This document shows positions 1 through 64,000 of a stretch of 64,000 nt of DNA, piece by piece (position 1 is the first letter of the stretch; each line of letters opens with the position of its first letter). Under the pieces are notes generated by a model, which made no database searches, had not been told where the DNA came from, and was given only the letters and a program-made list of their open reading frames with translations. Made by a program: the position numbers and the translations under genes. Source of the stretch: Prevotella sp. (GTDB lineage Bacteria > Bacteroidota > Bacteroidia > Bacteroidales > Bacteroidaceae); NCBI GenBank assembly GCA_016285245.1, contig JAEEQH010000002.1:1-64000 (forward strand), in the 5' to 3' direction.

Positions 1-2
1 AT

Positions 3-103
3 CCTACCTATCCTACCTATCCTACACCCAGAGCAATGCTTAATGCATAATGCTCAATGCATAATGTTATGCCCGTGGGTGTAGGATAGGCAGGATAGGT
101 AGG
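3..103. repeat. 28-bp inverted repeat flanking a short tandem-repeat loop
   Basis: Bases 3-30 and 76-103 are reverse complements with one mismatch in 28 positions. Both arms are built from CCTACCTAT/CCTACACCCA-like blocks. The 45-base loop holds repeated AATGC(A/T)TAATG words. Transcribed in either direction it would fold into a long hairpin. No gene is seen inside. It could be a small non-autonomous repeat element or a terminator of a gene to the left of the window; no target-site duplication can be checked because the left side is cut off. Confidence 0.8.
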
Positions 104-398
104 TTATTTCCTTGTTTCAGTATTATATGCACGTACACGCGCGCGAGGCTCGTGGAAACGAATGGGTGTTTTTCTGGAAAAGAATTGGAAAGAATAGGAA
201 ATAATTGAATCCAAAAATTGCAAATAAATTTATTCTAATTGTTGAACATAATTCTTGCCCATTATTGCTTATTGTTTTCCAAAAACAATGAGGGTATAAA
301 TATTCATTTTGAAAATTATCATTAGAAAAATTAAGGTCAATTTGGATGATTTGTTTCTTAAAAATACCAATTAATTGCTGTTCGTGACCCGGTCGTCT
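104..398. other. AT-rich intergenic stretch, no gene recognised
   Basis: The only long reading frame here (123-542, minus) has a composition unlike a real gene, no recognisable domain, and takes part of its length from the tandem array at 399-483. I see no RNA gene or promoter of the usual TAnnTTTG form. Confidence 0.6.
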
Positions 399-483
399 GA
401 AAAGGAGGACCTTTAGCCGCGAAAAGGTCATCTTTAGAAACGAGAAGGTGACCTTTAGCGACGAAAAGGTGGTCTTATAAAGC
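399..483. repeat. Tandem array, four 21-22 bp palindromic units
   Basis: Units are 399-420 (22 bp), 421-441, 442-462 and 463-483 (21 bp each). Each begins GA(A/G)AAGG and holds a small inverted repeat; three have the core AAG-N5-CTT and the first AAG-N6-CTT. The best unit contains AAGGTGACCTT. The 21-bp period gives a seven-residue repeat when translated on the minus strand, which explains a spurious reading frame. The same architecture with other sequence recurs at 37320-37403 and 60431-60517. Confidence 0.8.
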
Positions 484-528
484 ATAAATATGCGGATAAT
501 TATACGGTCAGGCAAACTACTGTAGAAA

Positions 529-558
529 GGGCTGATTCCCACTCATGAGAATCAGCCC
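529..558 (-). terminator. Terminator hairpin after the GH2 gene
   Basis: GGGCTGATTC (529-538) and GAATCAGCCC (549-558) form a perfect 10-bp stem with a 10-base loop. On the minus strand it is followed by a short TTTCT tract. It lies 28 bp past the stop codon of the beta-galactosidase gene and would end that operon. The T tract is weak. Confidence 0.65.
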
Positions 559-586
559 GATTTCGTTGTCAGCAAAGGCGCGAGGG

Positions 587-3877
<3,291 letters not shown>

Positions 3878-3909
3878 TCAATAGGTTATGGTATGCTGTT
3901 CAACAATTA

Positions 3910-4617
3910 CTACAACAGCGAGAAAGCGACGTCCATCATGTGGGTGAAGGTGGTCTGACGCTCCTCGGCGGTGGTCTGCTCGCCCGTCAGTACATGGTCC
4001 GAAATCGTCAGGAGGACCAGTGCGCGCTTGCCGGCGCGGGCAGCATTCATGTAGAGTGCCGAGGCCTCCATCTCGATGGCCAGCACGCCCATGTTTATCC
4101 ACTTGTCGTTGTGGGGGTTCTCCGAGTAGAACATGTCCGATGACAGCACGTTGCCCACCTTATACTTATAGCCGAAGCGCTCGCAGGCCTCGACGGCACC
4201 CCGTGCAAGCGAGAAGTCGGCGATGGGTGCGAAGGTGCCAGGCAGCTCGTACTGTGCGGCGTAGTTGGAGTTCGTGCACGCTCCCATAGCCACCACGAGG
4301 TCGCCCACATGCAGGTCTTTGTTGATGGAGCCCGCAGAGCCCACGCGGATGATGGTCTTGACGTCGTAGAAGTTGTAGAGCTCGTAGGTGTAGATGCCTA
4401 TCGAGGGGATGCCCATGCCGTGGCCCATGACGCTGACGCGCTTGCCCTTGTAGGTGCCGGTATATCCGAGCATTCCGCGGACGCTGTTGAACAGGACGGG
4501 ATTCTCCAGGAACTTTTCGGCCATGAACTTCGCACGCAGGGGGTCGCCGGCCATGATGACGGTCTCGGCAATCTCTCCCGGCTTTGCGCTGATGTGCGGG
4601 GTTGGTGTGTTGCTCAT
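3910..4617 (-). CDS. deoD: Purine nucleoside phosphorylase, DeoD type
   Basis: The 235-residue cytosolic enzyme splits purine (deoxy)ribonucleosides with phosphate into base and (deoxy)ribose 1-phosphate, for nucleoside salvage. The length and sequence match the hexameric DeoD family: phosphate-binding [10 protein letters not shown] near residue 22, RVGSAGS near residue 87, IEMEASA near 178, and the catalytic Asp in [11 protein letters not shown] near 203. It lies between two carbohydrate-active enzyme genes on the same strand (33 bp after the esterase, 65 bp before the beta-galactosidase), an odd place for a salvage gene. No promoter element of its own is visible, so it is probably co-transcribed with them. 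Confidence 0.95.
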
Positions 4618-4650
4618 AATCTAATATGTTTTAGGGTTACATTTTAGCGG

Positions 4651-5868
4651 TTACAGTTTCTTGGTGTTGACAATCTCGATGTTGCTGGTATTCGTCTTCT
4701 TGCCCAGGAGGAACTTGTCGATGAACGCCTCTACCTCCGGGAACTGGCTCTCGGGCAGCTGGCAATGGCCGTGGCCGTCGACGATGCTCCAGCCCATGCG
4801 GTCGCCGATGCCGAAGCTCTTCCACACCTCTTTCGCGGCCTTTGCCGATACGAGCATCGAGCCGTCGGCCAGCCACTCGTAGTCGGGGTTACCGAGCAGC
4901 AGGAGGGCACGCGGACAGACCAGCGCACAGAGCTCGTGCTGGTCGTAGGGCAGCCGGTAGACGCTGTCGCCGTGGAAGTTCTCCTTCTGGCTCTCCTGGA
5001 ACCAGTGGTAGTCGGTCTTGTCGAGGTCCTCCAGATTCTTGCCGGCCAGCGTCGACTCGTGGGAGGTACGCCAGGCGGCAGCACCGCCGCCACCAGGCTC
5101 CTGGGCGATGGTCAGGGCCACACGTTCGTCGAAGGCACCGCAGTAGAGGGCCATCTTACCGGCATAGGAACAGCCCGAGACGCCGATGTGCTTCGTGTCA
5201 ATCTTCGTCACCTCGGGGCCCAGCTGCTGCAGGCCGTCGATGAGGCGGCTCAGTCCCCAAGCCCACATGCTGTAGGCGCCGTTGTCCTTCAGCGAGGGAT
5301 AGAGGCGGTCGAAGTCGTGCTCGCCACGCTCGTGGTGACGTCCGAACTGTCCGTAGTCGTTCACCTGCTTCTCGTTGAAGTTCAGCGTGGCGATGGGACG
5401 GTTCTCGAAGAGCTGTCGCGGCAGGGCGAGCATACTCGTGCCAATCATCAGGGCATAGGGCGGCTGTCCCACCTTCGGGTAGCGGATGGTGGAGCGGAGT
5501 GTCAGGGTGTGGCCATTAACAGTGACGTTGACGGTCAGCGTGTCGCCGTTCATCCGAGCCACGACGGCGCCGTCGGGAACGGTAGGCTTCGTGCCGATGC
5601 CATAGTGCTGTATCATGTGGCTGATCTCCGAGCGACGCTGTGCCCAGTCGGCGAACTTCGTGACGCGACCCTTGCCGTTAGCCCAGGCCATCGCGTCGGG
5701 CAGGTCCTTGATGACCGGAAGCTGGTCGACGGTGGGCATCGCCGGAGCGGCGAAGGCGGCACCAGTATTCTCTACGTTGTAAACTTGTGGAACGGCCGTC
5801 CGCTGGGCTGTCATCGTGGTGATGCAGCCACACATCAGGCCGATTGTCAGAAATGCAATCTTCTTCAT
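4651..5868 (-). CDS. CE15-like glucuronoyl esterase / acetyl xylan esterase-type hydrolase
   Basis: A 405-residue exported alpha/beta hydrolase. The signal peptide (residues 1-21) ends A-Q. The nucleophile elbow GCSYAGK lies near residue 235, followed by an AQEPGGGGAAAWR segment, and a C-terminal DGHGHCQLPES holds the likely catalytic His. This arrangement is that of carbohydrate esterase family 15, which breaks esters between lignin alcohols and 4-O-methyl-glucuronic acid on xylan. The usual elbow is GCSRxGK; here the Arg is Tyr, so activity could be altered or the substrate different. It is first in a run with purine nucleoside phosphorylase and GH2, behind a promoter at 5906-5913. Family assignment is good, substrate uncertain. 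Confidence 0.8.
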   Translation of the reverse strand: MKKIAFLTIGLMCGCITTMTAQRTAVPQVYNVENTGAAFAAPAMPTVDQLPVIKDLPDAMAWANGKGRVTKFADWAQRRSEISHMIQHYGIGTKPTVPDGAVVARMNGDTLTVNVTVNGHTLTLRSTIRYPKVGQPPYALMIGTSMLALPRQLFENRPIATLNFNEKQVNDYGQFGRHHERGEHDFDRLYPSLKDNGAYSMWAWGLSRLIDGLQQLGPEVTKIDTKHIGVSGCSYAGKMALYCGAFDERVALTIAQEPGGGGAAAWRTSHESTLAGKNLEDLDKTDYHWFQESQKENFHGDSVYRLPYDQHELCALVCPRALLLLGNPDYEWLADGSMLVSAKAAKEVWKSFGIGDRMGWSIVDGHGHCQLPESQFPEVEAFIDKFLLGKKTNTSNIEIVNTKKL

Positions 5869-5905
5869 TTTGAGGCTTTAGTTTATTGGTTTCAGTATTT
5901 TGTCG

Positions 5906-5913
5906 CAAAGATA
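5906..5913 (-). promoter_or_regulatory. -7 element (TATCTTTG) for the esterase-deoD-GH2 run
   Basis: The minus strand reads TATCTTTG 37 bp upstream of the esterase ATG, matching the Bacteroidetes -7 consensus TAnnTTTG. The -33 element is not clear. Confidence 0.7.
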
Positions 5914-5946
5914 CGAATAAAGTTTCAGACTACCATAAAAAAAGAC

Positions 5947-5988
5947 GAAAAAAAAAGAGAGCCATACTCGCGGGGAGTACAGTTCTCT
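5947..5988 (-). terminator. Rho-independent terminator after rplT
   Basis: On the minus strand a 14-position stem (5975-5988 with 5956-5969, one mismatch and two G-U pairs) is followed by about ten T residues. It lies 26 bp past the rplT stop codon and ends the infC-rpmI-rplT operon. Confidence 0.85.
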
Positions 5989-6013
5989 TTATCTTGCGAA
6001 CGTGTCGTTGTTC

Positions 6014-6358
6014 TTACTTCACCTTCTCAACGATGGCCTTGAAAGCCTCGGGGTTGTTCATGGCGAGGTCGGCGAGCACCTTGCGGTTGATCTCGATGCC
6101 GGCTTTCGTCAGAGCACCCATGAGCTGAGAGTAGCTCATGCCGTTGATACGTGCAGCAGCGTTGATACGCTGAATCCAGAGTGAGCGGAAAGCGCGCTTC
6201 TTGTTGCGGCGGTCACGATAGGCGTAGGTGAGACCCTTCTCCCACGTGTTCTTTGCTACTGTCCAAACATTCTTACGAGCTCCAAAGTAGCCACGGGTGA
6301 GCTTCAAAATTCTCTTGCGCTTTGCTCTTGATGCGACGTGATTTACTGATCTTGGCAT
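6014..6358 (-). CDS. rplT: 50S ribosomal protein L20
   Basis: A 114-residue basic protein with the full L20 sequence: [19 protein letters not shown] at the start, then the GYFGARKN and [15 protein letters not shown] segments that bind 23S rRNA. L20 is needed early in assembly of the 50S subunit. It is last in infC-rpmI-rplT, 37 bp after rpmI, and is followed by a strong terminator. In other bacteria L20 represses its own operon by binding a leader RNA. No matching leader was identified here. Confidence 0.98.
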
Positions 6359-6395
6359 AGTTTTCTTACTTCTTTAATGTTCGACAATAGGTGGA

Positions 6396-6593
6396 TTAAC
6401 GGAGACACAACAGGTCGCGTACCTGCTTCATGTTTGTCTGGTCGACGATGGTGGAACCGCAGAGGTTGCGCTTCTGCTTCTTGGTTTTCTTCGTCAGGAT
6501 GTGGCTGTGGTAAGCGTGGTGTCTCTTGACCTTACCTGTACCGGTGAACGAGAATCTCTTCTTGGCGCCGGAATTTGTCTTTACTTTTGGCAT
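6396..6593 (-). CDS. rpmI: 50S ribosomal protein L35
   Basis: A 65-residue highly basic protein with the L35 hallmark [14 protein letters not shown] near the start and KTKKQKRNL in the middle. It is a small component of the large ribosomal subunit. The order infC-rpmI-rplT is conserved across bacteria. The 124-bp gap to infC is longer than usual and contains a small palindromic repeat element (6688-6709). Confidence 0.98.
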
Positions 6594-6687
6594 TTTTTTT
6601 AAGTGTTTAATTTGTTATTAATAATCGGCGGCTACGCATATACCGGGCGCGCTGCCTTTTGCTTCGCAAATTGATAATTCTTGCCTT

Positions 6688-6709
6688 GCAAGCGACCATA
6701 GGTCGAGCG
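6688..6709. repeat. GCAAGCGA...GTCGAGCG hairpin element, copy 1
   Basis: GCAAGCGA (6688-6695) and GTCGAGCG (6702-6709) flank a small hairpin, CGACC-ATA-GGTCG. The same two flanks around a different hairpin occur at 9601-9629. It lies between infC and rpmI, inside the operon. Confidence 0.55.
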
Positions 6710-6717
6710 GACAATTT

Positions 6718-7419
6718 TTATTCCTCCTCTGTCTCCGTCAGCTTCTTCAGAGCGTCGGCGCTGATCTTGGCGTTTGCCAGGAGTCCGCCGTTAGCGGGTT
6801 TCTCCGTGTCCACCTCCTGGGCGGCGGGCTTGGTGTTCTCCTTGGCGTCCTGTGCTGATGCCTCGCGGTCGCGAGCCTGCTGGCTCTTCTTGGCGACGCC
6901 AGCCTTCTTGGGAGCGAGATAGAGGAACATCTTCTTTCCTTCGAGCGACGGCATGGACTCTACCTTGCCGTACTCCTCAAGGTCGTTAGCGAACCTCAGC
7001 AGCAGCACTTCGCCCTGCTCCTTGAACAGGATGGAGCGTCCACGGAAAAATACGTACGCGCGTACCTTATTACCTTCCTCAAGGAACTCCTTGGCGTGCT
7101 TGAGCTTGAACTGGTAGTCGTGCTCGTCGGTCTGTGGTCCGAAACGGATTTCCTTGACCTCCACCTTCACCTGCTTGGCTTTCATTTCCTTAGCACGCTT
7201 CTTCTGCTGGTAGAGGAACTTTGAGTAGTCGATGAGACGGCATACTGGCGGGTTGGCGTTGGGTGAGATCTCGACGAGGTCTACGCCTTGCTCTCGGGCC
7301 ATATTGAGGGCATCGCGGGTAGGCATAACGGTCGAACCGTTGTCGCCGACGATGCGTACTTCACGTACTCGTATCTGTTCGTTGACACGGTACTGTTGCT
7401 TCATTTTGTCATTCTTCAT
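6718..7419 (-). CDS. infC: Translation initiation factor IF-3
   Basis: IF-3 binds the 30S subunit, prevents early joining of the 50S subunit and proofreads start-codon selection. The N-terminal domain starts at [19 protein letters not shown] (about residues 10-28), and the C-terminal domain holds [24 protein letters not shown] residues (about 88-175). After residue 175 there is a 55-residue low-complexity tail rich in Lys, Ala and Glu that the core IF-3 fold does not need; similar tails are common in Bacteroidetes. The start is an ordinary ATG here, not the AUU known from E. coli. It is first in the infC-rpmI-rplT operon. Confidence 0.96.
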
Positions 7420-7444
7420 CTACTACTTTTTGAGAAATCGGCTG

Positions 7445-7475
7445 CAAAATTACAAAAAATCAGCGAATTAGCAAA
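7445..7475 (-). promoter_or_regulatory. Promoter of infC-rpmI-rplT
   Basis: On the minus strand TAATTTTG (7445-7452) matches the -7 consensus, with TTTG at 7472-7475 and a 19-bp gap. It lies 26 bp upstream of the infC start codon. Confidence 0.75.
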
Positions 7476-7500
7476 ATTTTTCTCAATATTTTTCTGCTGT

Positions 7501-9636
<2,136 letters not shown>

Positions 9637-11940
9637 TTATTTTATGAGCACCTTGCGGCCCCCGACGATGTAGACGCCACGCGAGGGCTTGCTGACGCGA
9701 CGGCCCTGCAGGTCGTAAACGGCTGCTGGCTGGTCACGGTCGGCCACCTGTACGTCGCGGATTGCTGTAACACCTGCTGCTGCACGGTATTCGGCCAGCT
9801 CGTCCTCGCTGATGATGATCCATTGCTGCGAGGTGGCTTTGTTAGTGAAGTCGAATTCGACGGCGGTGAGCGGCGAGTAGCCGAGGGTGCCGACCAACGG
9901 CCTGGCGTTCATCGCCTTGAAGCCGTTGCTGTCAGTCCAAGTCAGCCAGTAGCCGTGCGTCTTCTTGGCCGTTGCGCCTTTGCCGATGGTGACGTCCGTA
10001 CGGTCGGGCATCAGCTGGAACCACTCGGTGGACGTAGGCTTCGTCGTCGATTTGGTTTGTATGCCCGTTGCATGGGTGAGGTAGCGCCCTGTGGCGGCGT
10101 TGCGGAAGAGGTAGTAGCAGTTCTTCGCGTCGTACTCCAGGTACCAGGCTGCCGAGTCGCTGATGGCCTCGTCCAGGAAGTTCTCCTTCCATGCTACGAT
10201 CATCGACGTGCGCTGGAAGGCGACACCCGTGCCGAGTCCGCTCTCAGCGTTCTTGTTCATCAGGTAGTACTTCTTCATCTCGTCAAAGTTGTAAGCATAG
10301 CCGGAGATGCCGTTATGCTGCGTCACTCGATAGTCGCTCGACGTGGGGTCGAGGCCGTCGATGAACATACCGTAGAGGATGCACATGCCGCCGATGTACT
10401 GCAGCTCCTGATGCTTATCCTTGTCGGCACCATTGACGAGCCAGTCGAACGACGCGTTGGTACCCCAAGCGTGCTGACGGTCACCAACGACCGTGTAGTT
10501 GCTGTTGCCCTGCTGGTTCTCCAGGAACTGGTACACCCTGTTTGCCTCGCGACCGAGCCACGTCCCACTGTGCAGGTTCTCGTCGGCATAGCGTGCATGG
10601 GTGCCCACACCAACGCCGTGACCCGTCTCGTGGAGGACGGTACCGATGGCCTGGTTGCCGGCATTGGGACCTATGCGCATCCATCCGCCGTACGAGCAGT
10701 CGGCCGTCGGTGTGTTAGCGCCGTAGTGGCCTGACAGGTGGAAGCCCATGATGCCCGTCCACTCGTTGAAGTAGTCGATGGTCTGCTGGATAGCCGTCCG
10801 GCAGCGCTCGTTGGCAGCGGCGTCAGGGGCACCTTCGTTCCAGGAACCCGAACAAGTACCCTTGGGATGCGTCACAATCTTCACCTCGTCGCCGTAGGCC
10901 ACCTCATAGAAACTGTTCAGGATGTACGGGCGCAGGTAGTAGACGGTCGACGGCGTCAGACCCTTGACGTGGAAGATGTTGCCGTTCAGCGTAAACTTCT
11001 TCGTCGTACGCTCGTCAAGTACCGTTGGCTCGTGGCTGGTGCTCCAGCAGACACCCTGTTCCAAGACGCTACTGCCCGTCATCGTGGCACGCATCAGCGC
11101 CTCGTGGGCTCCAGTGAGCACGTAGTGGTCGGTCTTCGTCACGCGCGGGGCCACGCCAGCCGTCCCCGTGGGATTGGCGATGCGGTAGGCGAAGAGAGCC
11201 TTCTCCAACAGCACCTTCTCGTCGGCCGTTGCCGAGCGCAGAGCTTTAGCGGCATTGCTGATATCGGTGTCCTCCGACGCCTCTGTCAGCGCCTTCGCGG
11301 CGGCCAGGGCATTGGTAAAGGCCTCCGCATGGTTGTACGTCGAGGCAATCTCCTCGGGTACTGACAGCGCCTCGGCAGCATCAATCAGTTGCTGTACGAA
11401 GCCCAGGGCTGTCGCCTTGTCAACATCACCTATTTTATAAAGGCGGAAGTTGTCAATGGCCAGCCAGTTGCCCTGAGCGTTCTGGGCTACATAACCAATC
11501 TCAACCGAGCCCGCCACACAGGTAAACTCCACCGAGTAGTCGTCGGGCGTGTAGACCGTTGTCTGCTCGCTGCCGGCGAAGATGTAGGCACCCGTGCATT
11601 GGCGGCTGGTGCTGCTCTGCGACAGGTTCTGCGCACCTACCGTCAGGCGATACACCCCCATCGGCAAGTCCTCCAGCGTCTGGCGGACAGAGCCGTTACC
11701 GGCAATGGATACCGACGACACCCACTTTTCCATATATGTGCCACCAGCCTTCATCGTGAACGAGTCGTTCGTCTGGAGACCGAAGTCCGAGACAGTCCAC
11801 CCGTTCGTGCCACTCTCGAAGCTGGGGTTCGTGATGTACTTCGTCATGTCCTGCTGCGCCTGTACCGAAGTGACGGCCAGAAGCGCGAACAGGCAGGTAA
11901 AGAGCAAACTCTTGCGATTCATAATAGTAGTCATATTCAT
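9637..11940 (-). CDS. Exported multidomain protein with metzincin-like zinc peptidase motif
   Basis: A 767-residue exported protein. The N-terminus carries a signal peptide ending V-Q-A-Q (about residue 28); the start may be the ATG six codons further in. Visible parts in order are a carbohydrate-binding-like sandwich beginning NPSFESGTNGW (about 37-172), a helical linker (about 175-250), a fibronectin-III-like domain (about 265-360), the peptidase-like domain with HETGHGVGVGTH near residue 434, a lectin-like stretch (CYYLFRNAATGRYLTH, about 610-700) and a C-terminal tail (VYDLQGRRV...GVYIVGGRKV) like those on exported Prevotella proteins. HExxHxxGxxH is the zinc-binding signature of metzincins. 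The target is unknown; glycoprotein or mucin digestion is possible but is inference. Confidence 0.75.
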   Translation of the reverse strand: MNMTTIMNRKSLLFTCLFALLAVTSVQAQQDMTKYITNPSFESGTNGWTVSDFGLQTNDSFTMKAGGTYMEKWVSSVSIAGNGSVRQTLEDLPMGVYRLTVGAQNLSQSSTSRQCTGAYIFAGSEQTTVYTPDDYSVEFTCVAGSVEIGYVAQNAQGNWLAIDNFRLYKIGDVDKATALGFVQQLIDAAEALSVPEEIASTYNHAEAFTNALAAAKALTEASEDTDISNAAKALRSATADEKVLLEKALFAYRIANPTGTAGVAPRVTKTDHYVLTGAHEALMRATMTGSSVLEQGVCWSTSHEPTVLDERTTKKFTLNGNIFHVKGLTPSTVYYLRPYILNSFYEVAYGDEVKIVTHPKGTCSGSWNEGAPDAAANERCRTAIQQTIDYFNEWTGIMGFHLSGHYGANTPTADCSYGGWMRIGPNAGNQAIGTVLHETGHGVGVGTHARYADENLHSGTWLGREANRVYQFLENQQGNSNYTVVGDRQHAWGTNASFDWLVNGADKDKHQELQYIGGMCILYGMFIDGLDPTSSDYRVTQHNGISGYAYNFDEMKKYYLMNKNAESGLGTGVAFQRTSMIVAWKENFLDEAISDSAAWYLEYDAKNCYYLFRNAATGRYLTHATGIQTKSTTKPTSTEWFQLMPDRTDVTIGKGATAKKTHGYWLTWTDSNGFKAMNARPLVGTLGYSPLTAVEFDFTNKATSQQWIIISEDELAEYRAAAGVTAIRDVQVADRDQPAAVYDLQGRRVSKPSRGVYIVGGRKVLIK

Positions 11941-11960
11941 TGTTTATTCGTTTTATGTTG

Positions 11961-11992
11961 CAAAGATATGAAGTTTTTTTGAGAGTGACAAA
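11961..11992 (-). promoter_or_regulatory. Promoter of the metzincin-like gene
   Basis: On the minus strand TATCTTTG (11961-11968) and TTTG (11989-11992) are separated by 20 bp, matching the Bacteroidetes consensus, 20 bp upstream of the start codon. Confidence 0.8.
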
Positions 11993-12042
11993 TTTTTCAC
12001 CTATTATTTATTAGCGCCATTTTACTGATTCTGACGGATTTT

Positions 12043-12074
12043 TTTGGAGATTCCGCTGAAAAAGCGTATCTTTG
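12043..12074 (+). promoter_or_regulatory. Promoter of the small HExxH gene (and probably trmD)
   Basis: TTTG (12043-12046) and TATCTTTG (12067-12074) are separated by 20 bp. The position rules out translation start codons upstream of 12075 and supports the ATG at 12113. Confidence 0.8.
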
Positions 12075-12112
12075 CAGCGACGAAAAATACGCAAATAGCA
12101 GCAAACGACACA

Positions 12113-12586
12113 ATGAAGCAACATGGCATCAGACTCTTCGGACTGCTGCGACTGGTATGGCGGGCACGCCGTCCCAGCCAGGTGAACGACATGCCGGCCT
12201 TACCCGGCGGGTTCTGGCTGAAACGCGGCTACGATGCCCTGACGTTCTTCGGCACCATCATCACCGACAGCGTCAGCGAGGCAGAGTCGATGAACGGACG
12301 GCTGACGGCCATGAAGAACCACGAGATGATTCACCTGAAGCAGGCGATGTCGACGGGCGACTCCTGGTGGCGCTTCTACCGTCTGTACCTGCGCTACTGG
12401 TTCCAGGGCTGGCTCCACCGCAAGCGCTACCCGAGTGCTGCCTATCGCCTAAATCCGTTCGAGATGGAAGCCTACGAGCACATGCATGACCTGCATTATC
12501 TGGACAGTTGCACGGACGGCGCGACGGGATGGAAACGCTATGCAAACATGAGTGTGGAAGAAAGATACAAATACAAAAATAATTGA
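12113..12586 (+). CDS. Small HExxH-containing protein of unknown function
   Basis: I do not recognise this 157-residue protein by name. It contains NHEMIHLKQ near residue 66, an HExxH zinc-binding motif in a helical setting, followed by a Trp/Tyr/Arg-rich segment and NPFEMEAYEH, whose Glu residues could supply a further metal ligand. This layout resembles a minimal zinc peptidase core. There is no clear signal peptide; an aromatic stretch near residues 85-95 may contact membrane. The ATG at 12113 was chosen because the promoter at 12043-12074 lies within the longer frame. It precedes trmD by about 50 bp and may be co-transcribed with it. Confidence 0.65.
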   Translation: MKQHGIRLFGLLRLVWRARRPSQVNDMPALPGGFWLKRGYDALTFFGTIITDSVSEAESMNGRLTAMKNHEMIHLKQAMSTGDSWWRFYRLYLRYWFQGWLHRKRYPSAAYRLNPFEMEAYEHMHDLHYLDSCTDGATGWKRYANMSVEERYKYKNN

Positions 12587-12626
12587 CATAATTAGAATAT
12601 TAAAATTGACATAATTAGAATACAAA
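12581..12626. repeat. Two 23-bp direct repeats before trmD
   Basis: The word AATTGACATAATTAGAATA starts at 12581 and again at 12604, giving a 23-bp tandem duplication that spans the stop codon of the upstream gene and the leader of trmD. Confidence 0.85.
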
Positions 12627-12635
12627 CATTTAACA

Positions 12636-13316
12636 ATGAGAATAGACATCATTACCGTGCTGCCAGAGATGCTCGAGGGGTTTGTCCATGAGAGCATCCT
12701 GGCACGCGCAGAGAAGAAAGGTCTGGCGGAAATCCGACTGCACAACCTCCGCGACTACACCCTCGACAAGTGGCGCCGCGTGGACGACTACCCCTACGGC
12801 GGCTCGGCGGGGATGGTCATGCAATGCGAGCCCATAGACCGATGCATCACAGCCCTGAAGGCAGAGCGCGACTACGACGAGGTTATCTTCACATCGCCTG
12901 ACGGTGAGCGTTTCGACCAGCACATCGCCAACGAGCTGTCGCTGAAGGGCAACCTCATCATCCTTGCAGGCCACTACAAAGGCATCGACCAACGTGTGCG
13001 CGACCACTTGATTACCCGTGAAATCAGTATCGGCGACTTCGTGCTGACGGGTGGCGAACTGGTTGCTGCGATGATTGCCGACGCCGTCGTACGCGTCGTA
13101 CCGGGCGTCATCGGCGACGAGCAGAGTGCCCTCTCCGACTGTTTCCAGGACGACCTCCTGGCAGCGCCCATCTACACTCGTCCGGCTGACTACAAGGGCT
13201 GGAAGGTGCCCGACATCCTGCTCTCTGGCAACGAGGCCAAGATACGCAACTGGGAGCTGGAACAGGCACTCGAACGCACCCGCCGTCTGCGTCCCGATCT
13301 GCTGGACAAGGAGTGA
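12636..13316 (+). CDS. trmD: tRNA (guanine-37-N1) methyltransferase
   Basis: TrmD uses S-adenosylmethionine to methylate G37 next to the anticodon and so prevents frameshifting. The 226-residue length is close to the family norm. Characteristic parts are [16 protein letters not shown] at the start, [15 protein letters not shown] near residue 51, [10 protein letters not shown] near 110 and the SAM-binding knot [11 protein letters not shown] near 130. Unusually it is not next to rpsP, rimM or rplS but between a small HExxH gene and an alpha-galactosidase. A copy of the TTCGTG-type short repeat (13315-13333) follows. Confidence 0.97.
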
Positions 13317-13359
13317 TTCGTGTAATTCGTGGTTAAAAAAGAATATAACATTATTGAAT

Positions 13360-15558
13360 ATGAAAAGACTTGGAATTTTATTGACATTTGCGCTAACAGC
13401 GACGACCTCGTTGTTGGCCGAGCGCGTCGTCATTGAGACGAAGCAGATGACGATGGTGATTGACGTCGACGAGGGTCGTCAGCCGCAGTACCGATACTTC
13501 GGAGCCCGCCTGTCGGCCGAGGATATCGCCGCCCTACCCCAGCCCGTCGGCGGACGCATGGACGTCTACCCTGCCTACGGTCAGAACGCTCCCGCAGAGG
13601 CAGCCCTCGCTATGCGCCACACAGATGGCAATATGTCTACAGAGCTCGTCGCTACGGGTGTGGAACGACTTAAGAACGACGGTAACCAGGTGACCATCAT
13701 CCACCTGAAGGATAAGGTGTACCCGCTCGCCGTAGACCTCCTGTTCCAGCAGTACCGCGACGTCGACATGATCGAGGCCTGGACGCGCATCAAGACCGAC
13801 GAGAAGGCGGGTGTGACGCTGACGCAGTTTGCCAGCCTCATGCTGCCCATCCGTCGCGGCGACGTGTGGATGAGCCATCTCTACGGCACATGGGCCAACG
13901 AAGGGCAAGTCGTTTGCGAGGCGTTGACAGCCGGTCAGAAGATTATCAAGAACAAGGATGGCGTCCGCAACGCCCATACAGATCATGCTGAGGTGATGTT
14001 CTCGCTCGACGGTCGAGGACGTGAGCTCACGGGCGACGTCATCGGCGCAGCACTCTGCTACTCAGGCAACTACGAGCTGAAGGTGGAGACCGACGACACG
14101 GAATACCACTACTTCTTTGCCGGCATCAACGCCGACAATTCCGAGTACCACCTGAAACGTGGCGAGACGTTCGAGACACCACGCGTGGCCCTCACCTTCT
14201 CGCAGGAAGGTCTCTCGGGAGCCTCGCGCAACTTCCACCGCTGGGGTCGCAAGTACCGGCTGGCTCACGGCAACCGCGAACGCAAGATCCTGCTGAACTC
14301 CTGGGAGGGCGTCTACTTCGACATCAACCAAGAGGGAATGGACCAGATGATGAAGGACATCGCTGACATGGGCGGTGAGCTCTTCGTGATGGACGACGGC
14401 TGGTTCGGTGAGAAATATCCCCGCAAGACCGACAACTGCGCCCTCGGCGACTGGGTGGTAGACCGCCAGAAACTGCCCGACGGCATCGAGGGACTGCTGC
14501 GCGACGCCAAGAAGCGCGGCGTCAAGTTCGGCATCTGGATAGAGCCCGAGATGACCAACAGCGTCTCCGAACTCTATGAGCGCCACCCCGACTGGATTGT
14601 CAAGGCCCCGAAGCGCGATGCCGTCCTGGGACGCGGCGGCACACAGCTCGTCCTCGACCTCTCGAACCCGAAGGTTCAGGACTACGTCTACAGCATTGTC
14701 GACCGCCTGATGACCCAGTACCCCGAGATTGACTACATCAAGTGGGACGCCAACATGGCCATCATGAATCACGGCTCGCAGTACCTGCCGATGAGCGACC
14801 AGAGCCACCTCTACATAGCCTACCACCGCGGCTTCGAGAGTGTCTGTAAGCGTATCCGTGCCAAGTATCCCGACCTCACGATACAAGCCTGCGCCAGTGG
14901 CGGCGGACGTGCCAACTGGGGCGTGCTCCCCTGGTTCGACGAATTCTGGGTCAGCGACAACACCGACGCCCTGCAGCGCATCTACATGCAATGGGGCACC
15001 AGCTACTTCTTCCCCGCCATCGCGATGGCCTCGCACATCTCAGCTGCGCCCAACCACACCGTTTACCGCACAACCTCGCTGAAGATGCGCATCGACGTGG
15101 CTATGTCCGGACGACTGGGAATGGAGATACAGCCGAAGAACATGACCGACGAGGAGAAAGCCCTCTGTCGTAAAGCCATCGCAGAATACAAGGAGATAAG
15201 GCCCGTCGTGCAGTTCGGCGACATCTACCGTCTCGTCTCACCCTTCGACAAGCGTGGCGTGGCCTCGATGATGTATGTCGACGAGAAGAAGGATCGTGCC
15301 GTCTTCTATTGGTGGAAGACTGAGCAGTTCCACAACGAGCATCTGCCGCGCATCAAGATGGCCGGCCTCGACGCCAACCGCCGCTATCGGGTACGCGAGC
15401 TCAACCGCATTGACCTCACACCGATGTACTGCGAGGGCAAGAGCTACAGCGGCGAGTACCTCATGAACCGAGGCCTCGAGATACCCACCACGCACAACCT
15501 GGACTGGGGAAAGAAGACCAACTGGTCGAGCCGCGTGCTGCTGCTCGAAAGCCTCTAA
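13360..15558 (+). CDS. Exported GH36 alpha-galactosidase
   Basis: The 732-residue enzyme is expected to remove alpha-1,6-linked galactose from raffinose-family sugars or galactomannan side chains. The ATG at 13360 begins a signal peptide (MKRLGILLTFALTATTSLLA). An N-terminal beta-sandwich (about 25-280) is followed by the barrel. The motif YIKWDANMAIMNHG near residue 465 carries the nucleophile Asp, and FWVSDNTDALQRI near 530 carries the acid/base Asp, after CASGGGRANWGVLPW. A short beta domain ends the protein. It begins 43 bp after trmD with no clear promoter between. The stop codon lies inside a 33-bp tandem duplication shared with the convergent patatin gene. Confidence 0.93.
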   Translation: MKRLGILLTFALTATTSLLAERVVIETKQMTMVIDVDEGRQPQYRYFGARLSAEDIAALPQPVGGRMDVYPAYGQNAPAEAALAMRHTDGNMSTELVATGVERLKNDGNQVTIIHLKDKVYPLAVDLLFQQYRDVDMIEAWTRIKTDEKAGVTLTQFASLMLPIRRGDVWMSHLYGTWANEGQVVCEALTAGQKIIKNKDGVRNAHTDHAEVMFSLDGRGRELTGDVIGAALCYSGNYELKVETDDTEYHYFFAGINADNSEYHLKRGETFETPRVALTFSQEGLSGASRNFHRWGRKYRLAHGNRERKILLNSWEGVYFDINQEGMDQMMKDIADMGGELFVMDDGWFGEKYPRKTDNCALGDWVVDRQKLPDGIEGLLRDAKKRGVKFGIWIEPEMTNSVSELYERHPDWIVKAPKRDAVLGRGGTQLVLDLSNPKVQDYVYSIVDRLMTQYPEIDYIKWDANMAIMNHGSQYLPMSDQSHLYIAYHRGFESVCKRIRAKYPDLTIQACASGGGRANWGVLPWFDEFWVSDNTDALQRIYMQWGTSYFFPAIAMASHISAAPNHTVYRTTSLKMRIDVAMSGRLGMEIQPKNMTDEEKALCRKAIAEYKEIRPVVQFGDIYRLVSPFDKRGVASMMYVDEKKDRAVFYWWKTEQFHNEHLPRIKMAGLDANRRYRVRELNRIDLTPMYCEGKSYSGEYLMNRGLEIPTTHNLDWGKKTNWSSRVLLLESL

Positions 15559-15613
15559 CGTTTCCGAGCCTCCTCAAGACAAAGCCCCTAACGTTTCCGA
15601 GCCTCCTCAAGGC
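15548..15613. repeat. 33-bp tandem duplication at a convergent gene junction
   Basis: The block 15548-15580 is repeated at 15581-15613 with very few changes; both copies contain CTAACGTTTCCGAGCC. The first copy holds the stop codon of the alpha-galactosidase, the second the stop codon and last codons of the patatin-like gene. Confidence 0.85.
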
Positions 15614-16439
15614 AGAACCGTTCACCAAGCTGGAAGCCTTCCTCATAGAGAGCTTCCAGTTTTTTCGTGTCACGACACATACGATCCACCTCCATAGGAC
15701 GCTCAGGACGGATGACGATAATCTCGCCCCAGTCCTCCATGCGCTCGACAAGCGCCAGTTGCTCGTTGTACGCCTCCACATGGTGGCTCAGCACCACCCG
15801 CAGTCGCGGATAGTCCTTGTAGAACAGGCGCGGCACCTTGAACTCAAGGTCCGTCGAGCGGAAACCGCGATTACGCGTCAGCACTACCACGTTCGGTGAG
15901 TAGCCCTTGTCGACGGCACGAACGATGGGAATGCTGTCCACAATGCCGCCGTCGAGCATCGGCACACCGTCCACCTCCGTTATCTGCGCTACATAGGGCA
16001 GCGACGACGTAGCCCGACAGATAGCCAGCAGACGCCTAGGATCGCTGTGCTCGGAGAGATAGGCCGCACGGCCCGTCAGACAGTTCGTACACACCATCTC
16101 GAATTCCATCGGATTAGCGAAAGCAGTCGCGTAGTCGTAAGGCAGGATCTCGTTCGGGAAACGCTCGTAGAGCAGCGTCGGGTCGAAGATGGAACCCTTC
16201 GTGATCAGCGTCTTCAGCGAGATGTAGCCGTACTTCTTCAGCAAGTCGATGTTCGAGAAGCGAGCACGGCGGGGCTGACGGCTCAGGTAGCTCAGCCCGT
16301 TGCAGGCTCCTGCCGACACCGCCACCGTGTAGGGGAAGTACAAGTCGTGTTTCATGAACGCGTCGAGAACACCCGACGTGAACACGCCACGCATACCTCC
16401 ACCCTCGAGTACCAGTCCTGTTTTACGACCTAATTGCAT
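15588..16439 (-). CDS. Patatin-like phospholipase family protein
   Basis: A 283-residue cytosolic serine lipase-type protein of the patatin family (YjjU-like branch). The oxyanion motif LEGGGMRGVFTSGVLDAF lies near residue 12, the nucleophile elbow is AVSAGACNG near 45, and the Asp of the catalytic dyad lies in MLDGGIVDSIP near 165. The canonical elbow is GxSxG; here the first Gly is Ala. The longer frame would start with a TTG at 16463, but that TTG is part of the promoter TACCTTTG (16461-16468), so the ATG at 16439 is the start. The natural substrate is unknown. Confidence 0.88.
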   Translation of the reverse strand: MQLGRKTGLVLEGGGMRGVFTSGVLDAFMKHDLYFPYTVAVSAGACNGLSYLSRQPRRARFSNIDLLKKYGYISLKTLITKGSIFDPTLLYERFPNEILPYDYATAFANPMEFEMVCTNCLTGRAAYLSEHSDPRRLLAICRATSSLPYVAQITEVDGVPMLDGGIVDSIPIVRAVDKGYSPNVVVLTRNRGFRSTDLEFKVPRLFYKDYPRLRVVLSHHVEAYNEQLALVERMEDWGEIIVIRPERPMEVDRMCRDTKKLEALYEEGFQLGERFCLEEARKR

Positions 16440-16460
16440 ATTTTTAGCATTTTTTCGCTG

Positions 16461-16468
16461 CAAAGGTA
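16461..16468 (-). promoter_or_regulatory. -7 element (TACCTTTG) of the patatin gene
   Basis: The minus strand reads TACCTTTG 21 bp upstream of the ATG at 16439. It lies 22 bp from the divergent element at 16491-16498, so the two promoters overlap. Confidence 0.75.
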
Positions 16469-16490
16469 AGACTTTTTCATATAAAATGTG

Positions 16491-16498
16491 TAACTTTG
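16491..16498 (+). promoter_or_regulatory. -7 element (TAACTTTG) of the Xaa-Pro aminopeptidase gene
   Basis: TAACTTTG lies 28 bp upstream of the ATG at 16527. The -33 region is T-rich but has no exact TTTG. Confidence 0.75.
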
Positions 16499-16526
16499 CA
16501 CCATAAAAAACTCAAAAACCACTGAA

Positions 16527-17927
16527 ATGTTTACAAAAGACACCTATATACGCCGTCGGGCAGAACTGAAAAAACAAGTCCAAGAGGGAATCATCGTACT
16601 TTTCGGCAACAACGAGGCACCAGCCAACTACCCCGCCAACAGCTACGCACCATTCCGACAGGACTCCACGTTCCTGTACTACTTCGGACAGCATCGCGAC
16701 GGACTCGTAGGTGTCATCGACATCGACAACGACGAGGAATGGCTGCTGGGCGACGACATCGACGTTGAGGACATCGTCTGGATGGGTTTCACACCTTCTG
16801 TCAGCGACCTCGCAGCAGAGGTGGGCGTCACCAAGACCGCACCGCTCTCGCAGCTCCGTTCCGTCTGTTGCGACTCAGTCGCAACAAGCAGGGCGCTCCA
16901 CTTCCTCCCCCCTTACCGTCACGACACAATGATCCAGCTGATGGACCTCACGGGCATCCATCCCTCGAAGCAGAAGGAAGCCGCTTCCGTCAAGCTCATC
17001 AAGGCCGTCGTCAAGCAGCGTGCCACAAAGACAGCCGAAGAGCTGGCCATCATCGACGCCGCCTGCGACGTAGGCTACGTCATGCACACCACCGCCCAGA
17101 TGCTCATCAAACCGGGCGTCACGGAAAGATTCGTTGCAGGTCAGGTGGACGGCATAGCACGTTCGCTGGCTCAGGGGAACAGCTTTGCGACCATCTTCTC
17201 ACAGCATGGTGAAATCATGCACGGCTGCCCGTCGGACGCACCCTTGGAGGACGGACGACTGGTACTCTGCGATGCTGGCTGCGAACTCGATGACTACTGC
17301 TCCGACCACACCCGTACAATGCCCGTAAACGGACACTTCACACAGCGTCAGCTGGATATCTACCGCATCGTTGAGGAGTGTCACGACTACGTCCTCGAGG
17401 TAGCCAAGCCCGGCGTCAAATATATGGACGTCCACTTTGCCGTCTGCCGACTGATGGCCGAGCGGCTGAAGGAGCTGGGACTGATGAAGGGTGACCTCGA
17501 CGACGCCGTACGAGCCGGTGCCCACGCTATGTTCCTGCCTCACGGACTGGGGCACATGATGGGAATGGACGTACACGATATGGAAGGACTGGGACAGATC
17601 TATGTCGGTTTCGACGACGAGACGCGCCCAAACCTCGAACAGTTCGGCACCAACTGCCTACGCATGGGACGACGGCTGGAACCGGGATTCGTGCTCACCG
17701 ACGAGCCGGGCATCTACTTCATACCCGCACTCATCGACGAGTGGCGAGCCAGCGGACATTGCAAGGACTACCTCGACTTCGACCGTCTGGAAACCTACAA
17801 GGACTTCGGAGGCATACGCATCGAGGACGACCTGCTCATCACACAGGACGGCTGCCGCTTCATGGGCAGCAAGCGCATACCCTACCATCCGGAGGAACTC
17901 GAAGAATTCATGAATAACAAAAAATAA
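16527..17927 (+). CDS. Xaa-Pro aminopeptidase (M24B)
   Basis: A 466-residue cytosolic metallopeptidase that removes an N-terminal residue preceding proline. The creatinase-like N-terminal domain (about 1-170) is followed by the pita-bread catalytic domain. The five dinuclear-metal ligands are recognisable: Asp in LCDAGCELDDYCSDHT (near 250-261), His in HGLGHMMGMDVHD (near 340), Glu in TDEPGIYF (near 391) and Glu in GGIRIEDDLLI (near 432). A 21-bp palindrome (16866-16886) inside the gene encodes CCDSVATS in the linker between domains. The gene precedes another peptidase by 7 bp, so the two are probably co-transcribed. Confidence 0.93.
   Translation: MFTKDTYIRRRAELKKQVQEGIIVLFGNNEAPANYPANSYAPFRQDSTFLYYFGQHRDGLVGVIDIDNDEEWLLGDDIDVEDIVWMGFTPSVSDLAAEVGVTKTAPLSQLRSVCCDSVATSRALHFLPPYRHDTMIQLMDLTGIHPSKQKEAASVKLIKAVVKQRATKTAEELAIIDAACDVGYVMHTTAQMLIKPGVTERFVAGQVDGIARSLAQGNSFATIFSQHGEIMHGCPSDAPLEDGRLVLCDAGCELDDYCSDHTRTMPVNGHFTQRQLDIYRIVEECHDYVLEVAKPGVKYMDVHFAVCRLMAERLKELGLMKGDLDDAVRAGAHAMFLPHGLGHMMGMDVHDMEGLGQIYVGFDDETRPNLEQFGTNCLRMGRRLEPGFVLTDEPGIYFIPALIDEWRASGHCKDYLDFDRLETYKDFGGIRIEDDLLITQDGCRFMGSKRIPYHPEELEEFMNNKK
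16866..16886. repeat. Perfect palindrome inside the Xaa-Pro aminopeptidase gene
   Basis: TGTTGCGACT (16866-16875) and AGTCGCAACA (16877-16886) are perfect 10-bp arms around one base. Confidence 0.7.
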
Positions 17928-17934
17928 AAGCACA

Positions 17935-19140
17935 ATGAAAAAGACCATCATTCTTGCGCTCATGGCACTCATCGCCGTAGGCGCACAGGCTGCCAAGAAG
18001 AAAACGGCAGCAAAAGACCAGAACAAACCCGTCTTCACGGTGATTAAGGAGAACCCCATCACCAGCATCAAGGACCAGAACCGCTCGGGCACCTGCTGGG
18101 ACTACTCCACACTCTCGTTCTTCGAGGCCGAGATCCTGAAGGCAACGGGCAAGGTGTACGACCTCGAGGAGTCGTTCGTCGCCAACAAGACCTACATGGA
18201 GCGTGCCATTCAGGTGGTGCGCTATCACGGCGACTGCCAGTTCTCTCAGGGCGGCTCAGCCGAGGACGTGCTCGCCACGATGAAGACCCACGGCATCATC
18301 CCACAGGGTATCATGCCCTTCCCTGGCTCCCTCTATGGCGACTCGCTGAACAACTTCAACGAGTTCTTCTCGCTACTTGAGCCCTACGTCGCAGCCATCG
18401 CCAAGAGCGACGCCAAGACCATCTCGAACCAGTGGAAGGTTGGACTGCAGGGCATCCTCGACGCTTATCTCGGAAAGTGCCCCGAGAAGTTCACCTTCGA
18501 GGGCAAGGAGTACACCCCGAAGACATTCATGCAGTCGCTGGGCATCGATCTCAACGACTACGTCTCCATCACCAGCTACACACACCACCCCTTCTACACC
18601 GCCTTTGCCGTAGAGGTACAGGACAACTGGCGATTCCCACTGAGCTACAATCTGCCGATGGACGAGATGATGCAGGTCATTGACAACGCCGTCAACGAGG
18701 GCTACACCATCGCCTGGGGCGGTGACGTCTCGGAGCCGGGATTCACTCGTCAAGGATTGGCCTATGCCGTCGACACGAAGAAGACCGAGAGCCTCGCTGG
18801 CAGCGATATGGCCAAGTGGCTGAAGATGACTGCTGAGAAGAAGCGCAGCATCATCGACTCGCTGGGCTACAAGGTGCCTGAGGTCGTGGCCACACAGGAG
18901 ATGCGTCAGGAGCGCTTCGACAACTGGGAACTCACCGACGACCACGGAATGCTCATCTACGGCGTCGCCAAGGACCAGGCTGGCAAAGAGTACTATATGG
19001 TGAAGAACTCGTGGGGCGAGACAGGCGAGTACAAGGGCATCTGGTATATGACCAAGACCTTCATCGCCGCCAACACGATGGACTTCCTCGTGAACAAGAA
19101 GGCCATTCCCGCCGAAATACGCAAAAAGCTGGGCATCTGA
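17935..19140 (+). CDS. Exported C1B cysteine aminopeptidase (bleomycin hydrolase / PepC type)
   Basis: A 401-residue papain-fold peptidase. It has a signal peptide (residues 1-19, ending A-Q-A), which is common for Bacteroidetes members of this family although PepC of lactic acid bacteria is cytosolic. The catalytic Cys is in SGTCWDYSTLSFFEAE near residue 53, the His in DDHGMLIYG near 340 and the Asn in VKNSWGETGEYKG near 360. The family trims N-terminal residues from peptides as a hexameric cage. It follows the Xaa-Pro peptidase by 7 bp, and the pair could cooperate in peptide catabolism although in different compartments. Confidence 0.92.
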   Translation: MKKTIILALMALIAVGAQAAKKKTAAKDQNKPVFTVIKENPITSIKDQNRSGTCWDYSTLSFFEAEILKATGKVYDLEESFVANKTYMERAIQVVRYHGDCQFSQGGSAEDVLATMKTHGIIPQGIMPFPGSLYGDSLNNFNEFFSLLEPYVAAIAKSDAKTISNQWKVGLQGILDAYLGKCPEKFTFEGKEYTPKTFMQSLGIDLNDYVSITSYTHHPFYTAFAVEVQDNWRFPLSYNLPMDEMMQVIDNAVNEGYTIAWGGDVSEPGFTRQGLAYAVDTKKTESLAGSDMAKWLKMTAEKKRSIIDSLGYKVPEVVATQEMRQERFDNWELTDDHGMLIYGVAKDQAGKEYYMVKNSWGETGEYKGIWYMTKTFIAANTMDFLVNKKAIPAEIRKKLGI

Positions 19141-19164
19141 GTCGAACGTTAAGCATGAAGAAAG

Positions 19165-20886
19165 ATGCACTTCAAATGGAATTTCGAACCACCCACATCG
19201 GATCGGATTGCAGCTGCTAAGGAGCTGGCCGAGAAGATTGGCATGAGCCCCATCCTGGCCGACCTGCTCATACAGCGCGGCATCAAGACGGAGTCGGCGG
19301 CCAAGCGATTCTTCCGACCTATGCTCAACGAGCTTATCGACCCCTTCCTGATGAACGATATGGACGTGGCCGTCGACCGCCTGAACGACGCCATGGGGCG
19401 CAAGGAACGCATCATGGTTTATGGCGACTACGACGTCGACGGATGTACCGCCGTTGCGTTGGTCTATAAGTTCCTCCAGCAGTTCTACAGCAACATCGAG
19501 TACTATATCCCCGACCGATACGAAGAGGGTTACGGCATTAGCAAGAAAGCACTCGATTATGCGGCAGGACAAGGAGTGAAACTCATCATCGTACTCGATT
19601 GCGGCATCAAGGCCATCGATGAAATAGCCTATGCTAAAACGCTCGGCATAGACTTTGTCATCTGCGACCACCACGTCCCTGACGACGAACTGCCTTGTGC
19701 GGTGGCCATCCTTAACCCCAAGCGCGAGGACTCCACCTATCCCTTCAACCACCTCTGCGGATGTGGCGTGGGATTCAAATATATGCAGGCGTTCGCCAAG
19801 AACAACGGCATACCCTTCTCACGACTCATACCCCTGCTTGAGTTCTGTGCCGTCAGCATCGCTGCCGACATCGTACCCGTCACCGGCGAGAACCGCATAC
19901 TTGCCTTCCACGGGCTGAAGCAGCTCAACCAGAACCCGTCGGTAGGACTGAAGTCCATCATCGAGGTCTGCGGACTGACTGGACGCGAGCTTACCATGAG
20001 CGACATCGTCTTCAAGATAGGACCGCGTATCAATGCCTCAGGACGTATGCAGAACGGTACCGAGGCCGTCGACCTCCTCGTAGAGCGCGACTTCAAGAAA
20101 GCACTCGCCGAGGCGATGCTCATCAACGAGTACAACGAACAGCGCAAGGATGTTGACAAGCAGATGACCGAAGAGGCCAACCAGATCATCGCCAAGCTCG
20201 AGAGCCAGAAACACCACGCCAGCATCGTCCTCTACGACGAGAACTGGAAGAAAGGCGTCGTCGGCATCGTCGCCTCGCGTATGACGGAAATGTACTTCCG
20301 TCCGACAGTCGTCCTCACACGCTCAGGAGAGTTTGCCACAGGATCGGCACGCAGCGTCGCCGGCTATGACATCTACGACGCCGTCAAGTCCTGTCGCGAC
20401 ATCCTCGAGAACTTCGGAGGACACACCTATGCCGTCGGTCTGACGCTCCGCATAGAGAACATCCCGGAGTTCAGACGCCGTTTCCAGGAGTATGTCAACA
20501 GCCACATTCTGCCCGAGCAGAAAGAGGCGTCCATCGACATCGAGGAAGAGGTGGACTTCAAGGACATCACGAAGAAACTGCACAACGACCTGAAGCGCTT
20601 CGCCCCGCACGGTCCGGGCAATCCCAAGCCCATCTTCTGTACGCGAAACGTCTACGACTACGGCACCTCCAAGGTCGTAGGACGGCAACAGGAGCACATC
20701 AAGCTGGAGCTTGTCGACTCGAAATCGTCGAACGTCATGAACGGCATTGCCTTCGGACAGAGTGAAGCAGCGCGCTACATCAAGTCGAAGCGCTCGTTCG
20801 ATATCGCCTTCACCATCGAGGAAAACATCTACAAGCGCAGCGAAGTGCAGTTGCAGATTGAGGACATCCAACCAAGTGAAGAGTGA
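19165..20886 (+). CDS. recJ: Single-strand DNA 5'-3' exonuclease RecJ
   Basis: RecJ degrades single-stranded DNA from 5' ends in RecF-pathway recombination and mismatch repair. The 573-residue length fits. DHH-family motifs are visible: VYGDYDVDGCTAVALVYKF near residue 88, IVLDCGIKA near 145, ICDHHVPDDELP near 168, and GPRINASGRMQNG near 287. A DHHA1 motif, FGGHTYAVGL, is near 418, and a C-terminal OB-like domain follows. It starts 24 bp after the peptidase gene and is followed within 62 bp by recQ, its functional partner. Confidence 0.97.
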   Translation: MHFKWNFEPPTSDRIAAAKELAEKIGMSPILADLLIQRGIKTESAAKRFFRPMLNELIDPFLMNDMDVAVDRLNDAMGRKERIMVYGDYDVDGCTAVALVYKFLQQFYSNIEYYIPDRYEEGYGISKKALDYAAGQGVKLIIVLDCGIKAIDEIAYAKTLGIDFVICDHHVPDDELPCAVAILNPKREDSTYPFNHLCGCGVGFKYMQAFAKNNGIPFSRLIPLLEFCAVSIAADIVPVTGENRILAFHGLKQLNQNPSVGLKSIIEVCGLTGRELTMSDIVFKIGPRINASGRMQNGTEAVDLLVERDFKKALAEAMLINEYNEQRKDVDKQMTEEANQIIAKLESQKHHASIVLYDENWKKGVVGIVASRMTEMYFRPTVVLTRSGEFATGSARSVAGYDIYDAVKSCRDILENFGGHTYAVGLTLRIENIPEFRRRFQEYVNSHILPEQKEASIDIEEEVDFKDITKKLHNDLKRFAPHGPGNPKPIFCTRNVYDYGTSKVVGRQQEHIKLELVDSKSSNVMNGIAFGQSEAARYIKSKRSFDIAFTIEENIYKRSEVQLQIEDIQPSEE

Positions 20887-20948
20887 AGAACTGAGAACTG
20901 AGAGTTGAGAACTGAGAGTTGAGAACTGAGAGTTGAGAACTGAGAGGT
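20887..20948 (+). repeat. 14-bp tandem repeats (GAACTGAGAGTTGA) before recQ
   Basis: About four copies of a 14-bp unit fill the recJ-recQ gap. The last 33 bases (20916-20948), which end directly at the recQ ATG, match the reverse complement of 21021-21053 inside recQ at 29 of 33 positions. Confidence 0.85.
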
Positions 20949-22970
20949 ATGATTAGTGATGAGTATTCAACGGAAAAAGGCAGAGATTATCAGGCTACTG
21001 TTGCCAATGGTTCTAATCATACCTCTCAATTCTCAGTTCTCAGTTCTCAACTTCTGAAAAGGTACTGGGGCTACGACAGCTTTCGTGGTGTCCAAAGGGA
21101 GATTATTGACTCCATACTCTCAGGTCATGACACCCTTGGACTGATGCCTACGGGTGGCGGAAAGAGTATCACTTTCCAGGTACCTGCATTGGTGCTGGAG
21201 GGTACTTGCGTCGTCATCACACCCCTCATAGCGCTGATGAAAGACCAGGTGCAGAACCTCAAGCGCAGGGGTATCAAGGCTGCAGCCATCTATACGGGAA
21301 TGCGGCGCGACGACATTATCACCGTCCTCGAGAACGCAGTCTTTGGACAGGTGAAGATTCTTTACGTATCGCCGGAGCGACTATCGAGCGACCTCTTCCG
21401 CACCAAACTGCGCCACATGACCGTCAGCTTCGTCTGTGTCGACGAGGCGCATTGTATCTCACAGTGGGGATACGACTTCCGTCCCAGCTACCTCACCATC
21501 GCCGATATACGGCGGGACCTGCCCAAAGCTCCCGTCCTGGCGCTAACGGCTACAGCAACGCCCGCCGTCGTCGACGACATCCAGGCCAGACTGTCACCAC
21601 CAAGTCCATACACGACCGACGCCCCATCAAGGCCTTCTTTACCGTTCAACGTCTACCGCATGAGCTTCGAACGGAAAAATCTTGCATACATTGTACGCAG
21701 ATCGCCCGACAAGCAGCAGGAGCTCATTCATATATTAAATAATGTACGCGGGACAGCCATCGTCTATGTGCGCAGCCGACGACGTACGAAGGAGACGGCC
21801 GAACTCCTTAATGCCGTCGGCATCAGCGCCACGTTCTATCATGCAGGACTCGACAACGCCACTAAGGATAGCCGGCAGCAGGCGTGGCAACAGGACAAGG
21901 TGCGCGTGATGGTGGCTACCAACGCTTTCGGTATGGGTATCGACAAAGCCGACGTACGTCTCGTCGTACACATTGACTGCCCTGACAGTATCGAAGCCTA
22001 CTTCCAGGAAGCGGGACGTGCTGGACGTGACGGCGAGAAGTCATACGCCATCCTGCTCTACAGCGATGCCGATGAGCGGAAACTCGTCAAGCGCATCAGC
22101 GACACCTTCCCGGAGAAGGATTTCATCCGACAAGTCTACGAACATCTCGCTTTCTATTATCAGGTAGGCGTAGGCTCCGGCTATAACGCCACCTTCGAGT
22201 TCAACATCGACGACTTCTGCCATAAGTTCCACCACTTCCCCATACAGGTACACTCCGCCCTGCAGATACTGAACCGCGCAGGCTACATCGACTACATTGA
22301 GGAACAGGAGAACCAGGCACGCGTCAAGTTCCTGCTGGGACGCGATGAACTCTACCAGTTGCAGTACACAGAGCCTGACGAGGAACGAGTCATCACGGCG
22401 CTGCTGCGCAACTACGGTGGGCTGTTCGTTGACTACGCCTTTATCGATGAGGTGTTCATAGCCAATGAGACGGGACTGTCGCGAGCAGTCGTCTACAACA
22501 TCCTCAAACGGCTCGCCCTGAAGCGCATCATACACTTCATTCCACAGAAGCACACGCCCTACGTCAGGTATATGCAGCGTCGCGAGGAAACGGGGCAGCT
22601 CATCTTTAAGCCAGAGGTGTATGAAGACTTGAAGCAGCGCTACACGGAACGCATCTACGCCATGATCGACTATGTGAAGACCACCAACCAGTGTCGCAGC
22701 CGTCAGCTCCTGCGATACTTCGGCGAGGAAAATAGTCACGACTGCGGACAATGTGATGTTTGCATGGCTTACAACCAGACAAACACGAATACCTCGAAAA
22801 TCAAGGAAGCAAAGACGCTCATCACTGGTCTACTAGCTGACCACGAACGTCATCCCATCACGCTACTGCACAGCCTGCCCCTGCCCTATGAGCAGATTGA
22901 GGCAGCTCTCAACGATATGAGTCTCGAGGAGGAGGTTATCGTCATCGACGGATTTATCAAGCTGGCATAA
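20949..22970 (+). CDS. recQ: ATP-dependent DNA helicase RecQ
   Basis: RecQ unwinds DNA 3'-5' with ATP and works with RecJ in recombination and fork repair. The 673-residue protein shows Walker A LMPTGGGKSITFQ near residue 65, DEAHCISQWGYDFRPSY near 164, ATNAFGMGIDKADVRLV near 322, and the arginine-finger segment QEAGRAGRDGE near 354. RQC zinc-binding cysteines lie in HDCGQCDVC near 602. No HRDC domain follows, which makes it a short form. The first 35 residues are unlike RecQ and partly encode the inverted repeat copy (S-Q-F-S-V-L-S-S-Q). No other in-frame ATG, GTG or TTG lies between 20949 and the helicase domain. Confidence 0.96.
   Translation: MISDEYSTEKGRDYQATVANGSNHTSQFSVLSSQLLKRYWGYDSFRGVQREIIDSILSGHDTLGLMPTGGGKSITFQVPALVLEGTCVVITPLIALMKDQVQNLKRRGIKAAAIYTGMRRDDIITVLENAVFGQVKILYVSPERLSSDLFRTKLRHMTVSFVCVDEAHCISQWGYDFRPSYLTIADIRRDLPKAPVLALTATATPAVVDDIQARLSPPSPYTTDAPSRPSLPFNVYRMSFERKNLAYIVRRSPDKQQELIHILNNVRGTAIVYVRSRRRTKETAELLNAVGISATFYHAGLDNATKDSRQQAWQQDKVRVMVATNAFGMGIDKADVRLVVHIDCPDSIEAYFQEAGRAGRDGEKSYAILLYSDADERKLVKRISDTFPEKDFIRQVYEHLAFYYQVGVGSGYNATFEFNIDDFCHKFHHFPIQVHSALQILNRAGYIDYIEEQENQARVKFLLGRDELYQLQYTEPDEERVITALLRNYGGLFVDYAFIDEVFIANETGLSRAVVYNILKRLALKRIIHFIPQKHTPYVRYMQRREETGQLIFKPEVYEDLKQRYTERIYAMIDYVKTTNQCRSRQLLRYFGEENSHDCGQCDVCMAYNQTNTNTSKIKEAKTLITGLLADHERHPITLLHSLPLPYEQIEAALNDMSLEEEVIVIDGFIKLA
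21021..21053 (+). repeat. Inverted copy of the recQ upstream repeat, inside recQ
   Basis: This stretch is the reverse complement of 20916-20948 at 29 of 33 positions and is translated as part of the RecQ N-terminus. Together the two would form a long stem with the start codon at the base of a 72-base loop. Confidence 0.8.
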
Positions 22971-22974
22971 AAAA

Positions 22975-23002
22975 GTGGATGGCGCAGGACGCTTCCATCC
23001 AC
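22975..23002. terminator. Hairpin just after recQ
   Basis: GTGGATGG (22975-22982) and CCATCCAC (22995-23002) form a perfect 8-bp stem. It starts five bases past the recQ stop. No T tract follows on the plus strand; on the minus strand the stem is followed by TTTT. It may end recQ transcripts or stabilise their 3' end. Confidence 0.5.
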
Positions 23003-23011
23003 AAATATGTT

Positions 23012-23049
23012 GATAAGGGGATCTGCAATTGCAGATAAATAAACTTATC
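23012..23049. repeat. Nested palindrome between recQ and the trp operon
   Basis: ATCTGCAATTGCAGAT (23021-23036) is a perfect 16-bp palindrome, enclosed by GATAAG (23012-23017) and CTTATC (23044-23049). It may be a protein-binding site or part of the recQ 3' structure. The remaining gap to the trp promoter is AT-rich with no gene seen. Confidence 0.7.
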
Positions 23050-23174
23050 GAGCGCAAAAATAGTACTTTTATTGACAAGTTGCAAATTTTTTCGTGAAAA
23101 AATTACAATTTTAACATTGTGCGCGCTTACAGCAAACTTTTTCTGGTCATTTGGCAAAAAAAATCACGAAAAAG

Positions 23175-23205
23175 TTTGCAGTTAAAAAGAAATAGCGTAA
23201 CTTTG
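23175..23205 (+). promoter_or_regulatory. trp operon promoter
   Basis: TTTG (23175-23178) and TAACTTTG (23198-23205) are 19 bp apart. Transcription would start near 23212, about 25 bases before the leader peptide. Confidence 0.85.
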
Positions 23206-23236
23206 CAGGCGAAAAGAAACAAAAATAGAGAAAACG

Positions 23237-23293
23237 ATGACATTTACAACAAACTTCTGGTGGTGGCGCAACTCAAGATTAGCACAATCGTGA
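23237..23293 (+). CDS. trpL: trp leader peptide with three consecutive Trp codons
   Basis: An 18-codon reading frame, MTFTTNFWWWRNSRLAQS, has three TGG codons in a row at 23258-23266. It sits between the trp promoter and the attenuator hairpin, as expected of a leader peptide whose translation senses charged tRNA-Trp: slow translation at the Trp codons would change folding of the RNA and let transcription continue into trpB. A conserved leader of this kind, the Bacteroid-trp motif, is known upstream of trp operons in Bacteroidetes, and this fits it by position and content. The peptide itself likely has no other function. Confidence 0.9.
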   Translation: MTFTTNFWWWRNSRLAQS

Positions 23294-23337
23294 GAAGATA
23301 GCCATGTACCCAAAGGAAGGGAGCAAAAAGATATACA

Positions 23338-23370
23338 GAGGCCTGTCGTTCTTACGACGGGCCTCTTTTT
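23338..23370 (+). terminator. trp attenuator (rho-independent terminator)
   Basis: GAGGCCTGTCGT (23338-23349) pairs with ACGACGGGCCTC (23354-23365) over 12 positions with one G-U pair and a four-base loop, followed by five T. It lies 45 bases after the leader peptide stop and 118 bases before trpB. The alternative antiterminator pairing is not obvious by eye. Confidence 0.88.
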
Positions 23371-23488
23371 CGTAAAGAAAATATGACACCGGCATTACGT
23401 CATAATGACGCAACAAAACATTGTTATAACGACACAATGCCATAACGATAGAACGAAATAATAACACAATAAAAAAGAAACGACAACA

Positions 23489-24694
23489 ATGAGTACCTAT
23501 CAAGTAGATGAAAACGGTTTTTACGGAGAGTTCGGAGGAGCCTACATCCCAGAGATTCTCTATGCTACAGTCAAGAACCTGCAGGAGCAGTACCTGCCCA
23601 TCATCGAGTCGCAAGAGTTCAAGGACGAGTATCACCAGCTGCTGCGCGACTATGTCGGACGCCCCAGCCCTCTGTACTTTGCCTGCCGTATGAGTGAGAA
23701 GTACGGCTGTCAGCTTTACCTGAAGCGCGAGGACCTTAACCACACGGGCGCCCACAAGATCAACAACACCATCGGACAGATTCTGCTGGCAAAGAAGATG
23801 GGCAAGACGCGCATTATTGCCGAGACGGGAGCCGGACAGCACGGCGTGGCCACAGCAACGGTCTGTGCCCTAATGGGAATGAAGTGCGAGATATTCATGG
23901 GAGCCACCGACGTCGAGCGTCAGCACACGAACGTCGAGCGCATGAAGATGCTCGGTGCACAAGTGAATCCCGTGCGTACAGGCAACATGACGCTGAGCGA
24001 CGCCTGCTCGGCTGCCATCCGCGACTGGTGCTGTCATCCTAAAGACACCTACTATCTGGTGGGTTCCACAATGGGTCCGCATCCTTATCCCGACCTCGTA
24101 GCTAAGATGCAGGCTGTGATTTCAGAAGAAATCAAATGGCAGTTGGAGGAGAAGATCGGACGAGACTATCCCGATTACCTGATAGCCTGTATCGGTGGAG
24201 GCAGTAATGCCGCTGGTACCATCTACCACTATATGGACGACGAGCGCGTGAAGATTGTGCTGGCAGAAGCCGGTGGACATGGCTGGCAGACAGACCACAC
24301 GGCAGCCACCATCCACAAGGGTACAACGGGTATTCTTCACGGCGCCAAGATGCTGGTCATGCAGAATGAGGACGGACAGATCGAGGAGGCGTTTACCATC
24401 TCCGCCGGTCTCGACTATCCTGGCGTTGGCCCCATGCATTGCAATATGGCAAAGCAAGGGCGCACAGAGGTACTCAGTATCAACGACGACGAGGCCATCA
24501 TCGGTGGCTACGAGCTGACACGCATGGAGGGCATCATCCCCGCCATCGAGAGTGCCCACGCCATCGCCGCCCTGTCGAAACTGACTTTCAAGAAGGACGA
24601 TGTCGTCGTGCTCACCGTCAGCGGCCGTGGCGACAAAGACGTAGAAACATATCTTAAGAACAAAAACTTAGCTGGAGAATATGGAAACTTTTAA
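23489..24694 (+). CDS. trpB: Tryptophan synthase beta chain
   Basis: The PLP enzyme joins indole, channelled from TrpA, to L-serine to give tryptophan. The 401-residue length fits. The start is MSTYQVDENGFYGEFGGAYIP; Lys90 in HTGAHKINN forms the Schiff base, and GGGSNAAG near residue 234 binds the PLP phosphate. It is first in the order B-E-G-D-C-F-A, typical of Bacteroidetes, and unusually far from trpA at the other end. Between the attenuator and the gene lie degenerate repeats of AT(A)ACGACA-like words. The gene overlaps trpE by 14 bp. Confidence 0.98.
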   Translation: MSTYQVDENGFYGEFGGAYIPEILYATVKNLQEQYLPIIESQEFKDEYHQLLRDYVGRPSPLYFACRMSEKYGCQLYLKREDLNHTGAHKINNTIGQILLAKKMGKTRIIAETGAGQHGVATATVCALMGMKCEIFMGATDVERQHTNVERMKMLGAQVNPVRTGNMTLSDACSAAIRDWCCHPKDTYYLVGSTMGPHPYPDLVAKMQAVISEEIKWQLEEKIGRDYPDYLIACIGGGSNAAGTIYHYMDDERVKIVLAEAGGHGWQTDHTAATIHKGTTGILHGAKMLVMQNEDGQIEEAFTISAGLDYPGVGPMHCNMAKQGRTEVLSINDDEAIIGGYELTRMEGIIPAIESAHAIAALSKLTFKKDDVVVLTVSGRGDKDVETYLKNKNLAGEYGNF

Positions 24695-26120
24695 TTTCAC
24701 AACAACAAGTCGGACCATCTTGGCCGACCTCTATACCCCCGTCGGCGTCTATATGAGACTGCGCGACCTCTATCCGCAGAGCGCCCTGATGGAGTGTGCC
24801 GACTACCACGACGCCGCCAGTTCACGCTCATTCATCGGCATCAACCCGATGGCCAGCATCGCCATCGGACACGGTGTCGCTACCGCCACCTTCCCTGACG
24901 GGACCACCGAGAGCAAGCCCCTGTCAGCAGGATTCGGCTCTGCCGAGGCCATCCACACCCTCATTGACCGCATCCACGTTGAGGGCGACGATGCCTCTGT
25001 CTGTGGACTCTTTGGCTACACCTCGTTCAACGCCGTCCGTTACTTTGAGAACATCAACGTCAAGGACGAGACCCAGGAGAAGAACGACGCACCCGATTTG
25101 CTCTATATATTATATAAGGTGGTCATTGTCTTCGACCATCACAACAATATGCTGAAGGTGGTGAGCCTAAACGATAACCATAAGGAAAACGAAAAAGATA
25201 ATGTCGATGCCGTACTGAAGGCGATGAACAAGGCCAACGTGCAGGCGTATGATTTCCATCCCGTTGGTGATGTTCGTTCGACGCTGACCGACGAGGAGCA
25301 CAAGGCGAACATCCGTCGCGGCATCCAGCATTGTCTGCGCGGCGACGTCTTCCAGATTGTCCTCTCGCGACGTTTCATCCAGCAGTACGAGGGCGACGAC
25401 TTCAAACTTTATCGTGCTTTACGAAGCATCAACCCCTCACCCTATCTGTTCTATTTCGACTTCGGCGGCTTCCGCATCTTCGGTTCCTCGCCCGAGACCC
25501 ACTGCCGCATCGAAAGTCAGCCGGTTTCGCCCTCTGGCCAAAAGCAATTCCGCGCTTACATCGACCCCATCGCCGGCACGACGAAGCGTACGGGCGATGC
25601 CGAGGCCGATCGTCGTGGTGCCGAGTTCCTGCGCAACGATCCCAAGGAGAATGCCGAACACGTCATGCTCGTCGACCTTGCCCGCAATGACCTCTCCCGT
25701 AACTGTCACGACGTCAAGGTGGACTACTACAAGGACATCCAGTACTACTCGCACGTCATCCATCTCGTCTCGCGCGTCAGCGGCGAACTTGACAACGGTG
25801 CTGATCCCATCAAAGCTTTTATCGATACCTTCCCTGCCGGCACACTCAGCGGAGCTCCGAAGGTGCGTGCCATGCAGCTCATCTCCGAGTACGAGCCCCA
25901 CAACCGCGGTGCCTATGGCGGCTGTATCGGTATCATTGGTCTCGACGGCTCACTCAACCAGGCCATTACCATCCGCACGTTTGTCGCCCGTAACGGCGAA
26001 CTGTGGTTCCAGGCCGGCGGCGGCATCGTCGCAAAGAGTAACGAAGAATACGAACTTCAGGAAGTCAACAACAAGCTCGGTGCCCTGCGCCGCGCCATTT
26101 TAACAGCAGAAAAACTATGA
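24681..26120 (+). CDS. trpE: Anthranilate synthase component I
   Basis: TrpE converts chorismate to anthranilate using ammonia delivered by TrpG, the first committed step of tryptophan synthesis. The 479-residue protein has the chorismate-binding domain with FQIVLSRRF near residue 226, IAGTTKRTGDAEADRR near 300, LVDLARNDLSRNC near 332 and FPAGTLSGAPKVRAM near 387. The feedback-site LL(E)S-type region in the N-terminal domain is not clear by eye. The start at 24681 lies inside the end of trpB, and the stop overlaps trpG by four bases, so translation is probably coupled. Confidence 0.97.
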   Translation: METFNFTTTSRTILADLYTPVGVYMRLRDLYPQSALMECADYHDAASSRSFIGINPMASIAIGHGVATATFPDGTTESKPLSAGFGSAEAIHTLIDRIHVEGDDASVCGLFGYTSFNAVRYFENINVKDETQEKNDAPDLLYILYKVVIVFDHHNNMLKVVSLNDNHKENEKDNVDAVLKAMNKANVQAYDFHPVGDVRSTLTDEEHKANIRRGIQHCLRGDVFQIVLSRRFIQQYEGDDFKLYRALRSINPSPYLFYFDFGGFRIFGSSPETHCRIESQPVSPSGQKQFRAYIDPIAGTTKRTGDAEADRRGAEFLRNDPKENAEHVMLVDLARNDLSRNCHDVKVDYYKDIQYYSHVIHLVSRVSGELDNGADPIKAFIDTFPAGTLSGAPKVRAMQLISEYEPHNRGAYGGCIGIIGLDGSLNQAITIRTFVARNGELWFQAGGGIVAKSNEEYELQEVNNKLGALRRAILTAEKL

Positions 26121-26680
26121 ACATTGTCATCATCGATAACTACGACTCATTTACCTATAACCTGAGTCACCTCGTGAAGGAGCTCGGCGCCAACGTCACC
26201 GTGTTTCGCAACGACCAGTTTGAACTCCCCCAGCTGGAGCAGTTCGACAAGATCATACTAAGCCCGGGCCCTGGCATTCCCTCGGAAGCAGGTCTGCTAC
26301 TCGACGTTATCCGCACTTATGCCGGACGTAAGCCCATCCTCGGCGTCTGTCTTGGTCATCAAGCCATCGGCGAAGCCTTCGGCGGTCGTTTGGAGAATCT
26401 CTCTGAGGTGTTCCACGGTGTCGCCACACCCTGTCATATCGTGGCCGACAGCCCCGTCTTCCAAGGTCTCGACAACACCATCACCATCGGTCGCTATCAC
26501 TCGTGGGTGGTCTCTACCGAAGGTCTGCCCGACTGTCTGGAAGTGACTGCCAAGAGCGATGAAGGACAGATTATGGCTCTGCAACACAAGGAGTTGCCCG
26601 TCTACGGCATCCAGTTCCATCCCGAATCAGTATTAACCCCTGAAGGAAAATCAATCATCAAGAACTATATCGAACTATGA
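26117..26680 (+). CDS. trpG: Anthranilate synthase component II (glutamine amidotransferase)
   Basis: TrpG hydrolyses glutamine and passes ammonia to TrpE. The 187-residue class I amidotransferase shows NYDSFTYNL at the start, LSPGPGIPSEAG near residue 52, the catalytic Cys in GVCLGHQAIGE near 77, and the His/Glu pair in QFHPESVLTPEG near 170. It may also serve folate synthesis with a PabB elsewhere. It overlaps trpE and trpD by four bases each. Confidence 0.97.
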   Translation: MNIVIIDNYDSFTYNLSHLVKELGANVTVFRNDQFELPQLEQFDKIILSPGPGIPSEAGLLLDVIRTYAGRKPILGVCLGHQAIGEAFGGRLENLSEVFHGVATPCHIVADSPVFQGLDNTITIGRYHSWVVSTEGLPDCLEVTAKSDEGQIMALQHKELPVYGIQFHPESVLTPEGKSIIKNYIEL

Positions 26681-27675
26681 AAGAAATCTTAGCCAAACTC
26701 CTCAACCACGAGGAACTCTCCCGCGAGGAGATGAAGAACATCCTGGTGGGTATCACCCACAGCGAGTATCCCAACGAGCAGATTACCGCCCTGCTCACCG
26801 CCCTGCAGATGCGCGGCGTCACCGTCGACGAACTGCTCGGCTTCCGCGACGGAATCCTCGAGACGGGTGTTCCCGTGCCCCTCGACTGCGACCGTTACAT
26901 CGATGTCGTCGGCACCGGCGGCGACCGCAAGAACACCTTTAACATCTCCACCACAAGCTGCTTCGTCATTGCCGGCGCCGGCTACAAGGTGGCCAAACAT
27001 GGCAACTACGCTGCTACATCGACCAGCGGCGCTTCGAACGTCATTGCACAGCACGGTGTGAAGTTCACCGACGACCTGGACCAGCTGAACCGCTGCATGG
27101 ACGAGGCTGGTATCGTCTACCTCCACGCCCAACTCTTCGCCAAGGCCATGAAGTTCGTCGGCCCCATCCGCAAGGCCCTGCCCTTCCCCACCATCTTCAA
27201 CCTCCTCGGCCCGCTGGTTAACCCCAGCCGTCCTAGCTGTCAGCTCCTTGGCGTCGCCAACCTCGACCAAATGCGTCTCTACCAGCAGGTATACCAGCGT
27301 CTGGGCATCGACTACGGCATTGTCAACTCCATCGACGGGTACGATGAAATCTCGCTGACTGGCGACTTCAAGGTGACCACGAACAGCTATGAGCGCATCT
27401 TCCGTCCTCAGGATCTCGGTTTCGAGTGTGCCAAGCCCGAAGAGCTCGTCGCTGGTGCCACAGAACAGGAAGCCAAGGAGATCTTCGACGCCGTCCTCGA
27501 GAACCGCGCCCTGCCTGCTCAGAAGAACATCGTGCTCACCAACGCCGCTTTCGGCATCCAGGTGCTTGAGAAGGGACACAAGGAAATCGACGAGTGCATC
27601 GCCATCGCCCGTGAGAGTATCGACAGCGGCGCTGCTCTTCGTACGTTCAAGAAGTTCGTTGAGCTGAACTCATAA
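26677..27675 (+). CDS. trpD: Anthranilate phosphoribosyltransferase
   Basis: TrpD transfers phosphoribose from PRPP to anthranilate. The 332-residue length is normal. The PRPP-binding motif VGTGGDRKNTFNIST lies near residue 76, KHGNYAATSTSGASNV near 104, and LLGPLVNPS near 172. It is the fourth gene in the operon, with a four-base overlap with trpG. A 59-bp gap rich in 9-bp repeats separates it from trpC. Confidence 0.98.
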   Translation: MKEILAKLLNHEELSREEMKNILVGITHSEYPNEQITALLTALQMRGVTVDELLGFRDGILETGVPVPLDCDRYIDVVGTGGDRKNTFNISTTSCFVIAGAGYKVAKHGNYAATSTSGASNVIAQHGVKFTDDLDQLNRCMDEAGIVYLHAQLFAKAMKFVGPIRKALPFPTIFNLLGPLVNPSRPSCQLLGVANLDQMRLYQQVYQRLGIDYGIVNSIDGYDEISLTGDFKVTTNSYERIFRPQDLGFECAKPEELVAGATEQEAKEIFDAVLENRALPAQKNIVLTNAAFGIQVLEKGHKEIDECIAIARESIDSGAALRTFKKFVELNS

Positions 27676-27734
27676 GACTTATCTGTACTTTAAGACTCAT
27701 AAGACCCATAAGTCCCATAAGACTCATTAGCCCT
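27676..27734 (+). repeat. 9-bp tandem repeats (AAGACCCAT type) between trpD and trpC
   Basis: The gap holds about five degenerate copies of AAG(A/T)C(T/C)CAT. The same family appears inside the coding region of the GH28-GH105 protein at about 32176-32204. Confidence 0.8.
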
Positions 27735-28499
27735 ATGAAAGATGTTTTACAAGAAATAGTTGCCACCAAGCAACAGGAGCTGGAGCGGATGCGACGGAAG
27801 AAACCGTCGCTCCGCGAGGCCCTGCTCGCCTCCGACACGGGTATCATCGCCGAGTTTAAGCGTCGCTCACCGTCGAAAGGCTGGATTAAGGAGGAAGGTC
27901 GTCCGGACATCATCCCTCTGAGTTACCAAAAGAACGGTGCTGCCGCCTTGAGCATCCTCACGGACAAGCAATACTTCGGTGGTCACGACCGTTTCATCGT
28001 CGAGGCCCGGCAGTCGGGCGTGACGCTCCCCATTCTCTACAAGAACTTCGTCATCGACGAGTTCCAGCTCTACGAGGCTTGTCTCTGCGGGGCTTCTGCA
28101 GTACTGCTCATCGCCGCCTGTCTCCCGAAGGAAAAACTTCAGATGCTGATAGGTAAAGCGCACGAACTAGGTCTTGAAGTCCTACTTGAGATGCACAGCG
28201 AGAAAGAATTGGAATACTGTGAGTTACAACCAGATGTCTATGGTATCAATAACCGCAATCTCGGTTCCTTCGTAACCAGCGTCGATAACTCGTTCCGTCT
28301 TGCAGAGCAGCTCCGGTCAGCGTGTTCAGGAGCCGACCGGGAGCCCGTCCTGGTGAGTGAGAGCGGTATCTCAAGTCCCGACACAATCCGTGAGCTGCGT
28401 CAGGCCGGTTTCCGTGGTTTTCTTATAGGCGAGACGTTCATGAAGATGCCCGATCCTGGTAAGGCGCTGGCCGACTTCATCGCCGCCATCAACAGCTAA
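27735..28499 (+). CDS. trpC: Indole-3-glycerol phosphate synthase
   Basis: TrpC closes the indole ring from carboxyphenylamino-deoxyribulose phosphate. The 254-residue TIM barrel shows IIAEFKRRSPSKGWI near residue 38, with the catalytic Lys, LSILTDKQYFGG near 75, PILYKNFVIDEFQ near 97, GINNRNLGSF near 170 and VSESGISSPDTI near 205. It is a stand-alone enzyme, not fused to TrpF as in E. coli. Confidence 0.98.
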   Translation: MKDVLQEIVATKQQELERMRRKKPSLREALLASDTGIIAEFKRRSPSKGWIKEEGRPDIIPLSYQKNGAAALSILTDKQYFGGHDRFIVEARQSGVTLPILYKNFVIDEFQLYEACLCGASAVLLIAACLPKEKLQMLIGKAHELGLEVLLEMHSEKELEYCELQPDVYGINNRNLGSFVTSVDNSFRLAEQLRSACSGADREPVLVSESGISSPDTIRELRQAGFRGFLIGETFMKMPDPGKALADFIAAINS

Positions 28500-28538
28500 A
28501 TGTCAACACATCGTTCATTGTAAATTGTCAAATCGTCT

Positions 28539-29204
28539 ATGAAGAGAATACTCAAAGTATGCGGTATGCGCGATAGTGAAAACATCCGTCAGGTAGCTGC
28601 TCTCGGCATCGACTGGATTGGGCTCATCTTCTGGCCCAAGTCACCACGCTACGTCAACATGATTCCGACACTCGTCGGCACCATGCCCGACCGCACCAGC
28701 CTCTCGCCCGTCACCGCTCAGCACTCACCTCAGCGAGTAGGTGTCTTCGTCGACCCGATGGCCCAGGACGTCATCACCCATGTGGTGAACTTCCAGCTCG
28801 ACCTCGTACAGATGCATGGTCACGAGACGCCGACGCTCATCCGCAACCTGCGTCGTACGCTGGATGACATCCGCCCTGTGAAGTTCATCAAGGCCATCAG
28901 CGTCAGCAGTCGTGACGACATTGCGGCCTACCATGACTATGAGGACTGTGTGGACTACTTCCTCTTCGACACGAAATGCAAGACTGTCGGCGGCAGCGGC
29001 GAGCAGTTCGACTGGTCTGTCCTCGACGCCTACGATGGCACGAAACCTTTCCTGCTCAGCGGTGGCATCGGCCCCTATGATACAGAACGCGTCCGCAACT
29101 TCCATCATCCCAAGTGCATCGGCATCGACCTCAACTCACGTTTTGAGACCGAGCCGGGCCTTAAGGACATCACTAAACTTAAACAATTCTTAGAACAATT
29201 ATGA
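28539..29204 (+). CDS. trpF: Phosphoribosylanthranilate isomerase
   Basis: TrpF performs the Amadori rearrangement that precedes TrpC. The 221-residue barrel has the catalytic Cys in LKVCGMRDSENI near residue 7, WIGLIFWPKSPRYV near 27, the Asp in DYFLFDTKCKTVGGSG near 143 and LSGGIGPYD near 170. It starts 39 bp after trpC and overlaps trpA by four bases. Confidence 0.97.
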   Translation: MKRILKVCGMRDSENIRQVAALGIDWIGLIFWPKSPRYVNMIPTLVGTMPDRTSLSPVTAQHSPQRVGVFVDPMAQDVITHVVNFQLDLVQMHGHETPTLIRNLRRTLDDIRPVKFIKAISVSSRDDIAAYHDYEDCVDYFLFDTKCKTVGGSGEQFDWSVLDAYDGTKPFLLSGGIGPYDTERVRNFHHPKCIGIDLNSRFETEPGLKDITKLKQFLEQL

Positions 29205-29980
29205 ATAAGATCAATCAAGTATTTGCAGAAAGGGGCGACCGGAAACTGCTAAGCCTCTACTTCTGCGCCGGTACCCCCACCCTCGACGGCACCGCCGACG
29301 TTATTCTCACCATGCAGCGCCGCGGCATCGACTTCATCGAGGTCGGCATCCCCTTCAGCGACCCGCTGGCCGACGGTCCCGTCATCCAGACGGCGGCCAC
29401 AAAGGCCCTGAAGAACGGTATGAATTTGCATCTGCTTTTCGAACAGTTGAAATCCATCAAGGACCAGGTAGAGATTCCCCTGATCCTCATGGGCTACCTG
29501 AACCCCATCCTGCATTACGGCGTGGAACGGTTCTGCCAGTCGTGTGCTGAAGCTGGCGTCTCAGGTATGATCATCCCCGATCTGCCGTTCAAGGACTACC
29601 AGGAGGTGGTGAAGCCCGTGGCCGACAAGTACGACCTCCGCGTCATCATGCTCATCACGCCGGAGACCAGCGACGAGCGCATCCGCTTCATCGACCAGCA
29701 CACCGACGGCTTCATCTATATGGTCAGCAGCGCCGCCATTACCGGCGAGCAGAAGTCGTTCGACGAGCAGAAGCAGGCCTATTTCCAGCGCATCAACCAG
29801 TTTCAGCTGCGCAATCCGCGCATGATTGGCTTCGGCATCAGCAACGCCCAGACGCTCCGTGCCGCCCAAGACAACGCCGCCGGTGCCATCATCGGCTCGA
29901 AGTTCGTTGCACTCTTAGACGAAGCCGAGGGTAACGCCGACCTTGCCCTCAACCGTCTCTTTGAAGCGCTGGGAAAATAG
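29201..29980 (+). CDS. trpA: Tryptophan synthase alpha chain
   Basis: TrpA cleaves indole-3-glycerol phosphate to indole and glyceraldehyde 3-phosphate and passes indole to TrpB. The 259-residue barrel has the catalytic Glu in DFIEVGIPFSDPLADGPVIQ near residue 47, the Asp in MIIPDLPFKDY near 127, and GFGISNAQT near 210 for phosphate binding. It is the last gene of the operon, 48 bp before the terminator hairpin. Confidence 0.98.
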   Translation: MNKINQVFAERGDRKLLSLYFCAGTPTLDGTADVILTMQRRGIDFIEVGIPFSDPLADGPVIQTAATKALKNGMNLHLLFEQLKSIKDQVEIPLILMGYLNPILHYGVERFCQSCAEAGVSGMIIPDLPFKDYQEVVKPVADKYDLRVIMLITPETSDERIRFIDQHTDGFIYMVSSAAITGEQKSFDEQKQAYFQRINQFQLRNPRMIGFGISNAQTLRAAQDNAAGAIIGSKFVALLDEAEGNADLALNRLFEALGK

Positions 29981-30027
29981 TCTCACCAGGCCTCCTTTGT
30001 GCAGATATTATTATGTTTTTGAATATA

Positions 30028-30079
30028 GGTTGCATTGTTGCTGCCCCCCCCCTTTATCAGCAACTTTGCAACCTTTTTT
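30028..30079 (+). terminator. trp operon terminator with a C9 loop
   Basis: GGTTGC (30028-30033) pairs with GCAACC (30068-30073), and inside this GTTGCTG (30037-30043) pairs with CAGCAAC (30058-30064); six T follow. The loop begins with nine C (30044-30052). Confidence 0.92.
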
Positions 30080-30145
30080 CATAATCTCCTATAAATGCTG
30101 CATATATTACCAGAGAAAGAGGCCCTTTGGTATTGGCCGAGAAAG

Positions 30146-30159
30146 TGTAAACGATTACG
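30146..30159. promoter_or_regulatory. Candidate operator of the pectin locus, site 1
   Basis: TGTAAACGATTACG matches the palindrome CGTAAACGTTTACG at 12 of 14 positions. Its downstream edge is 45 bp before the -7 element at 30204-30211. Two similar sites serve the other promoters of the locus. Confidence 0.65.
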
Positions 30160-30203
30160 TTATAAAAAAACTTAATAAGTTCGGGATTTCGGGCTTTTTT
30201 CCG

Positions 30204-30211
30204 TATCTTTG
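30204..30211 (+). promoter_or_regulatory. -7 element of the GH28-GH105 / pectate lyase operon
   Basis: TATCTTTG lies 63 bp upstream of the ATG at 30274. The -33 region reads TTCG, a weak match to TTTG, which fits a promoter that needs an activator. Confidence 0.75.
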
Positions 30212-30273
30212 CCGTCGATAGGCAAAGAGATATACGTCCTTTGTCGAGACTACGGACTAAAACAAACGACTAT

Positions 30274-33200
30274 ATGAAGAAACTATTCCTACTGATGCTC
30301 ATCGGCACGTTTCTGACACTCACGGCGAAAGCCAGCGAGTGGGACGAAGCTGAATACAAGAAGATCGAACAGAGCATCAAGTCGCCACAGATTAGCGGTA
30401 AGGACTACCTAATTACGAAGTTTGGCGCCAAACAAACCAACACAGCTGCACAGAACCAGAAGGCCATACAGAAGGCCATCGACAAGTGCTCGAAGAACGG
30501 GGGCGGACGCGTCGTCGTGCCTGCCGGTCAGACATTCCACACGGGTGCCATCGCGCTGAAGAGCCACGTCAACCTTCACGTCGAGGAAGGCGCCGTCCTG
30601 CAGTTTGCATTCGAGCCAGAGCTCTACCCCATCGTCGAGACGTCGTGGGAGGGTCTGGAGTGCTTCAACCTCTCACCCTGTGTCTACGCCTTCAAGCAGA
30701 CCGACATCGCCGTGACGGGCAAGGGCACCATCGACGGCGGTGGCTCCAAAGAGACGTGGTGGCCGTGGGTCGGCACAGCCAGACACGGATGGAAGGAGGG
30801 CATGATAGCCCAGAAGATAGAGGCACGCCCGCGCCTGCTGAAGAACGGCGAGGACGGCATCCCGATGTACGACGAGCAAGGCCGTCGCTCCCCCGAGCGT
30901 GTCTTCGGACCGAAGGACGGCCTGCGTCCGCAGCTCGTCTCGTTCAACAAGTGCGAGCGCATCCTGTTAGAGGACGTCACGCTGCTGCGCTCCCCGTTTT
31001 GGGTCATCCATCCGCTGCACTCCACCGACGTCACCGTTCGTCGTGTAAAGATGATCAACGACGGTCCCAACGGCGACGGCTGCGACCCGGAGTGCTGCGA
31101 CCGTGTGCTGATAGAGGACTGTTTCTTCAACACCGGCGACGACTGCATCGCCATCAAGAGCGGCCGCAACCGTGATGGCCGTGAGCGCAATATGCCGAGC
31201 AAGAACATCATCATTCGCAACTGCGAGATGAAGAACGGCCACGGCGGCGTCGTCGTAGGCTCGGAAATCAGCGGCGGCTGTCAGAACGTCTATGCTCACG
31301 ACTGCGAGATGGACTCCCCGAATCTGGACCGCGTGCTGCGTATCAAGACAAACTCCTGTCGCGGCGGCATCATCGAGAACATCAATATGCGCAACATCAA
31401 GGTCGGCCAGTGCGGCGAGGCTGTTGTCAAAATCAACCTGGACTACGAGCACAACGAGATCTGCTGTCGCGGTTTCAACCCGACGGTTCGCGATATCAAT
31501 GTCGAGAACGTCACCTGCGGGAAGTCCAATTACGGCGTGCTGGTCATCGGACTGGACACCGTCTGCAACGTCTACGACGTGAACATCCGCAACTGCCGTT
31601 TCGACAACGTAGCCCATGGTAACAAAATCACCGGTCTGACGCGATATATCCGCTACGACAACTACTTCTGCAACGGTTCGCTCTGCCTGACGGAGCTGCC
31701 CTATAAGCACTACTCCGAATGGATGACCTACTCTGAGATGAAAAGAACGCCGAGGTCCTACATGCTCGACTTCTCGACAAAGCCCAAGTGGTCGTACGTC
31801 ATGGGCATCGAACTAGAGGGAATGCTCGACACCTATCTTAAATATGGCGGCGAGGACATCCGCCGCTACTGTCAGGAGTACACAGACACGATGATTAACC
31901 AGCAGGGCGACATCCGCGGCTACAACATTTTGGACTACAACCTCGACAACATCCGCACCGGCCACTTCGTAACCCGTATGTACCAGCAATGGCCCGAGGC
32001 CAAGAATCTCAAGGCCATGCAGACCATGATGCGCCAGCTGCAGAACCAGCCGCGCACCATTGCCGACAAGGTGTTCTGGCACAAGGCCATCTACGCCTAT
32101 CAGGTGTGGCTCGACGGTATCTTCATGGGCTTGCCCTACCGCTGTCTGACAGCGCCCATCACAGAGGCTGCCGATAAGTCCAATAAGACAAATAAGACCC
32201 ATAAGTCCCAGACCATCGCCATCTACGACGACGCCGTCAACCAACTGAAGGTGACCTACGAGCGCACCCTCGACCCGAAAACTGGCCTCAACCGCCACGC
32301 CTACGACGAGACCCGCAAAGCCTTCTGGGCCGACAAGGAAACAGGACTCTCACAGCATTGCTGGGGTCGTGCGCAGGGCTGGTACACGATGGCGCTCATC
32401 GAGGTGCTCGACGCCCTGCCCGAGACCTACAGCCGCCGCTCCGAGGTCATTGAACTTCTCCAGAAGGATTTTGATGCTATTCTGAAATGGCAGGACAAGA
32501 AGAGCGGCGTGTGGTATCAGGTCATGGACTCGCCGGGAAGAGAAGGTAATTATCTGGAGTCAACCTGCTCGGCCATGTTCACTTACGCCCTGCTGAAAGC
32601 CTACCGCAAGGGCTATGTCGGGGCGAAGTACCGCGATGCCGGCATCCGTGCCTACAAGGGTATGATCAATAAGTTCATCCGCGTGAATGCCGACAAGACC
32701 ATCTCGCTGACCAACTGCTGTTCGGTAGCCGGTCTTGGTCCCGCTGCCACCCCCGAGGTGGAGGCCGCGCTGAAGAAGGTGAACCCCAAGGGCACGGTAA
32801 AGGAGAACCAGAAGCGTGACGGCAGCTACGTCTACTACCTCAGCGAGAAGATACGTGACAACGATGCCAAGGGTCTCGGCCCGTTTATCTGGGCGTCGCT
32901 GGAGATGGAGATGCTTGGCTATGATACCAGCAACACCACGGCTGAGATTAACCGTCAGGCTGTGGTCTCGCGAAATAACCCAGTCATCACCGAGGCCGAC
33001 GCGCTGGCCTCCCTCACCGTGGGCAACGGAAGTTTCGCCACGACAGTCGACGTCACAGGCCTGCAGTCGTTCCCTTTTGATTATGAGGCAGGTGTGCCTC
33101 TGACAGCCATGTCCGACTGGGGATGGCATAAGTTCGAAAACACCAACGGCCTGACACCCGAGGACAGCGAGAAGTCGTTCGACTTGGGGCACGGCCATCC

Positions 33201-35124
33201 CGAGGTCTACGCCGTGGAGTACAAGGCGTCTAAAGGCGATGCTGAGCGCAACGTGGCCGCCACGGAGTACTTCCGCGTCAATCCTCACCGCCTGAACCTC
33301 GGCGTCATCGGCCTCGACATGACCCATGCCGACGGTAGCCGCGTGGCGCTGAAGGACCTTAAGGACATCCATCAGGAGTTGCAGATGTACGACGGGAAGA
33401 TTGAGTCGCACTTCGCTGTCGATGGCAACCCCGTCGATGTGACCACCGCCTGCCGCTACAACCGCGACGCCGTCATCTACCGAATCAAAACGACGATGCT
33501 TAAGCAAGGCCGCGCACACGTCAGCATCCGCCTACCCTATCCCACCGGAAAGCATGCCGACGGCGCTGCCGACTGGACGAAGCCTGAGCGCCATCAGAGC
33601 CGCATCATGACAGGTCAGACGACGGAGCCCAACAGCGCCATCATCGAGCACAGACTGGACAGCACCACCTACTACATCCAGCTAAAATGGCAGGGTAACG
33701 CCACGCTGAGCGAGAAGGCTCCCCACGAGTTCATGCTCACCACGGACGACGAGGTGCTGATGTTCAAGGCCGAATACATGAATCAACTGAACAGGGCCGA
33801 TCCCGACGAGGGCGGTCTGGTGTTCGACCAGCAGCTGCGCTCCATCATCAGTTCATGGAACCGATGGTGGCGGGATGGCGCCATCGTCGACTTCAGCCAA
33901 TGTACCGACCCACGTGCCAAGGAGCTGGAGCGCCGCGTAGTGCAGTCGCAGTACTTGACGAAGGTTAACTGCGCCAACGCCCTGCCGCCTCAGGAGACGG
34001 GCTTGACGTACAACTCGTGGTTCGGACGTCCGCACCTGGAGATGACGTGGTGGCACATGGTCGACTTCGCCCTTTGGAACCACCCGGAAGTGGTGGCACA
34101 GGTGCTCGACTGGTACAACCAGCAGGCTTTCGGCAATGCTCTGAAGATTGCCGAGCGCCAGGGCTTCAAGGGCGCCCGTTGGATGAAGATGACCGACCCC
34201 TGGGCCGGTGAGGCACCGTCGAACACCGGTTCGTTCCTCATCTGGCAACAGCCACATTATATATATATGGCCGAAGAAGTCTACCGTGCCGAGCCCACGG
34301 CGTCGACCCTCGTCCGCTTCGGCGAGCAGGTGGAACAGACCGCCGTGTTCATGGCCGACTTCGTGAGTTACGACAAGAAGACGGGCAAGTACTTCCTTCA
34401 GGGAGCTACGTCCATGCAGGAGTCGATGTCGAAGGACTTTTCGTATAACCACCCGTTCGAGCTGGCCTACTGGCAGTATGGTCTCACGCTGGCCAATGCA
34501 TGGCGTGAACGTCAGGGCAAGGCCCGAAATGCCGAGTGGGACAAAATAGCCCGGAACATGGCACCCCTGCCGCAGACGAAGGACGGCATCTACACCGCCG
34601 GTCTGCCGAAAGGCAAGACGACCGGACTGAAAAGCTTCGACCCCTTCGATGCCGTTGCCAGCGGTGCCCAACCCGTCGTCTTCACCGAGACGTTCGAAGA
34701 GAAATGCCGCAACGACCACCCCGCCGTCCTCGGCCCCTTCGGTATGCTGCCGACGGTCTCTATAAGCCGTAATACTATTGCGGCAAAGAAGACGTTGGAC
34801 TGGGTGATGCAGAACTGGAACTGGCCGACCACTTGGGGCTGGGACTACGGCATGACGGCGATGGCCGCCGCCCGTCTCGGACAACCGGAAATGGCTCTGC
34901 AGGCGCTGCTCATCGACACCCAGAAGAATACCTACCTTAAACAGGGCCATAACTTCCAGACTGCCGACCGTCTGCGCATCTACCTGCCCGGCAACGGTGC
35001 CTTGCTGACGGCCGTGGCCATGATGTGTGCCGGCTGGGACGGCTGTGAACAGCCCCTGAACCCCGGTTTCCCCCAGGACGGCACATGGAATGTGCGCTGG
35101 GAGGGCTTACAGAGAATGCAATAA
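30274..35124 (+). CDS. Pectin-degrading fusion: GH28 polygalacturonase + GH105 + large C-terminal glycosidase-like module
   Basis: This exported protein has 1616 residues. The ATG at 30274 starts a signal peptide ending A-K-A (about residue 19). Residues about 35-480 are a GH28 right-handed helix with NDGPNGDGCDPE near 262, the Asp pair in NTGDDCIAIKSGR near 288, GHGGVVVGSE near 324 and LRIKTN near 352. Residues about 500-885 are a GH105 unsaturated (rhamno)galacturonyl hydrolase with WGRAQGWY near 700. Residues about 900-1616 resemble an (alpha/alpha)6 glycosidase with an N-terminal beta domain (WFGRPHLEMTWWH near 1250, GARWMKMTDPW near 1302); I cannot assign its family. Joining a polygalacturonase with a hydrolase of unsaturated products suggests stepwise digestion of pectin. 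An insertion of 9-bp repeats encodes KSNKTNKTHKSQ near residue 634. Confidence 0.88.
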   Translation: MKKLFLLMLIGTFLTLTAKASEWDEAEYKKIEQSIKSPQISGKDYLITKFGAKQTNTAAQNQKAIQKAIDKCSKNGGGRVVVPAGQTFHTGAIALKSHVNLHVEEGAVLQFAFEPELYPIVETSWEGLECFNLSPCVYAFKQTDIAVTGKGTIDGGGSKETWWPWVGTARHGWKEGMIAQKIEARPRLLKNGEDGIPMYDEQGRRSPERVFGPKDGLRPQLVSFNKCERILLEDVTLLRSPFWVIHPLHSTDVTVRRVKMINDGPNGDGCDPECCDRVLIEDCFFNTGDDCIAIKSGRNRDGRERNMPSKNIIIRNCEMKNGHGGVVVGSEISGGCQNVYAHDCEMDSPNLDRVLRIKTNSCRGGIIENINMRNIKVGQCGEAVVKINLDYEHNEICCRGFNPTVRDINVENVTCGKSNYGVLVIGLDTVCNVYDVNIRNCRFDNVAHGNKITGLTRYIRYDNYFCNGSLCLTELPYKHYSEWMTYSEMKRTPRSYMLDFSTKPKWSYVMGIELEGMLDTYLKYGGEDIRRYCQEYTDTMINQQGDIRGYNILDYNLDNIRTGHFVTRMYQQWPEAKNLKAMQTMMRQLQNQPRTIADKVFWHKAIYAYQVWLDGIFMGLPYRCLTAPITEAADKSNKTNKTHKSQTIAIYDDAVNQLKVTYERTLDPKTGLNRHAYDETRKAFWADKETGLSQHCWGRAQGWYTMALIEVLDALPETYSRRSEVIELLQKDFDAILKWQDKKSGVWYQVMDSPGREGNYLESTCSAMFTYALLKAYRKGYVGAKYRDAGIRAYKGMINKFIRVNADKTISLTNCCSVAGLGPAATPEVEAALKKVNPKGTVKENQKRDGSYVYYLSEKIRDNDAKGLGPFIWASLEMEMLGYDTSNTTAEINRQAVVSRNNPVITEADALASLTVGNGSFATTVDVTGLQSFPFDYEAGVPLTAMSDWGWHKFENTNGLTPEDSEKSFDLGHGHPEVYAVEYKASKGDAERNVAATEYFRVNPHRLNLGVIGLDMTHADGSRVALKDLKDIHQELQMYDGKIESHFAVDGNPVDVTTACRYNRDAVIYRIKTTMLKQGRAHVSIRLPYPTGKHADGAADWTKPERHQSRIMTGQTTEPNSAIIEHRLDSTTYYIQLKWQGNATLSEKAPHEFMLTTDDEVLMFKAEYMNQLNRADPDEGGLVFDQQLRSIISSWNRWWRDGAIVDFSQCTDPRAKELERRVVQSQYLTKVNCANALPPQETGLTYNSWFGRPHLEMTWWHMVDFALWNHPEVVAQVLDWYNQQAFGNALKIAERQGFKGARWMKMTDPWAGEAPSNTGSFLIWQQPHYIYMAEEVYRAEPTASTLVRFGEQVEQTAVFMADFVSYDKKTGKYFLQGATSMQESMSKDFSYNHPFELAYWQYGLTLANAWRERQGKARNAEWDKIARNMAPLPQTKDGIYTAGLPKGKTTGLKSFDPFDAVASGAQPVVFTETFEEKCRNDHPAVLGPFGMLPTVSISRNTIAAKKTLDWVMQNWNWPTTWGWDYGMTAMAAARLGQPEMALQALLIDTQKNTYLKQGHNFQTADRLRIYLPGNGALLTAVAMMCAGWDGCEQPLNPGFPQDGTWNVRWEGLQRMQ
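32176..32204 (+). repeat. AAGACCCAT-type repeats inside the GH105 coding region
   Basis: The coding sequence contains three to four copies of the 9-bp unit found between trpD and trpC. The unit keeps the reading frame and yields a Lys/Asn/Thr-rich stretch. Confidence 0.75.
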
Positions 35125-35141
35125 AAACAAAAAATTACAAA

Positions 35142-37307
35142 ATGAAAAAACTACTTACTACACTAACTCTCGCAGCCCTAACGCTGGCTGCACAAGCACA
35201 GACCGCTCCCGCCTTTCCTGGCGCAGAGGGACACGGCCGCTACACTACCGGTGGCCGCGGCGGCAAGATTGTCCACGTGACGAACCTCAACGACTCTGGA
35301 ACAGGGTCTTTCCGTCAGGCCGTCAGCGGTACCGACAAGAAAATCGTAGTCTTCGACGTCGGCGGTGTCATTGCTCTGACGAAGGACGTCAACATCGGTG
35401 CCAATACCACCATTCTCGGACAGACGGCGCCTGCTCCGGGTATCACCCTGCGCTACTTCACCGTCAACCCTAACGGCAACAACATCGTCATGCGCTTCGT
35501 ACGAGTGCGTCGTGGAGAGGAGAAGGATGTCAATGACGGTGCCGACGCCTCCACGGCCCGCCATTTTACCGGCATTATCATCGACCACTGCTCGTTCTCA
35601 TGGAGTATTGACGAGGTAGCATCTTTCTATGACAACAACAACTTCACCTTACAGTGGTGTACTGTCGGCGAGAGCCTGAATAACGCCGGCCACGGTAAGG
35701 GAGCCCACGGCTACGGCGGCATCTGGGGTGGCAAGCTGGCATCGTTCCACCACAACCTTATCTGTCACGTGAACAACCGCTCTCCACGCTTCAACGGTGC
35801 CCGCTACGATTGGAACGGCTATACCGGGAACAAGCTCTACAGCGAGTATAAGTGGGCGAACGCCGTACAGGCCGAGAACGTGGACTTCCGCAACTGCGTC
35901 ATCTACAATGCCAACGGCTGCTACGGCGGGCCTGGTGGCGGACAAGTCAACATGGTGGGCAACTACTACAAAAATGGTCCTGCCGCCAGCATTGACCGTT
36001 TGACGACAGCCAGTTATGGTGACAACGACAACTCGGAGAATTACCCCAAGTACCAAGGCATGAATAGCCGCTACTATCTGGACGGAAATACTATCAATGG
36101 TCAGGCTGCGGGCTGGGAGAAGATGAAGTATGACGCCAGCACGCCCAAAGTAGGCAGCACCTACTACAGCTATGACCCCAACCACTACTACGGCAGCGAC
36201 CTCACCTATACGACGGTGAACGGTAAAGATGCAATACCCATGAAATTGACGGAACCGGCACCCTATGGTGAAGTGACAACCCACACGGCCGCCAAGGCCT
36301 TCGAAAAGGTGCTCAGCTATGCCGGTGCATCGCTTACCCCCGACGATGTGGACCAGCGCTACTTCAAAGAAGCCAAGAACGGCACGGCCACCTACAAAGG
36401 ATCGGTAACAAAGAAATCCGGTCGCATCGACAAAGTCTCTGACGTCAACGGCTACACCGAGGCAAACTTCGGCACGGGCAGTCGTGAGGCCGGCTTTGAC
36501 ACCGACCGCGACGGCATTCCCGATGCCTGGGAGACGGCCAACGGCCTGAATCCCAACGATGCGACGGATGCCTTGAAGACGACGCTCGACCCTGCCAAAT
36601 ACTATACGAACATCGAGGTCTACGCCAACTCGCTGGTACAGGACATCATGCTTGCTGGCAATGCTGACGCCAAAGAAGCCGCCAAGGAGTACTACCCCGC
36701 CTACAAGAAGGAGGACGGCACACAAGTAGAGGCAGTCAACACCTCGGGAGCGGACACCAGCGGTAGCGGTACCACGCCTTCGCAGGAGGCCGCAACGTAT
36801 ACCGTCATGTTCAACGGTTCAAACGTACAGAATCCCGACGGTTTTTTTACGTTCAATGAGGCAAAGCACAACTTCAACACTAAGTTTCAAGGCTCATACG
36901 ACGGTCTGACCTTCAATAGTGGTCTGAAGTTGGAAGGAGCGACCCTCGTTGCCTTCACCACCAACGCTATCGGTACGGTAACTATCGTCCAGTCTACGTG
37001 GAGTAACTTCTCCTTGAAGCTTGACGGCAACGAGCTAGACGTTGCAACGGCCACCACACCTGCAGGCAGTGACGGGGTTCGCGTTTATACGGAAGCTATT
37101 TCGGCAGGCGAGCACAAGATCACTCGCGGTAATGGCGAGAGCGGAATCTTCTACGTCATCGTGAAGACTGAGGGTAACGCTACGGGTATCACCACCGTCA
37201 GAGCCCGCACTCAGACAGGTGCGACGTACAACCTCGGCGGACAGCGTGTAGCTGCAGGTTACAAAGGCATTGTCGTGAAGAACGGACATAAGCAGGTCGT
37301 TCGCTAA
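35142..37307 (+). CDS. Exported PL1-type pectate lyase with C-terminal sorting-like tail
   Basis: The 721-residue enzyme should cleave polygalacturonate by beta-elimination, giving the unsaturated oligomers that GH105 enzymes use. The ATG at 35142 starts a signal peptide ending A-Q-A-Q. The parallel beta-helix (about 25-400) has the PL1 start PAFPGAEGHGRYTTGG, VTNLNDSGTGSFRQAV near 48, IIIDHCSFSWSIDE near 147 and RSPRFNGARYDW near 218 with the catalytic Arg. A calcium-type segment DTDRDGIPDAWE near 450, a Ser/Thr/Gly linker near 545 and a beta-sandwich (about 560-675) follow, then the tail YNLGGQRVAAGYKGIVVKNG. It starts 17 bp after the GH28-GH105 gene and is co-transcribed with it. Confidence 0.93.
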   Translation: MKKLLTTLTLAALTLAAQAQTAPAFPGAEGHGRYTTGGRGGKIVHVTNLNDSGTGSFRQAVSGTDKKIVVFDVGGVIALTKDVNIGANTTILGQTAPAPGITLRYFTVNPNGNNIVMRFVRVRRGEEKDVNDGADASTARHFTGIIIDHCSFSWSIDEVASFYDNNNFTLQWCTVGESLNNAGHGKGAHGYGGIWGGKLASFHHNLICHVNNRSPRFNGARYDWNGYTGNKLYSEYKWANAVQAENVDFRNCVIYNANGCYGGPGGGQVNMVGNYYKNGPAASIDRLTTASYGDNDNSENYPKYQGMNSRYYLDGNTINGQAAGWEKMKYDASTPKVGSTYYSYDPNHYYGSDLTYTTVNGKDAIPMKLTEPAPYGEVTTHTAAKAFEKVLSYAGASLTPDDVDQRYFKEAKNGTATYKGSVTKKSGRIDKVSDVNGYTEANFGTGSREAGFDTDRDGIPDAWETANGLNPNDATDALKTTLDPAKYYTNIEVYANSLVQDIMLAGNADAKEAAKEYYPAYKKEDGTQVEAVNTSGADTSGSGTTPSQEAATYTVMFNGSNVQNPDGFFTFNEAKHNFNTKFQGSYDGLTFNSGLKLEGATLVAFTTNAIGTVTIVQSTWSNFSLKLDGNELDVATATTPAGSDGVRVYTEAISAGEHKITRGNGESGIFYVIVKTEGNATGITTVRARTQTGATYNLGGQRVAAGYKGIVVKNGHKQVVR

Positions 37308-37319
37308 CACGTACACAAA

Positions 37320-37403
37320 AAAAGTGCCACTTTTCTTCGGATAAGTGGCGCTTTTCTGCAAATAAGTGGCACTTATTCGGAAATAAGTGCCACTTATTGT
37401 ATG
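37320..37403. repeat. Tandem array, four units of exactly 21 bp
   Basis: Units are 37320-37340, 37341-37361, 37362-37382 and 37383-37403. Each carries AAGTG(C/G)C(A/G)CTT, an AAG-N5-CTT palindrome, in the same place, with variable spacer. The array fills the gap between two convergent 3' ends; no standard terminator is present there. Confidence 0.88.
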
Positions 37404-37439
37404 AATTCTCGAGAGAATTCAGCGGAAAGTCGGCTCCTT

Positions 37440-38069
37440 TTACTTCATGTACTTACGACCGTTCTTGATAACCAGGCCTTTGTAGCCAGCACCCACCTTC
37501 TGACCAGCGAGGTTGTAGACGGCGCCGTCTTTCTGTTCAGCCTTAACGGTGCTGACACCAGCGCTACCGCCGCGAACGACCTTGATAAGCGTCACGTTTG
37601 TAGCGGTGTTGCCATTACGGCCAAGATAAATCTTATCGGCATCGGCCTCAAGCGTGTAGCTCTGCTCAGCGGGATCTTCAGCGACAATGCGGGAGTTGAT
37701 GAAGTCATCGAAGGTATTCAAGGCAGTAGGAGTAGTACCATCGAGGGTGAAGACGACAACAGTACCTCTCTTCGACTCGTCTGAATTGTTGATGGCACCA
37801 GAAACAGTAATGACATCACCAGCCTTGAAGCCGCCCTCAACCTCCAGATTGATGGAGTTGTTATTGTATACCTCGTCAGTAGTAAAGCCATTTGCCAGCT
37901 TGTAGCAAGCTACGGCGTCAACATTCAAGTGAATCTTGACAGTAGCCTCAGTAGTGGTACCTGTGAACGTAATTCCATCCTTACTGGTGGGGAAATCAAT
38001 CAGCGTGGTCTGTGCGTACATGCCAACAGATGCAAGCGTAGTAACGATAAGTGTAAAAATTTTCTTCAT
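37440..38069 (-). CDS. Small exported beta-sandwich protein with sorting-like tail
   Basis: I do not recognise the function of this 209-residue protein. The ATG at 38069 begins a signal peptide (MKKIFTLIVTTLASVGMYAQ); the frame upstream of it runs across the promoter and is ignored. The body (about 22-165) is one beta-rich domain like a carbohydrate-binding module, with alternating hydrophobic residues and many Asn, Thr and Gly. The end, AVYNLAGQKVGAGYKGLVIKNG, is nearly the same as that of the neighbouring pectate lyase. It shares a divergent promoter region and a candidate operator with the CE8 gene, so it probably belongs to the pectin locus, perhaps as a surface pectin-binding protein (inference). 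Confidence 0.7.
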   Translation of the reverse strand: MKKIFTLIVTTLASVGMYAQTTLIDFPTSKDGITFTGTTTEATVKIHLNVDAVACYKLANGFTTDEVYNNNSINLEVEGGFKAGDVITVSGAINNSDESKRGTVVVFTLDGTTPTALNTFDDFINSRIVAEDPAEQSYTLEADADKIYLGRNGNTATNVTLIKVVRGGSAGVSTVKAEQKDGAVYNLAGQKVGAGYKGLVIKNGRKYMK

Positions 38070-38108
38070 AAGCATATTTGTTTTAGTTAATAAATAAGTA
38101 TTCTGCTG

Positions 38109-38139
38109 CAAAGATACGCTTTTAATTTCATACTTCAAA
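38109..38139 (-). promoter_or_regulatory. Promoter of the small exported protein
   Basis: On the minus strand TATCTTTG (38109-38116) and TTTG (38136-38139) are 19 bp apart. The operator at 38160-38173 begins 44 bp upstream of the first base of the -7 element. Confidence 0.82.
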
Positions 38140-38159
38140 GGAAAGAAAAGAAAAATTTA

Positions 38160-38173
38160 CGTAAACGTTAGCG
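38160..38173. promoter_or_regulatory. Candidate operator of the pectin locus, site 2 (shared, divergent)
   Basis: CGTAAACGTTAGCG matches the palindrome CGTAAACGTTTACG at 12 of 14 positions. It is exactly 44 bp from the -7 elements of both divergent promoters (first bases 38116 minus, 38217 plus). Confidence 0.72.
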
Positions 38174-38193
38174 AAAAAAAACGTGGGAAATAT

Positions 38194-38224
38194 TTTGTTC
38201 TACTCATGTTTTTTACTATCTTTG
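38194..38224 (+). promoter_or_regulatory. Promoter of the CE8 gene
   Basis: TTTG (38194-38197) and TATCTTTG (38217-38224) are 19 bp apart, with the start codon at 38282. Confidence 0.82.
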
Positions 38225-38281
38225 TCCCCGCAATGACTGACAAAGAGCTAAAACATTAATAACAATCTAATCAAAAAACGT

Positions 38282-41200
38282 ATGAAGAAACATTTACTCA
38301 GACTCAGTACACTATGGCTGCTTGTTGTGGCCGCCGTGGCTGCACACGCACAGGACGTCACCGCAACCTGGGACTTCACCAATGCGACGGTAGTCGCCGA
38401 AGCCGTTGCCCTGAACGGCAGCACAACGGCAGGCACCATCAAAGCTGTCGAAGACAACGGCATCCTGCTGACAGTAGAGGCTAACGGTCAGACCATCCGT
38501 GACAACGGCAACAGTATCCAGACGGGCAACGTTGTATTCAAGGTTCCCGTACAGAGCAAGGGAGACGTGGTTACAGTCAATGGTTACTCAGCTCCTTACT
38601 TCGCCTATTCTATCGGCGGCACCGACGCTACCGAAGCTACGACGGTCTACACCGCCAAGGCCAGCGACGTGGCTCAGGGCTATGTAGAGATTGTAAACAA
38701 AAGCCAGTACCTCATCTCCATCAGCGTCACACAGAAGGCTAGTACTGCCGTGACGTTGACATGGGACTATACGGAGAACAAGATTCCCACGAAAGGTCCG
38801 GACAACGGTCTGTACTACGAGGCTTACGTCAACGACGCGCCGAGTACGAACCAGGGTCTGAATGGTGTGAAGCTCAACAGCACAGGTTATGCCTACTTCG
38901 AGAAGCCCGCCGTGGCTGGTAAACTGACGTTGTCCTTCGGCAACCGCAAGACCGCCGATGCCTATGTCGTGAACGTTTATGCCTGCACTATTGCCGACGG
39001 CGTAGCCACAAAGGGTAGCTTGATCGGCGAGGTGGCCATTGATGCCAGCCCCAACACGGGCAGCATCGACATTCCTGCTGACGTGACAGGCATCTTCATT
39101 GAGCGCAAGACAGGAGCAGAGGGCGTGCTCTGCAAGGTGGTGTTCAAGGAGAGCGTCGCCCGCTCGTTCGTAGACTTCGAGATTACCAATGAGCAGATGA
39201 TGAAGGAAGGCTTCGACGGCTCTACGCTGCCAGCTGGCGTCACCTTTACTGGCACGCATCGTGGCGACAATCACGGTTATGGCAATGTGACCATCGTTGT
39301 CCCCGTCGACGGCACCGTGAAGTTCACTATCGGCGGTTGCCGCTATGCCAACCCCGCAACCTGTATGATTAAGAATGCTGCCGGTGAGGTACTCGCAGAG
39401 CCCACCTTGCTGACATCTACCTGCTATCACGAGGACCAGAACGCCGCCACCTATTTCTATACGGGCGAGCCCACAACCCTGACATTCTCGAACATTGCCT
39501 ACCTCCCCTACTTCAAGGCTGAGGCAACGGAGGTGTCGGAAGCCACCATCACCTTCCGTGACCAGAACAACAAGGAGCTCGGCACGAAGACCGTCTTCGA
39601 GGGCGAGCCTGTCGGCGATATTCCCTATACCGAGGCCGACCTTACCATCCCCGACGGGCAGAAGTTCCGCGGCTGGGTGAACGCCAACGGTGTCAAGGTC
39701 AAGGCTACCGACTTCGTCTCGGGTAACATGACCATTTTGGCTAGCGTGACACCCATCGAGTCGGTCAGCGTAGGTAGTGTCCAGGTGTACGACCTGCGTA
39801 AAGCCACATTCTATCCAGAGGATCACGAGACCTTTAGCGTTACTGACGGTTCGTACTACAACGACCACGGTTTCACCTTCAACGCCGGCGGTTCGTTCAC
39901 CGTCGACGTAGCCGGCAAGGCACAGATTGTGCTGATGCTCTGCCAGTATGGCAATGGTACGACCATCAAGGTGACCGATGCTAACGGCAACGTCATCAAG
40001 GACGATATGCCCGCCATTGCAGAGAGCGACGGCGGTATGACCAGCGTCTCCTACGACGGTCCGGCTACACAGTTGACCTTCACCTTCGCTGCCCAGACAT
40101 ATCTGCACATGGTCACCGTCTACAACGTCACGGAATTCCTGGCCAAGGACGAGACTTCTGGCTATTACATCGTCCCTGCCGGCGATGGTGCCGGTCTGCT
40201 GATGGCCCTCAACACGGCCAGCGGCGAGGAGGGTGCCAAGATTTTCCTGCCCAACGGAACCTATGACCTTGGCACGGCTGCCGAGACTTCCGTCTCGGGC
40301 AAGAACATCTCGATTATCGGTGAGAGCGCCGAGAAGACCATCATCACCTCGAGTCCGAAGGAGTCGGGACTGGGCAAGGGCGACCTGCTCGTCAACAGCG
40401 GCAGCGCACTCTATATGCAGGACATCACGCTGAAGAACAATTTCGCCTACAGCGGCAACGAGGGTCAGGCACCGTCGCTCCATGACATGGGTACGCAGAC
40501 CATCTGCAAGAACGTCCGTCTCCTGTCGTACCAGGACACCTACTACTCGCACAAGGTAGGCGGCGTCTACTACTGGGAGGACAGCGAGATTCACGGCACC
40601 GTCGACTATCTCTGCGGTAACGGCCATGTATATTATAACAAGGTGAAGCTCGTCAACGAGGTGCGCGGAAGCGCCACCGTCACGGCCAACAGCGAGCTCT
40701 ATGTATTCAACGACTGTACCATTGAGAACAATGCCGATACCTGGAACCTTGGACGTGCGTGGAGCGACAATCCCACTTGCATCTACCTGAATACTACCCT
40801 GCTCGACCCCACCCGTCTGGTTGCCACACGCTGGCTGCTGAAGGGCATCAACTGCGACTATAAGATTGCTGGCGAGTATGGTACGAAGGACGCAAGCGGA
40901 CAGAACATCACTCCTGCCTCGAACGAGGTGACCTTCACCAAGGCCAACACTAAGATGAACACCATCCTTAGTGCCGACCAGGCAGCCACCTACACCATCG
41001 ACTACGTTCTGGGCGACTGGGCTGCTACGGCACAGCAGCAGGCCACACAGCTTGATGCTCCCGCCAACGCTGCCTATGCTGACGGCAAGGTGACTTGGAC
41101 ACCGGCAAACAACGGTGCTACAGCATATCTGATTGAGAAGAACGGCGAGTTCGTTGGTATCACCGAAGGTACATCGTTCGACGTTACGGCCGATCCCGCC

Positions 41201-41401
41201 AACGACGCCCTGACCATCCGCGCTGCCAACAGCCGCGGTGGCTTCGGCCCCGCTGCTCCTGTAGCAGGCACCGTCAACAGCATCAGCAGCACGAAGGTTG
41301 CCGCTAACGACGACGCCATCTACACTCTGCAGGGTGTCCGTGTGAAGAACGCTACCCGCGGTCTCTACATCAAGGGCGGCAAGACGTTCATAGTGAAGTA
41401 A
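38282..41401 (+). CDS. Multidomain exported CE8 pectin methylesterase
   Basis: A 1039-residue protein that should remove methyl esters from homogalacturonan and open it to the lyase and polygalacturonase. A signal peptide ends A-H-A-Q. Four or five beta-sandwich modules fill about 25-625: WDFTNATVVAEA near 32, a second WDYTENK module near 158, an adhesion-like stretch near 420-490 (ATITFRDQNNKELGTK), and another sandwich near 505-620. The CE8 beta-helix (about 628-915) has NNFAYSGNEGQAPSL near 719, the catalytic Asp in QDTYYSHK near 750 and in GTVDYLCGNG near 777, and LGRAW near 823 with the Arg. A fibronectin-like domain and the tail YTLQGVRVKNATRGLYIKGG end it. The large N-terminal set of modules is longer than in typical CE8 enzymes. 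Confidence 0.92.
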   Translation: MKKHLLRLSTLWLLVVAAVAAHAQDVTATWDFTNATVVAEAVALNGSTTAGTIKAVEDNGILLTVEANGQTIRDNGNSIQTGNVVFKVPVQSKGDVVTVNGYSAPYFAYSIGGTDATEATTVYTAKASDVAQGYVEIVNKSQYLISISVTQKASTAVTLTWDYTENKIPTKGPDNGLYYEAYVNDAPSTNQGLNGVKLNSTGYAYFEKPAVAGKLTLSFGNRKTADAYVVNVYACTIADGVATKGSLIGEVAIDASPNTGSIDIPADVTGIFIERKTGAEGVLCKVVFKESVARSFVDFEITNEQMMKEGFDGSTLPAGVTFTGTHRGDNHGYGNVTIVVPVDGTVKFTIGGCRYANPATCMIKNAAGEVLAEPTLLTSTCYHEDQNAATYFYTGEPTTLTFSNIAYLPYFKAEATEVSEATITFRDQNNKELGTKTVFEGEPVGDIPYTEADLTIPDGQKFRGWVNANGVKVKATDFVSGNMTILASVTPIESVSVGSVQVYDLRKATFYPEDHETFSVTDGSYYNDHGFTFNAGGSFTVDVAGKAQIVLMLCQYGNGTTIKVTDANGNVIKDDMPAIAESDGGMTSVSYDGPATQLTFTFAAQTYLHMVTVYNVTEFLAKDETSGYYIVPAGDGAGLLMALNTASGEEGAKIFLPNGTYDLGTAAETSVSGKNISIIGESAEKTIITSSPKESGLGKGDLLVNSGSALYMQDITLKNNFAYSGNEGQAPSLHDMGTQTICKNVRLLSYQDTYYSHKVGGVYYWEDSEIHGTVDYLCGNGHVYYNKVKLVNEVRGSATVTANSELYVFNDCTIENNADTWNLGRAWSDNPTCIYLNTTLLDPTRLVATRWLLKGINCDYKIAGEYGTKDASGQNITPASNEVTFTKANTKMNTILSADQAATYTIDYVLGDWAATAQQQATQLDAPANAAYADGKVTWTPANNGATAYLIEKNGEFVGITEGTSFDVTADPANDALTIRAANSRGGFGPAAPVAGTVNSISSTKVAANDDAIYTLQGVRVKNATRGLYIKGGKTFIVK

Positions 41402-41422
41402 CACGTTTATACTCTTTAATCT

Positions 41423-41465
41423 CAGCAGGCGGACCTTACGGTTCGCCTGCTGTTGTTTTTTTAAA
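41423..41465 (+). terminator. Terminator after the CE8 gene
   Basis: CAGCAGGCGGACC and GGTTCGCCTGCTG form a 13-position stem with one mismatch (41423-41452), followed by a T-rich tract up to 41462. Confidence 0.9.
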
Positions 41466-41468
41466 AAA

Positions 41469-41482
41469 CGCAAACGTTTACG
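41469..41482. promoter_or_regulatory. Candidate operator of the pectin locus, site 3
   Basis: CGCAAACGTTTACG matches the palindrome at 13 of 14 positions, and its edge is 44 bp before the -7 element of the SusC promoter. Confidence 0.72.
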
Positions 41483-41525
41483 AAATTTTTCCTACAGAAT
41501 CTGTCGGTTTCCCGATTTTATTTCG

Positions 41526-41533
41526 TATCTTTG
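41526..41533 (+). promoter_or_regulatory. -7 element of the susC-susD operon
   Basis: TATCTTTG lies 82 bp upstream of the SusC start. The -33 region (GGTTTC near 41507) is a weak match. Confidence 0.78.
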
Positions 41534-41614
41534 CCGATGAAAAGCGAAACAAGCTCTAAAACAAACCTAAAGCGAACAAAACAATTCATCAATATTAATT
41601 AAACAAATCATTTT

Positions 41615-44600
41615 ATGTCTGTAAATTTCAAGAGTATCAGAACGACGCTTGTCGCCGCTCTTCTCCTGTTAGGAGGAGTCGTCGCACAGGCACAGACCGT
41701 CAAGGTCAACGTGAAGGACTCGAGCGGTGAAGCAGTCATCGGAGCCAGCGTCATTGAACAAGGTACGCGCAACGGTGGCGTCACCGACTTCGACGGTAAT
41801 TTCACTCTCAAGTCAACGGGCAAGCCCATCACCATCTCGTACATCGGTATGAAGACGAAGACGGTCGACGTAAAGGGCAAGTCAAGCATCAACGTCGTAC
41901 TCGAGGACGACAACACGACGCTGCAGGAAGTCGTAGCCATCGGTTACGGCTCTGTCCGTAAGAAGGATATTACGGGTTCTGTGGCAACTGTCAACAGTGA
42001 GATTCTTGCCGCCGTACCGGTTGCAAGCGCCTCCGAGGCCCTGACGGGTAAACTGGCCGGTGTACAGGTGACGACGACTGAGGGTTCGCCCGATGCCAAT
42101 GTGACCATCCGCGTCCGTGGCGGTGGCTCTGTGACTCAGTCGAACGAGCCGCTTTACATCGTCGACGGTTTCCCCGTTGACGGTATTGGCGACATTCCGG
42201 CCACCGACATCGAGGATATCACTGTGCTGAAGGACGCTTCCTCAACTGCTATCTACGGTAGCCGTGGTGCTAACGGCGTTATCCTGGTAACGACCAAGGG
42301 TGGTAAGGAAGGTAAGGTGAAGGTGAGCTACAATGCCTACTACAGCTGGAAGAAGACGGCCAAGACGATGGATGTGCTCGATGCCAGCGACTACCTGAAG
42401 TGGCAGTACGAATACTTCATGCTGAAGAACGACAATGCCGACAACTACGAGAGTGTCTTCGGTCTCTATGCCGACCGCGACCTGTATGCCAACCAGCCCA
42501 CCAACGACTGGCAGGACATCACCTTCGGCCGCGTAGGTCATGCTTTCAACCACAACATCAACATCAACGGTGGTTCCGACGCCATCAAGTATGCATTCAG
42601 CTATGCACACATGAACGACAAGGCTATCATGTACGGCTCATCGTTCAATCGTGATAACTTCTCGCTGAAACTAAATACGAAGCCCTCAAAGCGCACAACA
42701 CTGGACTTCCAGGTGCGTTACAGCGACACCGAGATCAACGGTGGCGGTGCCAACGATGCCAGCAGTACGTCGAGCACAGACAAGCGTCTGCGCAATGCCG
42801 TGGTCTACCCGTCTCTGCCACTGGGTGGTCTGGCTCAGGGTGCTGAGTTCGACGACGATCAGGACGTAGGCGGTCTGTACCACCCGCTGGTGTCGGCCGA
42901 CGACAACGACCGCAAGCAGCAGCGCAGAAACCTGAATATGGCCGGCGCCTTTGGCTGGGAGATCTACAAGAACCTGAAGCTGAAGACTGAGTACGGTCGT
43001 GACTCCTACACCAACTACGATATGCGTTTTTATGGCAAGACGACATACTATGCCCGTGAGAACGTACACAGCGAGGCTTACAAGCGTCTGCCCGCCCTGC
43101 AGCTGGCAAACACCGACCGTCAGCGCTATCGTAACACCAATACTATCAGCTATAACTTCAAGGATCTCTTCGAGAAGAACAGCAAGCATACGCTGAACGC
43201 CATGGCCGGTCACGAGTATGTGATTACCAAGAAGCGTGTCAACACCGATATGCTGGAAGGATTCCCCGCCAGCTTTGACTTTAACACAGCTCGCAAGCTG
43301 ACCAATCAGGGCCACCCCTACTCTGTCGACGATAAATACAGCCCCGACGACAAGCTGCTCTCTTTCTTCGGCCGTGTGAACTATGACTACGACAGCAAGT
43401 ACCTGATCAGCGCTACCTTCCGTGCCGACGCATCGTCGAAGTTCTCGAAGGAAAACCGCTGGGGTTACTTCCCCTCTGCAGCCTTGGCATGGCGTGTTTC
43501 TTCTGAGCCGTTCATGGAAGGCACGAAGAGCTGGCTGACGGACATGAAGCTGCGCTTGAGCTACGGTACTGCTGGTAACAACGGCATCGATCCGGGTTAC
43601 CTGAAGCAGGACCTCATCTCCAGTAAGATTGAATATGTCAACGGTTTCACCAGCTACATGGGTCCGTCAACACGTATGGCCAACCCCGACCTGAAGTGGG
43701 AGACCACCATCACCCGTAACATCGGTCTGGACTTCACCCTCTTCGACGGTAAGATCAACGGTAGCCTCGAGGCTTATTTGAACACCACCAAGGACCTGCT
43801 GATTGACTACCGCATGAGTGGTGCCTTCACCTCTCAGTACCGCAACCTGGGTGAGACACAGAATAAGGGTCTGGAGTTCTCGTTCACCTATCACATCGTG
43901 AACCAGAAGAACTGGGGCATCGACTTCACAGGAAACCTCGGCATCAACAAGTCTAAGATCAAGTCGCTGGGCGATGGCTTCAACCCCTACACCACATCAG
44001 GCTGTCTGGGCTCTACCGAGATTCCCAACGACTATGTGCTGCAGGTCGGTTCGGCCGTGGGTCTGATCAACGGTTATGTTAGCGACGGTCGTTATGAGGT
44101 CAGCGACTTCAAGGGCTATGACGAGGCCACCAAACAGTGGGTCCTGAACGACGGTGTTGTCGATGGTACGAACTTCCTGGGTCACTCGGTACGTCCTGGT
44201 GACATGAAGGTAAAGGACTTGGATGGTGACAATATCATCAAGACGGATGGTGGTGACTGTCAGGTCATCGGCGACACTAACCCGGACATGACCGGTGGTT
44301 TCGCCCTGTCTGCACGTGCTTATGGCTTCGACTTCGCTGCCAACTTCAACTTCAGCATTGGCAACGATATCTATAACGCCAACAAGATTGAATACACCAC
44401 GGCTTATCGCAGCGGAAACTACCGTAACATGATCAACATCATGGAGGACGGCAAGCGCTGGACCAACATCAATGCTGCCGGCGAACTGGTGAACGACCCC
44501 GTTGAGTTGGCTGCCATGAATGCCAACACCACGATGTGGAGTCCCTACATGAACTCCTACAGATTGACCGACTGGGCTATCGAGGACGGCTCGTTCCTCC

Positions 44601-44836
44601 GTCTGAACACCTTGACCTTAGGCTACACTCTGCCCGAGACTCTTACCAAGCGCGTTGGCATCAACAGCCTGCGTTTCTACGCAACGGCCTACAACGTATT
44701 CGTCATTACCGGATACTCTGGCTTCGACCCCGAGGTTTCTACCATCACGAAGGATGGCGGTCTGACTCCTAACGTCGACTACTCAGCTTATCCGAAGAGC
44801 CGCCAGTTTGTCATCGGTCTTAACTTGAACTTTTAA
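41615..44836 (+). CDS. SusC-like TonB-dependent outer-membrane transporter
   Basis: A 1073-residue outer-membrane barrel that imports oligosaccharides using TonB energy, here most likely pectin fragments. After a signal peptide ending A-Q-A-Q comes a carboxypeptidase-regulatory-like domain (about 27-110: VKVNVKDSSGEAVIGASV), the plug with EVVAIGYGSVRKKDITGSVATV near 108 and NEPLYIVDGFPVDGIGDIP near 172, DDASSTAIYGSRGANGV-type residues near 203, and the barrel ending in a terminal Phe (FVIGLNLNF), as expected for BAM-dependent insertion. susD follows 19 bp later. There is no N-terminal sigma-factor signalling domain, so control probably comes through another regulator. Confidence 0.96.
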   Translation: MSVNFKSIRTTLVAALLLLGGVVAQAQTVKVNVKDSSGEAVIGASVIEQGTRNGGVTDFDGNFTLKSTGKPITISYIGMKTKTVDVKGKSSINVVLEDDNTTLQEVVAIGYGSVRKKDITGSVATVNSEILAAVPVASASEALTGKLAGVQVTTTEGSPDANVTIRVRGGGSVTQSNEPLYIVDGFPVDGIGDIPATDIEDITVLKDASSTAIYGSRGANGVILVTTKGGKEGKVKVSYNAYYSWKKTAKTMDVLDASDYLKWQYEYFMLKNDNADNYESVFGLYADRDLYANQPTNDWQDITFGRVGHAFNHNININGGSDAIKYAFSYAHMNDKAIMYGSSFNRDNFSLKLNTKPSKRTTLDFQVRYSDTEINGGGANDASSTSSTDKRLRNAVVYPSLPLGGLAQGAEFDDDQDVGGLYHPLVSADDNDRKQQRRNLNMAGAFGWEIYKNLKLKTEYGRDSYTNYDMRFYGKTTYYARENVHSEAYKRLPALQLANTDRQRYRNTNTISYNFKDLFEKNSKHTLNAMAGHEYVITKKRVNTDMLEGFPASFDFNTARKLTNQGHPYSVDDKYSPDDKLLSFFGRVNYDYDSKYLISATFRADASSKFSKENRWGYFPSAALAWRVSSEPFMEGTKSWLTDMKLRLSYGTAGNNGIDPGYLKQDLISSKIEYVNGFTSYMGPSTRMANPDLKWETTITRNIGLDFTLFDGKINGSLEAYLNTTKDLLIDYRMSGAFTSQYRNLGETQNKGLEFSFTYHIVNQKNWGIDFTGNLGINKSKIKSLGDGFNPYTTSGCLGSTEIPNDYVLQVGSAVGLINGYVSDGRYEVSDFKGYDEATKQWVLNDGVVDGTNFLGHSVRPGDMKVKDLDGDNIIKTDGGDCQVIGDTNPDMTGGFALSARAYGFDFAANFNFSIGNDIYNANKIEYTTAYRSGNYRNMINIMEDGKRWTNINAAGELVNDPVELAAMNANTTMWSPYMNSYRLTDWAIEDGSFLRLNTLTLGYTLPETLTKRVGINSLRFYATAYNVFVITGYSGFDPEVSTITKDGGLTPNVDYSAYPKSRQFVIGLNLNF

Positions 44837-44855
44837 ACTATAAAGAATTAACAGT

Positions 44856-46676
44856 ATGAAAAAATATATTTCTATTGCAATCATGGCAATGTCTATCGCA
44901 GGTATTACCTCCTGCGATATGGATGCGCCGTCGCAGTCATCGCTCGACGCCTCGGTGGTATTCTCCCAGTCGGACCTGGCTGAGGGTTCTGTCATGGCCA
45001 TACACGACTGCTGGGGTAAGACCAATTCCTACCGCGGACGCTGGATAGCCTTCTACGGCATGAACAACGATGCAGAATGGTATAACGGCTGTACCTATAG
45101 CGAACGTACAAATGCCAAATTCGCCACAGCCAACTATTCAACAACGGAAGACAATACACAGCTGAACGTCACTAACGATACTTACACGGCACTTTACCAA
45201 GGTATTGAAAAGGCAAACATCGCCATCGACAACATCCGCCAATATGGTGATGTAGAAAACAATGCTGGCATGGCTCACCTGTTGGGTGAGGCTCTGACCC
45301 TGCGCGCCCTGATCTACGTGGAGCTGATGAGAACCTTCGGCGACGTGCCTGCCCGTTTCGAGCAGACAACCAACGAGAACACTTATCTCCCTCGTTCTAG
45401 CCAGGATGATATCTACAAGCAGATCCTCGCCGACCTTGAAGAGGCTGAGAACTACTGCTACTGGCCGAACGAGAATACAGTCACCAAGACCACCGAGCGT
45501 GTCAGCAAGTCGTTCGTCAAGGGTCTCCGTGCCCGTGCTGCACTCTATGCCTGTGGCTATAAGCTCTATTCAGACGGCAGCTACCGTCAGAGCACGGATG
45601 CCGAATTATCTGGCGACAAGATGTATCAGATTGCCCGCGACGAGTGTGTCGATGTCATCAAGAGCGGTCGCAACACCTTAGGCACGTTTGAAGAAAACTT
45701 TAGAAAGTTGTGTGAAGAGAACTACACCGCTGGTGAAGAGAGCATCTGGGAAATTCCGTTTAAAGAAGGACGCGGACGTGTGGTATCGTCGAAGGGTATA
45801 CGTATGCAGTCGCCTTGGAACCAGTACGTCCAATATCAGAAGACAGGTAGCGTTGGCGGCGAGTGCGGCCCTGTGCCCACCCTGTATTACGACTATGACG
45901 TCGAAGACATCCGCCGCGACATCACCTGTATCCCCTACCGTTGGTATAACGGTGGCGACAACAACGAGGGTGATGCCAAGCAGGAGCTCTGGGGTATCAA
46001 GAACTGGTGCTTTGGTAAGCTGCGCTACGAGTGGATGAATCGTAAGGCCACTTCTCTGGACGATGGTATCAACTGGCAGCTGATGCGCTATGCAGACATC
46101 TACCTGATGGCTGCCGAGGCAGAGAATGAGCTGAACGGTCCCGCCAATGCCGTACAGTATCTGCGTCCTATTCTGAACCGTGCTCTGCCCGCAGAGAAGG
46201 TTAATGCATTGATTGCCCAGTATTCTGCCAGCAAGGAAGCATTCCGTCAGGGCATCCGTGACCAGCGCAAATTTGAGTTTGCCGGCGAGATGCTCCGTAA
46301 ACAGGACCTCATCCGCTGGGGTATCCTCGACCAGACTCTGGCAGAGACGAAAGTCAAGTTGCAGCAGCTGGCCAAGCGCGAGGGCGCCTATGCCGACCTG
46401 CCTGCCAAACTGTATTACACTTACATTGATAAGCAGACGCTGAAGATCTACGGTCTGAACCATGGCGAGACGGACGATCAGGGCGATGAACTCCGTAAAG
46501 AGGAAGGCTGGGAGAGCAAGGGTTGGATCACGAGCAACGACGAGCCTAACTTGACAGAAGACATCATCAATGGCTACTATGTCGTCGATAAGCCCAGCCA
46601 GCACTGTGTATGGCCTCTGCCTCAGCTGGTTATCAACAACAGCTCTGGTACTCTGAACAATGATTTTCTTAAATAA
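44856..46676 (+). CDS. SusD-like surface glycan-binding lipoprotein
   Basis: A 606-residue lipoprotein that forms the lid of the SusC channel and binds glycan on the cell surface. The lipobox is AGITSC with Cys at about residue 20, followed by Asp, a surface-export-like residue set (CDMDAPSQ). The helical TPR-like scaffold of SusD is seen through LGEALTLRALIYVELMRTFGDVP near 145-170 and LMRYADIYLMAAEAENELNG near 410, and the C-terminal RxxKFEFAGE...DLIRWG segment near 470. It lies between the SusC gene and a lipoprotein gene in one operon. Confidence 0.95.
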   Translation: MKKYISIAIMAMSIAGITSCDMDAPSQSSLDASVVFSQSDLAEGSVMAIHDCWGKTNSYRGRWIAFYGMNNDAEWYNGCTYSERTNAKFATANYSTTEDNTQLNVTNDTYTALYQGIEKANIAIDNIRQYGDVENNAGMAHLLGEALTLRALIYVELMRTFGDVPARFEQTTNENTYLPRSSQDDIYKQILADLEEAENYCYWPNENTVTKTTERVSKSFVKGLRARAALYACGYKLYSDGSYRQSTDAELSGDKMYQIARDECVDVIKSGRNTLGTFEENFRKLCEENYTAGEESIWEIPFKEGRGRVVSSKGIRMQSPWNQYVQYQKTGSVGGECGPVPTLYYDYDVEDIRRDITCIPYRWYNGGDNNEGDAKQELWGIKNWCFGKLRYEWMNRKATSLDDGINWQLMRYADIYLMAAEAENELNGPANAVQYLRPILNRALPAEKVNALIAQYSASKEAFRQGIRDQRKFEFAGEMLRKQDLIRWGILDQTLAETKVKLQQLAKREGAYADLPAKLYYTYIDKQTLKIYGLNHGETDDQGDELRKEEGWESKGWITSNDEPNLTEDIINGYYVVDKPSQHCVWPLPQLVINNSSGTLNNDFLK

Positions 46677-46697
46677 CAACTAAAAGCAATCATCAAT

Positions 46698-48338
46698 ATG
46701 AAATTCAATAAAATAGCTTCAATATGCATGGTGGGTCTGGCCTTTACGGCCACGACCTCATGCAGCGGGCCAGACGATGAAATCACCAGTCTGACGTTCA
46801 ATCGCAACTTCGCGCCCCTGCAACTCGAAGCATCCAACGTCAAGGAGACGACCGCCAACATTTCGTGGAACACTTCTGCTGGAGCAACGAGTTATAATCT
46901 GGAAGTCTTCGCTGACGACAGTCTCTCTTTCGAGGGCTCGCCCGTACAAACGCTGACGGGTATAACGGCTGACCAAATTCCCTACACGCTGGAGAACCTG
47001 TTGTTCGACACGAAGTACTCGGTACGCGTACAGGCTGTTACGGAAGGTAATGATAGCCGTACATCCAACTGGAACGGTGCCTACTTCAAGACTGGCACAA
47101 AGCAGTTCCTGAAGAACCCGAAGCCTGCACAGATTGCCGACCGCAGCGTTGTCCTGACATGGGAGGTTGAGGATGGTTTTGATGTTTCAAACATCGTCGT
47201 TGGCAATATCAACCACCAGATTACTGATGAGGAGAAGCAGGCTGGTCAGGCAATCGTCGATGGACTGACCCCTGAGACAGCTTACGACGTGTACCTATAT
47301 TATAATGGTAAGCAGTGCGGCAACCGTAGCTTTACAACCATTGCTGACCTGGAGGGTGCCATCATCGTCCGTAGTGGCGACGACCTGACAAGCATCATTA
47401 CCGAAGCTCAGGCTGGTGCTGTGCTTGCCGTGTTCCCCGGAACCTACGTACTGAACCCCACGGAGATTACCGATGAGGCAAGTGGTGAGGTGACAGACAT
47501 CAAGGCTGGTGCTGTCAAGGTGAACAACACCATCACCATCAAGGGTGTCTATCCGACAGACCAACCCGTCATCAAGGGTCGCCTTGAGCTGTATGATGGT
47601 GCCGGACTGAGTCTGAGCCAACTGAAGATTAATGGTCTTGACAACGCTACTGGTGACCAGATCTTCAACTACAAGACTGCTGACGCAAACTATGGTGCTC
47701 TCGACATCCAGAACTGTGAGATTTACGGTATGTCTACCTGCAAGGGTATCCTCTATCTGAATGTGAAGGCTATTGTTGAGTCCATCACCATTAACAACAG
47801 CATCGTTCATGGCATCGAGTGCTCGGGTGGCGACTTCATCGATAGCCGTGCGGGCTTGCCCAGAAAGATCACCCTGACAAACAGTACGTTCTACCAGTGT
47901 GCTACAAGCCGCGACTTCATCCGTGTCGACGACAAGTCGGCCGACTTCGAAGGACAGGTTGGTCCCCAGATTCTGGTTGACCACTGCACGCTCTACAATG
48001 TTGGCAGTGGCGGTGCAAACTACCGTATCATGTATCCGCGTTTTGCTGGTAACAAGATTACGTTTACCAACAATATTGTAGTCGGTACAAACCATAAGCG
48101 CGGCTTTGCCAACCAGAAGTCGACAGACATGGAGCCGACACTGGCAAACAACTACTACTTCAATTGTGAGAACCTGACGGAACCTGGCGCTACTGCTGAT
48201 GCTTCTATCACATGGTTCGACACAGAAGGAATTGTTGGTGATCCCGGATTTGCTGATCCTGCCAATGCAGACTTTACCCTAAATCCCGACGGTGCTGCCT
48301 TCAAGGGCGCTGCTGGCGATCCACGCTGGAGGAAGTAA
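46698..48338 (+). CDS. Surface lipoprotein with fibronectin-III and DUF4957/DUF5123-type beta-helix
   Basis: A 546-residue lipoprotein: the signal peptide ends in ATTSCSGPDDE with the lipid-bearing Cys near residue 21. Residues about 35-135 form a fibronectin-III domain (ETTANISWNTSAGATSYNLEV), and about 140-215 a second one. From about 220 a right-handed beta-helix begins (AVLAVFPGTYVLNP, then LEIQNCEIYGM-like rungs, ITLTNSTFYQCATSRDFIRVDD and FTNNIVVG). This layout matches the DUF4957/DUF5123 proteins that accompany SusCD in pectin loci, which probably bind or cut the substrate on the surface. No lyase-type catalytic residues could be picked out by eye. It ends the SusC operon. Confidence 0.85.
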   Translation: MKFNKIASICMVGLAFTATTSCSGPDDEITSLTFNRNFAPLQLEASNVKETTANISWNTSAGATSYNLEVFADDSLSFEGSPVQTLTGITADQIPYTLENLLFDTKYSVRVQAVTEGNDSRTSNWNGAYFKTGTKQFLKNPKPAQIADRSVVLTWEVEDGFDVSNIVVGNINHQITDEEKQAGQAIVDGLTPETAYDVYLYYNGKQCGNRSFTTIADLEGAIIVRSGDDLTSIITEAQAGAVLAVFPGTYVLNPTEITDEASGEVTDIKAGAVKVNNTITIKGVYPTDQPVIKGRLELYDGAGLSLSQLKINGLDNATGDQIFNYKTADANYGALDIQNCEIYGMSTCKGILYLNVKAIVESITINNSIVHGIECSGGDFIDSRAGLPRKITLTNSTFYQCATSRDFIRVDDKSADFEGQVGPQILVDHCTLYNVGSGGANYRIMYPRFAGNKITFTNNIVVGTNHKRGFANQKSTDMEPTLANNYYFNCENLTEPGATADASITWFDTEGIVGDPGFADPANADFTLNPDGAAFKGAAGDPRWRK

Positions 48339-48356
48339 GCGGTCGATAAATACCAA

Positions 48357-48392
48357 AAATAAACCGGAGCGAAATGCTCCGGTTTATTTTTT
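48357..48392. terminator. Bidirectional terminator between the pectin and glycogen operons
   Basis: AAACCGGAGC and GCTCCGGTTT form a perfect stem (48361-48385) extended by A/T pairs, with GAAAT as the loop and T-rich or A-rich flanks on both sides, so it can end transcripts from both directions. Confidence 0.92.
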
Positions 48393-48470
48393 AGTTTGAA
48401 CTTTAATGGGTATTGGGATTTTTACTCTCCTACATCCCGAAATAGTTATTCTGCTATCTTGGCCGGATTC

Positions 48471-49817
48471 TTATTTCTCCTCAGCCTTCTTGGCAGAAGC
48501 CTTCTTGGCCGGTTTCTCAGCCTCGTACTTCTCGAGCTTAGCCTTTAGACGGGTGATTTCCTTGTCCTTCATCTCAATCTCGTCACCTTGGTTCTTGATG
48601 GTGGTGAGCAGACCCTCGAGCTCGTCATTGTCGATGTCGAGCGGATAGAGGGCGTTGACTCTATTGATGAAGTCGCCGAGGATATTCATGTAATTGGTGA
48701 AGGCGTCGAACGGTCCGCTATAGATGCCACGGTCCAAACCCACGTTCGAGGGTTTTGTGGTCATGAAGCGGAAGTTATTGGATGCCTGCAGATAGTCCCA
48801 GTCCTGATTGATGCGCGGGTCGTTGGCAATGCGCAGACGGTCGGCCACAGAATAGAGCTTATTAAAGGCTTCACGCTGCATAGCGTTACCGAGCCAGCAC
48901 GAACAGTCGCGTTCCTCGTCCACCCAGCTGAGGGTGTCAGGCACGTCGACAGCACCAACACTGGGAACCTTCATGCAAATCTCCGTCGGTGTGGCGAAGT
49001 CGATACCCTTTTCCTTCGCACAAGCAGGAAGCGCCTTCAAGAACTCAAGGATGTTCGACGACAGCGGCTGGGCGATGCCAAGTGCCGACAGTTCCATGAA
49101 GATATTGATAATCTTCTCCTCCTCGGGCAGGCGTGCGATGCGGTCGATGTAAGCGTCAGCAAACAGGGGATAGCCCTCCCACTCCGCATTGTTGAAACGC
49201 AGCGAGATATCATCGGAGAACTCCACGTCGCGCAACAGCAACTTCAGGTTTGGAGCAATGTTACAGTTGTAGACATAGTGCGGCGACTTCCATCCGAGAA
49301 CATGCTTGGCACCTTCGGTGAGCATTCCCTTGAAGCCCATGGCAGCAATCTGAGAGCCGATGTCGTCGCTGTAGATGAGTGACGAGTTGCGGGCTACCTG
49401 AGGCTTCTGTCCGAAGAGCTCTTCAATCTTCTTGCATTGTTTCTTGACATCGAGGGCGAAGGTCTCCTCGTTAGCCAGCGACGATAGTCCGTGGCTGTAA
49501 GGCTCTGCTAGAAACTCCACGCAGCCAGTCTGTGCGAGCTCCTGCAGTTTCTCTATCACCTGCGGTGCGTGCATCTCCAGCTGCTCGATGCCAGTGCCTG
49601 AGAGACTGAAGGCGACCTTGAAGTACTTGCCGTTCTCCTGAATCATCTGCTGGATAGTGTTCAGAGCTGGCATATAGCTGCGCTCGGCGATGTCGGTGAT
49701 ACTGCGCTCGTTCTCGTAGTCATCGTAATAATAATGGTCGGTACCGATGTCAAAGAAACGATAGCGCTTCAGATGAATAATCTGATGTATCTCGAAATAT
49801 AAACAAATCGTTTTCAT
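48471..49817 (-). CDS. GH57 family alpha-amylase / glucan-processing enzyme
   Basis: A 448-residue cytosolic GH57 enzyme, probably acting on glycogen. The true start is the ATG at 49817 (MKTICLYFEIHQ); the longer frame begins at a TTG. GH57 features are FEIHQIIHLKRYRFF near residue 8, the nucleophile Glu in CVEFLAEPYSHGLSS near 127, and EGAKHVLGWKSPHYVY near 190. The C-terminus (about 400-448) is a short coiled coil followed by a Lys/Ala-rich tail (KKASAKKAEEK). It is the third gene of the operon with the debranching enzyme and glycosyltransferase; this trio is common in Bacteroides. Confidence 0.92.
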   Translation of the reverse strand: MKTICLYFEIHQIIHLKRYRFFDIGTDHYYYDDYENERSITDIAERSYMPALNTIQQMIQENGKYFKVAFSLSGTGIEQLEMHAPQVIEKLQELAQTGCVEFLAEPYSHGLSSLANEETFALDVKKQCKKIEELFGQKPQVARNSSLIYSDDIGSQIAAMGFKGMLTEGAKHVLGWKSPHYVYNCNIAPNLKLLLRDVEFSDDISLRFNNAEWEGYPLFADAYIDRIARLPEEEKIINIFMELSALGIAQPLSSNILEFLKALPACAKEKGIDFATPTEICMKVPSVGAVDVPDTLSWVDEERDCSCWLGNAMQREAFNKLYSVADRLRIANDPRINQDWDYLQASNNFRFMTTKPSNVGLDRGIYSGPFDAFTNYMNILGDFINRVNALYPLDIDNDELEGLLTTIKNQGDEIEMKDKEITRLKAKLEKYEAEKPAKKASAKKAEEK

Positions 49818-49851
49818 AATTATCAATTTTCAATTATCAATTTTCAATTAA
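49818..49851. repeat. 14-bp repeats (AATTATCAATTTTC) in the glycogen operon
   Basis: Two and a half copies of an AT-rich 14-bp unit fill the gap between the glycosyltransferase and GH57 genes. Confidence 0.85.
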
Positions 49852-51123
49852 TTATTCTTCCCAGCCGAGTGTACGGCGATAAAGTGTACGAATCCAGCGT
49901 CCAACCTTCTCCCAAGTAATCTGGTCTACTTCGCGCTTACCCTCATCCTTGAGGTACTGGAAGAGCGACTCGTTGTGGCAGATACTATAGATGGCGTCGG
50001 CCAGGGCGTGGATATCCCAGTAATCGACCTTGATGCAGTTGTCCAAGATCTCGGCGCAGCCAGACTGTTTCGAGATAATGGAGGGTGTACCACACTGCAT
50101 GGCTTCCAGCGGCGAGATGCCGAAAGGCTCAGAGACGGAAGGCATAACATAGACATCGCTGGCTTTCAGACACTCGTAAACTTGCTTACCGCGCATAAAT
50201 CCCGGGAAGTGGAAGCGGTCGGCGATGCCGCGCTCAGCAGCCAAATGGATCATGGCGTCCATCATATCGCCGGAACCAGCCATACAGAAGCGAACGTTAC
50301 GGGTACGGTGGAGCACCATCGTGGCAGCCTCGACGAAGTATTCAGGACCTTTCTGCATAGTGATACGTCCGAGGAACGTAACAACCTTCTCCTTACCCGT
50401 ATGGTCGGGACGCGGGATGGCTTGATACTCATCGGGCAGCGGATAGACCGCGTTATGTACAGTAAAGCACTTACGCGGGTCCTGATGATATTGGTTGATG
50501 ACCGTCTGACGTGTCAACTCCGACACACACATAATGCAATCAGCCCAGTCCATGCCATTTTTCTCGATACCGTAGACGGTGGGATTTACCTTACCGCGCG
50601 AGCGGTCGAAGTCGGTAGCATGGACGTGGATACACAGTGGCTTGCCACTTACCTGCTTGGCATGGATGCCGGCCGGGAAGGTAAGCCAATCGTGTGCATG
50701 GATAATGTCAAACTCCTCAGCACGAGCCACTTGTCCGGCTATAATCGAGTAATTGTTTATCTCCTCATGCAGGTTTCCTGGATAGCCTCCGGCAAACTCC
50801 ATGGCGCCGAGGTCGTTGACGTTCATGTAGTTGAAATCGGCATAGATATGCTCGCGGAGCTTGAAATAATAGTCGGGATCCATGATGTTGCCCACGCGCT
50901 GCTTGACATAGTCATAATCGACGTCGCGCCAGGCGATGGGTACTGCGTTCATGGCAACAATACGGCAGGCGTGCTGACTCTCGTCACCAAAGGGGTGTGG
51001 CAGGCAGAGTACGGTCTCAATGTCGCCCTGTGCCTTCAGGCCTTCGGAGATACCATAGTTAGCGGTAGCCAGTCCACCGAACACGTGAGGAGGATACTCC
51101 CATCCAAACATTAATACTTTCAT
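49852..51123 (-). CDS. Glycogen synthase-type glycosyltransferase
   Basis: A 423-residue GT-B glycosyltransferase, probably extending glycogen from a nucleotide-glucose donor. The start MKVLMFGWEYPPHVFGGLAT is the donor/acceptor N-terminal motif, HAHDWLTFPAG lies near residue 139, GRITMQKGPEYF near 255, and the E-x7-E pair in SEPFGISPLEAMQCG near 335 is the donor site. It resembles GT4/GT5 starch synthases but is shorter than GlgA. It begins 15 bp after the debranching enzyme gene. Confidence 0.92.
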   Translation of the reverse strand: MKVLMFGWEYPPHVFGGLATANYGISEGLKAQGDIETVLCLPHPFGDESQHACRIVAMNAVPIAWRDVDYDYVKQRVGNIMDPDYYFKLREHIYADFNYMNVNDLGAMEFAGGYPGNLHEEINNYSIIAGQVARAEEFDIIHAHDWLTFPAGIHAKQVSGKPLCIHVHATDFDRSRGKVNPTVYGIEKNGMDWADCIMCVSELTRQTVINQYHQDPRKCFTVHNAVYPLPDEYQAIPRPDHTGKEKVVTFLGRITMQKGPEYFVEAATMVLHRTRNVRFCMAGSGDMMDAMIHLAAERGIADRFHFPGFMRGKQVYECLKASDVYVMPSVSEPFGISPLEAMQCGTPSIISKQSGCAEILDNCIKVDYWDIHALADAIYSICHNESLFQYLKDEGKREVDQITWEKVGRWIRTLYRRTLGWEE

Positions 51124-51138
51124 ACAGCGTTCCTCCTA

Positions 51139-53088
51139 TTACTTTTGATACGAATACTTCTCCAAGAGTTTCAGCGTGCGCAGGATCTCGGCCACGTTCA
51201 TGGCAAAGGCCATGGCGCCGCGTCCATGGAACGGCGGGTTACCGTCGAATAGCTCGGAGATGGTACCGATAGCGTGATAGTCAATTTCATCCTCGTAACC
51301 CACCATCTGCCGTTCGATGAACGACAGGCGTGAGCGCTTGTAGAGTTTCAGGCAGGCCTCCATATAGAAGCCGCCGAGCCAAGGCCAAGCCGTTCCCTGA
51401 TGGTAGGCATAGTCGCGTTGTGTCTGTGGTCCGACATACATCGGATTGTAGCCTCCACTCTTAGGCGACAGTGAGCGCAGTCCCTTCGGGGTGAGCAACT
51501 CGCGCGTACATATATCTACTACGCTCTTCATCTGCTGTTGTGACAGCGGCGAGTAGTCGAGTGCCACAGCGAATATCATGTTCGGACGTACAGACCAGTC
51601 CATGTTCGTACCGTCGACATAGTCGAGCAGATAGCCGTATTCATTAACAAAAGTCTCGACAAACGACTGCTTCGTCTTGGCAGCCTGTTCCTCTAGCAAT
51701 TCGGCTCCTTTCTGGTTACCCTGATCGGCCATCATTGCAGCACAGAACTTCAAAGCGTTGTACCACAGGGCATTAAATTCAACAATGTATCCCGAACGTG
51801 GCACTACAGGACGTCCGTTTGCTGTGGAGTTCATCCACGTTACGGCACGGTCGCGGCCATTGGAATATAGCAGTCCGTTGGCATCGAGACGAAGGTTCGG
51901 ATGTCCGCCGTCCGAGATGTAGTCGATGATGTCACAGACGAGCTTGCCATACATCTGGTAACCCTTGTCCTTACCAGCATCCTTGACATACTGCTGAATA
52001 GCCCAAATGGCCCAAAGGGGAACATCGGGTTGTTCTATCTCGTAGATCTTCACACTCAGCGGCTTGTTTGCCATGAACTCACGCAATCCCTTCTCAGCGG
52101 TCTTCATCACCAGTTCGAAGTAGTCCTGCTCACCAATGGCCAGCGTCAGACCTGGCAGCGCAATAAACGTATCGCGGGCACGGGCCTTGAACCACGGGTA
52201 TCCCGCCAACAAGTAACGGTCGTCGTTCGGCTTTCGGTTGTGGAACTGGTGTGCAGCCGTCATCAGAATGTGATAGAAGTTATCGCGCGGAAGACGGATG
52301 GACACCTCCTTGTCGAAGAGCTTTTTCAGCGTTGACGACTTAATCTGCGACGTAGAACCTGCGAATACTATCGACTCGCCTTTCTTGATGTCCATCTCGA
52401 AGTAGCCAGGCACGTAGAGATCCTCGTTCGAGGCGTAGCCGCGCTCCTGTTCTTTCGGATACTCTATGCCGCGGTACCAGTCGGGCTGGAAAATGAACTC
52501 GTTCTTCTTCGAGAATTGCATGTAGAGGTCAGGATAGCCTGCATACATACAGGTCTTGATACCGTTGTCGACCACGCCATACTCCCGGCTGGCGGTCATG
52601 TTCTCGTGAGTAAACTGTCTAACGGAGCGGAAGGCCAAGAAGGGACGGAAGCGCAGTGTCGTTGCCGAATGGGCGTCGACAAGCGTGTAGCGAATAAGAA
52701 TGCGGTCCTCATAAGCTTGGAAAATGACTTCTTTCTTCAGAATGACGCCACCAACGCGATAGGTAGTCGTCGGCACGCTCGTAGCGTCGAACTCACGGAT
52801 GTACTTGTGTCCTTTAGGACTGTAGTTGTTGCCCTGATACTTGTGGAGACCGAGGTTAAACTCCGCTCCGTGCTGCACGACCGTACAGTCGAGCGACGAC
52901 AGGAGCACATGGTTCTCGTCGTCTAGCTCAGGTACAGGTACGACCAGCAGTCCGTGGTACTTTCGCGTATTGCAGTCTACTAAAGTAGACGAGCTATACG
53001 CTCCCGAACGGTTGGTGCGGAGTAATTCGCGTCGTAGACTTTCCTCCAGGTTAGTCATCACGGCTTTTTCGTAGCGTAAATTACTCAT
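51139..53088 (-). CDS. Glycogen debranching enzyme (amylo-alpha-1,6-glucosidase type)
   Basis: A 649-residue cytosolic enzyme that removes alpha-1,6-linked glucose at branch points. The N-terminal domain (about 15-280) has RTNRSGAYSSSTLVDCNTRKYHGLL near residue 21; the (alpha/alpha)6 catalytic domain (about 300-645) has YPWFKARARDTFIALPGL near 297 and MDWSVRPNMIFA near 490 with candidate catalytic acids, and QRDYAYHQGTAWPWLGG near 560. It is first in the three-gene glycogen operon, behind a promoter at 53144-53175. Confidence 0.94.
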   Translation of the reverse strand: MSNLRYEKAVMTNLEESLRRELLRTNRSGAYSSSTLVDCNTRKYHGLLVVPVPELDDENHVLLSSLDCTVVQHGAEFNLGLHKYQGNNYSPKGHKYIREFDATSVPTTTYRVGGVILKKEVIFQAYEDRILIRYTLVDAHSATTLRFRPFLAFRSVRQFTHENMTASREYGVVDNGIKTCMYAGYPDLYMQFSKKNEFIFQPDWYRGIEYPKEQERGYASNEDLYVPGYFEMDIKKGESIVFAGSTSQIKSSTLKKLFDKEVSIRLPRDNFYHILMTAAHQFHNRKPNDDRYLLAGYPWFKARARDTFIALPGLTLAIGEQDYFELVMKTAEKGLREFMANKPLSVKIYEIEQPDVPLWAIWAIQQYVKDAGKDKGYQMYGKLVCDIIDYISDGGHPNLRLDANGLLYSNGRDRAVTWMNSTANGRPVVPRSGYIVEFNALWYNALKFCAAMMADQGNQKGAELLEEQAAKTKQSFVETFVNEYGYLLDYVDGTNMDWSVRPNMIFAVALDYSPLSQQQMKSVVDICTRELLTPKGLRSLSPKSGGYNPMYVGPQTQRDYAYHQGTAWPWLGGFYMEACLKLYKRSRLSFIERQMVGYEDEIDYHAIGTISELFDGNPPFHGRGAMAFAMNVAEILRTLKLLEKYSYQK

Positions 53089-53143
53089 AGATTTTATATT
53101 AAGGTATTACTTCAATTTGAGTGTTTCGTTTTAGATTTCAGCC

Positions 53144-53175
53144 CAAAGGTAATGATTTTTCTTGTGTGAAGCAAG
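53144..53175 (-). promoter_or_regulatory. Glycogen operon promoter
   Basis: On the minus strand TACCTTTG (53144-53151) with CTTG at 53172-53175, 20 bp apart. The leader is about 50 bases. Confidence 0.72.
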
Positions 53176-53213
53176 GAATTAAGGTTATTTAATACTTTTA
53201 GGCAACAAAAAAG

Positions 53214-53245
53214 TTTGTTCCTTCCTATTATTCTTTGTACCTTTG
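53214..53245 (+). promoter_or_regulatory. Promoter of the GH43 gene
   Basis: TTTG (53214-53217) and TACCTTTG (53238-53245) are 20 bp apart. There is no copy of the pectin operator 44 bp upstream. Confidence 0.82.
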
Positions 53246-53263
53246 GTGCCAAACAAACGAAAT

Positions 53264-54967
53264 ATGAAAAAAACAACGCTACTAATTACCCTGCTGCTGC
53301 CCATGCTGGCTACAGCACAATATCGCTCACAAGTGTGGTGTCCTGACAACAGCAACGGCACCTTCACCAACCCTGTTATCAATGCTGACTACAGCGATCC
53401 CGACGTCTGCGTGGGAGCACCGCTGCCAAACGCGCCAGCCGGTCATGACGGCGAGGATTACTACATGACGGCATCGTCGTTCCAGTGTACGCCGGGACTA
53501 CCCATCCTACACTCTCATGATCTCATCAACTGGGAGATTGTGGGCTATGCCCTTGGCAACCTCTACGAGGGTTATCCCGAGTTGCTCGCCCATTTCGACG
53601 GCGCACCACAACACGGCAACGGTGTCTGGGCCCCTTCCCTCCGCTACCACGACGGCTGGTACTACATCTACTGGGGTGACCCCGACTTCGGCGTATTCAT
53701 GGTGAAGACCCAGAACCCAGCCGGCAAGTGGACTGAGCCACTGTGCGTCATCCGCGGCGAAGGCTACATCGACACCTGTCCGCTATGGGACGACGACGGC
53801 CGCTGTTACCTCGTCAACGGCTGGGCCAACTCGCGCGCCAAGTACGCCTCGGTGCTAACAGTACGCGAGATGAGTAATGACGGCACGCACCCCATAGGAC
53901 AACCCGTCATCGTGTTTGACGGCAACGGCACGGCCAACCGCACGTGCGAAGGGCCGAAGTTCTACAAGCGCGACGGCTGGTACTGGATCATGTGTCCCGC
54001 CGGCGGTGTCCCCGAGGGTTTCCAACTGGCCATGCGGAGCCGTTCACCCTACGGTCCCTACGAGCATAAGATTGTTCTGTCACAAGGCAAAACAAATATC
54101 AACGGCCCCCACCAGGGTGGCTGGGTACATACTAAATATGGTGAGGACTGGTTCCTGCACTTCCAAGACAAGGAAGCCTATGGTCGTGTCGTCCATCTGA
54201 ACCCCGTTGACTGGTCTAGTGGTTGGCCTATCATGGGCAGGAAGGGGGAACCGGTGATAACGTATCCGAAACCAAAAGCATCGAGCGCAGTCATCGTGAA
54301 CCCTGTTGAGAGCGACGAGTTCAACGCCCCTACCCTCGGTCTCCAATGGCAATGGCACGGAAATTACGACGAGAAGTTCGGTACAGCCACGGCTTTCGGC
54401 ACCTACCGTCTTTACACCTACAAGTTGTTGGAAAACTATAAAAATTTCTGGGGGGTGCCCAATATGTTACTGCAGAAGACACCCGCCGACAAGTTCACCG
54501 CCACCGCGAAGGTGCGCTTCACGTCGAAAGCCGACGGTCAGATGGGCGGTCTCATCATGATGGGGCTCGACTACTCCGCACTCGTCGTTCGGCGTGTGGG
54601 CCGCGAGTTCCAGCTGCTGCAACTGACGTGTCAGCAAGCCGACAAGGGAAAGGCGCAGACGGAGCAGCTGCTGGCCACACTAAAGCCTACTGCCGAAGAC
54701 AAGACCGACTACAAACCTGGCATCCATGAGGACATCTACTTGAGGCTGACGGTGAGCAACGTCGAGGCTGGTGCTGCCCATGGCGGCAAGCCGATGGTAC
54801 ACTTCGCCTACAGCCACGACGGGAAGAAGTTTACCGACTGCGGCACGGCGTTCACGATGCGTCAGGGTAAGTGGATCGGTGCGAAGTTCGGTTTCGTCAG
54901 CGTGGAGACCGAAGCGAAGTCCGACCGTGGTTGGCTGGACGTCGACTGGATCAGGGTGACTCCTTAA
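53264..54967 (+). CDS. Exported GH43 beta-xylosidase / alpha-arabinofuranosidase
   Basis: A 567-residue enzyme acting on xylan- or arabinan-derived oligosaccharides. The ATG at 53264 starts a signal peptide ending A-T-A-Q; a TTG 21 bp upstream lies in the promoter. The five-bladed propeller (about 25-330) has the base Asp in ADYSDPDVC near residue 43, the pKa-modulating Asp in DTCPLWDDDGR near 164 and the acid Glu in CEGPKFYKRDGWYW near 229. A C-terminal beta-sandwich (about 345-565) of the beta-xylosidase type (LQWQWHGNYDEKF) completes it, as in GH43 subfamilies with this accessory domain. Exact substrate cannot be told from sequence. Confidence 0.93.
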   Translation: MKKTTLLITLLLPMLATAQYRSQVWCPDNSNGTFTNPVINADYSDPDVCVGAPLPNAPAGHDGEDYYMTASSFQCTPGLPILHSHDLINWEIVGYALGNLYEGYPELLAHFDGAPQHGNGVWAPSLRYHDGWYYIYWGDPDFGVFMVKTQNPAGKWTEPLCVIRGEGYIDTCPLWDDDGRCYLVNGWANSRAKYASVLTVREMSNDGTHPIGQPVIVFDGNGTANRTCEGPKFYKRDGWYWIMCPAGGVPEGFQLAMRSRSPYGPYEHKIVLSQGKTNINGPHQGGWVHTKYGEDWFLHFQDKEAYGRVVHLNPVDWSSGWPIMGRKGEPVITYPKPKASSAVIVNPVESDEFNAPTLGLQWQWHGNYDEKFGTATAFGTYRLYTYKLLENYKNFWGVPNMLLQKTPADKFTATAKVRFTSKADGQMGGLIMMGLDYSALVVRRVGREFQLLQLTCQQADKGKAQTEQLLATLKPTAEDKTDYKPGIHEDIYLRLTVSNVEAGAAHGGKPMVHFAYSHDGKKFTDCGTAFTMRQGKWIGAKFGFVSVETEAKSDRGWLDVDWIRVTP

Positions 54968-54982
54968 CAGTAGACCAACTAT

Positions 54983-55918
54983 TTAGTCCGGAATCAGGAA
55001 GTTGATGACCTCCTGCTCCACGTTCACGCGATAGGCGCCGACGGGGGTCTTCATCAGGCGACCGTCGATACCCACCATCGCCTTGCGTGCCTCGTCGACA
55101 AAAATCTCGCAGGTACGGAAGGGGTGTACGCTGCGGTGGTTCAGGAAACGGCCGGCGATGAGCAGCCACAAGCCCTCAATGAGCTGCACCATCTCCGGAT
55201 GGTAGACCACGGAGACATCGAGCATCCCGTTATAGGGAACGGCGTTGGGCGTCTGTCCGTAGCCAGGGCCGGAGCCAATGCAGACGGTCATCACCTTACG
55301 GTCGATGGTGTCGCTGTTGATGCGCAGCTTCATCTTGTACTCCATGCGGTGGAACAGCATGACGAAGAGCGACGTAATAAAAGATAAGGTACGCGAGCCG
55401 AAGAGGCGGCGTGTCTGTCGGCGCAGGTTCATAATGTCGGCCGTCATGCCGATGTTCAGGCAGTTCAGGAAGTAGCGGTGGCACTTCTCGTTATTCTTAT
55501 TCGTATAGCGGATGCAGCCCAAGTCAATCTTCCTCACACGCTTAGCGGCGAGCCAGCCGACAGTCTGCTCCAATTCATCCTCGTCGAAGCCCCAGAATCG
55601 GGCGAAATCGTTCATCACACCGTTGGGGATGACACCCAGACTGATGGTGTCGCGCACCTGCTTCTCGACCTTCATCAGACAGTTCACGGCATCGTTAAGC
55701 GCCGAGTCTCCACCCACAATGATGATGGTCTTGTAACCGTTGTTGATAAGCATCGTCATCAGGCGTTCCACCGAGTCGCTGGTCTCACTCTGCACCATGT
55801 CGAAGTCGACATGGCGCTCACGGAGCACAGCGGCAATCTTCTCCCAGCGCTTCTGCTTGTTGCTGATTCCAGTACGGGGACAGTACAGCACGCCCCACTT
55901 CGTCGTTTCTATAGCCAT
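54983..55918 (-). CDS. Diacylglycerol kinase-family lipid kinase
   Basis: A 311-residue protein of the DgkB/YegS fold that phosphorylates diacylglycerol or a related lipid with ATP. The nucleotide loop is IVGGDSALNDAVN near residue 70; the common form is GGDGTxNEV. The next motif, GVIPNGVMNDFARFWG near 98, is a variant of PLGTGNDFAR. Later parts (IGSGPGYGQTPNAVPYNGMLDVSV) fit the second domain. The start is the ATG at 55918, because the longer frame begins at a TTG inside the promoter TACATTTG (55940-55947). It converges with the GH43 gene with a 15-bp gap. Confidence 0.88.
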   Translation of the reverse strand: MAIETTKWGVLYCPRTGISNKQKRWEKIAAVLRERHVDFDMVQSETSDSVERLMTMLINNGYKTIIIVGGDSALNDAVNCLMKVEKQVRDTISLGVIPNGVMNDFARFWGFDEDELEQTVGWLAAKRVRKIDLGCIRYTNKNNEKCHRYFLNCLNIGMTADIMNLRRQTRRLFGSRTLSFITSLFVMLFHRMEYKMKLRINSDTIDRKVMTVCIGSGPGYGQTPNAVPYNGMLDVSVVYHPEMVQLIEGLWLLIAGRFLNHRSVHPFRTCEIFVDEARKAMVGIDGRLMKTPVGAYRVNVEQEVINFLIPD

Positions 55919-55939
55919 AGGTCTTTTGCTTTTTGCTTG

Positions 55940-55971
55940 CAAATGTAGCTATAAAAACGTTACGAACCAAA
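55940..55971 (-). promoter_or_regulatory. Promoter of the lipid kinase gene
   Basis: On the minus strand TACATTTG (55940-55947) and TTTG (55968-55971) are 20 bp apart, 21 bp upstream of the ATG at 55918. Confidence 0.82.
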
Positions 55972-56038
55972 TTTTTTCCCCATTTTATTTGTTGTCCACT
56001 TGATTCCCGTGCAATGCGCCAATCATTGGTACTGCCAA

Positions 56039-58870
56039 TCACTCCGTCGTCAGATAGCCGACATGCAGGTTACCATTCTTCAGCAATTGCCTCAGGTGAG
56101 CCTTCAGCGAAGCAGGCGTCACCTGGCAGATATAGGTGTCGTCACCATTCACTTCAGGAATAACGCCAAGTTCACGGTCCAGATACCTCAAACGCTTCTG
56201 GTAGTCGTTGTCCTTGTAGGCAGTCTTGTTCTTCTTGACCTCTGTCACATAGCTGTCGATAAGCTCCTGCGTGATGAGGTCGCCCTCGGCCATGTCGCCG
56301 ACGAGCTGCTTGACATCTGCTGCTATGCGCTCGCGCTGCTTGGGGTCGCAGGTGAAGCTGATCACACACATCATGTGGTGCAAGGGCAACTGGTCGTCCT
56401 TCACTACGCAGTTGGGGGTGTAGATGTCGCTATGCTGGCTGCGTAGGACGCTGAACAGCAGGTGTCGCAGGACACTCTGCAGCACCTGGTTGTGGGCGTG
56501 CGACAGCTGCGTGTACTGATAGTTCTGCTCCCACGTATAGCATAGGGTAATCTGGCAGATAGGCGTGGTGTTCTCTATCATCTCGGTGACGGTGCTGTTG
56601 GTGGTCTTGTAATGGTCGGAGGGCCAGAGGGCACGCTTCGCGGGCACCGGCTTCGACGGCAGGGCTGCAACATACTTCAGCAGGCCAGGCATGATGCTGT
56701 CGGTGTCGTATTCGCCCTGAACGAGCACTACCGAGCCGTTGTAGTTCGAATAGTATTCCTTTACAACCTGGCGGAAGCGATCGACGGTATAGGTGGCCGC
56801 CTCCGCGGGCGTGGGTGGCAGATAGCGGCGGGTGTCGGCTACAGGCATGTTGCTGATACGCAAGACAGCCTGTGCCACAGGGTTCTGACCATCGATGGCC
56901 ATGGCATGAATCTTTCGCAGATGCTCCTCGACAGCTACGGAGTCGACCTCAGTGGAGGTAAGCATGGCATAGAGGTTCTTCATGCAGGCTTCGGCTTTAC
57001 TCATGTCGCGGAACTGTGTATCGATGAGGTCCTCATAGGGTTTCACGCTGACACCTGGCGAGCCGCCCCACCACTGGTAGCGTCGGACACCCTCGGAGAG
57101 TATGTTATTGTAAAAACGCTCGTCGTCCTTCAATGCAGAGTGACCCTGCGGACGCTTCAGCATGACGTGAACTTGATTGTCAGACACCTTCGTCTTCCAC
57201 AGCACCACCTTGACGCCATTTGAGAGCTGCAACTCGGTAATACTGTCGTTGAGTACCTTACTACTGGCAACGCTGCCAGGCACGGTCATGATGTCGAGGC
57301 TGTCAGAGTTAAGACGGCTCAGTTTCTCGGCCTTCTTCACCACAGCGCTGGACAGTTCGTCGTCCGACATCTGTCGCACACGGTCGTAGATGGCCAACAC
57401 CTCATCCTTCGTTGGCAGCGCAGCGTTCTTGGGGAACAGTTCGAAGAGGAGCATGTTGCGCCCGTCGGTCAGGTCGAGCAGCGTCTGGTGAAGCTGCTCA
57501 GGAGTAATCGTCCTATTGACATGACGCTCAGTCAGTTGCACAGCCACACGGTCCTTGACAGCACGCCCTTTATAGAAATGGTCGCTACAGAAGTCTATCC
57601 ACTTCGAACTGCCGTTAGGGTCCGTAGATTTCACCATCGCCGTGTCTGTCATGATGATAGCTGTCGAGTCGGAATTGTACTCAGGGGCGGAGTAGAGCTT
57701 CAGGTGCTTGATGTCGTCGTCGGTAAAGCCGTTGCGGCGCAGATACTCTATCTGCTTGCATAGCGCTTCGAGCGTCTGAGGCCAGCGTTCGGTGGCGGCA
57801 TTGAGATTGAAGAGCATGATCTGCCCGGCATCGGCCAGCGGCATGGACTGCGATTCTACGCTCAGAATCGTCTTGTCCTGTGCCTGCAGGGCTTTCAGCC
57901 TGTTGGTCAGAAGGGTTTTCACCTCGTCGCGCAGCTTCTGGGCACGCATATCGCCCACCGCGTCTTTCGGTCCAAACGTATCCTCAGGCAGACGGAGCAC
58001 CATCAGCAGCGAGTTGACGGGCAACTGGGCGTCCTGATAGAACGACACCTGCGGCTGCTCGATGACGGGCAGCGAGGGTGGAACGGGCACAGGAGTTTTG
58101 CCCCGCTTCAGGTCGCCAAAGAGGCTGCGAATCTTCTCGGCCATCGCGTCGGGGTCGATGTTTCCAATAACGACAACAGCCTGATTCTGTGGCTGATACC
58201 ATCGACGATAGAAATCACGTAAAAGTTTCGGCTTACAGGTTTGGATAATTCTCATGTCGCCAATGGGAATGCGCTCAGCGTAGGCGGAGTTGGCAAAGAA
58301 ATCGTTGCGCATCTGGTCGGCAAACGATACGTTGTGTCTCATGCGCCATTCCTCTACAATCACGTTGCGCTCGGACTCAACACCCTGGTCTTCAATGATG
58401 ACGTCGCCCGCCCAGTCGCGCAGCAGCAACAGGCAGGAGTCCACCAGCAGGCGGTTGTCTGACGGGATGTCGTTCAGCAGGTATTGCACAGTGTTGAAGC
58501 CCGTGAAGCCGTTCATGTCGGGCCCAACGTTGATGCCGTTACGTAGCATGAAGGGCTGCACGCCACCGTTAGGAAAGTGCTTGGTACTCTTGAGCATCAT
58601 GTGCTCCGTGAAGTGTGCGATGCCGAGTTCGTTGTCGCGTTCCACCATCGAGCCACCCTTTTGCAGCAGACGGAAGAACACGCGGTTCTCCGGCTTCTCG
58701 CAGCGACGTACGTAGTAAGTGAGACCATTGGGCAGAACACCACGGCGCAGGGCTGTGTCCTCTGGAATTTGCTGCTGTTCAATAGCGTCGAAGTGGGTCA
58801 ATACGACATCCTCCTGCGCAAAGCAGGGAATGCAGAATAGGCAAAGTAAAATGGTCGGTATAGTTTTCAT
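56039..58870 (-). CDS. Exported M16 family zinc peptidase (PqqL-like, fused two-half form)
   Basis: A 943-residue exported metallopeptidase with a signal peptide ending C-F-A-Q. The inverted zinc motif HFTEH (HxxEH) lies near residue 86, and a Glu about 76 residues later (DQGVESERNVIVEEW, near 160) is the likely third ligand. The second half (about 500-930) repeats the fold without the zinc motif, as in inactive partner halves fused to the active one. Such enzymes cut peptides inside a clamshell cavity. It begins 10 bp after the miaA stop, so it is co-transcribed with miaA, an odd functional pairing. Confidence 0.92.
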   Translation of the reverse strand: MKTIPTILLCLFCIPCFAQEDVVLTHFDAIEQQQIPEDTALRRGVLPNGLTYYVRRCEKPENRVFFRLLQKGGSMVERDNELGIAHFTEHMMLKSTKHFPNGGVQPFMLRNGINVGPDMNGFTGFNTVQYLLNDIPSDNRLLVDSCLLLLRDWAGDVIIEDQGVESERNVIVEEWRMRHNVSFADQMRNDFFANSAYAERIPIGDMRIIQTCKPKLLRDFYRRWYQPQNQAVVVIGNIDPDAMAEKIRSLFGDLKRGKTPVPVPPSLPVIEQPQVSFYQDAQLPVNSLLMVLRLPEDTFGPKDAVGDMRAQKLRDEVKTLLTNRLKALQAQDKTILSVESQSMPLADAGQIMLFNLNAATERWPQTLEALCKQIEYLRRNGFTDDDIKHLKLYSAPEYNSDSTAIIMTDTAMVKSTDPNGSSKWIDFCSDHFYKGRAVKDRVAVQLTERHVNRTITPEQLHQTLLDLTDGRNMLLFELFPKNAALPTKDEVLAIYDRVRQMSDDELSSAVVKKAEKLSRLNSDSLDIMTVPGSVASSKVLNDSITELQLSNGVKVVLWKTKVSDNQVHVMLKRPQGHSALKDDERFYNNILSEGVRRYQWWGGSPGVSVKPYEDLIDTQFRDMSKAEACMKNLYAMLTSTEVDSVAVEEHLRKIHAMAIDGQNPVAQAVLRISNMPVADTRRYLPPTPAEAATYTVDRFRQVVKEYYSNYNGSVVLVQGEYDTDSIMPGLLKYVAALPSKPVPAKRALWPSDHYKTTNSTVTEMIENTTPICQITLCYTWEQNYQYTQLSHAHNQVLQSVLRHLLFSVLRSQHSDIYTPNCVVKDDQLPLHHMMCVISFTCDPKQRERIAADVKQLVGDMAEGDLITQELIDSYVTEVKKNKTAYKDNDYQKRLRYLDRELGVIPEVNGDDTYICQVTPASLKAHLRQLLKNGNLHVGYLTTE

Positions 58871-58880
58871 TCGGTTGATG

Positions 58881-59849
58881 TTAGTTTCGTGTTAGCTTCA
58901 TGATGGTCTCTAATTTCTCTTCCATCGGCAGCGTGGCGTCAATCCAGTGAATAGTGAAGCCGCGCCGCTCCATGCCCCGAAACCAGGTCATCTGGCGCTT
59001 GGCGAACTGATGGATGGCTATCTCCAGCTGACGGAACATCTCGTCGTAGGTCAAACGACCAATGATGTACTCCGTCAGGAACTTATACTCCAGACCATAA
59101 TAAATAAGGTCATCGGCAGGAATACCTTCGTCGAGCAATGCCCGCACCTCGTCGACCATGCCCTCTTCCAGTCGGGCTTTCAGACGACGCGTAATCTTCT
59201 CCCGGCGCAACTCGCGGTCGATGTTGACGCCTATTATCAATGAGTCGACAGGCGGCAGCTCGCGCAGCGGCACGGGATGCTCCAGGTTGTAGGTTTCAAT
59301 CTCGATGGCACGTATGGCACGCTGACATGAGTCGACATCGGTCTTGTTGTGCATCACCGAGCCGTTCTTCCGCTTCAGCTCCGTCAGCATGGCGGTCAAC
59401 TCGTCAAGCGGCTTACCTTCCAGCTGCGCCCGCAACTCGGGGTTCTGTGGCACGGGCGACAAGTGGTAGCCCTTGAGCACCGCCTCGATGTAGAGTCCCG
59501 TACCGCCACAGAGTATGGGCAGCACGCCGCGGCTACGGATGTCCTGGTAGGCATCGTAGAAGTCCTGCTGATACTGGAACAAGTTGTACTTCGTCCCTGG
59601 CTCACAGATGTCTATCAGGTGGTAGGGCACGTCTTGCACCTTGCCCCCTGCTCCTTGCACCGTATGAAATTCCCCCAGATCCTTGCCCGTGCCGATATCC
59701 ATGCGGCGATACACCTGACGTGAGTCGGCCGAGATGATCTCACCGCCACAACGGCCGTCAGCCGTCAGCGGCAGACTGGCGGCCAGCGCTACTGCCAACG
59801 GCGTCTTGCCGCTGGCGGTAGGTCCAAGGATGGTAATCATCTGCGTCAT
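58881..59849 (-). CDS. miaA: tRNA dimethylallyltransferase
   Basis: MiaA adds a dimethylallyl group to A37 of tRNAs reading codons that begin with U. The ATG at 59849 gives 322 residues starting MTQMITILGPTASGKT, with the P-loop at residues 9-16; the longer frame begins at a TTG in the promoter. DSRQVYRRMDIGTGK near 48, HLIDICEPGTKYN near 82 and LCGGTGLYIEAVLKGY near 120 are family motifs. Many bacteria place it near mutL or hfq; here it heads an operon with an M16 peptidase. Confidence 0.96.
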   Translation of the reverse strand: MTQMITILGPTASGKTPLAVALAASLPLTADGRCGGEIISADSRQVYRRMDIGTGKDLGEFHTVQGAGGKVQDVPYHLIDICEPGTKYNLFQYQQDFYDAYQDIRSRGVLPILCGGTGLYIEAVLKGYHLSPVPQNPELRAQLEGKPLDELTAMLTELKRKNGSVMHNKTDVDSCQRAIRAIEIETYNLEHPVPLRELPPVDSLIIGVNIDRELRREKITRRLKARLEEGMVDEVRALLDEGIPADDLIYYGLEYKFLTEYIIGRLTYDEMFRQLEIAIHQFAKRQMTWFRGMERRGFTIHWIDATLPMEEKLETIMKLTRN

Positions 59850-59873
59850 GACTGTTTCGGGCTTTAGCGGATG

Positions 59874-59881
59874 CAAATATA
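59874..59881 (-). promoter_or_regulatory. -7 element (TATATTTG) of miaA
   Basis: On the minus strand TATATTTG lies 24 bp upstream of the ATG at 59849. No clear -33 element. Confidence 0.7.
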
Positions 59882-59995
59882 CACATTTTTTTTCGGTTCA
59901 GCGCGTTGTAGATGGTTTTTTTGCGAAAATTCTAAATTATCGTTAAAAACAAGCACTTTTCCGCCCGTCAGCCCTCGCGTTTCACTTTTTCTTCG

Positions 59996-60003
59996 TACCT
60001 TTG
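59996..60003 (+). promoter_or_regulatory. -7 element (TACCTTTG) of the SRP RNA-tRNA unit
   Basis: TACCTTTG lies 43 bp before the SRP RNA. A small hairpin (CAGAC/GTCTG, 60016-60030) lies between and would be in the leader removed during processing. Confidence 0.72.
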
Positions 60004-60046
60004 CGGCCGCTAAAGCAGACACGTCGTCTGGAAACGCAAAAAACAT

Positions 60047-60146
60047 GGGCCAGTCCTGTACGGCCAGCTCCCTCGGAATCCTCCAGGACGGGAACGTAGC
60101 AAAGGTACTTGGTCGTAGCGGCGCGATGCAGACCGCTGGCTCACCC
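60047..60146 (+). ncRNA. ffs: Signal recognition particle RNA (small bacterial type)
   Basis: The 100-base RNA has the diagnostic apical part: CAGG, a three-pair stem ACG/CGT with a GGAA tetraloop at 60091-60094, then AGCAAAGGTA, the asymmetric loop that binds Ffh. The outer stem pairs GGGCCAG (60047-60053) with CTGGCTC (60136-60142), leaving ACCC at the 3' end as in E. coli 4.5S RNA. It works with Ffh to target membrane proteins. The RNA ends exactly one base before the tRNA-Thr gene, so the two are almost certainly made from one transcript. Confidence 0.93.
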
Positions 60147-60220
60147 GCCTCTTTAGCTCAGTTGGCCAGAGCACGTGATTTGTAATCTCGGGGTCGTTGG
60201 TTCGAATCCGACAAGAGGCT
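60147..60220 (+). tRNA. tRNA-Thr (anticodon UGU)
   Basis: The 74-base cloverleaf has acceptor GCCTCTT/AAGAGGC, D arm GCTC/GAGC, anticodon loop TTTGTAA with TGT at positions 34-36, and T arm GTTGG-TTCGAAT-CCGAC. The discriminator is T. CCA is not encoded and must be added. The anticodon stem has one U-U mismatch (positions 29 and 41). It directly follows the SRP RNA. Confidence 0.96.
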
Positions 60221-60224
60221 CAGA

Positions 60225-60256
60225 AGAAAGGTTGCCGGGAAGCAACCTTTCTTTTT
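60225..60256 (+). terminator. Terminator of the SRP RNA-tRNA unit
   Basis: AGAAAGGTTGC (60225-60235) and GCAACCTTTCT (60242-60252) form a perfect 11-bp stem followed by TTTT. Confidence 0.95.
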
Positions 60257-60430
60257 ATACACCTCCATTTACATGAAGCGCCGTGTATGATATGTTTTAC
60301 GGCAGCATGGAGCCTTGGGAGTTCGCTCTTCCTTGATACTCTGTGTACTCCATGAGTGGCTTGCTGGAGAACATCCTCTCTGTGGAGCTCCGTGCCTGTG
60401 TGGGGAAGTGAAACTTTTTTGCCGTTTGTT
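60257..60430. other. Intergenic stretch with CTCTGTG-type degenerate repeats
   Basis: No gene is seen. Words such as CTCTGTGTACTCC and CTCTGTGGAGCTCC recur near 60338-60395, a degenerate short repeat. Frames on the minus strand here show no recognisable protein. Confidence 0.5.
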
Positions 60431-60517
60431 TTTGCGTTAAGGCGAGGAAATTTTGCGTACAGACACAAGATGCTTTGCGTATAGGCGCAAGGCATTTTGC
60501 GTATAGGCAAAAACGAA
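60431..60517. repeat. Tandem array, four 21-22 bp units (TTTGCGT type)
   Basis: TTTGCGT starts at 60431, 60452, 60474 and 60496, giving periods of 21, 22 and 22 bp. Units hold CGCAA/TTGCG-type inverted repeats. The sequence differs from the arrays at 399 and 37320 but unit number and period are the same. It again lies between convergent 3' ends. Confidence 0.82.
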
Positions 60518-60674
60518 ATAACCCTATACTTTTACCCGGCAACATTGGCCTTTGAACCCACAAAGGCCCACCCTGTACCCGTAAAGCTGCCTCTCACGCA
60601 AAACAAACTTAAGGATTTCTTCGGTCGGCACAATGCGCAGCCCATCCTTTTAATCCTTAGAATAAGAAAACAAA

Positions 60675-60708
60675 CGCCGCAGCACCTGTAAGCACAGGCG
60701 TTGCGGCG
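60675..60708 (-). terminator. Terminator of the porin-symporter operon
   Basis: On the minus strand CGCCGCA...CGCCTGT pairs with ACAGGTG...TGCGGCG (60675-60708), followed by TTTGTTTTC. It lies 40 bp past the symporter stop. Confidence 0.88.
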
Positions 60709-60747
60709 GTAGTTAAAACTCAAGTGTAACTATCAGGTTACAGGCGG

Positions 60748-62274
60748 TTACTTATAGCACTGGAAGATGCCGTCAATGGTCTGCTGGGGCAGCTTCTTCG
60801 TAAAGAGGCTGACGAGCAACACGACGGGGAAGCCGCCGACCATGGCGATGGCACCACAGTTGATGGGGTTGATGGGGTTACCCAGCAACATATTGACAAC
60901 CGTCAAGCCGACACCCCAGACGAAACAAGCCCAGACGGAAGCCGTCGTCACACCACGCCAGTAGAGTCCGAGCATGAACGGAGCAAGGAAGGCGCCAGCG
61001 AGTGCACCCCACGAGATGCCCATGAGCTGAGCGATGAATGTCGGGGGATTGAGGGCGATGAGCAGGGAGATGGCGATGAAGAACATGATGAGCACACGCA
61101 TCACCACAACCTTACGGCGCTCAATCTTCTCGGCTACCATATCGTCGATGGTACCATCCTCCACCTCACCGGGCAGTGATTTCTTGTCGCGGTAGATGAG
61201 ATCGAGGGTCATCGTGCTCGACGAGGTGAGCACCAGCGAGGCCAGCGTCGACATGGAGGCTGACAGCACAAGTAGCACCACAAGTGCGATGAGCACGTCG
61301 GGCAGGGTGACAAGCATGGCGGGCACGATAGAGTCGAAGGCAATCTTGCCTGTAGCCTCGTTGATGACGGGGTCGTAGAGACGTCCGAAGCCGCCTAGGA
61401 AGTAGCAGCCGCCAGCGACGACGAAAGCAAAGATGGTAGAGATGACGGTGCCACGCTTGATGGCACTCTCATCGGTGATACTATAGAACTTACCTACCAT
61501 CTGAGGCAGTCCCATCGTACCGAGCGACGTCAAGATGATGACGCCGAGGAGCCCCCACGGATCAGGTCCGAACCAGGTAGCAAACATGCCGCTGCCAGGG
61601 TCGGTGGCGCCATCGGCAGGCAGCTGTGCCAGTTTGTCGACAGCAGCCACAAGTCCACCCTGTGCCGAGAGCACGGCGGCGATGACGGCAACGATGCCGA
61701 AGAGCATGATGATTCCCTGTATGAAGTCGTTCATGGCCGTAGCCTTGTAGCCGCCGAGGATGACGTAGACGGCGGTGAGGATGGACATGATGACGACACA
61801 ATACTCATAAGGGATATTGAAGCCCATCTCGAATAGTCGCGAAATGCCACTATAGACGCCTGCAGTATAAGGAATCAGGAACACGAAGGCGATGATGGAG
61901 GCGGCGACGCGCAGGCCCTGGTCGGAGAAACGAGTACCGAAGAAGTCGGGCATCGTGCGACTTTCTATGTGCTGAGTCATCAGCTTCGTGCGACGGCCCA
62001 GGATAATCCATGCCAGCAGCGAGCCGATGACGGCGTTGCCGATGCCTATCCACGCGCTGGACAGGCCGTACTTCCAACCAAACTGTCCGGCGTAGCCGAC
62101 GAAGACCACGGCGGAGAAATAGGAGGTGCCAAAGGCAAAAGCCGTCAGCCAGGGGCCCACAGCACGTCCGCCAAGCACGAATCCCTCAACACTACTGGCC
62201 TGCTTGCGGGTGTAGAGTCCCACACCGATCATCACGGCCAGAAAGATGATGGTCAAAATAACTTTGATTGCCAT
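60748..62274 (-). CDS. Sodium:solute symporter (SSS family)
   Basis: A 508-residue inner-membrane transporter with about 13 hydrophobic segments, starting directly with a membrane helix (MAIKVILTIIFLAVMIGVGLY). The N-terminal part (EGFVLGGRAVGPWLTAFAFGTSYFSAVVFVGYAG, about 30-65) is typical of the PutP/SSS family, and Na-binding Ser residues are expected near 340. The solute (amino acid, sugar acid, carboxylate or other) cannot be told. It follows the porin gene by 43 bp on the same strand, so the outer and inner membrane steps of one nutrient may be paired. Confidence 0.9.
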   Translation of the reverse strand: MAIKVILTIIFLAVMIGVGLYTRKQASSVEGFVLGGRAVGPWLTAFAFGTSYFSAVVFVGYAGQFGWKYGLSSAWIGIGNAVIGSLLAWIILGRRTKLMTQHIESRTMPDFFGTRFSDQGLRVAASIIAFVFLIPYTAGVYSGISRLFEMGFNIPYEYCVVIMSILTAVYVILGGYKATAMNDFIQGIIMLFGIVAVIAAVLSAQGGLVAAVDKLAQLPADGATDPGSGMFATWFGPDPWGLLGVIILTSLGTMGLPQMVGKFYSITDESAIKRGTVISTIFAFVVAGGCYFLGGFGRLYDPVINEATGKIAFDSIVPAMLVTLPDVLIALVVLLVLSASMSTLASLVLTSSSTMTLDLIYRDKKSLPGEVEDGTIDDMVAEKIERRKVVVMRVLIMFFIAISLLIALNPPTFIAQLMGISWGALAGAFLAPFMLGLYWRGVTTASVWACFVWGVGLTVVNMLLGNPINPINCGAIAMVGGFPVVLLVSLFTKKLPQQTIDGIFQCYK

Positions 62275-62317
62275 TTCGTTATGATGTTATACCGTTATTA
62301 CGTGATTTCTATTCTCG

Positions 62318-63409
62318 TTAGAAAGCGACCTGTACCTGTGCCTGTAGCCAGTTGTAGTCCTTACCCAGCATATCGCCGCAGAGACAACGGGTGTACTGCA
62401 GCTGTAAACGACATTTCTTGTAGTACCAGTACTGGAGTCCGAGGGTGAGGTTCGTCTGGTCCCAGCCGTCGACGGAGGTGTTACGGTCGAAAGTCTCGCC
62501 CGAGGCCACCACGTCAAGAGCATCGACGACGGGTATGCAGAAGGTGGCATAGCCGCCGCGCGATCCTACCTCACCGTCCTTACCGCCGAGCCACTCGGCA
62601 CGGACGCTGGCAGGACGGGCTTCCTTGTACTTGCTACCGGTATAGGGGCGCGTCTTGTACTCGATGCCTGCAGAATAACGATTGCGGGTGTAGTTCTCGC
62701 CCACTTCGATATCGGGGTTCCAAGCAGCTTTGCCTACAGCACAGCCAGTGCCGAGATAACCTGAAGCTACGAGACGGAGACCGTCAAGGGGTTTTACCTC
62801 GAGTTTAGCGATGAAATCTTTCTGGTTATTTTGGTCCTTACGGTTGATGCCCTGACCGCTCATCAGCGCGAGCTCGTAATGCAGATGGTCCTTGAGCAAG
62901 TCACCATAGACCATCAAGCCCATGTCACGGCCGTAGTTGACGCCGTTCAGGGGATCAGGGCCCTCACCGGCGAGGTATAGCACAGCCTGAGAGTAGACAT
63001 CGATAAGCTCGAGAGCCGTCGGCGACAAGGGGTTCTCCATGGTGTAGGAGTGCTTGAACTGTCCGAGACGGACGCTCATAGCCTTGTCGTTAGTAACGCG
63101 ATAGTCGGTGTAGAATTCCTGAACGACGCTCGAAAAGTCGTGCATAAACAAGAATGACCAGCGGTCGGTGATGCGGGCCTTCGCCCAAAGAAGCGTGCGT
63201 TTCAGGTTGTAGGAATTTGTTTTTGTGCCGTTGGGATCCTGGTACGACCAGCCTCCCTGTGCATAACCGTTGAGTGTGATACGGCTCGTCAAGTCCTTGA
63301 GCCATTCATCGTTACTCAGATTTCCTTGCTGTTGTCCCATAGCGGCAACACTACTGAACACTGCCAGCCCTGCTGCCAGTGTCCTTAACATGAAGCTTTT
63401 CTTTCTCAT
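62318..63409 (-). CDS. Outer-membrane porin (phosphate-selective porin O/P-like)
   Basis: A 363-residue exported protein with a signal peptide ending A-M-G-Q. The body consists of alternating amphipathic beta strands with many aromatic residues at the ends (ITLNGYAQGGWSYQD, LLWAKARITDRWSFLFMHDFSS, VRLGQFKHSYTMENP) and the C-terminus ends in Phe (LQAQVQVAF), as expected for a 16-18-stranded barrel. The family is porin O/P. Nothing in the sequence fixes the substrate. It is first in the operon with the SSS symporter. Confidence 0.88.
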   Translation of the reverse strand: MRKKSFMLRTLAAGLAVFSSVAAMGQQQGNLSNDEWLKDLTSRITLNGYAQGGWSYQDPNGTKTNSYNLKRTLLWAKARITDRWSFLFMHDFSSVVQEFYTDYRVTNDKAMSVRLGQFKHSYTMENPLSPTALELIDVYSQAVLYLAGEGPDPLNGVNYGRDMGLMVYGDLLKDHLHYELALMSGQGINRKDQNNQKDFIAKLEVKPLDGLRLVASGYLGTGCAVGKAAWNPDIEVGENYTRNRYSAGIEYKTRPYTGSKYKEARPASVRAEWLGGKDGEVGSRGGYATFCIPVVDALDVVASGETFDRNTSVDGWDQTNLTLGLQYWYYKKCRLQLQYTRCLCGDMLGKDYNWLQAQVQVAF

Positions 63410-63450
63410 TTTTTCATTGGTTATTTTTAAGAGTTAGGTTCATGCGGCGA

Positions 63451-63458
63451 CAAAGGTA
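63451..63458 (-). promoter_or_regulatory. -7 element (TACCTTTG) of the porin gene
   Basis: On the minus strand TACCTTTG lies 41 bp upstream of the start codon and is divergent from the topB element. Confidence 0.75.
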
Positions 63459-63500
63459 CACTTTTTTTAGCAAGCTGACAAGAAAATCGGGAAAAATGTG

Positions 63501-63508
63501 TACCTTTG
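63501..63508 (+). promoter_or_regulatory. -7 element (TACCTTTG) of topB
   Basis: TACCTTTG lies 43 bp upstream of the ATG at 63552. Confidence 0.75.
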
Positions 63509-63551
63509 CACCCTAAATTGTAAATAGTTATTCGTCAAAACGATAATAAAC

Positions 63552-64000
63552 ATGGTAGTTTGCATAGCAGAGAAACCCAGCGTAGCGAAAGACATTGCGC
63601 GCATCATCGGCGCCACAGCCTCACACGAGGGCTACATGGAGGGCAATGGATACCAGGTGACCTGGACTTTCGGACACCTGTGCGAGCTGAAGATGCCCGA
63701 GGACTATACTCCAATGTGGCGGGCGTGGAGTCTGACGTCGCTACCGATGATTCCACAGCGTTTCGGCATACGTCTGAAGGACGACCAGGGCATCAAGAAG
63801 CAGTTCGGCATCATCGAACGGCTGATGCAGTCGGCCGACGGCATCATCAACTGTGGCGACGCCGGCCAGGAGGGTGAGCTCATCCAGCGATGGGTGATGC
63901 AGAAGGCCGGCGCGAAGTGTCCCGTCCGACGACTATGGATATCATCGATGACCGACGAGGCCATCCGCGAGGGCTTTGCCACGCTGAAGGATCAAGGCGA
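63552..64000 (+). CDS. topB: DNA topoisomerase III (type IA), 5' part, cut by window end
   Basis: About 149 residues are visible. The start MVVCIAEKPSVAKDIARIIGA is the Toprim N-terminus with the catalytic Glu, WTFGHLCELKMPEDY follows near residue 40, and the Toprim acidic motif INCGDAGQEGELIQRWV lies near 100-115; the family usually has a DPDREGE-like DxDxE arrangement, here C-G-D-A-G-Q-E-G-E. The enzyme relaxes and decatenates DNA through a single-strand break. The frame is open to the end of the window. Confidence 0.92.
   Translation, partial: MVVCIAEKPSVAKDIARIIGATASHEGYMEGNGYQVTWTFGHLCELKMPEDYTPMWRAWSLTSLPMIPQRFGIRLKDDQGIKKQFGIIERLMQSADGIINCGDAGQEGELIQRWVMQKAGAKCPVRRLWISSMTDEAIREGFATLKDQG

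Follow-up and report, generated by a model that had tools for sequence, protein, structure and literature searches.

How Prevotella uses pectin influences fermentation in rumen and gut. The window analysed here, a stretch of 64,000 nucleotides from a Prevotella sp. contig (JAEEQH010000002.1), holds a pectin locus in which one type of palindrome recurs near four promoters, and this raises the question of which regulator reads these sites and whether it activates or represses from them. On the plus strand the locus encodes a 1616-aa pectin hydrolase with GH28 and GH88 domains (30274..35124; PF00295, PF07470), followed in the same direction by a CBM77 (pectin-binding) protein (35085..37307; PF18283), a 1039-aa pectinesterase-containing protein (38282..41401; PF01095), a SusC-type TonB-dependent transporter (41615..44836; PF00593, PF07715), a SusD-type glycan-binding protein (44856..46676; PF07980) and, after susD, an fn3/DUF4957/DUF5123 protein (46698..48338; PF00041, PF16318, PF17161). 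A 209-aa protein without a Pfam family match is encoded divergently on the minus strand (37440..38069). The initial annotation had placed no regulator gene in the window; in line with this, it has no LacI gene, and no regulator domain was detected in the 30 window proteins scanned with Pfam.

Three near-palindromes with 12, 12 and 13 of 14 matching positions had been described, and we found them with two, two and one mismatches to CGTAAACGTTTACG, respectively. The first, TGTAAACGATTACG (30146..30159, plus strand), precedes the −7 element of the GH28-GH88 gene (TATCTTTG; 30204..30211, plus strand) by 44 bp. The second, CGTAAACGTTAGCG (38160..38173), is common to two divergent promoters and is separated by 43 bp from each −7 element, again TATCTTTG, that of the 209-aa gene (38109..38116, minus strand) and that of the pectinesterase gene (38217..38224, plus strand). 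The third, CGCAAACGTTTACG (41469..41482, plus strand), leaves a gap of 43 bp to the same element of the susC operon (41526..41533, plus strand); on the other strand it reads CGTAAACGTTTGCG, the commonest form beside the LacI gene of relatives. The distances originally given (45, 44 and 44 bp on the plus strand, 44 bp on the minus strand) agree with our 44, 43, 43 and 43 intervening bases, because they had been counted to the first base of the −7 element.

The window contains 32 TAnnTTTG elements, and none besides these four has a site with at most three mismatches at any gap of 5-120 bp. The GH43, trp and 12067 promoters lack such a site, as had been noted; their best matches at gaps of 42-46 or 52-56 bp have 7 (53238), 5 (23198) and 9 (12067) mismatches. 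A fourth copy with two mismatches (38968-38981) falls within the pectinesterase gene and has no TAnnTTTG within 110 bp; it was dropped as an operator for want of a promoter. The placement of three palindromes at one fixed distance from four pectin-locus promoters is thus confirmed as a real observation. Single matches mean little, since CGYAAACGWTTRCG occurs with at most two mismatches 45+48 times in this genome against 29+32 times for the reversed control. It is nevertheless barely credible, in view of their spacing, that such palindromes arose by chance in promoter regions rich in AT: none of 200 dinucleotide-preserving shuffles of the window gave a pair with at most two mismatches at 43-45 bp, and the spacing across the genus and the data from orthologous loci, which follow, argue in the same direction.

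We surveyed half-operator matches with a downstream −7 element in 60 genomes of the genus. Of 148 such matches, 135 were located 43-45 or 53-55 bp from the element, at 6 of 31 gap positions forming two peaks one helical turn apart. At gaps of 8-37 bp, 38 of 49 matches genus-wide fell at 17-18 bp. The concern that such a spacing might be equally common elsewhere does not hold, as other distances were not equally common. We also searched the promoters of orthologous loci, taking the 30 best matches each for uxaC and for GH28-GH88 and leaving out three and two loci, respectively, with no −7 element in the searched part. A site with at most four mismatches was found in 21 of 27 uxaC promoters (6 at 43-45 bp, 15 at 53-54 bp) and in 10 of 28 GH28-GH88 promoters (7 at 43-45 bp, 3 at 53-55 bp), and in neither set at any other gap between 10 and 99. 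Conservation in orthologous loci stands for uxaC and is limited for GH28-GH88, where mainly the closer orthologues keep the site and 18 of the 28 promoters with a −7 element have none; the GH28-GH88 protein itself has a match in 40 of the 60 genomes, our own included. With peaks at 43-45 and 53-55 bp and the uxaC orthologues at one or the other, the sites show the helical phasing of class I type activator sites.

Which genes follow sites at this distance? In the same genome but outside the window, sites at 43-44 bp precede uxaC, uxaB, kdgK (a weaker site; the gene was named by eye) and a CBM77-bearing pectate lyase; the frame of the lyase begins about 580 bp past the −7 element. This search for a site plus −7 element covered 447,726 bases of the genome (the window plus 20 stretches), and the pattern matches checked for a −7 element there were those within the stretches that also satisfied a stricter pattern. 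Relatives have 44 sites with a gap of 43-45 bp to the −7 element that do not adjoin a lacI gene, and 40 of these were fetched (all but G055:C183, G020:C53, G056:C172 and G035:C22). Two of the 40 (L140, L141) are promoters of a small RNA discussed below. Among the other 38, 27 precede genes of the following kinds: uxaC (4), GH28-GH88 (4), kdgK (1), pectate lyase after a small gene (6), a weak relative of pectate lyase (2), pectinesterase-like (2), SusC-like, a generic assignment (7), and an MFS transporter (1). The remaining 11 precede something else, with no evident pectin link. The first base of the 40 sites is C in 14, T in 16, A in 9 and G in 1, while the CG end was fixed by the construction of the search.

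The likely best candidate for the regulator, judged from sequence comparison, belongs to the LacI family and has its gene outside the window in the same genome (G000:C23:25550-26557); it is here called the C23 protein. It matches PF00356 above the cut-off (5e-13), and its profile gives near full-length matches to CcpA, PurR and LacI structures, with CcpA chains as the best solved structures; it thus combines a LacI-type helix-turn-helix with a periplasmic-binding-like core, as LacI/GalR proteins do. We inspected the best 80 of 390 relatives, some of them from organisms also represented in the 60-genome set; the upstream region was too short in two, and in 78 of the 78 testable relatives a site adjoins the C23-type lacI gene. 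In 77 of the 78, 17-18 bp separate this site from the −7 element of the lacI gene itself, and in 76 its distance to a divergent −7 element is 43-45 or 53-54 bp. Moreover, a further site with a gap of 43-45 bp was found in 21 of 35 genomes with a C23-type gene compared to 2 of 25 without (Fisher 4e-5; counted by hand). The uxaC test gave p 0.0004, and 0.0012 when the uxaC locus of G018 was added, which was among those left out above and has a site at 44 bp but no C23 orthologue; all our tests treat genomes as independent, whatever their relatedness. A C23 orthologue was likewise not found in G033, which like G018 has sites at 43-45 bp, or in G041, which has a uxaC site at 53 bp; G019 has the orthologue and no uxaC site. 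In our own genome, the C23 lacI gene has neither an adjacent site nor an adjacent small RNA.

A second LacI regulator, C12, is encoded next to uxaA and kdgK and adjoins the kdgK site in our own genome, which made it an obvious candidate for the main regulator. A match of at least 11 of 14 positions was found upstream in 6 of 26 readable C12 loci, our own included, with divergent-side gaps of 43-44 or 53-55 bp; the other 20 have no such match (4 of 30 loci were unreadable). C12 was found in 52 of the 60 genomes and in all 33 of good quality, with or without sites, so that the distribution of sites among genomes is not accounted for by its presence. In addition, the C23 protein has an ATVSR recognition helix in common with CcpA, and that of C12 (GTVDRV) is different. 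Given this ubiquity, the site-poor loci and the co-location of sites with C23, C12 was dropped as the main regulator, and we regard its binding to the pectin sites as improbable. It is also rather unlikely that several LacI paralogues (C12, C18, C23, C46) share the site type and the activation geometry, with more than one reading the window sites. A very similar site, TGCAAACGTTTGCA, does occur at the malto-oligosaccharide locus of C18, in the same phase at 54-55 bp, and the genus-wide histogram therefore mixes regulators. The outer base pairs differ, however: C...G is kept in 73 of the 78 C23-adjacent sites (the other five end in CA). C46 was rejected, as close orthologues (67% identity or more) are present in only 5 of 59 other genomes.

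Our preferred reading is that the palindromes are sites of the C23 protein. Bound on one helix face, about 62 or 72 bp ahead of the transcription start, it would activate genes for pectin and galacturonate use; we assign this a probability of about 0.7. The LacI-family operator and the activation geometry proposed in the initial annotation both gain comparative support, activation itself being inferred. In this mechanism, control would be dual and depend on position. With the transcription start deduced from the −7 element, the C23 protein bound to the palindrome at about −62 or −72 would contact RNA polymerase at promoters that mostly have no −33 TTTG, and would repress its own gene where the site overlies the −33 TTTG of the lacI promoter. 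The effector may derive from the breakdown of pectin or uronates, or may report carbon status.

The distribution of the −33 element is partly consistent with this. TTTG at −33 was found in 73 of 78 lacI promoters compared to 5 of the 40 target promoters (which include the two small-RNA promoters L140 and L141) and 2 of 76 small-RNA promoters. The background is 9 of the 32 TAnnTTTG elements in the window; the difference from the targets is not significant alone (p 0.14), whereas targets and small-RNA promoters pooled (7 of 116) differ with p 0.001. A weak −33 element had rightly been reported at two of the four window promoters: by eye, TTTG lies 19 bp before the −7 element at both promoters of the 38160 site and is missing from the other two. 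The two window promoters that have TTTG count against the preferred reading.

LacI-family proteins are mostly repressors, and E. coli GalR represses from about −62 at one gal promoter. The C23 protein could then bind the sites but repress from about −62 until released by pectin derivatives. Helix-face dependence has been reported for CcpA repression too, and CcpA is described as repressing the lev operon through a site that lies upstream of the promoter (both in the portions of PMC3463425 used here). We nevertheless consider repression unlikely, since target promoters mostly without −33 TTTG would have little basal activity to repress, and at the lacI gene the site overlies the −33 element, a different and typical repressor position. 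Published RNA-seq of Segatella copri reports uronate isomerase, tagaturonate reductase, an aldolase and a sugar kinase as upregulated on pectins and a nearby LacI-like gene and altronate dehydratase as not upregulated (PMC11784079). This pattern appears to fit our own C12 region, where the site is 43 bp from the −7 element on the kdgK side and 35 bp on the LacI-uxaA side, but the induction on pectin is also consistent with derepression.

In relatives, the promoter divergent from lacI reads a putative small RNA of about 85 nt, with a 27-nt core that is exact in 74 of 78 and one copy in each genome searched; the same regulator would activate it there. The small RNA is absent from the window's own genome. 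A search of four loci against Rfam (E up to 1) returned no GibS/FopS-type family, in a copy that may not include FopS, and two weak matches below curated scores, one of which lies elsewhere than the small RNA. The other, rli56 on L167, overlaps the small RNA but scores 26 bits against 47 (E 0.74) and was taken as chance. When 2.1 Mb were searched for exact complementarity of at least 12 nt to the small RNA, the leader of one lacI gene (L268) matched over 16 nt and L125 over 12 nt; the remaining three matches were small-RNA remnants. Since eight shuffled cores gave 2 to 19 matches, this search alone is uninformative. Separately, the site at C14:61383 (gap 44) is followed by a short terminator-ended transcript, by eye unlike the small RNA in sequence. 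We tentatively propose, at somewhat less than even odds, that the LacI protein acts as master activator of pectin use with phase-locked sites. From one palindrome it would both repress its own gene and turn on the divergent small RNA, whose seed of about 34 nt is nearly invariant; this RNA would feed back on the regulator mRNA and on other transcripts, and the species of the window would have kept the operators and lost the small RNA.

The site-and-distance rule recurs in related Prevotella, where a LacI-type protein likely switches on pectin genes and a conserved small RNA. The small RNA is a strong candidate for a new regulator. The two distances one helical turn apart offer an experimental handle on activator-RNA polymerase contact at the Bacteroidetes −33/−7 promoter. 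According to the sections of PMC3878776 drawn on here, most known pectin regulators of Bacteroides are hybrid two-component systems whose genes lie within the locus; the predicted control point here is a LacI-family protein encoded far away and traced by operator geometry.

Among known systems, the geometry resembles that of E. coli CRP class I promoters, where the site lies at about −61.5 or −72.5 on one helix face and the −35 element is poor, although CRP belongs to a different protein family. CcpA of Bacillus and Lactococcus (LacI/GalR) shares with our candidate the family and a 14-bp near-palindrome with central CG. It is reported to activate from sites upstream of the promoter and to repress over it, depending on helix face (PMC3463425). 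In that account repression is far commoner, whereas upstream positions dominate here; moreover, the TG...CA ends of the cre box differ from the mostly CG...CG lacI-adjacent sites, and the targets here are, in contrast, pectin and uronate genes. KdgR/UxaR/UxuR of Bacteroides provide LacI-family control of glucuronate and galacturonate use, and some members of the KdgR regulon are extracellular or periplasmic proteins (Ravcheev et al. 2013, PMC3878776, as excerpted). The likeness lies in regulon content, with the uronate catabolism genes uxaB, uxaC and kdgK at 43-44 bp; phase-locked activation and a small RNA, both features here, are not mentioned in those excerpts. The Crp-like BT4338/Cur of Bacteroides was rejected as the regulator, as its reported motif wwwTATGTTnTAnAACATAwww (PMC3878776, PMC6989115) is unrelated to our palindrome. 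Finally, GibS and FopS of Bacteroides thetaiotaomicron are described as short RNAs linked to polysaccharide use, FopS having an unpaired 5′ seed and a terminator hairpin (PMC11697453, in the part consulted), and the putative small RNA here resembles them in these respects; it is set apart by its single copy in each genome searched and by the LacI-type site in its promoter.

The window carries three copies of a 14-bp operator-like palindrome (30146-30159, 38160-38173 and 41469-41482), and re-reading its sequence bore out both the sites and the promoter distances reported in the initial annotation. The gap to the -7 element (TAnnTTTG) is 44 bp for the site at 30146, 43 bp in both directions for the one at 38160 and 43 bp for the one at 41469. 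In total, the window holds 32 TAnnTTTG elements, of which only these four have a site with at most three mismatches at any gap of 5-120 bp. No such pair (at most two mismatches, gap 43-45 bp) occurred in 200 dinucleotide-preserving shuffled windows; this is a genuine pattern, well beyond what chance would give. The site-bearing promoters serve the gene for a GH28-GH88 pectin hydrolase with a CBM77 protein gene behind it, a divergent gene whose 209-aa product matches no known family, the gene of a pectinesterase protein, and the susC-susD operon. As had been stated, no LacI regulator gene lies within the window.

Four LacI-family genes were found in the genome of this Prevotella sp. Orthologues (at least 56% identity) of the candidate regulator gene on contig C23 (G000:C23:25550-26557) are present in 35 of 60 genus genomes, its own included. 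We fetched 80 named loci of this type, mostly from Prevotella and Prevotellaceae metagenome genomes, but also from Marseilla massiliensis and Xylanibacter ruminicola; 78 had sufficient upstream sequence. All 78 harbour a site with no more than one mismatch to CGYAAACGTTTRCG next to lacI. The lacI-side -7 element is located 17-18 bp from the site in 77 of them, and the opposite-side element 43-45 bp away in 71 and 53-54 bp away in five, being absent in two. Further gap-43-45 sites, counted by hand, were found in 21 of the 35 genomes with a C23 orthologue, compared to 2 of the 25 without. The C12 LacI regulator, found in all 33 of 33 good genomes, shows no such link. In the C23 protein, the recognition helix reads GVSIATVSRAL and the hinge ARSL, and its profile matches CcpA structures best. 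Pfam searches on the neighbours of lacI in three relatives (L106, L110, L115) showed that one flank holds a two-component-propeller sensor gene in L110 and L115 and a TonB-receptor gene in L106, and the opposite flank a LuxR-type regulator gene in L106 and a DUF5686 gene in L110.

When searching the 60 genomes for the half-operator AACGTTTRCG followed by TAnnTTTG after 38-68 bp, 148 matches were obtained, against 14 for the backward-read pattern (our own count of the control columns). The spacing proposed from the window recurs genus-wide, with 135 of the 148 gaps at 43-45 (66) or 53-55 bp (69) and 13 over the remaining 25 positions; among gaps of 8-37 bp, 17-18 bp holds 38 of 49 matches. Conservation at orthologous promoters was upheld for uxaC, where 21 of the 27 loci having a -7 element carry a site (at most four mismatches; 6 at 43-45, 15 at 53-54 and none at other gaps), but only in part for GH28-GH88 (10 of 28; 7 at 43-45, 3 at 53-55). 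Regulators are less mixed in these two sets than in the genus-wide scan and the gap pattern is the same, showing that the promoters of one gene vary by one helical turn; a half-turn difference was never seen among them. If the -7 element is assumed to span about -11 to -4, the site centre would lie near -62 or -72. In 4 of 30 loci examined (L045, L061, L062, L067), a TTGA-N-TCAA box (FNR/Crp-like) is located between the 53-bp site and the -7 element, making double control possible there.

Contig C19, which begins with the window, is part of a 2.77-Mb genome that is 81% complete. Scanning 447,726 bases of this genome for sites (at most two mismatches to CGYAAACGTTTRCG) with a -7 element within 110 bp yielded 16 pairs, with gaps of 43-44 (8), 53-55 (4), 17-18 (2), 74 (1) and 6 bp (1). 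Gap-44 sites precede the tagaturonate reductase gene uxaB (C56), the glucuronate isomerase gene uxaC (C53) and a CBM77-containing pectate lyase gene (C53), the frame of which begins about 580 bp past the -7 element. Another lies at G000:C14:61383 (L032 10001-10180), before a short transcript with a terminator-like hairpin and T-run at its end and no long reading frame, perhaps another small RNA. A weaker site on C12, CGTAACCGATTTCG, is 43 bp from kdgK (named by eye) and 35 bp from a divergent lacI-uxaA pair (uxaA by eye beyond its dehydratase match). A second, TGCAAACGTTTGCA-like set, in which the gaps are 54-55 bp, is that of a malto-oligosaccharide locus carrying a LacI gene of its own (C18/C36). 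Its sites (G000:C36:124, C36:7697, C18:40156 and C18:49576; TGCAAACGTTTGCA-like or CGTAAACGTTTACG; gaps 54-55 or 74 bp, with no -7 element found for C18:49576) share the helical phase of the pectin sites under a different regulator. In addition, CGCAAACGATTACG at G000:C15:2907 (L024) and TGCAAACGATTACG at C37:7012 (L030) lie 17-18 bp from -7 elements of a fumarate-reductase/succinate-dehydrogenase cytochrome b-like gene and a 146-aa gene of unassigned function, and the C37 site also 53 bp from that of an RseC-like gene (labels by eye). These are possibly repressed energy genes.

Opposite lacI, no protein gene was found directly behind the divergent -7 element in most relatives. Instead, there is a short transcription unit, a putative small-RNA gene of about 85 nt (L104-L123, L264-L343; -7 element 43-45 or 53-54 bp from the site) that consists of a nearly invariant core, GAGTAATGAATAGTTGATAATAAGTTAGTTAGAA, followed by a hairpin and T-run, with a median length of 87 nt from the assumed start. 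An exact 27-nt core is present in 74 of 78 loci and part of it in two more; in a family-wide sample, 11 of 33 genomes of the own genus carry it, as does 1 of 366 from other genera. When up to three mismatches were allowed, the 31-nt core was found in 28 of the 60 genus genomes (exact in 27); a C23 orthologue is present in 27 of these 28 (exception G012). Hairpin pairing is kept via double changes at nine pairs (13 sequences), and no Rfam family reached cut-off in four loci. At 8 of 73 loci, pairing of the core with the lacI leader was better than 99% of shuffles (95% at 13), compared to 0 and 2 of 73 for leaders of three control genes (p 0.006), which is only suggestive of pairing with the lacI mRNA. 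With three mismatches allowed, no copy was found in the own genome, where lacI directly follows an upstream DUF5686 gene.

The interpretation of the initial annotation, LacI-type operators in activator geometry, is supported and extended by the spacing, the orthologous promoters and the adjacency of site and lacI. We predict from sequence a LacI-family regulon with activator geometry, centred on pectin use, plus a linked small RNA in relatives; searches of open-licence papers turned up no report that Prevotella has such a small RNA or a pectin activator of the LacI type. The upstream site position would predict activation, and autorepression is predicted where the site covers the -33 element (TTTG) of the lacI promoter. 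TTTG stands at -33 spacing in 73 of 78 lacI promoters, where its spacing makes it part of the operator, compared to 2 of 76 divergent small-RNA promoters. Among 40 promoters that have a gap-43-45 site, 5 show it, which is not significant alone (p 0.14) since TTTG precedes 9 of the 32 window TAnnTTTG elements; pooled with the small-RNA promoters (7 of 116), the difference from this background is significant (p 0.001). TTTG is kept at two of the four window promoters. The main rival is GalR-like repression from the upstream sites. According to PMC11784079, uronate isomerase, tagaturonate reductase, aldolase and sugar kinase genes of Segatella copri rise on pectin, and nearby LacI-like protein, altronate dehydratase and antiporter genes do not. 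Upstream activation combined with autorepression over -33 gives the best fit. According to PMC3463425, the lev operon is an exception to the position rule of CcpA, which is known for the same position-dependent activation and repression.
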